Of a stretch of DNA of 39,542 nt, positions 1 through 39,542 are shown in pieces; the first letter of the stretch is position 1, and each line of letters starts with the position of its first letter. Location: the NCBI GenBank assembly GCA_030950365.1, contig JAUZRQ010000046.1, positions 1 through 39,542 of the forward strand, given 5' to 3'. A model generated the notes under the pieces. The model was not told where the DNA came from and ran no database searches. It saw only the letters and a program-made list of their open reading frames with translations. Origin of the DNA: Candidatus Zhuqueibacterota bacterium (lineage in GTDB: Bacteria; Zhuqueibacterota; Zhuqueibacteria; Zhuqueibacterales; Geothermadaptataceae). The position numbers and the translations under genes are program-made.

Positions 1-56
1 GGGGACCTGAGGAGTTGGTCTTTGTTGCAAACAGTCTTTCACAATTCGGGGAACCC

Positions 57-887
57 ATGCGATTCTTTTTCAGACTCATTCTCATCTGGATGGCTCTGAC
101 GGCGACAGCGGTGAAAACCCAGCCGGTGCAGACCGATCATGTGGAAGCGGAGCTCATTGCGGAAGTGACCATCATCCGGCCGGGGCAGCCGTTCTGGGCC
201 GGGATCCGGCTGAAAATGGAGCCGTACTGGCATGTGTACTGGAAGAACCCGGGAGATTCCGGCATGGCGCCATCGGTGGAGTGGCACCTGCCGCGCGGCT
301 TTGCGGTTAGCGACATTTTCTGGCCGTACCCTGAAAAAATCGACCTGCCACCACTGGCCAATTTTGGTTATGAAGGTGAAGTCGTGCTGCTGGTTCGCAT
401 TACGCCACCGGATCGTACGCCGCTCGGCCGCATAACCTTGAAAGCCGAAGTGGACTGGCTGGTGTGCAGGGAAATGTGCCTGCCGGGAAACGCCAGCCTC
501 AAACTGACTTTGCCGGTTCGGAAGGAACCGCCGCGGTTGAATACCCGCTGGTCTTCACTTTTCGAGCGGATGCGCGCGCGGCTCCCGCTGAACAGCGATT
601 CCTGGCGGTTCAGGGCCGGAATTGACAACGATTCCCTGCGTCTCACTCTGCGTAAACCCACCGCAGTGGCCGATCGCGTGCAATCGGCCTTCTTTTTCCC
701 GGAGCAGGAAACGCTCATTCAGCATGCCGCGCCGCAAAGGCTGATCCGGCTGGGCGAAGAGTGGCAGGTGCACGCGCGGCTGTCGGATTATTTCAAAGAA
801 GCACCGGATAGCTTGCGCGGGGTGTTGGTGCTTTACGATACAAAAAGGCAGGCGGTGACTGCAGTTGCGGTGAGAGCGGCTTTTTGA
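57..887 (+). CDS. Exported DsbD N-terminal-domain-like protein
   Basis: A 276-residue protein with an N-terminal hydrophobic signal segment (residues 1-18), so it is probably periplasmic. Residues about 28-155 resemble the N-terminal (alpha, 'DsbC') domain of the thiol:disulfide interchange protein DsbD: an aromatic/Gly-rich stretch YWHVYWKNPGDSG (57-69) and a Cys pair in WLVCREMCLPG (C137, C141). In DsbD this domain receives electrons from the membrane domain and passes them to periplasmic thiol proteins. Here the membrane domain and the C-terminal thioredoxin domain are absent, so it is a stand-alone version whose electron donor is not in the window. I chose the ATG at 57 because it is preceded by GGGGAA and gives a clean signal peptide; the in-frame TTG at 15 abuts its own GGAG and would spoil the signal. 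A redoxin gene follows 91 bp downstream on the same strand, which suggests a shared thiol-redox role (inference). Confidence 0.75.
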   Translation: MRFFFRLILIWMALTATAVKTQPVQTDHVEAELIAEVTIIRPGQPFWAGIRLKMEPYWHVYWKNPGDSGMAPSVEWHLPRGFAVSDIFWPYPEKIDLPPLANFGYEGEVVLLVRITPPDRTPLGRITLKAEVDWLVCREMCLPGNASLKLTLPVRKEPPRLNTRWSSLFERMRARLPLNSDSWRFRAGIDNDSLRLTLRKPTAVADRVQSAFFFPEQETLIQHAAPQRLIRLGEEWQVHARLSDYFKEAPDSLRGVLVLYDTKRQAVTAVAVRAAF

Positions 888-978
888 CGTGTATTCAAAG
901 AATAGGACTGGTCGCCGCTAGCAATGGACTCTGTTGCGGTGACAGGATCAAATATCTGCGAAGAATGGAGGAAGCATC

Positions 979-1590
979 ATGAGGTCGGTTATATTAGGTT
1001 TTATCGGGGCGTGCATGGTTGTGGCCAGCAGCATGGCCGCGGCGGCGGATGCGAAAGTGGGTAAACCGGCCCCGGATTTTACCCTGGTGGATTCCAATGG
1101 CAAAAAGCACACGCTTTCCGGTTACAAAGGAAAGTTCGTGGTGCTGGAGTGGGTGAATTTTGGTTGTCCGTTCGTGAGGAAACACTACAACAGCGGCAAC
1201 ATGCAGAAGCTGCAGAAGACATATACGCAGAAAGGCGTGGTGTGGCTGTCCATCTGCTCCTCGGCGCCGGGCAAACAGGGCCATTTCAGGCCGAAGAAAA
1301 TCAATGAGCTGCTGCGGAAAAAGCAGGCCCACCCAACGGCCTATTTGATTGACGCCGATGGCAAGGTGGGCAAACGGTACGGCGCCAAAACCACGCCGCA
1401 TATGTTCATCATCGATCCCGAAGGCGTTTTGATCTACGCCGGAGGCATTGATGATAAGCCGACGACCCGATTGAAGGATATCAAAACGGCGCACAACTAT
1501 GTGGCCACGGTGCTGGATGCCGTTCTGGCCGGCAAACCGGCTCCGATCAAAACCACGAAGCCCTATGGCTGTTCAGTCAAATACAAATGA
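979..1590 (+). CDS. Exported thioredoxin-fold redoxin (AhpC/TSA-like)
   Basis: A 203-residue protein with a signal peptide (residues 1-23, AxA-like end) and a peroxiredoxin/redoxin domain: VGKPAPDFTLVDSNGK (27-42), then the active-site region NFGCPFVRKHY with a single Cys (C63), and the cis-Pro region TTPHMFIID. Further cysteines are C93 and C199 in the C-terminal YGCSVKYK tail, which is characteristic of this redoxin subfamily. The role is thiol-disulfide or peroxide chemistry in the periplasm; the substrate cannot be named. The start ATG has a strong ribosome site (GGAGGAAG, about 5 bases upstream). It lies between the DsbD-N-like gene and a lipoprotein gene on the same strand, probably one transcription unit. 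Confidence 0.85.
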   Translation: MRSVILGFIGACMVVASSMAAAADAKVGKPAPDFTLVDSNGKKHTLSGYKGKFVVLEWVNFGCPFVRKHYNSGNMQKLQKTYTQKGVVWLSICSSAPGKQGHFRPKKINELLRKKQAHPTAYLIDADGKVGKRYGAKTTPHMFIIDPEGVLIYAGGIDDKPTTRLKDIKTAHNYVATVLDAVLAGKPAPIKTTKPYGCSVKYK

Positions 1591-1716
1591 GCAGCGGCGC
1601 TATTTCGAACCGCTCGCGTCGGATGAATCACTTCCGAAGGACGCCATCACTGCGGGTATTTTGAAAACGATTCCCGGTTGCGAAACATCACCTTCATGCA
1701 AAAGGAGCTTACGAGA

Positions 1717-2628
1717 ATGAAGCGGATTCGACCACCCCTGCCGTTTGCGCTTTTGGGACTGACGCTGGTTCTGGTTGTGAATTTCGTTGGATGTTCATTG
1801 ACCAAACACTTCCGTTCGTCGAAAAACGTGCTGCTGCGCACACCGCCATATTACATGGGCAAGCAGCGGAGGGTTGTGCCACCCATCGGCGTGTTCCCGG
1901 TGGAGCTCGACCGTCGATTGCAAAGGGACATGATGCGAGACGATGTTGCCAGGCGACTCCAGGAGTTTGTGGATAGGGTCAATCGTTATTTGGCCGCCAA
2001 AGCCGATGCCGATTTGATGGTGCTGCCGGCCATCGAGCGCCCCATTGAAGATGCGCCGGATGTGTATGTGGGCAACCCTCTGGGCGACGATTCGCCGGAT
2101 ACGACCGAATTCGAAGAGGAAATTAAAAATTACGGCTTCGCACCGGGTGAGCATGTGACCCTGGTTTACGCTCTGGCACCGGCCTTTGGCTGGAAACAAC
2201 GGTTGCGGCAGCTCGGCGATGAATATGGACTTCAGTATGTCGTGTTTATCACCCTTGGGATCAGTGAATATTTCCCAACGCAAATCGACTGGAAGGGGAA
2301 CAAGGCGATCTATCTGGGAACAGGGCATGCCATGCGGTTGAAATGGTTGACCTCGCTGGATGATCCCATCGAGGTGCTACATTTTACCGGCGCACTGATG
2401 GACACCACCGGTAAAATTCTGCGCGCCGGTGCCGAAGGATTTCATGCCAAACCCGGATCGTTTCTGGAGTCGGTGTTCGGCTTGCGCCGCACGCATGGCG
2501 AAGACGATATCGATGAAATTTTGCAGCTGCGACGTGAGGATTTACCTGGCAGACCGTTGGTGTGGAAGGTGGCCCTTCACAATCTAATAATCCAGCTAAC
2601 TGGAGGCCGTCGTCCCATCGTGCCGTAA
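1717..2628 (+). CDS. Putative lipoprotein of unknown function
   Basis: A 303-residue protein I do not recognise. The N-terminus is a lipoprotein signal: two basic residues, a hydrophobic core, then FVGC with Cys26 as the expected lipidated residue. The rest is soluble, with no other membrane segment, and has regular alpha/beta character; an acidic stretch occurs near residues 110-135. The sequence around TLGISEYFPTQ and YLGTGHAMRLKWLTS is distinctive but matches no family I can name. The start at 1717 is supported by AAGGAG about nine bases upstream; an earlier in-frame ATG at 1678 lacks this. Its last 33 bases overlap convergently with the 3' end of the hybrid kinase gene on the other strand. 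Confidence 0.7.
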   Translation: MKRIRPPLPFALLGLTLVLVVNFVGCSLTKHFRSSKNVLLRTPPYYMGKQRRVVPPIGVFPVELDRRLQRDMMRDDVARRLQEFVDRVNRYLAAKADADLMVLPAIERPIEDAPDVYVGNPLGDDSPDTTEFEEEIKNYGFAPGEHVTLVYALAPAFGWKQRLRQLGDEYGLQYVVFITLGISEYFPTQIDWKGNKAIYLGTGHAMRLKWLTSLDDPIEVLHFTGALMDTTGKILRAGAEGFHAKPGSFLESVFGLRRTHGEDDIDEILQLRREDLPGRPLVWKVALHNLIIQLTGGRRPIVP

Positions 2629-5600
2629 TGGCTGAGGATGCATATTCACATGCCATGCCATCGAGGGTGAGCCATTTCCTCCGCTCAGATCACCGGACGG
2701 TATCTTGTCGAGCAGACTATTCTCTGATTGCGTAGTCCGAAACGGATGTTGCTGTAATAATTCAAGTTCTTTCTGGATCTGGCCGAGAATTTCCTGAACC
2801 CGCAGCAGGATTTGACGGGCTCTCTTGAAATGCTTTTGGTCTGCGCAATGTTGCAGCGCTTTAGCCTGATCGATCAACTCTTCAGCGCCAAAATACAGTG
2901 CCACGTCCTTCATCTCATGCGCATATTGGTTTAGCGCCTCAGGGTCGTTCTCGTTAATGGCCAGCGATAGTCGCGCCGGAAATTTCACACATTGCTGATA
3001 AAATTGATCCAGCATCTTCAAAAACATGGTATGGTCGTAGTCGAGCATTTCCAGCATGCGCTGCAAATTCAAATGCTCAATTTGTGATAGCACCTCTTCC
3101 GGTTGTTCTGGCGCTTGCGAATGTGATTTCCATACCCGTACCATTTCATCCATTAACGCCTTCAACTGGATGGGTTTGGACACATATCCATCCAGCCCGG
3201 AAGCGAGAAGTTGCTCGCGGTCGCCCTTCATGGCATGCGCTGTGACTGCAATAATGGGGGTCTTACGTCCGGATTTCTTTTCGTGTTGTCGGATAACGTC
3301 TGTAGCTTCGATACCGCTCATCTTCGGCATCTGAATATCCATCAAGATGAGATCGAAGTCTGATTTGAGGTACTTTTGAACTGCTTCCTCACCATTGCGG
3401 GCAACCGTGACCTGGAACCCCTGTTTTTCCAGTAATTTGACGGCGATTTTTTCATTAACCGGATTGTCCTCGGCCAAGAGAATGCGCAACGAGCGCGGGA
3501 GCCCACCATCTGGCTGCCCAGCTTGAGTTGCGGCCCAAGATTTTTCATCGGCCGAAGCCAGCGATGAATCAGTCCTACAACTCAAATTAGCCTCGTGGTA
3601 CGTCATGCTTATTAGCTGTTGTAAAAGATTGTGGATAAGCAAAGGCTTGCTCAGATAATGCAGAGTAGTGCCATGCAGTTGGGGCATCAGTTTGACTTTT
3701 TCCCAGGGAGGAAGCGCCAAAAAAACCGGTATATCGCGTTGATTCATTATTTGGACAATGTTCTTCAAGGTGCGCGTCTGCCGGCTGTTAAATTTAAATG
3801 AATTGATGAGGACAAAAAAACGATTTCCCCGAATTGCAGGATCATCCTGTAAACGGTTTTTCAGTGCAACTAAGCTATTCAGACAAACACATTGAATGCC
3901 GACGTTTTTGAATGCACCTTTTAACGTTTTGCTTCGCAAACGGTTTTTATCTACTATGAATAGTGTTTGGGGGAGGTATGATTGGGAGATTTGCGATAGC
4001 GCTACAGACGGTTTGGTTTTACCGTTCTTGAACGCGATAGAAAAATAAAAAGTACTACCACGTCCCGGGCGGCTATCCAACCAGATTTCACCTCCCAACA
4101 GTGGAACCAACTGCCGACACAGAGCCAGGCCGAGGCCCATCCCATCGGCTTTACGGGTGTGTGAGCCATCAAGCTGCCGAAATGGCTCGAAAATGGTGTT
4201 CCATTGGTCTTGAGGAATGCCGATACCCGTATCCTGAATGGAAAAGACCAGGATTTTATTACCCCCGGTGTTGTCGGGCCCGTCTGGTTTGGATGCCGTT
4301 TTTACCTGGATAAAGATTTCGCCTTTTTGCGTAAATTTGATGCCATTTTCTACCAGGATCGAAAGAATCTTTCGCAATTTTCGGGCATCGGTGACGATAT
4401 GAACCGGAACTTCCGGGCTGATGAAACAGGAAATTTCCAAATTTTTGTTATAGGCATTGAACGAATAGAGATGCGCGATCGATTTAACGAGTTCGTATAA
4501 ATTGAATTCATGCTCCTCCAGTTTCACTGTTCCGGTTTCAACATGGGAAAAGTCAAGAATCTCATCGATTAATGATTGTAGAATTTCCGCTGAGCGTTTT
4601 ATTTCCTGAAGAAATTCTTCCTGTTCTGTGCCTTTCACGTTGCTATGCATCAGGCTGGCCATCCCGATAATGCCATTCAGCGGCGTTCGGAGCTCGTGAC
4701 TGATGTTGGCCAAAAATTGGCTTTTCAAATTCGAATTTTCCACCGCAGTTTCACGGGCTGCCTGCAGTTTTTGCTCAAATTCTTTGTGGGCACTGATATC
4801 TCGGGCGACCATCTGAATGGCCGTTTCACCGTTAAGTGTAAACGGGATGGACGCAACCTCTACATCCAGTAAATTGCCTTTCAGAGTGATCAGTTTTTCT
4901 TCTTCAAAGAAGACGGGCTTACCCGTTTCCATTGCCTGCTTTATTCTCTTATGCGCCAGATCACGGGAATCGGGATGTAGCAAATCCAGCATTTTCATGC
5001 CGATCACCTGCTCAGCCGACTCCGCTTCCAGCATGCGCACTCCTGCCGGATTGATAAAAATGATTTTGCCGTTTTGGTGAATTCCGATGAGGTCTGGGCT
5101 GAGTTCAACCAGGCTTCGAAATTTTTCTTCGTTTTCACGCAGCGCCTGCATAGTCTGCTGCAGATCACGATTGCGCTGCTGTGCCAGGGCCTGAGCCTCG
5201 TTAGCCGACTTTAACGCCTGTTGCAAAAGTCTCCTCTTGACCTGATTGTCTTGCGATACCTTCTCCATTTTGAAAATGGAGTACAATCGAATGCGGTGCA
5301 GAATGTAGCCAAGCCCGGTCCCCACAAGAATACTGAAGGAGAAATGAACGGCATTCGGCGGAGCGGCCTTCAGCAGAAACAGCGCCGCCAGCAGTAGTGT
5401 GGTGAAGGAGCTCAGCCAGAACAGGACCGGCGGCAGCAAAAACGCACCGATGCATACCTGAATTAGAATGAAATTGGTAGCATAATCGATATCGCGATAA
5501 AAAAACACCAGAATGAAGCTGTTGATTAGCAAGATTTGAAACAGCAGGAAAGCATGGAATCCCGCCCGGCGCGATGACATTTTGCCGCGGTGCACCGCCA

Positions 5601-5823
5601 TGAAGACATACAGAAAATACAGACCCATCAAAGCGGTTATTCCCCAAATCAGTGGCTGGTTCGCATTCGGAATTAGCAACGCATGCCCCAGAAAATAGAA
5701 AAAATAGAAAATTCCCAGCACTCCTGATAGGGGCTTGAGGCTGTGATAGAGATAGCGGCGCAGTAGGACGCGTTTATTATGTGCGCTTAGTTCAGATATC
5801 ATGGTCTTTTTTCGTTTTGCCAC
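2596..5823 (-). CDS. Membrane PAS hybrid histidine kinase with receiver and Hpt domains
   Basis: A 1075-residue multidomain sensor kinase. Order: about six membrane segments (residues 33-180), coiled coil (190-232), PAS domain (233-345), HisKA with phospho-acceptor His376 in [13 protein letters not shown], HATPase_c with N box ENGIKF (492-497), DTGIGIP (531-537) and GMGLGLAL (561-568), a degenerate receiver (about 618-740; Asn674 stands where the phospho-Asp should be), a canonical receiver (780-895; acidic pair E785/D786, phospho-Asp829, Lys883), and an Hpt domain (about 925-1010; phospho-His969 in YAHEMKDVA). This is an ArcB/BarA-like phosphorelay layout. The first codon is GTG at 5823; an ATG at 5802 is a possible alternative and neither has a strong ribosome site. 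It lies 91 bp downstream of the propeller kinase gene on the same strand and is the only one of the three kinases with an Hpt. Confidence 0.9.
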
Positions 5824-5914
5824 ACTGGGTCATTCCAATTTAAATATCACAAAAACGATGCTGCCTCAAGTCTGTGCCATCCCTCGATTGGAAAATCCGG
5901 TTGCCGTCACCGGC

Positions 5915-8900
5915 TCATTTATCATTTTTAACTGGCTTCTCTTGCTGCTGATGGGTGCCTTTCTCCATGATGTCTTTAACTGGGCGTGCTGAACTGATTT
6001 CTTCCAGCGTCTTGTAAAGCTCCTCGGCCTGAATGGGCTTGGAGATATATCCGTCCATGCCGGCCCGTAGACATTTTTCGCGATCTCCCTTCATGGCATG
6101 AGCCGTCATCGCGATGATCGGAATGTGCTCGCCGGTCGATTTCTCGCGGTCGCGGATGCGCTGGGTGGCCTCGAAGCCGTTCATGACCGGCATCTGTACG
6201 TCCATAAAAATCAGGTCAAAGGACTGATTCTCAAGCTTATCCAGAGCTTCCTGCCCGTTGTTGGCGATCGTTACCTGGTGGCCTGCTTTTTCAAGCAAGC
6301 GCATGGCCAGCTTCTGATTGACCAGATTGTCTTCCACGAGCAAAATGTTTAATGACCGTAAGGTGTATTCCAGGTATGTCTCGCTTAGCGGAGCGGCGGT
6401 GTGCTCGTGTAAAAGTTCTTCCGATTCCGAAAAGCTGTTGATGATTTGGTTGAGCAATTCCGACTGCTTAATTGGCTTCATGATGAAGCCGGTGACGCTG
6501 TCCCCCAGCCTGGCTACTTCCAGACGTTGGCCCGCCGGAATCAAAATGATTTTCTTCGATAGGTCTCCCCATCGTTTTTTTTCGTGCTGGTTGATGCTTT
6601 CGATTAGTTCTTGCACGCTAAGGCCGTCCCGCAGCGATGAATCCAAAAGTATCAGATCATAGTGCTGATCAATGCTATCACAAACTTGCTTCAAACCACT
6701 GGCAAGTGAAAATTTCGGATGGAACCCCCAGTTTTTCAACATGTCCTGCAATATTTTTCGGCAGGTGTCGTTTCGCTCCAAAATGAAAATTTGTAAATCG
6801 CTCAATTTTTGCGGAATCAAAATATTTTCCCGGTTTTTCTCTTCCAGCACGCCAAACGGTAGGTGGAATTGAAACACGCTGCCTTTGCCCACTTCGCTTT
6901 CGAGCCAGATGTCGCCGCCCATCAGTTCAATGAGTTTCTTGCTAATGGCCAACCCCAGGCCGGTGCCGCCGTACTTGCGCGTGGTAGAGCCGTCCGCCTG
7001 GGTGAATGCTTCGAAAATTTTCGCCTGCTTGTCTTTGGGAATGCCAATGCCCGTATCGCGCACCTTGAAATAGAGTTCGGTATAGGCGTCCAGATTGGAC
7101 GGTAAATAGGTTGGCAGCGATAGGCTGTCGCCCTCATTTTTTGGCTTCGACTTTTGGGATTGCTTCTCCCACAGGTAACATTCGACTGAGACTTCGCCCG
7201 TCTGCGTGAATTTGATCGCATTGCCGACCAGATTGATGATGACCTGTTTGAGGCGATCCCGATCGCCAACTAGATGGTCGGGCACGTCATTGGCAATGTA
7301 GTAATTCAGCACCAGGCCCTTTTCCTGGGCGCGGATGGCAAGGACTTTCAGCGTGTCCGCGATCATGTCGCGCAGATTGAATCCGATGGCATCGAGCTCG
7401 AATTTGCCGGCTTCAATTTTTGAAAAATCAAGAATTTCATTGATGATCGAGAGCAGGGTTTCGCCGGAACTGACGATGATGTTGGCATATTCGCGTTGTT
7501 CGGGGTTGAGATTGGTTTCCAGCAGCAGACGCGCCATGCCAATCACGCCGTTCATGGGGGTGCGGATTTCGTGGCTCATGTTAGCCAGAAATTCGCTTTT
7601 GGCGCGGTTGGCCGCCTCTGCCATCTGGCGGGCCTCTTCGAGTTCCAGTGTGCGTTCTTTAACTTTTTGCGACAGCATGCGATTAATGCGCCGGATTTGT
7701 TTGATGCGCAGCCGCACGGCCCCGAATATGGCGGCACCGAGTGCCATCAACGAGAACCCAATGAACCAGGCCCGCTCCCAGATCGGTGGCAGCACCCGGA
7801 AGGTGACGGTGGCTTCTTGCTGGCTCACCACCCCATCACTATTGATAGCGCGTACGTGGAAGGTGTATTTACCATCGTCCAAATTGGTGTACCGCCTCAC
7901 CCGCAGCGGTGTCGGATCGCTCCATTTGTTCTCAAAACCCTCCAGGTAAACCTGATAACGTACCGCATCTTCATTTTTGAAGGAAAGGCCAATGTATTCG
8001 AATTTGATGGTTTTCTCTTTGTGCGAAAACGTCAATTCTGGTTGCGGCGGCCCGTTGTAGCGGTCGGTTTTAATTCTCAAAAGATACGGGACGGGTGGAA
8101 TAAGTATCGGGCGGTCGCGGTCGGGAGCATAGCGGGTCAGGCCCATGACGGTGCCGATCCAGAGATTGCCAGAACGGTCAGTTACCATGCAGTGGATGTT
8201 GACCTCGTCACCGGCGAGGCCGCTGCGCGAATTGTAGTTTTTCCAGGTTTGACCGTCAAATCGGTCGATACCGCGATTGGTACCAAACCAGAGATGCCCG
8301 AGGGCATCTTCGGTGATCGCCCAAACCACATGATGAGATAGGCCATCGTTTTCATCGTACACAGAAAAGTGCCGGCCGTCGAATTTGGCTGCGCCCCGGG
8401 CGGTGGCCAGCCAGAGATTACCGTGGTGATCCTGCATTAAATCGTAAACTTTATTGCTAGCCAGCCCGTCTTCTTTGGTGAAATGGCGGATTTCGCCGTT
8501 CTGAATGCGACACAGTCCGGCGCCGTTGGTGGCCAGCCAAACGACACCATTTTCAGCGATGAGAACATCCCAGATGGATGGCGCTTTCAACCCATCATTC
8601 GTGCCGATGTTATGAAAAATCGGGATGCGATCGCGTGGATCGAAAATCGACACGCCTTTTTCCGTGGCTAGCCAGATCATGCCACTGGAATCCTGGGCCA
8701 TGGCGCGGACATAGTTGCCGATCATGCCGTCTTTCATGTCAAAGGTCTCGAAGCCATGGTTACTGAAGCGAATCAGGCCGGAAAACGAGCCGATCCAGAG
8801 CGTGCCGTAAGAATCACGGAGGATGGCGCGAATAGTACTGGTTTTCAGACCGTCGTCATCGTTAAAAATACGAAACTGACCATCATGCCACCGCACCAGG

Positions 8901-9985
8901 CCGCCGCTATTGGTGCCGATCCACATCGTGTCGCCCCGGTCTTCGTAAATGGCCGTGATGTAGTTGTCCGGCAGACCGAGGTCGGTGGTGTACGATTCGA
9001 ACGCCTCCTGCGCCAGCTTGCTGACGCCGCCGGCGGTGCCAAACCACATGTTGCCTTCCCGATCCTGCAGCAGCGAAAACACCCGGTTATTTATCAACCC
9101 GTTTTCTAACCGAATGGGGGAAAAACGATGATTGCGGTAGCGATAGACCCCGTGGCCATTGGTGGCGATCCACAATGTGCCATCCATTGAGAAAATCAGC
9201 GAATAGGCTTCGGTTTTCGGAAGCCCCTGCTCTTCGGAAAAGTTGTCGATTTGATAGCGCCCACCCGAAATCGGGGTCAGCCGGGAAAGGCCTTCATCGG
9301 TTGAGACCCAGAGGTTTTTATCGGAATCCAGTGCCATATCAAAGACAATGTCGCTAACCAGCCCGTCCTCAGCAGAAATGTGCATGAGAGTATCATCCTG
9401 AAATTTGAACAGCCCGGCTCCGGTCACGCCGATCCACAAATTACTTGCTTGATCCTCGATGATGGTACGCACAAACGTGTCTTCCGGTCGGTCCACCAGC
9501 CGCAATACGGAAAAGGATTGACCATCGTAGATGATCACGCGCGCGCTGTCGCTGCCAAACAGCAATCGGCCCCGTTTGTCTTCGAAAATGCAAAAAACGC
9601 GGCGCACGTCGAAGTTCACGGCGGGGTTAAATTGCTTCAATTGGCCGGAGCCCGGGTACTCGTATTCAAAGTAGGCGATTCCGCCACCCAGCGTGCCCAG
9701 CCAGACCCGACCATGGCTATCTTCGAAAAGGCTATACACGATATGGCTGCCTTTCAGGCCAGAGGTGCGGTCAAAAATCTGGAAATAGACGCCATCATAG
9801 CGGGCCGCGCCGCCCGCCGTGCCGAACCAGATGAAGCCTTTCCGGTCCTGCAAAATGGCGTGCACCTGCGATTGCGGCAGACCGTCAGCCACCGTGTAGT
9901 TCTTGATTTGCAGTTTCTGGGCGTTCGCGCTATAGCCGAGCGTGATTAAAACAGCCAAAAGTTGTATAAAGGCGAATTTTTTCAT
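5915..9985 (-). CDS. Propeller-sensor hybrid histidine kinase (HTCS-like, no HTH)
   Basis: A 1356-residue hybrid kinase. A signal peptide (1-23) precedes 14 two-component-regulator propeller repeats (about 30-620; each of the form GL..N.V..I..D..G.LWIGT..GL.R.DG), which would make two seven-bladed propellers. A Y_Y_Y domain follows (about 655-732), then one membrane helix (about 738-758), coiled coil, HisKA with His805 in [10 protein letters not shown], HATPase_c, a first receiver that keeps the phospho-Asp (LILLDSS) and Lys (FIMKPIK) but has a weakened acidic pocket, and a canonical second receiver (LLVEDN, MDVQMP, SKPIQ). Bacteroides HTCS proteins share the sensor layout but end in an AraC-type HTH; this one ends after the receiver. 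The start at 9985 gives the signal peptide and sits five bases after the upstream stop, with a weak ribosome site, so translation is probably coupled to the upstream paralogue. Confidence 0.92.
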
Positions 9986-9990
9986 TTCGG

Positions 9991-12900
9991 TCAACGGTTT
10001 TTCAAAACCTTTTTCTTTAATATAGGCATCGAATTGGATTTCTTTATTTCCACTTCCGTGATGTGGATATCGCTGGCAATCGCCTGCAACAGCTTGTATA
10101 GCTCTTCTGTCTGAATGGGCTTTGAAATATATCCATCCATGCCGGCCTGCAAACATTTTTCGCGATCGCCCTTCATGGCGTGAGCGGTCATGGCGATGAT
10201 GGGGATGTGCTCGCCGGTTTTCTGCTCGCGCTCACGAATTTTTTGCGTGGCTTCAAATCCGTTCATGACCGGCATCTGCACATCCATGAAGACCAGATCG
10301 AAGCGGTGGCTCGCGAGCATGTCTAAGGCTTCCTTGCCGTTGTTGGCGATCTGAACCTGATGCCCGGCCTTTTCCAGCAAACGCATGGCGAGCTTTTGAT
10401 TGACCAGGTTGTCTTCAACCAGTAAAATTTCAAGCGCACGTGGACGGTCGCTTTGAGGAACGATATCCGCCTCGTCGGCCACGGCATCGGCTTCGACCAC
10501 CTCGGCATCCGAAAAAGTGTTGATAATCTGGTTCAGGAGCTCCGATTGCTTGATGGGTTTCATGATGAATCCGCACACATAACCGTCTTCTAATGACACT
10601 ATGTCCAGTCGTTTCCCAGCAGGAATTAAAAGCAGCTTATGCGAAGGCTTCCCCCACCGCTGCCGTTCGTATTCAGCCAGTTGCATCAGCAGATCCTGCA
10701 GGCCGGTATTCTGTCCCAGAGTGGAATCCAGAATGACCAGATCGTATTGCCGTTTGATGAGATCGCGGAGGTTTTCCCCTTTGGTGTTCGGTGCGAGATC
10801 CGGGTTAAATCCCCAGTTTTCCAACATATCGGCAAGGATATCCCGGCAGGTGGCGCTGGATTCGATAATAAGAATGTTCAAATCCGTCAATTTCGACGGG
10901 ATGCGAATGTCTTCATCCGGTTGTTTTTCCTGAACGGCAAATGGCAACCAGAATTGAAACACGCTGCCTTTTCCAACCTTGCTTTCCAACCAGATCTCGC
11001 CGCCCATCAATTCGATGAGTTTTTTGCTGATGGCCAGCCCGAGCCCCGTACCGCCAAAGCGCCGGGTGGTGGAGCCATCCGCCTGAGTGAAGGCGTCGAA
11101 GATTTTACGTTGCTTGCTTTTCGGGATACCGATTCCCGTATCCCTGACTTTGAAATACAACCGGGCATAGCTTTCCATGTCCGCCGGCAAGTATTCGGGG
11201 AGACCTTTCATTCGGACACTTTTGTGTGGACGCTGGCTCTGCCACAAATAGCATTCGATGGTGACTTCACCCTGTTGTGTAAATTTAATGGCATTGCCTA
11301 CCAAATTAATGATAATTTGCTTCAATCGATCGCGATCTCCAATTAGAGAATCTGGAACCTCTGAGGCAATAAAAAAGTTGAGTTCAAGGTCTTTTTCCTG
11401 GGCTCGGACGGCCAGCATTTTCAAGGTGTCGGCGACCATATCTCGCAAGTGGAACGGGGTTGCTTCCAGCTCGAATTTCCCGGCCTCGATTTTGGAAAAA
11501 TCCAGAATTTCATTGATGATGGATAACAGCGCTTCACCGGAGCTGGCAATGATGTTGGCATATTCCCGCTGTTCCGGGGTCAAATCGGTTTCCAACAGGA
11601 GCTTCGCCATGCCAATTACGCCGTTCATAGGCGTACGGATTTCATGGCTCATGTTGGCAAGAAACTGGCTTTTGGCCCGGTTTGCCGCCTCAGCCGCTTC
11701 CTTGGCCTGGTGCAATGCTTTCTCCGCCTGCAATCGTTCCAGCTCGGCCGAAGCTCGAATGGCAAAAATCTGCAGCATGGATTTGGCCATGTCTTCATTG
11801 GATAGCGGCTCACGGTGCAAAATGGCGATTAGTCCCAGAGGATTCATCTTTGAATCAAACAGAGGAGTGCCCAGATAACTCTCTACCCCCATTTGGGAAA
11901 GCATTTTATCTTCAGGAAAATGTTGACAAATGTTCTCAGGAAAATAGCAAGGCTCCCGGCCAACCACTTTTTCGCAAGGCGTACCCTTCAAATTGTAAAG
12001 GATATTGTCCTGGATTTTGCCGTGCGCCGCAATGGCCCGGGTTTGAATTTGTGATTCCGTGCCTTCCACCAGCTCACCGATGAGCACGTAGTCCACCTGC
12101 AGCATTTCCGCCAGGTATATCGCCAGTGATTTGAAAAACGCCTCGCCGGTGGCCGCAGAGACGCCCACGGCGATGTTGTGCAAAGTGCGCTCGGCTTGCT
12201 TCTGCAAAGTGATATCGCGTTGAATCGCGGCAAGACACATCGGTTCAGAGGTGTTGGGATTGCGCACCAGGAAGGCCGTTATCTGGACATCCAAAAGTTT
12301 CCCGCTCTTAAGTTGGCGTAGTTGCCCTTCGCCCGTCCATAAGCCGGTCTTTAATACTTGCGGTAAAATTTCTTTTTCTATGGTTTGTCGGAAAGGCTCC
12401 GGATGCAGGTCGTAAATGTGGTAATGAATGGGATCATCTTCCCTTAAGCCAATCAGGCGTTTGCCGGCTTTGTTGATGTATTGTACCTCTCCTTCCAGTG
12501 AGCCTATGGCGACGAATTCGTTGCTGTTTTCCACCAGTAACGCCAGCTTTTCCTGGTCTTCGCGGATGCGGTTGCGTTCTTGCAGCGCCCGTTCCAGTTC
12601 CCGTTTTTGTAGTTCAATTTCCGAAGTTCGTTTCGCTACCAGGCTTTCCAGCATTTGGTTTTGTTTGCGAATTTTTCGCACCCGATAGCGATACGAACCG
12701 AAAATCACCGATAGAATCAACAAGCCGCTTAGAAGTCCGAACCACCAGGTCATCCAGAAGGGGGGCAGAACGTTAAAGCTTGCCGTGGCCGATGCCGACC
12801 AGGGAGAATCGTACTTTCGCGCCTGCACCTCCAGGATGTAGTTCCCTGGGGGCAGGTGTGTGTAAATAATTTCGTAACCTTCGAGATTTCGCCAATTCCG

Positions 12901-14928
12901 ATCCAAGCCTTTCAGACGGTAGCGAATGGAAATATGGTTTGGATTGACGTATGAAAGCACTGAAAAATGGGCCAGAAGACGGTTTTGGGCATAATCCAGT
13001 TTGTGAAATTCCTCGGGAAACACCTTCTGGCCGCCAAGGGTCAATTGCCGGATTTTGACGATCGGCGGCTGGCCATGCGCAAAATCGTATTTAGGATTGT
13101 AATGGCTCAGCCCTTCAGCAGTGCCGAACCAGAGAGTGCCGTCGGCATCGGCATAAAAGCCGCCGGCATTGGTTTCATAGCCCACGAAGCCGTCTTTTTT
13201 ACCGTAATTGATGAACGTCTTGCCATTAAAGCGGTCCACGCCGCGGGCCGTGCCGATCCAGAGGTTGTTGTGATGATCGACGCCAAGAGAGTACACGGCA
13301 TCATTGTAAAGCCCGTCTTCTGTAGTAAATGTGCGGAACGTGCGGCCATTGAAACAAGTAACGCCACGCGAAGAATGATAGCCAAACCAGATGCGTCCTT
13401 TTTGGTCCTCGATCAGATAGTATGGCTCGTTGTCGGCCAGGCCATCCTGCACCGTGAAGGTTTGCCAGCGGGTGCCATTCCACACCGACAGGCCGTGATC
13501 TCCGGAAGCCCAGACTCTGCCTTCACGATCAACGAGAAGCCGGGCGTTGGAGAAGGTCTGCCCCGGAACCTTGATGTGAGTCAGAGCCCGGCCGTCCCAT
13601 TTGAACAGGCCCTTGCGATTGGTGGCAATCCAGATTTGGTGGCTACTGTCCTGGGCCAGGTGATTCACCCGACCGAGATTCTGGAACACCTGCGGCGCCT
13701 GAAACGACTGACCATCGTAAATATTGAGCCCACCGTAGGAGCCGATCCACAGATTGCCGTTGTGATCCAGCAATAGCGTCAAGATGGCGTTGTCCAACAA
13801 CCCATTTTTTGTCGTAAAATTCTGCCAGCGCTTGCCATCAAAACGAGCAAGGCCGGCATACGTTCCCACCCATAGATAGCCGCGACGGTCTCGAAGGATG
13901 GGGCGAACATTCTTGCTGGGCAATCCATCTTTTTCTGTATAATTCGTAAATGGGCGGCCGAGGAATTTTGCAATGCCACCAAATCCTCCGAACCAGATGA
14001 TCCCGTCTCTATCTTCAAGAATGGCTGCCACCGATTGAAAGGGGACCCCCTGAGAGGTTGTGATCATTTCGGTTCGTTGATTTTCTATGCGGGCGATGCC
14101 GTTCATAGTGCCAATCCATAAAGTCCCGTGGCGGTCGCTACAAAGGCGCGTGATTCGCTGATTGTTAAAAAATTTTTTGGATGGATATTCCTGAAGTCGT
14201 CTATCATTTTTATATGCAATGACTCTGTCTTCGAGGGCTACCCAAAGTCGCTGGTAAGGATCACGAGTCACCGAGGTAATCCATTTGCCTGCGATTTGCT
14301 CATCTTCAAACTTTTGGATGCCATGACTCCGTACTGTGTACAGGCCTCGCTCCGTCGCAATGTAGAGGGTTCGATTGCTATCTTGATAAATTTGGTTGAT
14401 CCTAAGACGTGGCATCCCACTTTCACGGCCGACAGGTTTGATCTTGTTTTGGTCCCAAACATACAATCCCGACCATGTGCCAATCCACAGCTTGCCGCGA
14501 TCATCAAATGCCAGAGCTGTCACGCGTTTATCATCAAGTGCTTCGGGCTTGATGGGGGTTGAAAACTGCTGCCCATCCCACCGACTAATGCCGCCGTTGG
14601 TGCCAATCCATATATTGCCAGAGAGGTCCTGGGTGACAATATTGATCCAATCGTTGGGAAGACCGTGCCGGATGCTGAAAACTTGAAATTGCTGACCATC
14701 GAATAAATTAAGCCCGGCTTGAGTGCCAATCCAAATATAGCCGTCGCGATCTTGAAACAACGTCTGGGCTACCAATTGCGAAAGGCCATCATCTCCAGTA
14801 TAGTTGTGGAAGTAGTATTGTTGCGCATACGTATTTGAAAGCCAACCCCCAATCCCGATTTGCAATATGACAAAGAAAATGGCACAACGATGAAAATATT
14901 CCAGGGTGCCACTATTATTCCATATCAT
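9991..14928 (-). CDS. Propeller-sensor hybrid histidine kinase with PAS and GAF domains
   Basis: A 1645-residue hybrid kinase and the first gene of the kinase run. An N-terminal hydrophobic export segment (about 14-35) precedes 14 Reg_prop propeller repeats (about 40-620), a Y_Y_Y domain (about 660-725), one membrane helix (about 730-752) and a coiled coil. A PAS domain (about 790-905) and a GAF domain (about 915-1070) follow, then HisKA ([13 protein letters not shown], His near 1090), HATPase_c ([31 protein letters not shown]), a divergent receiver ([14 protein letters not shown]) and a canonical receiver (LLVEDN, MDVQMP, SKPIQ). The HisKA-to-end half is closely similar to that of the next gene, while only this gene has the PAS-GAF insert. 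The ATG at 14928 is preceded by GGGGAAA. The 14-repeat sensor with Y_Y_Y suggests detection of an extracytoplasmic ligand such as a glycan, by analogy with HTCS; the ligand is unknown. Confidence 0.92.
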
Positions 14929-15278
14929 ACATTTCCCCTATGCTTGTACCCAAAAGCGTGATTGAAAAGTGCTGGTATGGAAATGCATTTTTAATCGCTG
15001 TTATAAGTTATGCGGCTGGTTTCTTCATTCAGGTTCCTTATCTACGCTCCTATTTTTTAAACTTTTTCGTGCCCAAAGCAGATGGCAAATTCAGACGGTG
15101 GATGTATGAGCTGAAAATGCATGAAATAAACACTTTATAAAACGAGAGTCTTCAATACTAATCATCCAATTAGTGAGCTCACTGTTTAGGATGTTACATT
15201 CTTAGCTATCGGCACTGGTAGTAAGAATAATTATTCATTCTTATAAAAAAAGAAATAAGACAGGGTGAATATTCAGAT
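14929..15278. other. AT-rich intergenic region between kinase operon and nrdJ terminator
   Basis: No supported gene. This must hold the promoter of the minus-strand kinase genes, but I could not assign clear -35/-10 boxes. A perfect 12-bp palindrome, GAATAATTATTC, lies at 15225-15236. A 66-codon plus-strand reading frame (14940-15140) has no ribosome site and no recognisable content. Confidence 0.5.
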
Positions 15279-15313
15279 AAAAAAAAGCCATTTCCAGATC
15301 ATCCGGAAATGGC
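15279..15313 (-). terminator. Rho-independent terminator of the ribonucleotide reductase gene
   Basis: Read on the minus strand, a perfect 9-bp stem (GCCATTTCC / GGAAATGGC, arms at 15305-15313 and 15287-15295) with a 9-nt loop is followed at once by eight T residues (15286-15279). It begins 27 bases after the stop codon of the reductase gene. Confidence 0.9.
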
Positions 15314-15339
15314 CTTTGGGGCAGTGAAGAAGATCGAAA

Positions 15340-18300
15340 TTAGCTGCAGCCGCTGGTAGCGCCGCAGGTGACACACTTGAGACAGGTACCGTTGCGCACC
15401 ATGGTCAGGCTGCCGCACGAGTCGCAGATGTCGCCGGTGTAGCCCTGCAGTTTGGCTGTGGCGACCTGCGTCTGCAAGGACGGTCTGGTTTGCAGCTTGT
15501 CTTTGTACTGGCTGGTGCCGTTGGCCACCACCGGCGCCACTTTGGCCAGCGGTTTTTCTTCCGCGGCGGCCTCCGGCGTTTCGGGAGCTTCGGCCGCCGA
15601 TTCCGCTTGCGGTGGCTGTTCTGGCTGGTGCAGCTCGGTGCTGCGTAGGTCGGTCGCCTCGTCTATATGCGCCAGGTCGGTGCGGCCGAGGTACGTGATG
15701 GCCAGCTCGCGGAAGATGTAGTCGATAACCGACGTGGTCATTTTGATGTGGTCGTTGCCCACCACGATGCCGTTAGGCTCGAAACGGGTGAACACGAACG
15801 CATCGACGAATTCTTCTAGCGGCACGCCGTGCTGCAGGCCCAGCGAGACGGCTATGGCGAAGCAGTTCATCAGGCTGCGGAAGGCCGCGCCCTCGCGGTG
15901 CATGTCGATGAAAATCTCGCCGAGCTGGCCGTTCTCATACTCGCCGGTGCGCAGGTATACGCTGTGGCCGGCGATTTTGGCCTTTTGCGTGTAGCCATAG
16001 CGCCGGTTGGGCAGCCGCCGCCGTTTGGCAATGTAGCGGGTGATCACGCGCTCGGCCACCCGCACGGTCTTTTCCGCCGCTGGCATTTCGTCGTACTCTT
16101 TCAGCAGCTCATCCCAGTCCTCGCCGGCCACGGTGTTGAGCGGCTGGCTCAGCTTGGAGCCGTCGCGGTACAGCGCGTTGGCTTTGAGGCAGAGCTTCCA
16201 GGATTTCATGTAAGCTTCCTTGAAATCCTCGATGGTGGCCTCGTGCGGCAGGTTGATGGTTTTGGAAATGGCGCCAGAAATGAACGGTTGCGCCGCCGCC
16301 ATCATTTTGAGGTGGCCGTCCACCGAAATGTAGCGCGTGCCCTTGCGGCCGCATTTGTTGGCCGTATCGAACACCGGGTAGTGCTCGAGTTTCAGGTGCG
16401 GCGCGCCTTCGGTGGTCATGGTGCCGCAAATGTAATCGTTCGCTTCCTGAATCTGTTCGCGCGTGAAGCCCAGCGCCCGCAGCATGTCGAATTCGGGGTC
16501 ATTCAACTGCTCATCGGTGAACCCGAGCACCTGCTTGCAGAACTCGGTGCCGATGGTGTGCTGATTGAACGCAAACCGGATGTCGAACGCCGACGGCAGC
16601 ACCTCGTTGATCCTGTCGATGACCTCATCCGTAAAGCCCTTGAGCCGCAGCGTGTCCTCATTAATATATGGCGCTCCTTTCAACGTGCCGTGGCCTTTGG
16701 CATAGGCGATGATGTCGTCGATCTGCTCCTGGGTGTAGCCGAGCTTTTTCAGCGCCGGCGGGATCGATTGATTGATGATTTTGAAGTAGCCGCCACCGGC
16801 CAGTTTCTTGAACTTCACCAGCGCGAAATCCGGCTCGATGCCGGTAGTGTCGCAATCCATGACCAGGCCGATGGTACCCGTGGGCGCAATCACGGTGACC
16901 TGCGCGTTGCGGTAGCCGTATTTTTCACCCATGTCCAGCGCCCGGTCCGCGTCTTCGCGTGCCGCCTCGAGCAGGTCTTTGGGGCAGATGTCCGCATCGA
17001 TGCCCATGGGCTTGATGGTCAGGCCTTCATACTCCTCGTCCGGCGCATTATAGGCTGCCCGGCGGTGGTTGCGAATTACACGTAGCATGTGCCTGGCGTT
17101 GCGCTGATACGCCGGGAACGGGCCGAGCTCTTTGGCCATCTCCGCCGAGGTGGCATATGCGTGCATATGCATAATGCAGGTGATCGCTCCGGCCACAGCG
17201 CGCGCTTCCGGTGAATCGTACGGCAGGCCCATCACCATCACCAGAGTCCCCAGGTTGGCATAGCCGAGGCCCAGAGTACGGTAGCGGTACGACAGTTCGG
17301 CGATCTCCTTGCTCGGAAATTGCGCCATCAGCACGCTGATTTCCAGCACCATTGTCCACAGCCGCACGCCATAGCGGAAGTCATCGATTCGGAACGTGCC
17401 CGAATCCATGTCATAAAACCGCAGCAGGTTCAGCGAGGCCAGGTTGCAGGCGGTGTTATCGAGGAACATGTATTCGGAGCACGGGTTGGAGGCGCGGATT
17501 TCGCCGTCTTCCGGGCAGGTGTGCCACTCGTTGATGGTGGTGTGGTACTGCAATCCCGGATCGGCGCTGGACCATGCCGCATAGGCGATGTCGTCCCACA
17601 GCTCGCAGGCGCGCACCACTTTCATGGGCTTCGGGGGACGACCCTCCTGGGCCGCTTCCCGTTTCTCCACGCGGCCGTACAGCGGCCATTCGCGATCCTC
17701 GATGACCGCTTCCATGAACGCGTTGGTGACACGCACGCTGTTGTTGGAGTTTTGCCCGGACACGGTCAGATAGGCTTCGGAATTCCAGTCCGTGCTGTAG
17801 GTCGGAAACTCGATGCTGGTGAAGCCCATTTTGGCCAGGTGGATGATGCGCTCGATGTAGTTCATCGGCACCTGATCGCGGCGCGCCGCGGCGATGGCTT
17901 TGGTCAGAGCGCGGTTCTTTTTGGGACTGAACCGATCTTCGGAATCGGCCTTGCCGTTGGTCTCCGGCTGCGCGCCGTTTTCCGATGCGTTCGTTGTCAC
18001 CAGATCGACGACTGATGGGTCATGGCAGGCGCGGAAGATCTGGTTCAGGTGCTTTTCGATGATTTTCGAGCCGGCCACCAGCGAGGCCACTTTCTGCTCT
18101 TCGATCACTTTCCAGTTGATGTATTCGCGAATTTCCGGGTGGTCGATGTCGAGGGTGACCATTTTGGCCGCGCGGCGAGTGGTGCCGCCGCTTTTGATGG
18201 CCCCGGCCGCCCGGTCGCCGATTTTGAGGAAGCTCATCAGGCCAGAGGATTTGCCGCCGCCGCTGAGCCGCTCACCCTCGGCGCGGATCTCGGAAAAGTT

Positions 18301-20091
18301 GGTGCCGGTGCCGGAACCGTATTTAAACAGCCGCGCTTCCCGCAGCCACAAATCCATGATGCCGCCTTCGCCAACGAGGTCGTCTTTGATCGACTGGATG
18401 AAACAGTTGTGCACGACGATGTTGTTGGAAAGATAATGGTGGCTCTCGGTTTCGATGTCGTACACGTCCATCTTACCGAGGTACTCGATGGCGATGATCT
18501 CTTCCTCATGGATGTCGGGCAGGCTTTTGCCGGACACAATGTGGAACGACGCCTTCAGCGCCATTTGCTTGTCTTCGGAGACAAACCCGATGAGTTCTTC
18601 AAATCGCTTGCGGGCGCTTTCGTAGCCGATGATCACGTGATACGACGGCAAGCGGTTTTCGCGTGCGTCTTTGTTTTCGCTGATGCGGGCGTAAATGCCC
18701 ATGTTGGCCAGCAGGAACAGCACTTCCTGAGCGAGCTGGGCGGAAACGGTGGTCAGCACGATGTCGGCGCTGTTCATGCTCCCGCGTTCACGAATCCGCA
18801 CCGAGCCATCCGACTGGAACAGCGATTTCAGGTAGGCAACGGCGCGTTCCCGGCCGCCGTACAGAATCGGGCGTGGCACTTTCATGTCCACGCCGCGATC
18901 GAACAGATCGTAGGATTCCACAAACTCCCGCAGATCTTCGCCATACAGCCGGATACGCGTGATGTCCAGGTCCGGATTCTGGCTCGGAACCTTGCGCTCA
19001 TGGCGGTGCACGCCGGGGAACACGTTCTCAATGTGCTGCAGCAGCCACTGCTTTTCATCTTCGTTGATGGCCATGAATTCGACGGTCAGGCTGCGGTTGG
19101 TGCCTTCTTTGTACTGTCCCACAAAACCATCGCCCTGAAGCCAGCCTGCCAACGCCGCTTCGGATTCTTCGCGTTGAAGCGTGCCCACTTCCTGCAACCG
19201 GGTATTGCAGCGTTGGTGCAGCCGCATGCCCGGGCGCAATTCATCCACCCGCAGCCAGCGGGGCTCGGTCCGGCGTTCGCTGACCACGCGCACGAGGTGG
19301 TCGGCCGTGGCTTCAATGTAATTTTTATTCTTCAAAATCACCCGATAGACATCCTTTTTACCGTTATGCTTCACCGCCGTGACCGTCGTCAGGCCTTCGC
19401 TGTCATACACTTTCAGCCCCACCATGTTTTTCGTGACGATGTCGCCGATGGCAATGGGCCCGCGGGGGGTGTTCACCAGCGCATGATAGGGTTGGCACGC
19501 ATGGGGTTGCGGGTGGCTGTAGGCGTCCTCGCTTTTGCGCACTTCACCGGTGCGCGGATCCACATAATAATGGCCCTGCGGCGGCCCATCGATGCCATAG
19601 GCCCAGTGCAACCCGGTGTTGAACCACTGCGGCGAGTTGGGCGCGGCCATCTGATGCGCCAGCATATACATCATTTCGTCGTAAAACGCGCGCGCATCGT
19701 CGATGCTGTCGAAATAGCCGTATTTCCAGCCCCAGTAAGTCCACGTTCCGGCGAGGCGGTGAAACACCTGTCGGGCATCGTTTTCGTGCGTGTACCGCTC
19801 CTCGGCGGGAAGTTGCGCCAGCGCTTCCTCATCCGGTACCGAGCGCTGCAGCCATTTGGGGATGCCCTTTTCCGGCACCTTGCGCGTTTTCACCGGCACG
19901 CCGGCCTTGCGAAAATATTTCTGGGCAATGATATCCGTGGCCACCTGAGACCAGAACGAGGGCACCTTCACGTTGTGCATCTCGAAGATAACCGAACCAT
20001 CCGGGTTGCGGATGACGGAAGAGCGGGTGTCGAAATGGATGGAAGATAAAGGATCCTCACCGGCACGGGTGAAGCGGCGTTCGATTTTCAT
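15340..20091 (-). CDS. nrdJ: Adenosylcobalamin-dependent (class II) ribonucleotide reductase, intein-containing precursor
   Basis: A 1583-residue precursor; removing the intein leaves about 1219 residues. The enzyme reduces ribonucleotides to deoxyribonucleotides with a B12-derived radical. Visible signatures: the N-terminal [15 protein letters not shown], the first redox cysteine in HACFIQS (split by the intein), the radical-site motif [19 protein letters not shown], the phosphate-binding region [20 protein letters not shown], and a C-terminal Cys-rich tail ([16 protein letters not shown]) that resembles a zinc ribbon and probably includes the cysteines that re-reduce the active site. An Ala/Glu/Pro-rich linker precedes the tail. 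The ATG at 20091 is chosen over the longer open frame because GAGAGGAG lies six bases upstream. It is a single-gene unit with its own terminator, a long leader and NrdR-like boxes upstream. No cobalamin riboswitch was recognised. Confidence 0.95.
18406..19497 (-). mobile_element. In-frame LAGLIDADG intein inside nrdJ
   Basis: A 364-residue protein-splicing element covering precursor residues 199-562. The N-terminal splice residue is Cys in [19 protein letters not shown] (block A). Block B is present in [10 protein letters not shown]. Two LAGLIDADG-like motifs, [13 protein letters not shown] and [13 protein letters not shown], keep their acidic residues, so the homing endonuclease may be active. 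Block F is [16 protein letters not shown], and the element ends in IVVHN followed by the +1 Cys. Splicing would rejoin PHA to CFIQS, restoring the reductase active-site cysteine. All canonical splice residues (Cys1, block B His, penultimate His, terminal Asn, Cys+1) are present. Frame and codon use continue without a break. Confidence 0.93.
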
Positions 20092-20097
20092 GGCAGA

Positions 20098-20235
20098 CTC
20101 CTCTCGTTGTTGCACATCCTTGATTAAACGATGTTCCGGCGATTCATACAAGCAGGTATGCTGTGCAATCCCCTCGCGAGTGGACAAGGCCCTCCATGCC
20201 TGCGCGATGATGTGAAGCGAAGATGTTCCGAGGAG
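20098..20235 (-). promoter_or_regulatory. nrdJ leader with possible Shine-Dalgarno sequestering pair
   Basis: The nrdJ ribosome site GAGGAG (20103-20098) is perfectly complementary to CTCCTC (20235-20230) in the same leader, and the latter sits in TCACCTCCT, which matches the anti-Shine-Dalgarno end of 16S rRNA. Pairing would hide the ribosome site. This is a six-base match about 130 nt apart, so it may be chance; no known riboswitch class was recognised in this leader. Confidence 0.3.
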
Positions 20236-20353
20236 GTGACGCCTTTACCAAATTCAAGATTGTACAGACCACATACGGGTGACACGTGCCACGACAACAA
20301 TACAAAAATAATTTTTGAAATGCAAGGATTAAAACAATTTTTTAACAAAAAAC

Positions 20354-20400
20354 ATACTATATGTAGTATTTATAAAGCAAATAATATCTATATACAGTAT
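20354..20400. promoter_or_regulatory. Tandem NrdR-box-like operators upstream of nrdJ
   Basis: Two 16-bp sites, ATACTATATGTAGTAT (20354-20369) and TATCTATATACAGTAT (20385-20400), match the NrdR consensus ACACWATATWTWGTGT at 13 and 11 of 16 positions. They are spaced 31 bp start to start, i.e. three helical turns, which is the arrangement known for NrdR operators. They lie about 260-310 bp upstream of the nrdJ start. NrdR represses ribonucleotide reductase genes in response to dATP/ATP; nrdR itself is not in the window. A promoter with TTGCAT (20325-20320), 17 bases and TATTGT (20302-20297) on the minus strand is possible but weak. Confidence 0.65.
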
Positions 20401-20774
20401 GTTTGATGCGTTTCCCGTACGCCTGCGCGAGATCGATAACACTCGCCAAATGCTTGAATTCCTGAAGGTTCGGGCAGGTTCCGTGGAACTCTTTCAGCCA
20501 CAAGGCGGGCTGTCATGAAACGAGCCGGGGATGCCATTTCGGCATTCCAGCGGCGACCCAATGAAAGCCGGAGTGACAGGCATTTGCCTGACCTGAGCCG
20601 TTATAGCGAGTCGAATGAATGCACTTCCTTTGCATACTATCTGCCTTCGAAGCATACATAATAAAATCGTGCAGCCCATTCCAGCGACCGGATCCGGTCA
20701 ATCTTGTTTATCCTGTCGAAAACCGTGTTTGGCCCGACTTCATGCCGTTTCTACCGTCTTTAACAAAACTCGGC
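20401..20774. other. Intergenic region between nrdJ operators and the editing-domain gene
   Basis: About 370 bp without a supported gene. Apart from the intergenic repeat copy at 20513-20579, nothing is recognised. Several short frames on both strands lack ribosome sites and family character. Confidence 0.5.
20513..20579. repeat. Intergenic repeat, copy A
   Basis: Shares blocks TCATG, GCCGGGGATG, GGCATT, CGGCGACC and TGAAAGCCGGAGTGACA, in the same order and orientation, with copy B at 21589-21664. Copy A lacks about ten bases in the middle. The two copies flank the editing-domain gene as direct repeats about 1.08 kb apart. It is probably a dispersed intergenic repeat family of this genome; copy number cannot be judged from this window. 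Confidence 0.65.
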
Positions 20775-20803
20775 TTGTTTTCGGGAAAAAATCGCGCTAT
20801 TTT
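20775..20803 (+). promoter_or_regulatory. Candidate sigma-70-type promoter for the editing-domain gene
   Basis: TTGTTT (20775-20780), a 17-base spacer and TATTTT (20798-20803) lie 43 bases before the ATG at 20847. Spacing is ideal and each box fits the consensus only partly. Confidence 0.4.
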
Positions 20804-20846
20804 AAACTGGATGGTAAAACGCTCACCAAATTCAGGACGATGCTCC

Positions 20847-21257
20847 ATGAAGATGCTGATGCTGCACGCACTGGACTACTGGCTGAAGCCGTATGAGAAG
20901 AATCTGGAAAGTGCGGAAAACGACGCCGCCAGCATTTCTTGTCGCAATGCCATCGTGGCCCTGATCCACGTGGAGGCGGTGGATGAAGATATGCCGCTCA
21001 ATGTGGTGAAAAAGGCCATCAAGAACATCAAGTGGCTGGCACGCAAAGTGGGCAGCGACGTGATCGTGCTGCACTCGTTTGCGCATCTGGCCACCACCCG
21101 CGCCGATGACAACGTCGCGCGGGACATTTTGAATCACATGGCCGAGCGCCTCGCCAGCGTGGGGTTCACGGTGCAAATCACACCGTTCGGCTATTTCAAC
21201 GAATTTCAAATCCATGTCGCCGGCCCCTCCTTGGCCAAGGTGTTTGTGGATATTTGA
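20847..21257 (+). CDS. Stand-alone archaeal-type threonyl-tRNA synthetase editing domain
   Basis: A 136-residue protein that resembles, along its whole length, the N-terminal editing domain of archaeal threonyl-tRNA synthetases (Pfam tRNA-Thr_ED; a D-aminoacyl-tRNA-deacylase-like fold). Matching features are the start MKMLMLHALDYW, the strand AIVALIHVEAVDE (35-47), VLHSFAHLA (74-82; archaeal proteins have YPFAHLS-type sequence here), a helix with ARDILNHM (91-98) and the C-terminal TPFGYFNEFQIHVAG (112-126). In archaea this domain removes serine mischarged onto tRNA-Thr. Here the catalytic and anticodon-binding synthetase parts are absent. The Lys that usually follows the PFGYY/PFGWY motif is Asn118, so activity or substrate could differ. 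The start at 20847 is supported by AGGA about nine bases upstream. It is a single-gene unit between nrdJ and bshC. Confidence 0.85.
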   Translation: MKMLMLHALDYWLKPYEKNLESAENDAASISCRNAIVALIHVEAVDEDMPLNVVKKAIKNIKWLARKVGSDVIVLHSFAHLATTRADDNVARDILNHMAERLASVGFTVQITPFGYFNEFQIHVAGPSLAKVFVDI

Positions 21258-21588
21258 ACGCCGGTCGGCTGCGTGTGTGTCAATTCGCCCAAGGCGGCCG
21301 GGAACGGTTTCGGGCGCTGCGGGCAAATTGATCCCGTTTGCGCCATCCGGATGTATCGCCGCTGGATGAAATTCCCGCCAAATGGTGTTTATCCATCGTG
21401 AACCGCCAATGCATTCAGGAAAAAGCATTTGCAACTCCTGCGAATGTTTTTAAATTTAAACGCTTGTGCATTGAAATCCGAAAATTCTGGGCGATTCAAC
21501 GGTATGAGCCGTTTTCATTTGAATTGGTTATTCTGGTTTTTTCGCCATCCCGCGAAAGGAGAACGGCGAAAAATACCGGAGTCTCTTT
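21258..21588. other. Intergenic region downstream of the editing-domain gene
   Basis: About 330 bp with no supported gene. It contains a perfect palindrome TTTAAATTTAAA at 21449-21460. Short open frames here have no ribosome site and no family character. No good terminator was seen for the preceding gene. Confidence 0.5.
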
Positions 21589-21664
21589 TCATGGCATGCG
21601 CCGGGGATGAGATGCCGGCATTTCATCGGCGACCGGAAGGAAACCGCTGAAAGCCGGAATGACA
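21589..21664. repeat. Intergenic repeat, copy B
   Basis: The longer copy of the element also found at 20513-20579, in the same orientation. It has internal inverted character (GCCGGCAT and AAGCCGGAATGAC), as in many REP/MITE-like bacterial intergenic repeats. Confidence 0.65.
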
Positions 21665-21678
21665 AAAATGGAGCAAAG

Positions 21679-21838
21679 TTACCAGGCTTGAGGCGTGTGT
21701 CGCAGCAATATCACAAGCTGGGAGCTTGTGTTCCAGTGGCGCAAACATCCCTGTTTGTGCAAAATTTATTACCAGCTTGAGGCTGGAGTTCACAAGCTGG
21801 AAGCTTGTGCTGCAGTAACGCAAAATCGTCGCTGTTTT
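21679..21838. repeat. Two tandem copies of a palindromic intergenic repeat
   Basis: Each unit starts with TTACCAG(G)CTTGAGGC, contains the palindrome CACAAGCTGGNAGCTTGTG (21712-21730 and 21791-21809; 8-bp arms, 3-bp loop) and ends with CAGTRRCGCAAA. Further small hairpins are CAAACA-TCCC-TGTTTG (21742-21757) and CCAGC-TTGAG-GCTGG (21772-21786). The second unit runs into the bshC leader. The hairpins could end transcription from upstream or shape the bshC 5' end; no other copies exist in this window. Confidence 0.75.
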
Positions 21839-21864
21839 TTTTACCTCTTAACCGGATACCGTTC

Positions 21865-23481
21865 ATGAAAATACAGGCTGCCGATCTGCCCGGGGCCAAT
21901 CCGTTGTTTGTCGATTACGTGCAGAACTTTCACCGGCTGCGGGAGTTTTACGCCCACGATTACCGCCAGGAGGCGGCGGTGCTGGCGCAAATAGAACAAG
22001 TGCGCGATCGCCGCTACCCGCGCATCGAAATGGGGCGCGTGCTGGAGCGCCAGAATCGCGCGTTCGGTGCGGAAAACGCCACCATGAAAAACATCGAGGA
22101 CCTGGCGCTGGGCAACGCCAACGTCATCATCACCGGGCAGCAGGTGGGACTGTTCGGCGGGCCGCTGTTCGTGTTGTACAAAGCCCTCACCGCTATCAAG
22201 CTGGCCGACCGGCTGCAGCGCATCTGCAAAGGTTGCTTCGTGCCGGTGTTCTGGCTCGCCACCGACGACACCGATTTCGCCGAGGTCAACCATGCGCATG
22301 TGCTGACTCGCGATTACAGCATTGAAACCCTGCGTCTCTCCACCGGGCCGCCGGCGCCCGTACCCATGGCGCAAGTGCATCTGCAGACCGAAATCACCGA
22401 CCTTATTGCGCGCCTGCAGCAGATCAGCCCGGAAACCGAATTTATTGAAGAGATTCTCGGGCTGCTCGCCTCGGCCTACCAGCCCGGACGCAGTCTGGGG
22501 CAGGCCTTTGGCGCCTGGCTCATGCGTCTGCTCCGGGATTTCGGCCTGATCGTCGTCGATCCCTCCGATCCCGAAATCAAAAAGCTGTCGGCGGCGGTGC
22601 TGGCGCGGGAAATTCACGACGGCAGCCCGGCCACGCAGGCGGTGCTGCAAGCCACCGAATCGCTACAGGCCATGCAGTACGTTCCCCAACTGCGCCTGCG
22701 CCCCGGCTACCTGAACCTGTTTTATTTCAACGATCGCCGCCATGCCCTGGCGCTGCAGGACGGCCGCATCGTGTCCACCGACGGCCGGCTGTCGTTTCGG
22801 CGCGCGGAGCTGGAAACCGAGCTGCACGAGCACCCCGAGCGGTTCGCTCCGAACGTGGTGCTGCGACCGGTGCTGCAGGACAGCCTGTTCCCCACTATCG
22901 CTTATGTGGCCGGCCCGTCGGAGATCGCCTATTTCGCGCAACTGAAAGGCGTGTACGACCTGTACGGCGTGCCCATGCCGCTCATCTATCCGCGCAAATT
23001 CATGACCCTCATCGAGCCGGGCATCGACCGGCTGTTGGACAAATACCACCTGCATGTGCGCGATCTCTGGGGCAACATCGAGCCGCTGATTACCCAATAC
23101 ACGCGGCACCATCTGCCGGAAAGCCTGCTGAACACCCTGGCGCAGTACCGCCGCGAATGGCCGGAAAAGCTGCAGGAGTTGAAATCGGCCATTCGGCAGG
23201 TCGATCCCACGCTGGAAAAAATGACCGAATCGACCGCCGGGCGTGTGGCGCATGCGCTGGACCAGCTCGAAAAGAAGGTGGTGCAGGCCGGCCGGCGCAA
23301 AAACGAAACCGTGCGCAAGCAGTTCTACAAAATGGCCAATTCGTTGTATCCCGGCGGCTCTCTGCAGGAGCGCGTGCACAATTTCACCCCGTACCTGTTC
23401 AAATACGGCCGTTTTTTCATTGAGCGCGTGTATGAAGTGATGGACATCGCCGATTTTCACCATCAGCTCATGAGGTTGTGA
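21865..23481 (+). CDS. bshC: Bacillithiol synthase (cysteine-adding enzyme)
   Basis: A 538-residue protein of the usual BshC length. BshC joins cysteine to the amino group of glucosaminyl-malate, the last step of bacillithiol synthesis. Family signatures: the nucleotidyltransferase-like motif TGQQVGLFGGP (90-100), LATDDTDFAEVNH (131-143), the central LRPVLQDSLFPTIAYVAGPS, and a C-terminal coiled coil (about 430-495) followed by SLYPGGSLQERVHNF. The ATG at 21865 is chosen from the family N-terminus; the ribosome site is weak. It is followed two bases later by bshB, so the two are probably translationally coupled. The other pathway gene, bshA, is 4 kb downstream on the same strand. Confidence 0.95.
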   Translation: MKIQAADLPGANPLFVDYVQNFHRLREFYAHDYRQEAAVLAQIEQVRDRRYPRIEMGRVLERQNRAFGAENATMKNIEDLALGNANVIITGQQVGLFGGPLFVLYKALTAIKLADRLQRICKGCFVPVFWLATDDTDFAEVNHAHVLTRDYSIETLRLSTGPPAPVPMAQVHLQTEITDLIARLQQISPETEFIEEILGLLASAYQPGRSLGQAFGAWLMRLLRDFGLIVVDPSDPEIKKLSAAVLAREIHDGSPATQAVLQATESLQAMQYVPQLRLRPGYLNLFYFNDRRHALALQDGRIVSTDGRLSFRRAELETELHEHPERFAPNVVLRPVLQDSLFPTIAYVAGPSEIAYFAQLKGVYDLYGVPMPLIYPRKFMTLIEPGIDRLLDKYHLHVRDLWGNIEPLITQYTRHHLPESLLNTLAQYRREWPEKLQELKSAIRQVDPTLEKMTESTAGRVAHALDQLEKKVVQAGRRKNETVRKQFYKMANSLYPGGSLQERVHNFTPYLFKYGRFFIERVYEVMDIADFHHQLMRL

Positions 23482-23483
23482 CC

Positions 23484-24233
23484 ATGTTCGGGAAACCGGA
23501 ATTCGATGCGGTGGCGTTCGGCGCGCATCCGGATGATCTGGAAATTTGCTGCGGCGGCACCCTGGCGAAACTGGCGAAACGAGGCTACCGCGTGGCCATG
23601 ATCACGCTCACCCGCGCCGAGCTGGGCACGCGCGGGGATTCGGACATCCGCGCGCAGGAATTTGCCGAGGCCGCGCGCATCCTCGGAGCCGAGGAGCACG
23701 GCATGCTGGATATTCCCGATGGCCGGGTGCGCGCCACGCACGAAAATATCCTAAAAGTGGTGCGGGAAATCCGGCGGCTGCGCCCACGCGTGGTGTTGGC
23801 GCATCACTGGCTGGCGCGCCATCCTGATCACGAGCACGGTTCGCAGCTCGTGCGCGAGGCGGTGTTTTTCGCCGGACTGAAAAAAATCGACACCGGACAG
23901 GAACCGTGGCGGCCGTACAAGCTGATCTTTTTCGCCAACCGGTTCGAATTCACGCCCTCGTTTGTGGTGGATATCACCGATACGTTCGAGCAAAAAATGC
24001 GGGCCGTGCGCGCCTACCGCTCGCAGTTCCACGGCAAGGACATGGAGCGGTACGGCGAGGAGCAAACGGCCATCAGCCACCCGGCGTTTCTGGATCACAT
24101 CGAGGTGCGGGCGCGGCAGTACGGCATCTACATCGGCGTGAAATACGCCGAGCCGTTTTTCGTGCGCGAGGCGCTGACCATCGACGATCCGGTGGCCCTG
24201 TTCGACGAAAGAAGCTATTACACCATTCCATAA
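23484..24233 (+). CDS. bshB: GlcNAc-malate deacetylase, PIG-L family (bacillithiol synthesis)
   Basis: A 249-residue zinc-dependent deacetylase of the PIG-L/LmbE family. It removes the acetyl group from GlcNAc-malate, step two of bacillithiol synthesis. Zinc-site residues are visible in GAHPDD (His15, Asp18, with Asp17 as the likely catalytic base) and RHPDHEHG (His116). The AELGTRG loop (46-52) is also typical of BshB1. I chose the ATG at 23484, with GAGG eight bases upstream; a GTG at 23478 overlapping the bshC stop is possible. Position directly after bshC makes the bacillithiol role much more likely than another PIG-L activity. Confidence 0.93.
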   Translation: MFGKPEFDAVAFGAHPDDLEICCGGTLAKLAKRGYRVAMITLTRAELGTRGDSDIRAQEFAEAARILGAEEHGMLDIPDGRVRATHENILKVVREIRRLRPRVVLAHHWLARHPDHEHGSQLVREAVFFAGLKKIDTGQEPWRPYKLIFFANRFEFTPSFVVDITDTFEQKMRAVRAYRSQFHGKDMERYGEEQTAISHPAFLDHIEVRARQYGIYIGVKYAEPFFVREALTIDDPVALFDERSYYTIP

Positions 24234-24255
24234 TTCAGGCAAACGGGACACGATC

Positions 24256-24972
24256 ATGAAACCGGTTTGGACGGCAATCCCCCTCATCGCTCTGGCGATG
24301 CTGATACAATCATGCGGCGGAACCATGACCATTCACGACAAACCCATTTCTTTTTCGCAACAGCGCATCGATCTGACGCGCGAGTATATCAAGCAGCACT
24401 ACGGCCTCGAGGTCGAGACCATCGACATCGAGCCGCGGGTGATCGTGCTGCACTGGACCGCCATCGACGATTTCGATCGCTGCTTTGAGGTGTTCAACCG
24501 CGAGGTGCTGGGCGGCGCGCGGCCGGAGCTGCAAGGCGCCGGGCAGGTCAACGTTTCCATCCAGTTTTTGGTGGATCGCGATGGCAGCGTGTACCGGCTG
24601 ATGCCGGAGACCTGGATGGCGCGCCATTGCATCGGCATCAATTACGTGTCCATCGGCGTGGAAAATGTGGGCGGCGCCAACGGAGTGGACAACCTGACCG
24701 ATGCGCAGATTCAGGCCAACATCGCGCTGGTGCGCTATTTGAAAAACAAGTATCCCACCATCGATTACCTCATTGGCCATCACGAGTACCTGCTGTTCGA
24801 GGACCACCCGCTGTGGATGGAAAAGGACCCCAACTACCGCACCGAAAAGGTCGATCCCGGCGATCGGTTTATGCGCGCGGTGCGGCGCGGTGTGGCCGAT
24901 TTGCACCTGAAGGGGCCGGCCGAAATTCAGGCCGAAAAACAGCGCCAATCTGGAGAGCAGGGCCATGATTGA
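24256..24972 (+). CDS. Lipoprotein N-acetylmuramoyl-L-alanine amidase (Amidase_2)
   Basis: A 238-residue protein with a lipoprotein signal ending LIQSC (Cys20), so it is anchored in a membrane facing the periplasm. Residues about 60-205 form an AmpD/T7-lysozyme-type zinc amidase domain: first zinc ligand His66 in VLHWTA, GVENVGG (134-140), GHHEY with His175, and DPGDRF with Asp200, corresponding to AmpD ligands. It would cut the bond between MurNAc and L-alanine in peptidoglycan or a recycled muropeptide. Its last eight bases overlap the ABC ATPase gene (ATGATTGA), which indicates translational coupling. Its presence within the bacillithiol gene run is unexplained. Confidence 0.88.
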   Translation: MKPVWTAIPLIALAMLIQSCGGTMTIHDKPISFSQQRIDLTREYIKQHYGLEVETIDIEPRVIVLHWTAIDDFDRCFEVFNREVLGGARPELQGAGQVNVSIQFLVDRDGSVYRLMPETWMARHCIGINYVSIGVENVGGANGVDNLTDAQIQANIALVRYLKNKYPTIDYLIGHHEYLLFEDHPLWMEKDPNYRTEKVDPGDRFMRAVRRGVADLHLKGPAEIQAEKQRQSGEQGHD

Positions 24973-25738
24973 AGTGCGCCAACTGGAAAAATACTACGGC
25001 GACAAGCACGCGCTGAAGGGTATCAGTTTCACCGTGCAGCCTGGCGAAATCCTGGGTTTTCTCGGCCCCAATGGCGCCGGCAAAAGCACCACGGTGAAGA
25101 TTCTTACCGGCCTCATTCCGGCATCCGCCGGCGAAGCGCGCATTTGCGGCTACTCGCTTTCTGACCAGCCGCTGGAAGTCAAAAAGCGTTTCGGCTATGT
25201 GCCAGAGACCGGCGCGCTGTACGAATCGCTGACCGCCTGGGAGTATCTCGAGCTGCTGGCCGATCTGCACCATCTGGACCGCGAGGTGTTCGAGCACCGC
25301 GCCGGCGAGTTTCTCGAGCTTTTCGATCTGCAACAGGATAAAAACCAGCGGCTGGCCGGTTTCTCTAAAGGCATGCGCCAGAAGGTGCTCATCGCTGCAG
25401 CGCTGCTGCATAACCCGGAGGTGCTGCTGTTCGATGAGCCGCTCAGCGGCGTGGACGCCAACACCGCTCTGGTGTTCAAGCAATTGCTGCGGCGGTTCAG
25501 CGAGCAGGGCAAGACCATCCTGTTTTGCTCGCACGTGCTGGAAGTCGTGGAACGGCTGTGCACCCGGATCATCATCATCAATGAGGGCGAGATTGTGGCC
25601 AGCGGCACCCCGGCGGCCATTGCCAAGCAAACCGGCCACGCCACCCTGGAGGAAGCGTTCAACGCCATCACCGGCGGCGTCGATGCGCAGATGCGCGCCG
25701 AGGAATTTCTGCTTGCATTGGAAGGGTTGAAAGAATGA
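24965..25738 (+). CDS. ABC-2 type transporter ATP-binding protein
   Basis: A 257-residue ABC ATPase with a full set of motifs: Walker A GPNGAGKST (34-42), the Q-loop position replaced by Glu in YVPETGALYESLT (78-90), signature FSKGMRQ (133-139), Walker B LLFDEP (154-159), D-loop SGVD and H-loop His190. It resembles single-domain exporters of the CcmA/NatA class. The ATG overlaps the amidase stop by eight bases, and its own stop overlaps the permease ATG by four bases (ATGA), so the three genes form a coupled set. The substrate is unknown. Confidence 0.92.
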   Translation: MIEVRQLEKYYGDKHALKGISFTVQPGEILGFLGPNGAGKSTTVKILTGLIPASAGEARICGYSLSDQPLEVKKRFGYVPETGALYESLTAWEYLELLADLHHLDREVFEHRAGEFLELFDLQQDKNQRLAGFSKGMRQKVLIAAALLHNPEVLLFDEPLSGVDANTALVFKQLLRRFSEQGKTILFCSHVLEVVERLCTRIIIINEGEIVASGTPAAIAKQTGHATLEEAFNAITGGVDAQMRAEEFLLALEGLKE

Positions 25739-27378
25739 ACCGCGTGTTCGCCTGGTTGAAGGTCGATCGCCGGCAGTATGTGGCGCTGCTTAGGCTGGCC
25801 TGGCGGCTGGACATGCGCGTCAGCAAAATGGGCTTTGGCTGGCAGCAGGAAGGTCGCAACCCTAAAACCATTTTCTGGAGCACCCTTGCTTATTACCTGC
25901 TGTTCGGCGGCATCCTGGCGTGGATCAACTACACCGCCACCAGCGTGTTCGTGGGCGCGTCGTTCACCGCCGCCGGCCTGCTGTTTCTCCTCGGCAGCAT
26001 TCTGCTCATCGAATACAGCGCCATCGTTATCTCCCCGGACGATTACCACATTCTGGGTTATCAGCCGGTCAGTTCGCAGACTTATTTTTTTGCCAAGTTC
26101 ACCAATGTGCTGGCCTACGTGGGCGCGTTCAATCTGGTGCTGGCCGGGCCATCGGTGATGGTGTACACATTGCAGGGTGGATGGGATCCGCTACGCGGAC
26201 TGGCCGCCTTCGTGGCCTTCATGGCCATCGGCGTGTTCGTGGCGCTGCTGGTGATTTTGCTGTACGGTCAGCTCATGCGCTGGATTTCGCCGCAGCGGTT
26301 GAAAAATTTTCTCGCTTACCTGCAATTCGGCATTTCACTGCTGGTGTACACCGGTTACCTGATTCTGCCCAACGCTCTGAAGCAGTTCCTGGTCGGCGCG
26401 CAGATGGACAAATCGCTCTGGCTGTACGCGCTGCCCACCACCTGGTTCGCCTCGATCGTCGAGCTGGGCTATCCCGCCCCAACGGCCGGAGAATGGCTCG
26501 GAGCCGCACTGGCCATTGGCATGATGGCCTTGCTCGGCTACCGCATCGCCCGCATCCTGTCGTTTGATTACCTGCGGCGCATCGCGCTATACATGGAAGC
26601 ACAGGCCTATCCGGAAAAAACGGCTTCCCCGGCTGGCGTCGGATCGCTAGGGCTCACACGGCTGCTGCGGCGTGCGGAAGACCGCGTAGTGCTGCGGCTG
26701 GTGTGGGGGCAATTCCGCCACGACAGCAAATTCCGGCTGGCGGTGATGGGCATGTTCCCGCTGCTGCTGATCTATTTTTACCTCGGCTTGCGCGAAGGCG
26801 CGTTACTTGACCCGTTTCTGCACGGCAGCGTGAGCATCCGGCAGTTCGCGCTGTTTTTCTTTGCCATTCTCATACTGCCCATGGTGCTGAAACAGAGCAT
26901 CGAGGCCACCGACGCGTACGAGGCCTCGTGGATTTTTTACGCCACGCCCTGCCAGCTCGACCGGCTGGTGCTCGCGGGGCGTAACATCCTGTTTCTGCTG
27001 GTGGCCGGCCCTTCACTGCTACTATTGTTGATATTATTTGTATACTATTTCCGAAATCCGCTGCATGCCGTGGCGCACACCGCCACCATCGGCGCGCTGG
27101 CGTTTTTGTTTTTGCAGATTTCGTACCTGGTCTCGCCGAAGTTGCCGTTTTCGGAGCCCAAAGTGCGCGGCAGCCAGTCGCGCGTATTCACCGCGTTGTT
27201 TCTCCTCTTGCCGTTCGCTGGCATCGCCTTGCTGATGGTCATTTCCAGCGTCATGTACGAGGCCATCGGGCGCGTGGCCCTGCTGTATGCCGGACTGTTC
27301 GGCGTGTCTGCGTTGGTCGAGCGGATGATTCGCCGCCGCGTGGCCACCATGACCCGCCGGCTGCAATATTCCGGCTGA
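25735..27378 (+). CDS. ABC transporter permease, multi-span
   Basis: A 547-residue membrane protein with roughly twelve hydrophobic segments in two groups (about 45-270 and 335-530), separated by a charged cytoplasmic stretch (about 280-330). It matches no exporter whose substrate I know. It starts inside the ATPase stop codon (ATGA overlap), so it is its partner. A 155-bp gap separates it from bshA. An export role in thiol or cell-envelope homeostasis is a guess from position alone. Confidence 0.85.
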   Translation: MNRVFAWLKVDRRQYVALLRLAWRLDMRVSKMGFGWQQEGRNPKTIFWSTLAYYLLFGGILAWINYTATSVFVGASFTAAGLLFLLGSILLIEYSAIVISPDDYHILGYQPVSSQTYFFAKFTNVLAYVGAFNLVLAGPSVMVYTLQGGWDPLRGLAAFVAFMAIGVFVALLVILLYGQLMRWISPQRLKNFLAYLQFGISLLVYTGYLILPNALKQFLVGAQMDKSLWLYALPTTWFASIVELGYPAPTAGEWLGAALAIGMMALLGYRIARILSFDYLRRIALYMEAQAYPEKTASPAGVGSLGLTRLLRRAEDRVVLRLVWGQFRHDSKFRLAVMGMFPLLLIYFYLGLREGALLDPFLHGSVSIRQFALFFFAILILPMVLKQSIEATDAYEASWIFYATPCQLDRLVLAGRNILFLLVAGPSLLLLLILFVYYFRNPLHAVAHTATIGALAFLFLQISYLVSPKLPFSEPKVRGSQSRVFTALFLLLPFAGIALLMVISSVMYEAIGRVALLYAGLFGVSALVERMIRRRVATMTRRLQYSG

Positions 27379-27533
27379 ACATTCCGGGCGGTTCAGGCGT
27401 CCAATACATTTCGGAGTGAATCCATGGATGGCTAAGTGCCCGGACTCATCGAGGCCGGTAAAACCGGGATTGCACCATGCCGTGCAACCGGGACAGTTCA
27501 TCATCACGAAGACAATCGAGAGACCATTCAGCC

Positions 27534-28655
27534 ATGAAAATTGCGATTTCCTGTTATCCGACGCACGGCGGTTCCGGGGTGGTGGCCTCGGAGCTGGCCC
27601 TGCAACTGGCCAACATGGGCCACGAGGTGCACATCATCGCCTACGCCACGCCGTTTCGGCTGCGCAAATTTCATCCGAACATTCTCATCCACGAAGTGGA
27701 GGTGGCGGCTTATCCGCTGTTCAAATATCCGCCCTATGCCCTTGGGCTGGCCACCAAAATGGCCGAGGTTACTTTGGAACATAATCTGGATATCATCCAT
27801 GCGCACTATGCCGTGCCGCACGCTACCAGCGCCTATCTCGCCAAGCAGATTCTGCAGCCCAAGCCCATTAAAATCATTACCACCCTGCACGGCACCGACA
27901 TCACCCTGGTGGGCGCGGACAGCTCGTTTCACCGCGTGATCAAATTCAGCATCGAGCAGTCCGACGGCGTGACCGCGGTGTCGCACTACCTGAAAAAGCG
28001 CACCATGGAGGAGTTTGGGATCGGCTGCGACATTCAGGTGATTCACAACTTCATCGACATTCACCGCGGCGACATGAGCTCGACCGTCTGCAAGAAATCG
28101 CAGTATGCGCCCGAGGACGAGTTTATTTTGATGCATGCCAGCAACTTCCGGCCGGTGAAACGGGTGACCGATGTGGTGCGGATTTTCAGCCGCGTGCGGC
28201 AGGCCGTGCCGGCCAAGCTGCTGCTGGTTGGCGAGGGACCGGACCGGCTTCTGGTGCAGCAGGTGGTGAAGGAGATGGGGCTGCGCGAACACGTGCATTT
28301 TCTCGGCCAGGTGGATTTCATCGATGATTTGTTGAAATGCGCCGATGTGTTTTTGCTACCCAGCGAGCAGGAGAGCTTCGGGCTGGCGGCGCTGGAAGCG
28401 ATGAACTGCGGCGTGCCGGTGGTCGGCACCCACATCGGTGGCATTCCAGAAGTGGTAGAGCATGACAAAACCGGCTATCTGTTCCCGGTGGGCGAAATCG
28501 GCCCGATGGCCGAAGCAGTCATCGAATTGCTGCGCAACCCGGATCAACTGGCTGCCTTCCGCCGCAACGCCCGCCAGCGGGCGGTGCAGCACTTCGGCAT
28601 CGACGCCATCATGCCGCAGTGGATGGAATTTTATGAGCGGGTGTTGGCGGCGTGA
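27534..28655 (+). CDS. bshA: N-acetyl-alpha-D-glucosaminyl L-malate synthase
   Basis: A 373-residue GT4-family retaining glycosyltransferase. It transfers GlcNAc from UDP-GlcNAc to L-malate, the first step of bacillithiol synthesis. Visible signatures: N-terminal ISCYPTHGGSGVVASELA (4-21), which is diagnostic of BshA, HAHYAVPHA, TLHGTDITLVG, the nucleotide-sugar region GEGPDR, and the EX7E motif in ESFGLAALEA. Start at 27534 gives the family N-terminus; GAGAGA lies about 11 bases upstream. Same strand as bshC and bshB. Finding all three enzymes in 7 kb makes the pathway assignment firm. Confidence 0.95.
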   Translation: MKIAISCYPTHGGSGVVASELALQLANMGHEVHIIAYATPFRLRKFHPNILIHEVEVAAYPLFKYPPYALGLATKMAEVTLEHNLDIIHAHYAVPHATSAYLAKQILQPKPIKIITTLHGTDITLVGADSSFHRVIKFSIEQSDGVTAVSHYLKKRTMEEFGIGCDIQVIHNFIDIHRGDMSSTVCKKSQYAPEDEFILMHASNFRPVKRVTDVVRIFSRVRQAVPAKLLLVGEGPDRLLVQQVVKEMGLREHVHFLGQVDFIDDLLKCADVFLLPSEQESFGLAALEAMNCGVPVVGTHIGGIPEVVEHDKTGYLFPVGEIGPMAEAVIELLRNPDQLAAFRRNARQRAVQHFGIDAIMPQWMEFYERVLAA

Positions 28656-29061
28656 GAGGACCGGGGGCGACCACGGATTACGCGGATTGGCACTGTTTTT
28701 TTGAAGCCACGGATGCACGCGGATCCGACGCGGATGACGGCGGGTGGAAACGCAAAGGATAGGCACCCACCCTACCAGGGCTACCCAAAACGGTTCAATT
28801 GGCGTCCACACCGCAGTAAGGAATTTGAATGGTGAAGAGGTTGAAGTGTTGAATCCATCACCACATGCCTGTCGCTATGCCTTCCATTAAACGGCCGGTA
28901 ACATTTTTTCCAGGGGGCAACGGTAGGAATCGGAAAACACCGGGATGTGCTTCGGGTTCCCGGGAAAGACGCATCCAGAAAAACTGCTTCCTGGATGCGT
29001 CCCATCCGGTTTTGCAGCTTCGATCTTTTAAATAGCCTCAATTGACAGCATATTTTTACCT
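28656..29061. other. Intergenic mosaic between bshA and the VCBS gene
   Basis: About 400 bp with no gene. Near 28672-28740 it has repeated CACGGAT / ACGCGGAT units, a style of dispersed intergenic repeat common in bacterial genomes. No coding frame on either strand has family character or a ribosome site. Confidence 0.5.
28968..29001. terminator. Strong inverted repeat, possible transcription barrier between convergent genes
   Basis: A perfect 11-bp inverted repeat, GACGCATCCAG (28968-28978) and CTGGATGCGTC (28991-29001), with a 12-base loop, lies between convergent bshA and the VCBS gene, about 60 bp past the stop of the latter. No long T run follows on either strand, so termination is only suggested. 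Confidence 0.4.
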
Positions 29062-31524
29062 TCAGCGCAGCAGGATCATTTTTCGCACTTGCTGAAATTC
29101 CCCGGCCTGCAGCCGGTAAAAGTAAATGCCGCTGCTCACCGGATTGCCGCTATGGTCGGTGCTATTCCATTGCACGGTATGGGCGCCGGCCGCCCTGGGC
29201 CCGTTAACCAGGGTTTTAACCGATCGTCCAAATAGATCGTACACTACCAGACTTACCCGGGTCATTTCAGGAAGACCAAAAGTAATCTGCGTAGCCGGAT
29301 TAAAAGGATTGGGGTGATTCTGGAGCAGGAAGGTATTGGGCAGCGGAGGGGATTGCTCCTCCAGCCCGGTGGGGGCCATCTGTTGGAACCAGGCAATTTG
29401 GTCATCCAGCTCGGAGGCCGTCAGGATGTCCAGCCGGCCATCGCCATTGAGATCCGCGGTAAAGATATCGTAACCGAAGGAAACGTCGTTAGAGATGACG
29501 ATTTCGCTAAAATTCATATTTCCATCGTTTTCAAACCAGAGCGCTCTGGTGAAATCTACGCCCAGAACATCCAGATCCCCATCCCCGTCCACGTCCGCTA
29601 CATGAATGCTTCGGGTTTGGCTCGCTGTGGTAGAGATCACATGCTCAGAGAATTGCAGGTTCCCATCGTTTTCGTACCAGGCGATGGTATTGTCCCCGGA
29701 GGAGGCCGTGACCACATCTATATCACCATCTTGATCCAGGTCCGCCGCCAGGATGTCCCAGGGATTGTTGGCTGTGGAGATGAGGTGTTCGGTATAGAGT
29801 GCGGGCCCAGCACCGGTATATTCATACCAGGCAAACTTGTTATCGTTCATTGAAGCTATGAGTACATCCATATCCCCATCCCCATCCATATCGGCAGCAT
29901 CCACTGCATTGGCGCCATCCGCATTGTTGGTGACCACCAAAAGAGGGAGGACGAAAATACCTGCCCCCTGGTTGATGCACCACGCAGCACCGTCTCTGTT
30001 AAACATGGAAAAGAGGATATCCAGATCGCCATCCGCATCCGCATCGGCAATTTTTAGCGACCGCGGTCCAATATTTTTGATAAAGAAAGTGAGATCCAAT
30101 TCGGTAAAATTTTGATTCCCGTCATTTTCGTAATAGGCAACTTTATCATCTGCAAAAGAAACCGAAACCACATCCATATCTCCATCGGCATCGATATCTG
30201 CTACCGATACATCCCAGGCTTGCCTGGCATTGGAGGAAATGACGTAGCTATGGAATTGCCCGTTTCCAAGGTTTTCGTACCAGGCAATTTTATTGTCCCC
30301 GGAAGAGGCGGAAAGCACATCCAGGTCCCCATCATCATCCAGATCCACAGCGTGTACTGCCCTGGCGTTCTGGGCAATGACAAACACATCTCGGGGGGTA
30401 AACTGACCGGTGGCATCCTGTTTGTACCAGGCGATTTTATCATCATTAAATGACGAGGAGACAATGTCCTGGATACCATCACCATCGATGTCCGTACTCA
30501 GAACAGCATTTGCTCCATTGGCGCTGTTGGTAATTTCGTTGTAAATAAACGGCCACCCGCCCCCAGGGGGATACTGAAACCAGACCACTTTTTGTTCATT
30601 GGAAAAGGTTGCCAGCACGTCATTCTGGCCATCTCCATCCACGTCCGCTGCCACAATCGAGGTGGGACTGTTGATGCCGGCGCTCAATACCAGTTTGCCG
30701 TAGGTTTGATTGTGATATTGATACAAAATGACTTCCCTTCCATATTTTGTAGTGGCCAGAATATCCATGTCGCCATCATTTTGAATATCCGCGACATATA
30801 CGCCATTTGCCCCATTGGCTGCGGCGTCGATGATATGAGCGGTAAACTGGTTGTTGCCGTCGTTTTCAAACCAGGCAATTTGATCGCCATTAAAAAATGC
30901 GGCAACGACATCCACATCGGTATCGCCATCCAGATCCCTGGCATACACGGCTCGTGGGGCATCCAATGAATCCTGGATGAGGTGGGGAAAAAAGGTAGGC
31001 ATGGCGCCGCCGATGTCTTCATGCCAGATGATTCGATCGTTGTTTGCCGAAGCAGAAATGATATCCTTATGTCCATCCCCATTCATATCGATCGCAAAAA
31101 TATCGTACACCCCATCCACGCCGGAGGCAATTTCCCAGGCGGTAGGAAATTGATTGGTGCCATCGTTTACAAACAGAAAGATTTTATCCTCTACATTTGA
31201 AGCGGCCACAATATCGATGTCACTATCCCCACCGTAATCGAAAGCCTGAACAGCTATGGCACCTTGAACGCTGGTCACGGTGGATACGAGATGGGTGGTG
31301 AAATGCCCGGCGCCGTCATTTTCGTGCCAGAAGATCTGGTGCCCCTGATTGGCTGCGGAAACGAGATCCATGTCTCCGTCCCGATCCAGATCAACCGCGA
31401 TCACGTCCCTGGGCCCATCCGCCCGAAAATCACCGCCCACGATAGGGTGTGCCTGGAAAGTGATTTGCGCAGGCAGGGCCCCTGAAAACAACATTAGGCT
31501 TGCGAAAGCTATCCAAAGTTTCAT
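29062..31524 (-). CDS. Secreted FG-GAP/VCBS repeat protein with type IX sorting domain
   Basis: An 820-residue secreted protein. A signal peptide (1-19, ending LPAQ) is followed by 14 FG-GAP/VCBS-type repeats of about 50 residues, each with a calcium-loop motif such as DIDGDGDMDVV and ending in a phrase like DDKIAWYEN. These build beta-propeller-like surface domains. The last 90 residues contain NHPNPFNPATQITFGLPE and end in a beta-rich segment with GIYFYRL and a basic QVRKMILLR tail, the usual form of a Por/type IX secretion C-terminal sorting domain. It is therefore probably exported and released or attached at the surface. The start at 31524 has AAGGAG seven bases upstream. Some repeats (e.g. 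repeats 2 and 13) have degenerate loops. Function unknown. Confidence 0.92.
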   Translation of the reverse strand: MKLWIAFASLMLFSGALPAQITFQAHPIVGGDFRADGPRDVIAVDLDRDGDMDLVSAANQGHQIFWHENDGAGHFTTHLVSTVTSVQGAIAVQAFDYGGDSDIDIVAASNVEDKIFLFVNDGTNQFPTAWEIASGVDGVYDIFAIDMNGDGHKDIISASANNDRIIWHEDIGGAMPTFFPHLIQDSLDAPRAVYARDLDGDTDVDVVAAFFNGDQIAWFENDGNNQFTAHIIDAAANGANGVYVADIQNDGDMDILATTKYGREVILYQYHNQTYGKLVLSAGINSPTSIVAADVDGDGQNDVLATFSNEQKVVWFQYPPGGGWPFIYNEITNSANGANAVLSTDIDGDGIQDIVSSSFNDDKIAWYKQDATGQFTPRDVFVIAQNARAVHAVDLDDDGDLDVLSASSGDNKIAWYENLGNGQFHSYVISSNARQAWDVSVADIDADGDMDVVSVSFADDKVAYYENDGNQNFTELDLTFFIKNIGPRSLKIADADADGDLDILFSMFNRDGAAWCINQGAGIFVLPLLVVTNNADGANAVDAADMDGDGDMDVLIASMNDNKFAWYEYTGAGPALYTEHLISTANNPWDILAADLDQDGDIDVVTASSGDNTIAWYENDGNLQFSEHVISTTASQTRSIHVADVDGDGDLDVLGVDFTRALWFENDGNMNFSEIVISNDVSFGYDIFTADLNGDGRLDILTASELDDQIAWFQQMAPTGLEEQSPPLPNTFLLQNHPNPFNPATQITFGLPEMTRVSLVVYDLFGRSVKTLVNGPRAAGAHTVQWNSTDHSGNPVSSGIYFYRLQAGEFQQVRKMILLR

Positions 31525-32013
31525 GATTTTCTCCTTAAAATGATGAAGTATGGGATATTATTAAAAGCGTACTGGGCTTGCATAGTCACTGCTAATTTGA
31601 ATATTAAGTCATTACCTGATATGTATTTTTAGAGAGCCTGAAATGCATTTAAAGTTCGTTGTGTGTATTTGCATTGATGGATATCATGAGCCATGGTTTT
31701 TAAACCGATTTGCAATGGAATCAGATCGCATCGTTTGTTTCGATGGTTGCAAGGGCTGATATTTTTCTCAATGGCTACTAGATCAATGATCTCCTAATGT
31801 ACGGAGTGTCGAAAGATAAGTAGATGGATTAGGCCGATGTCGGGATGGTGATCAAGGGAACTATGCGCCATTATTGATTTTTGCAACCACCTCCACAAAA
31901 TAACTAGCGATAGGATTGTAGTCACATCCAAGGTCAGAGACAGATGCACTTAATGGTAAGGAACGCTTGCCTCTGTGGAACGCAGCGGAATAACGGTCAT
32001 GTGGAGCACCTTG
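31525..32013. other. AT-rich intergenic region upstream of the VCBS gene
   Basis: About 490 bp with no supported gene on either strand. It must contain the VCBS gene promoter; no convincing boxes were identified. Just after the stop of the WYL-like gene, the minus strand reads CCCTAACAAGGTGCTCC, which resembles one end of an integron attC site but has no matching second arm. Confidence 0.5.
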
Positions 32014-32319
32014 TTAGGGATTAATGATTGCCAATTCTTGATCCCATGGGCTATGTCGTCCTGATGGAAAAGGGCGGCGACCAGGAAACACTTGGTCGCT
32101 GATAACCAGATTGCGGATTCTATCAAGATCAAAACGACGCCACTGGGGGATACCACCAGAACTGCTGGAACCACTTATTTGGTAACCTAGGAATTGCAAT
32201 TTTCCATTGCTAACACCTGGTACATGAGGTTCTACAACTCGAAAGTGTCCATTATAACTAAACTCCAAGATTCGCTTGTATTTTATAGCCTGCCCAATCA
32301 TGCCTTCGACAGACATCAT
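32014..32319 (-). CDS. Small stand-alone WYL-like domain protein
   Basis: A 101-residue protein that resembles the WYL domain: an ILEFSYNGHFRVVEPH strand pair (17-32), a GKLQFLGYQI segment (39-48), and RRFDLDRIRNLVI (61-73), which matches the conserved RxFRLDRI end of WYL domains. The tail PGRRPFPSGRHSPWD is Arg/Pro-rich. WYL domains sense ligands, often nucleic acids or nucleotides, and usually follow a winged HTH in regulators of defence loci; no HTH is present here. The start at 32319 is supported by AAGGATGAT just upstream. It lies divergently about 780 bp from the helicase fusion gene. Confidence 0.65.
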   Translation of the reverse strand: MMSVEGMIGQAIKYKRILEFSYNGHFRVVEPHVPGVSNGKLQFLGYQISGSSSSGGIPQWRRFDLDRIRNLVISDQVFPGRRPFPSGRHSPWDQELAIINP

Positions 32320-33100
32320 ATCATCCTTATTTTTGTGGTGAAAAAGGGGATTATTTGACTCGCATAATATTGGCGAATCCATGCTTTCATAGCCACCCTG
32401 CGGGGTATGCAAACTCGATCAACAGGAGAAAGACGGTATCGGTGAGTACATCCCCAGAACGGAAGTTGCTCTTGAATTGGATAGCAGAGAAACGGTCCAG
32501 CCCTGCTGCAGCACCAATGGTTTCGCTCATTTGCGTAGGTGTGCTGGTTGGACTGCTATGGAAATGGCGCTATCAAAATAATTTTATAACAAGATAAAAA
32601 AAGTTGCAACAAATAGTCAAGCAGAATTTCTGACAACCTGTTTTGAACCAATATTTTAAAGAGATGTTTTGCCCTCCATATTCGCCTGCTCGCTGATTAT
32701 CCCTGGATTTTTGATACAATCGGTATCCTGGCTCATTGAATCCCATCTAGCGCAGAATGCTCTGCGAGATATAGGTGAAGGGAGGGAGGTTGTAGGAATG
32801 GTCTTTTGCCTCCTGTAGATTTTTTACCACGAACAGGGCTATCCTTCAGCACAGGATGCGACCATCGATCTCTTTTTCAGCCGTTCATATAAACGCCATC
32901 GGGGTTTTCAACCAAGAGAGAGCGCTGGATTCTATTCCAGAAAATCCCAAAACGTTTTGAGCAGCGATTATCAAAAAGAGAAAAATTCTGGAAATAGCTA
33001 TTGAATTTTTGCGAGAAAGTCATCAGATTCCATTTTGGTAGATTTATCCCTGTCTTTGTCATCAGCATGTGCCAACCAAAGGTCGAACAAGGAAATCGCT
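32320..33100. other. Intergenic region between WYL-like gene and helicase fusion
   Basis: About 780 bp, AT-rich, no supported gene. A 51-codon frame starting GTG at 32442 would encode a short peptide with one hydrophobic segment (VSLICVGVLVGLLW), but its nearest AGGAG is 13 bases away. The promoter of the helicase fusion must lie here. No transposase remnant was recognised. Confidence 0.5.
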
Positions 33101-36100
33101 GTGGTCAAAATTCTTATCAATGAGGCTTTCAAAAAATATCTGATCCACCAGCCGGCTGCTTTCCGCCGCAAGGTGCGCCAGAAATTTGAATATCTTGAAA
33201 TCGGCTACTGGGACGGAGGTCTGAAAGTCAAAAAAATCAAGGGGGTCAGCAGCACCAAGGCGGTGTTCGAGGCGCGGCTGGATCGTGCCAACCGCCTGCT
33301 GTTTACCCTGGGCACCGAATATGACGGAGACCAACCCGTTCTTCTGGTATTTGTCTGGGGAATTGTTGGCCATGATGACATCGCGGCCGGCAGCCGGCGC
33401 ATTCCTACCGATGTCCCCTTTTTGCAATTCAAGCCTCTGCAAGAACTAAGCCTGGATGAAGCCAACATCGAAGAGCTGAGCGACGAATACCGGACTCAGG
33501 AAGGCATCACGCAGAAAATTGCCGACGATTCGGCCACGCAAAAATGGCATTTTCTCGATAAAGCCAACTGGGATCGCATTGAAAAATACCAGCAGGACGA
33601 GTTTGAAATGGAGCTGTACCTGACGCCGGAGCAGCGGGCCATCCTCAACCGGCCGCTACCGGTGCTGGTCTCGGGTACAGCAGGCAGCGGCAAGACCACC
33701 CTCAGCGTGTATTATCTGTTGAAATTGCCGCTGGCCAAACATAAAAAGTTATTCATCACCTACAACAAATACCTGCGCAATGCCGCCTTCCGATTGTACC
33801 ACGGTCTTCTGAATAGCAGCGCCTTGAAAGACGAGTACGTTGCTCCGGATTTTTTTACCTTCAAAGGGTATTGTCTGGACATCATCGCCCATTTCAACCG
33901 GTCTTTTCCGCCGGAAAAAGAGGTCAACTTTGATCGCTTCTATCAGCTGGCGCTATCACACGCGCCGGCGCGCCGGTTCGACTTGCCGCTGATCTGGGAG
34001 GAAATCCGGTCCATCATCAAGGGAGCGTTACCGCAAATCAATCTCAAATTGCTCAAAACGCTTTTTCAGCAACTGGAAAAAGGCGTGCTCAACGGCAACG
34101 GAATTCAGGCATTGCAGCAGCAGTTTCTGGCCTTCGCCCGGCTGGAATCCATGCAGCGGGTGGCCGGCTTTGTGCAGAAATTCCTCAATACCGATATCGA
34201 GACGTTCAGCAAAAATCCACAATATTATATCGAAGAAAACCGGGATCGGGTGCTTTCGGTGCTGGATAAAACCATCAACTGGCTGGAAAAGCAGCGTGAA
34301 TTGACGCAGAAAAAATATCTGTCGTTTGCCGATTACGAAGCGCTGGGCCGGAAAAAAGCGCCGCATTTCCATCTCGATCGCAAGCCAATTTACCAGGTGT
34401 TCGAATGGTATCAGGATCGGCTGGATGCCGAGGGCCTGTGGGATGAGCTGGATTTGACGCGTGAGGTGATCAATCTGCTCAGCGAGCGCAATCCCGAGCC
34501 GTACCGCTATGACATCGTGGTGTGCGATGAGGTGCAGGACCTGACCGATGTGCAGCACGAGCTGCTGTTTTACATCGTGCGTGATCCGCGCAACCTGATT
34601 CTGAGCGGCGATACCAAGCAGATCATCAATCCGAGCGGTTTTCGCTGGGAGGAGCTGAAGCGTCATTTTTACGAACGCGATTTGCCGGTGCCGGAAATCG
34701 CCTTTCTCAGCCTGAATTTCCGCAGCTCCGGCAGCATCGTGGAGCTGTCCAACATTCTTCTGGAGCTGAAGGCCAAATGGCTGGGCGTGCGGGCCGAGGA
34801 GCTAAAGGAGGAGTGGAAATACAAGGGCCGGCCGCCGATCATTGTCAACCGCGTGAGTGAGGAACGCATGCTGGAAAGCATGCAAATCACCGGCGCGCGC
34901 AAAACCATTCTGGTGCGCAATCCGCACGAGAAAGAACGCCTGCAGAAACTCCTCGATACCGAGCTCGTTTTCACCATCAACGAGGCCAAAGGGCTGGAGT
35001 TCGACACGGTGCTGTTGTGGAAATTCGCCAGCGATCTGGCCACCCGCGACGTGTGGAAGGCCATTTTGCAGGCAGCCGATCTGGATGTGCACCAGGCCAA
35101 AATCCGGCACGAGGTCAATCTGTTGTATGTGGCCATTACCCGGGCGCAGAAAGATTTGCTGGTTTACGATGGCGAGGAGCCGTCGCTCATCTGGCAGAGC
35201 GAGCCGATCCGCGATCATGTGTATCTCACCGAGGATATCGGCTACGTGGATGAAGTGTGGAATGTGGTTTCGACGCCGGAAGAATGGCGCGAGCAGGGCG
35301 ACTATTTTTTTGAGCGCGAATATTACCGCGCGGCCATGGAGTGCTACAAAAACGCCGGCGACGAAGAAGCGCACCGCCGGGCGAAAGCGTTTGACGCGGA
35401 AAAACGACAGGATTGGAAGCTGGCGGCGCAAATGTTTGATGAAATCGGTGAGCGGGAAAAGGCGGCGACCTATTACGAACGGACCGGCAACTTCGCCCGG
35501 GCATTTGAGTTATGGCAAACGCTGGGCCGGAAAGAAGAAGCTCTTCGCTGCCGCATCGAGTTGCTGAAGAAAGACAAAAACTACGGTGAGCTGGCGAACA
35601 TTTACCTGCGGCAAAAATACTACCCGCAGGCGTGCGAGATGCTGGAGCGGGACCGCCAGTATCGGAAGGCTGCGGAGGTAGCGACGAAATTTCTCAAAAA
35701 CCCTGCAAAGGCCGCTGCTCTGTTTGAAAGAGCAGGTGACCATTCGCAGGCGGCCAGGCTGTACAAAAAATTGGGCGAGTGGGAAAAGGCCGCCACGCTT
35801 TATGAAAGAGCCGGAGAGACCGATGAAGCCATCAAATTGTGGAAAAAGCTCAAGCGCACCGACCGCCTGATGCGGCTGTATGAAAAAGTGCGGGATTACG
35901 AAGCGCTCTTGAGGATTTATGAGAAAAAGCGCGATCTGGATACGGCGGTGAAAATCCTGCGCAAAATGGGCGGTGAAACGGATTGGGTGGCGGAAGGCGA
36001 CCGGCTGTTCGCGGCGCGAAAATATTTTCCGGCCCTGGTGCGGTACACCGCAGCCGGACACGCCCCCGGCCGGGCCGAGTGCCTGATGAAAATGCGCATG

Positions 36101-37402
36101 TATGAGGACGCGGCCAAATACTTCGAACAGGCGGGACAGACGTTCCGGGCAGGGGAGGCGTATCAAAAGGCCAAAAAATTTAAACAGGCGTACCTTTGTT
36201 TTCTGGCATCCGAAGAGGAGGCCCAGGCAGACTACAGCCGCGCAAAACGATTGCGCTGGAAACTTCTCCGGGAAGATCTGTTCGCTATTACAGAATATTT
36301 AGTCGACAAGAAAGACTATGCCCGGGCGAAAAAACATTTTCAAGTCACCGGTGATCCCACGATGGCCGGTGTCATGACCATTCTTTTAGGGAATGAGCAG
36401 GAAGCCTACGAAATCTGGGCCAATGCTACCTTGCATGATCCGGGTTTTTATGAATATTTGGCCGGAGTTTGTATGGAATTTAATTTGATCGACCAGGGTG
36501 CGCATTTTGTGCTGCATTATCAGGACAAAGCAGAGCGGGCCGTAGTCGAAGCCGATTTATGGACTGATAGGATCGCCTGCCCCAATCTGCTGACCATGAT
36601 GGATGAATATTTCCGGCGGAAAGAGCGCAGTAAGGAAGAGTATCTGCTCTGGGCACGCTGTTTCGTGAACTACGGCTTGAATGAAATGCTCCACCTCAAG
36701 AAATTAACCTATTTCGTCAAAGCAGAAGCCTATGTTCACTATTTTCATCATTTTCTGGACCTGGTTTTGCGAAAGAGCGCGTACAGCAATTATAGAGAGA
36801 AGACTCCAGAAGACATTCTGGCAAAGCTAAAAAAGCAGTTCAATTCGGATCCCATTCTTACGGCCTTTCATGATTTCCTTGACGGATCGCTGGATCGATT
36901 CCATGCCTATCTGGATTCCACGGCTCCTGATGCTCGGAATTACTTCTTATTCCTGCTGGATGGCCGCTGTGAAAACGTCGACGATTTCGTTTCTTCATGG
37001 GATATCATGGTTATCAAGAAGTATTTCAGAGAAGTGAAAGCGAGTATTGAGAAGTGGTTGGCTCTGGCGCAATTGGCGGAGCGACACCAGATACGTCCGA
37101 TTTTTGCAGCGGAAATCTACTTGCAAGCCGGAGCATATGAAGATGCCGCCCGGTTATTTGCAAAAGAAGAGGAGTATTCCAAAGCGGCCGGAAGCCTGGA
37201 AAAGGCCGGCAAATATAAGCAGGCCATTGCCATGTACGAAAAATCCGGAAAGAACAAGCAGAAGATCGCCCGTTTATACGAAAAACTGGGCCAATGGCGG
37301 GAAGCGGCGGAAATCTGGAAAGCATTGGGCAAACCCAAACAATATCAGCGCTGCATGAAGCATTCTGACATGCCGAATTTGTTTGATGGGGAGGAGAGTT
37401 GA
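33101..37402 (+). CDS. RelE-like / UvrD-type SF1 helicase / TPR fusion protein
   Basis: A 1433-residue protein in three parts. Residues 1-100 resemble a RelE/ParE-type fold: a helical pair (FKKYLIHQPAAFRRKVRQK), then LKVKKIKG, AVFEARLDRANRLLFTL and a strand. Residues about 165-705 form a superfamily 1 (UvrD/Rep) helicase: Q-like LTPEQRAIL, Walker A GTAGSGKTT (192-200), DEVQD (476-480), GDTKQ (503-507), LNFRSSGSIVE, EAKGLEFD (628-635) and YVAITRAQ (676-683). Residues about 728-1433 form a long TPR/alpha-solenoid array, e.g. AARLYKKLGEWEKAATLYER, with a less regular middle part. I chose GTG 33101 because AAGGA lies seven bases upstream; the frame is open to 33035 but without an ATG. The gene stands alone. 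The helicase core appears intact. The role is unknown; nucleic-acid surveillance or defence is inference. Housekeeping repair cannot be excluded. Confidence 0.85.
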   Translation: MVKILINEAFKKYLIHQPAAFRRKVRQKFEYLEIGYWDGGLKVKKIKGVSSTKAVFEARLDRANRLLFTLGTEYDGDQPVLLVFVWGIVGHDDIAAGSRRIPTDVPFLQFKPLQELSLDEANIEELSDEYRTQEGITQKIADDSATQKWHFLDKANWDRIEKYQQDEFEMELYLTPEQRAILNRPLPVLVSGTAGSGKTTLSVYYLLKLPLAKHKKLFITYNKYLRNAAFRLYHGLLNSSALKDEYVAPDFFTFKGYCLDIIAHFNRSFPPEKEVNFDRFYQLALSHAPARRFDLPLIWEEIRSIIKGALPQINLKLLKTLFQQLEKGVLNGNGIQALQQQFLAFARLESMQRVAGFVQKFLNTDIETFSKNPQYYIEENRDRVLSVLDKTINWLEKQRELTQKKYLSFADYEALGRKKAPHFHLDRKPIYQVFEWYQDRLDAEGLWDELDLTREVINLLSERNPEPYRYDIVVCDEVQDLTDVQHELLFYIVRDPRNLILSGDTKQIINPSGFRWEELKRHFYERDLPVPEIAFLSLNFRSSGSIVELSNILLELKAKWLGVRAEELKEEWKYKGRPPIIVNRVSEERMLESMQITGARKTILVRNPHEKERLQKLLDTELVFTINEAKGLEFDTVLLWKFASDLATRDVWKAILQAADLDVHQAKIRHEVNLLYVAITRAQKDLLVYDGEEPSLIWQSEPIRDHVYLTEDIGYVDEVWNVVSTPEEWREQGDYFFEREYYRAAMECYKNAGDEEAHRRAKAFDAEKRQDWKLAAQMFDEIGEREKAATYYERTGNFARAFELWQTLGRKEEALRCRIELLKKDKNYGELANIYLRQKYYPQACEMLERDRQYRKAAEVATKFLKNPAKAAALFERAGDHSQAARLYKKLGEWEKAATLYERAGETDEAIKLWKKLKRTDRLMRLYEKVRDYEALLRIYEKKRDLDTAVKILRKMGGETDWVAEGDRLFAARKYFPALVRYTAAGHAPGRAECLMKMRMYEDAAKYFEQAGQTFRAGEAYQKAKKFKQAYLCFLASEEEAQADYSRAKRLRWKLLREDLFAITEYLVDKKDYARAKKHFQVTGDPTMAGVMTILLGNEQEAYEIWANATLHDPGFYEYLAGVCMEFNLIDQGAHFVLHYQDKAERAVVEADLWTDRIACPNLLTMMDEYFRRKERSKEEYLLWARCFVNYGLNEMLHLKKLTYFVKAEAYVHYFHHFLDLVLRKSAYSNYREKTPEDILAKLKKQFNSDPILTAFHDFLDGSLDRFHAYLDSTAPDARNYFLFLLDGRCENVDDFVSSWDIMVIKKYFREVKASIEKWLALAQLAERHQIRPIFAAEIYLQAGAYEDAARLFAKEEEYSKAAGSLEKAGKYKQAIAMYEKSGKNKQKIARLYEKLGQWREAAEIWKALGKPKQYQRCMKHSDMPNLFDGEES

Positions 37403-37615
37403 GCGGAATTTTGTGCGTTCAAGAAATCAGTACAATAATCTGGAACGGAGGGGGAAACGTGCCAACCGGGTCATGATTTTCCCAAATCGGATAACGGCCG
37501 TCGGGGACCATTAGAAAGCGCCTCGAACCGGGGACAATTTCCCGGCGGTTGCGTCAGGCGGCAGTGAAGTTTTTCTCGCTTCGACTCAGGCTCTGTTCGC
37601 CATCATTCTTGCAGG

Positions 37616-38479
37616 TTAAAAAATTGGAAAATTTGCAATGGCGCGCAACCCGGGCGCCTTGTTTTTGCTCAAATAGTCCACGATCGCGGAAAACTGAAAG
37701 CGTTTGACCAGGGAAAGGCCGATGGAGTGCGCCTGCGGATTATCGAAAACTATTCTATAGGCCAGGGAGGGAGATTTCGATTCCAGTTCCTCCGAACTCC
37801 GGATTATGTAATCCGAGCGCAGGCGACCCTGCAGAAACAGGGCGATCGAAAAAGTTTTTTTGAACCTTCGTGTAATCGAAAAATAATAGAGGCATTCGAT
37901 TCCCTCTTTGGTAATAGAAAATTCCTCTCGAACCCGGCGATGAAATCCAACACTCACGGAAGAAGTGATCCCCGTTTGTTGAAAATCTTTCTTGTACCGC
38001 AGGCTGATACGAAATTCACGGACTTTTTGTCGGACATATCGCATCAACAGGATTTTTGCAGCAGGCTCGAGTGAGAAATGATGGGTTTGATAACGCAGAC
38101 CGGTCCACATAAAATAAGAGAGGTCGGCGCCATCCCTGGCGAGGGCGGCATTCACGTTCAATGTAGCAACGGCTGCGAACCGGTTCGAAATGTGGAAGGA
38201 GTGGAAGTATCCTCCGCCGATGACGAAGAGCCTGGGTCGTATCACGTCCGGAAAATAGATCGCCCCTTCGGCGCTCACCACTTCATTGGGATAATCGCGC
38301 TGAAAAACTTGATAAAACAAGTACGCGCATTTCTCGACTCCCTGTTCGAAATTCACCGAGTGGATAAACGCTGGAACCGAGAAGGATGGCCCACCTTTTT
38401 GAGGCTGTGCCCGGGCAAGGGGGATGGACAACAGAAAAAAAACGATCAGCACCTTAAGTGGATTTTTTACCGATACCAT
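37616..38479 (-). CDS. Putative exported beta-rich protein
   Basis: A 287-residue protein I do not recognise. With the start at 38479 it opens with a signal peptide (MVSVKNPLKVLIVFFLLSIP, cleavage near ARAQ). The mature part has many alternating polar/hydrophobic strands (e.g. FRISLRYKKDF, TSSVSVGFHRRV, FSIALFLQGRL) and ends in a hydrophobic residue (FPIF), which would suit an outer-membrane beta-barrel, though this is weak. The open frame extends upstream to 38590, but this would bury the signal. A GGGGA about 11 bases before the chosen ATG is a plausible ribosome site. It is convergent with the helicase fusion gene, 213 bp away. Confidence 0.6.
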   Translation of the reverse strand: MVSVKNPLKVLIVFFLLSIPLARAQPQKGGPSFSVPAFIHSVNFEQGVEKCAYLFYQVFQRDYPNEVVSAEGAIYFPDVIRPRLFVIGGGYFHSFHISNRFAAVATLNVNAALARDGADLSYFMWTGLRYQTHHFSLEPAAKILLMRYVRQKVREFRISLRYKKDFQQTGITSSVSVGFHRRVREEFSITKEGIECLYYFSITRRFKKTFSIALFLQGRLRSDYIIRSSEELESKSPSLAYRIVFDNPQAHSIGLSLVKRFQFSAIVDYLSKNKAPGLRAIANFPIF

Positions 38480-38838
38480 TCTGAATTCATCCCCTTCCGG
38501 CAGATCAGCCATCCGACCCCGCTCCCATGTGCGGCCATGGCCTGACGCCGGTCTAATTTTTCCACGCGAAGCGATAAAAAAGCCGCGCATTCGAGTAATC
38601 AGTGTAACACTTTTTCATAACAGAAATTTAAAATTGGTTAATTTCTTTTGCTCGAAAGGCTCTCCCCCCGTGTCGGAGTCTTTTGAGGAAAATAAATTTG
38701 ACCTGTTAAAAAAGTGTCAGATGTTGCACTTCGAAATTGAATCCGCCTACTGAATAAACACGCTTAATACTCAGGCTCAAGTATGCTTCTGCTCACGCTT
38801 TCTACGCAAAATGGTGTCATATTGCACATTCTTCTTGG
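38480..38838. other. AT-rich intergenic region
   Basis: About 360 bp with no supported gene. It separates the putative beta-rich protein from the broken toxin-antitoxin pair; no repeat or terminator of note was seen. Confidence 0.45.
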
Positions 38839-39076
38839 TCATAGCGCTAGAATTTCCACAAGATGGCGTTTCTCGCGTGCCTCATCAACAATTTTCTCAA
38901 GCTCTTGCGCAGTCTGATGGTTGATCCATGTTTCGCCACATTGAATGCAAATTTTAGCCTTGACATTTCGTACGACAACCACTCCTGTTCCTAAATCTAC
39001 GCTATATGTCGTCTTACCTAATTCTTTGTGCCCACCACAGATTGGACAAAGACTTGAAGTTGTATTTTTTTTTCAT
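38839..39076 (-). pseudogene. YgiT-type zinc-finger antitoxin, frameshifted at its start
   Basis: The minus strand encodes a 70-odd-residue MqsA/YgiT-type zinc finger: LCPICGGH, then VVVVRNVKAKICIQCGE (two CxxC pairs) and a helical tail ending RHLVEILAL and a stop. It would be the antitoxin of a DUF4258 toxin. The ATG at 39076, which overlaps the toxin stop as ATGA, is followed by nine A residues (39073-39065 read on this strand), and this puts it one base out of frame with the zinc finger. With eight A residues the frame would run intact as MKKNTTSSLCPICGG. The fault may be real decay, length variation of the A run, or a sequencing error. Confidence 0.7.
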
Positions 39077-39394
39077 TGTTTTCTTCTGGTTTTGTAATTT
39101 TTCTCGAAAACTTCCAGAGATGGCTCATAAGCAGCTATAATATAAACAATTTGATTGATTTTATCAAATGAAGCGAGCACGTGCAGTGTTTTTTTTCAAT
39201 ATATCCCAAAAATAATGTACTTGGATAAGGTCTATCTTCAGGATAACTTTCTATGAGCTCACCAAACATTAATACATTGAGAACATCATTTGCTTAATAT
39301 TGCGTTCTGCCAACCGCTGCAAAGCATGTTTTCGCCATTCAATGTATCTAAGTCGAATCGCTTTGCGGAGCTCTTTAACAATGATTGATTCCAA
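39073..39394 (-). pseudogene. DUF4258-type toxin, broken by two frameshifts
   Basis: Three minus-strand pieces in different frames together spell a DUF4258 protein: (a) from a likely TTG at 39394, ESIIVKELRKAIRLRYIEWR continuing to KHALQRLAERNI; (b) ANDVLNVLMFGELIESYPED to LFLGYIEKK; (c) LHVLASFDKINQIVYIIAAY to FEKNYKTRRKQ and stop at 39073. RHALxRxAERxI, the PSxLxLGY-like strand and the ITAYEP motif are the family hallmarks. One base appears to be missing near the AATATTAAG (a to b) and one in the run of eight A residues after ATTG (b to c). The stop overlaps the antitoxin ATG as ATGA, the usual order for this pair. Close to the window edge. Confidence 0.65.
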
Positions 39395-39542
39395 TTGAAA
39401 TACTCACTTTGGTTCATGGCATATTGTTAAATACGCTCATGCACTTAAAGTAGTTGTCAGTTGCTTAACTATATGAAATTAAAAGAATTGCCGCTTATGC
39501 GAATAATAGAGGACCCGGCATAGCGAGCGAATCTCTCACTTG

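Follow-up and report, generated by a model that had tools for sequence, protein, structure and literature searches.

An apparently solo RelE-UvrD helicase with a C-terminal alpha-solenoid, related to ArmD of ARMADA type II

In the literature found, descriptions of RelE-UvrD fusions are so far confined to ARMADA type II, a four-gene system in which the fusion protein forms one subunit and is termed ArmD (Bell et al. 2025, PMC12458937). In E. coli, the deletion of any of the ARMADA type II genes, or the K266A substitution in Walker A of ArmD, abolished phage protection (PMC12458937). The protection was strongest against phage HK022. The mode of action reported for the system is direct and non-abortive (PMC12458937) and speaks against a simple suicide-RNase role. 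The gene for ArmD in E. coli ATCC 8739 (WP_000218176.1; locus L074, 3558-5672, minus strand) lies in a Zorya-Druantia island and was not found at one tRNA-Phe gene of this strain. Two other immune proteins bring together comparable parts. CnuH of type II/III-A CoCoNuT, also a defence system, fuses an RNase-like domain of the RelE/colicin-D fold to an SF1 helicase, but its helicase is UPF1-like, the order of the domains is different, and McrBC proteins are its partners (PMC11090510). Cami1, the CARF-RelE protein of type III CRISPR, combines a RelE-family effector and a sensor domain in a single protein, albeit with CARF as the sensor and with neither helicase nor solenoid (PMC11229360).

We analyzed a stretch of 39,542 nucleotides of a Candidatus Zhuqueibacterota genome (hereafter the window), in which a single gene encodes a RelE/ParE-fold domain, an SF1 UvrD-type helicase and an alpha-solenoid of approximately 700 residues, in this order (Table 1). 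The reading frame is open from either TTG 33035 or GTG 33101. GTG 33101 is the likely start, as the relatives start at the equivalent position and AAGGA is found 7 nt upstream. The window protein and ArmD were co-linear over residues 2-691 (hhalign probability 98.8, E-value 5e-17), sharing the N-terminal RelE-like domain, including its H-D and R positions, followed by the GajB/UvrD-type SF1 helicase. When the N-terminus of ArmD alone was compared with the RelE-like domain, the score was 26.4; 300 shuffles reached 20.9 at most, and other stretches of ArmD scored 14.1. On the other hand, ArmD is 704 aa long and ends after the helicase, whereas the window protein carries the additional solenoid, and the helicase cores of the two proteins are far apart, ArmD being on a very long branch (long branches make the deep part of the helicase tree, and with it the placement of ArmD, unreliable). 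ArmD is encoded together with ArmA-ArmB-ArmC, while no such genes were found upstream in the same operon around the window gene, and the genome contained no ArmB-like methylase at E<=1e-8 with the N-terminal 1000 aa of ArmB as the query. Judged from these sequence comparisons, the window protein is apparently a new, solo and solenoid-bearing variant of the known RelE-UvrD fusion.

Table 1. Features of the window gene and its surroundings, in positions of the window
Feature	Coordinates	Strand	Basis or remark
132-aa ORF with weak WYL-domain similarity	32014..32412	-	Pfam, PADLOC; sub-threshold
Shine-Dalgarno-like AAGGA	33089..33093	+	7 nt before GTG 33101, read from sequence
RelE-UvrD-alpha-solenoid gene	33101..37402	+	1433 aa, GTG start likely; stop ends at 37402
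RelE/ParE-fold N-terminal domain, residues 1 to ~95-100	33101..33400	+	AF2, Foldseek, profiles, alignment
Linker or second small segment, residues 101-170	33401..33610	+	structure of low confidence
SF1 UvrD-type helicase core, residues ~150/171-695	33611..35185 (residues ~171-695)	+	Pfam, motifs
Alpha-solenoid, residues ~726-1433	35276..37399	+	AF2, periodicity, Pfam, Foldseek

The first-pass annotation had proposed a toxin fold, an intact UvrD/Rep-type helicase and a scaffold joined in one chain, and this arrangement held for the entire gene. Motifs I, II, III, IV, V and VI of the helicase were intact, comprising GTAGSGKT at 192 (Walker A, 192-199), DEVQD at 476-480, GDTKQ at 503-507, NFR at 539, AKGLEF at 629 and YVAITRA at 676, and the Pfam models UvrD-helicase (1.1e-16) and UvrD_C (2.5e-9) both matched above the cut-off. 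The best PADLOC match was GajB (3.2e-15). GajB of Gabija is likewise a UvrD-family SF1 helicase but lacks a RelE domain and is paired with GajA, and no GajA-like OLD nuclease ORF was found adjoining the window gene.

The proposed RelE/ParE-like nature of the N-terminus was also corroborated, albeit with weak E-values and with no RelE match in Pfam, in which the domain alone did not reach the family cut-off. Direct sequence searches of Pfam and PDB with the domain yielded nothing significant, the hhalign comparison of the single sequence with one YoeB was too weak, and no clear match to a named protein emerged from a fold search of BFVD. A low-E phmmer match between the Euhalothece domain and the designed Tako8 repeats was discarded, since its score adds up from seven repeats contributing ~3 bits apiece. 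The AF2 model has the topology b-a-a-b-b-b-b (strand 2-6, helices 8-15 and 19-33, strands 41-47, 52-59, 64-75 and 78-90), in which b1-a1-a2 is followed by an antiparallel sheet, and this topology was seen in two predictions. In Foldseek, the first rank for residues 1-~95 was YoeB/ParE 6n90 with a probability of 0.96 and a weak E-value of 0.034, the toxin-antitoxin toxin 7vd7 was in ranks 1-2, and YafQ (4mmj/4mmg) appeared at ranks 21 and 38. A 15-member profile of the N-terminal domain scored 22.5 against 22 ParE/RelE toxins, the maximum with shuffled columns being 14.9 (200 shuffles), and the N-terminal domains of two cyanobacterial relatives matched YoeB/HigB in Pfam below the cut-off. As the predicted topology, Foldseek, the profile scores above the shuffled controls and the sub-threshold YoeB/HigB matches converge, the assignment of residues 1-~95 to the RelE superfamily fold is supported by several tests, each of which is weak.

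The alignment highlighted K44, K45, K53, E57, R59, R65, F68, H91 and D92 as conserved residues. R59, R65 and H91 are essentially invariant, including in the plasmid-borne relatives and ArmD, and K44, K45, K53 and E57 are nearly invariant in the closer family. We compared these with the catalytic residues R61, R81 and Y87 of RelE and E46, R65, H83 and Y84 of YoeB. In our own alignment, R59, R65 and H91 coincide with the positions of RelE K54/R61 and YoeB R65/H83, the roles of which have been described (PMC2807027, PMC12620021). YoeB, RelE, HigB and YafQ share with the window domain the fold and the positions of R65 and H91, but they are free-standing toxins of 80-100 aa with cognate antitoxins, none of which was seen at the window gene. 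The general base E46 of YoeB aligns with K44, so that catalysis by the RelE-like domain is uncertain, and the position of YoeB Y84 is occupied by D92 in the clade of the window protein. These two substitutions, together with the non-abortive action of ARMADA, fit an alternative in which the domain is a catalytically dead module binding RNA or the ribosome. The protein would then be a surveillance helicase coupled to RNA, the ribosome or transcription, in which a Ski-like combination of helicase and solenoid removes or remodels nucleoprotein complexes, possibly in defence but with no RNA cleavage. The retention of the nearly or essentially invariant residues listed above argues against a dead module, and RelE as well does without the E/H pair, using a basic cluster instead (PMC2807027). 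We regard this alternative as possible but doubtful, and the RNase activity of the domain as putative.

The C-terminal region consists of helices of ~10 residues repeated every 13 residues, or 26 per hairpin, as seen in the AF2 model up to residue 1200 and in the sequence periodicity. The ~700 residues had been annotated as TPR-like repeats; the repeats are real and matched TPR_7 (above the cut-off), Clathrin and IF140/IFT172-TPR in Pfam, but the 34-residue period of a canonical TPR array was not found. Foldseek retrieved IFT-A, clathrin and OGT, as well as the TPR subunit of the Ski complex and other large TPR scaffolds, the latter being in line with the Ski-like surveillance helicase described above. 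The solenoid is, as far as model and sequence tell, closer to those of IFT-A and clathrin than to canonical TPR. It is the least conserved part of the protein, while the RelE-like part is conserved to about the same degree as the helicase, and residues 1-594 appeared to be under purifying selection in the one pair compared (dN/dS about 0.02-0.2, depending on domain and method).

Full-length relatives were detected in 8 of the 388 genomes sampled and in none of the 14 genomes of the same genus, family or order; most of the sampled assemblies are fragmented, and some of the absences may reflect missing contigs. No neighboring gene was common to any two loci, and the homologues lie outside conserved housekeeping contexts, in support of the first-pass reading. 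In the matching contig of a congener, bshA was the only one found of the window genes tested, indicating a variable locus. The core is of the UvrD/PcrA type, as would be expected if the protein were an ordinary repair helicase of the chromosome to which repeats have been added. Nevertheless, such a helicase is hard to reconcile with the scattered distribution, the lack of conserved neighbors and the low score in the PcrA equivalog model (49 bits, cut-off 911), and we consider this explanation highly improbable.

Shorter relatives occur on cyanobacterial and clostridial plasmids, including that of Paraclostridium, with ParA-type partition genes nearby, which could mean that the protein serves mobile elements rather than host defence, for instance in plasmid maintenance or inter-element competition. 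Against this, the longest copies reside on genome contigs in which plasmid genes were not seen, and the window contig carries RNR, bshA and two-component genes; we thus hold the service to mobile elements to be unlikely. Neither IMG/VR nor the phage records contained a relative of the window protein, and the Paraclostridium protein gave weak matches to viral collections in the helicase part only. The UvrD of a Vibrio plasmid was rejected as a relative, as it is a short helicase beside conjugation genes and lacks the N-terminal domain.

No recognised defence gene was found around the window gene. Near some relatives there were defence-type genes, namely a PtuA-like ATPase at one locus and NERD-UvrD plus cas1 at another, and a third relative was surrounded by DUF4062 and nucleotidyltransferase genes and an integrase; this nearness is a descriptive observation. 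The first-pass annotation had also pointed to a WYL-like protein and a toxin-antitoxin remnant in the vicinity. The former has a weak similarity (Pfam 13.5 bits, cut-off 21.8; PADLOC WYL 2e-4), below the Pfam cut-off and with nothing tying the ORF to the system. The latter was not supported: the small ORFs at ~31.8-33.0 kb matched no toxin-antitoxin family and ParE_toxin matched only on other contigs of the genome. As no antitoxin family was detected among the neighboring ORFs of the window, the gene does not qualify as a type II toxin-antitoxin locus.

Altogether, we favor, with a probability of roughly 55%, the reading that the product of the window gene is an accessory conflict protein that stands alone and belongs to the RelE-UvrD helicase family that includes ArmD. 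Being solo, scattered in distribution and related to a helicase on which an anti-phage system depends, it is probably an immunity protein of a form so far undescribed, and a role against phages is likely. In the mechanism that we propose, the fast-evolving solenoid would recognise a partner or an invader-derived component, upon which the UvrD motor, whose motifs are intact, would engage and move on foreign or abnormal nucleic acid with ATP. This engagement would place or license the RelE-like domain, as its fold suggests, to bind and probably cut RNA, be it the invader's transcripts or ribosome-bound mRNA. The protein would then act as a self-contained sensor, motor and effector and have neither a separate antitoxin nor partners from an operon.

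The ankyrin-UvrD proteins of the Thermus aquaticus plasmid pTA78 and the Methylosinus OB3b plasmid pOB3b2 have a similar RelE-like N-terminus, an SF1 core and C-terminal repeats. They differ from the window protein in length (~920-960 aa), in bearing ankyrin-type repeats instead of the alpha-solenoid, and in H-x-Y instead of H-D. That these proteins have the N-terminal domain in common with the window protein suggests that the family is broad and that its recognition scaffolds can be exchanged. A far-reaching version, which we offer only tentatively, is that immune proteins encoded by single genes form a widespread class as yet without a name. In its members an SF1 motor would gate a RelE-type RNase, and variable C-terminal repeats would aim it, the scaffold being an alpha-solenoid, TPR or ankyrin. 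In that version, ArmD would be the scaffold-less form with partner genes, and the class may be ancestral to eukaryotic TPR/ankyrin-UvrD proteins such as TRANK1, of which the domain mix had already reminded the first-pass annotation. Current libraries register the RelE-UvrD family merely as generic UvrD/GajB matches. With both domains retained and a large scaffold added, a solo protein would allow one to ask separately what the toxin fold does for the helicase, and also whether one gene suffices for defence.

The contig studied here (C78 of the host genome, 4.98 Mb in 136 contigs) carries a GTG-initiated gene with AAGGA 7 nt upstream, and its relatives start at the equivalent position. All of the UvrD-type motifs named in the first-pass annotation were present in the product (residues 192, 476, 503, 629, and 676), and Pfam matched UvrD-helicase (1.1e-16) and UvrD_C (2.5e-9).

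The same annotation proposed a RelE/ParE-like N-terminus. The isolated N-terminal segment had no RelE-family Pfam match, and two relatives on cyanobacterial plasmids matched YoeB and HigB below the cut-off (0.001-0.026). AlphaFold2 with nine homologues predicted a strand-helix-helix-strand-strand-strand-strand order (mean pLDDT 73; mostly >80 across residues 1-90), and a separate 1200-residue model gave the identical order with lower confidence. In Foldseek, the top hit was the YoeB/ParE toxin 6n90 (probability 0.96, E 0.034), followed by the toxin-antitoxin complex 7vd7; YafQ ranked lower. Against 22 ParE_toxin proteins from the sampled genomes, the N-terminal profile scored 18.1 (maximum of 200 column-shuffled decoys, 14.1) and a broader 15-member profile 22.5 (decoy maximum, 14.9). 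K44, K45, K53, E57, R59, R65, F68, H91, and D92 were conserved. Taking residue roles from PMC2807027 and PMC12620021, our own alignment placed R59 and R65 with RelE K54/R61 and YoeB R59/R65, H91 with YoeB H83, and K44 at the position of YoeB E46. None of these tests is decisive alone, albeit all agree; the domain thus likely adopts the RelE-superfamily fold. It may have RNase activity; the main rival to the overall reading given below is that this domain only binds RNA or ribosomes.

In the AlphaFold2 model, short helices run nearly without break from residue ~726 to 1200, the end of the modelled part. The C-terminal half matched TPR_7, Clathrin, and IF140/IFT172 TPR in Pfam, and IFT-A subunits, clathrin, a Ski complex subunit, and OGT in Foldseek. 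The TPR-like repeats noted at first do exist, but their sequence autocorrelation rises above shuffles at lags 13 and 26, with no peak at lag 34, and the region is better described as an alpha-solenoid than as a TPR array. The solenoid is the least conserved part across relatives (24-42% identity; RelE part, 40-68%; helicase, 41-69%), which is compatible with either a changing recognition module or merely weak constraint.

Of the 388 genomes sampled, 8 gave a match; the 14 closest genomes, which share the genus, family, or order of the window genome, gave none. Full-length relatives with 42-53% identity occur in the same phylum (G031, G054, G064, and G057), where G037 has in addition a fragment of 68% identity at the end of a contig; further full-length relatives occur in an Aminicenantes MAG and in G159 and G345, which belong to other phyla, and shorter forms on Crinalium, Euhalothece, and Paraclostridium plasmids. 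Residues 1-594 are under purifying selection in one pair within a genus. G031 holds a second C-terminal piece of its own copy (97.1% identical) on another contig with different adjoining genes, reflecting either strain mixture or recent duplication.

No neighbour was common to any two loci of the family. The congener G001 has a 92% identical copy of the upstream gene bshA, but the four window genes tested beyond it (the FG-GAP protein, the WYL-like ORF, the window gene, and the ORF at 37616-38590) were not found on its contig. Neither the proposed toxin-antitoxin remnant nor a defence gene was found within the window. Some relatives lie close to defence-type genes (see table); as this closeness was not scored against background, it is only suggestive.

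Coordinates and neighbouring genes of the loci discussed
Feature	Coordinates	Strand	Description
Window gene	33101-37402	+	GTG to stop; 1433 residues
Window	20619-21257	+	free-standing 212-aa protein, Pfam tRNA-Thr_ED 5.8e-38; "archaea-specific" threonyl-tRNA synthetase editing domain in a bacterial genome
Window	15340-20187	-	class II ribonucleotide reductase split by intein with LAGLIDADG domain
Window	2596-14928	-	three consecutive very large hybrid sensor kinases: one PAS/HisKA/receiver/Hpt, two with Reg_prop/Y_Y_Y propellers
G031, L018	4759-5412	-	C-terminal piece
G031, L006	5104-5754		compared with L018
L075	4239-7007		plasmid UvrD protein, RelE-like N-terminus
L076	4224-7097		plasmid UvrD protein, RelE-like N-terminus
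L077	4104-6965		plasmid UvrD protein, RelE-like N-terminus
L004			PtuA-like ATPase near relative
L013			NERD-UvrD and cas1 near relative
L028			DUF4062 gene, nucleotidyltransferase genes, integrase near relative
L016			YefM-YoeB-like pair near relative
L026			SocA/Panacea antitoxin and WYL protein near relative

Phage protection by ARMADA type II was lost when any of its genes was deleted or when its RelE-UvrD helicase, ArmD, carried the Walker A substitution K266A, and the authors considered this protection to be direct and non-abortive (Bell et al., 2025; PMC12458937). We located this operon in E. coli ATCC 8739 (L074). The alignment of ArmD to the window family is co-linear over residues 2-691 (probability 98.8, E 5e-17). 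Its first 110 residues alone scored 26.4; the highest of 300 shuffles reached 20.9, and no other stretch of ArmD exceeded 14.1. Unlike the window protein, ArmD ends after the helicase, without a solenoid. No ArmB-like methylase was detected in the window genome at E<=1e-8, so the window gene is not an ARMADA system. G345 possesses both a solo member (L028) and, on a separate contig (C13), an ArmB-like methylase (57% identity). Similar N-terminal domains precede the helicase in a Cetobacterium plasmid protein and in plasmid proteins of Thermus and Methylosinus, the latter two with ankyrin-type repeats at the C-terminus; the record annotations of these plasmid UvrD proteins (L075, L076, and L077), ankyrin-type and other, omit the RelE-like N-terminus.

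No description of the solo form was found in the literature searched, the coverage of which was partial. Altogether, the window protein is best read as a solo, scaffold-bearing member of the RelE-UvrD family serving conflict with invading DNA, in which the solenoid would sense, the helicase motor would engage nucleic acid, and the RelE-like domain may act on RNA.
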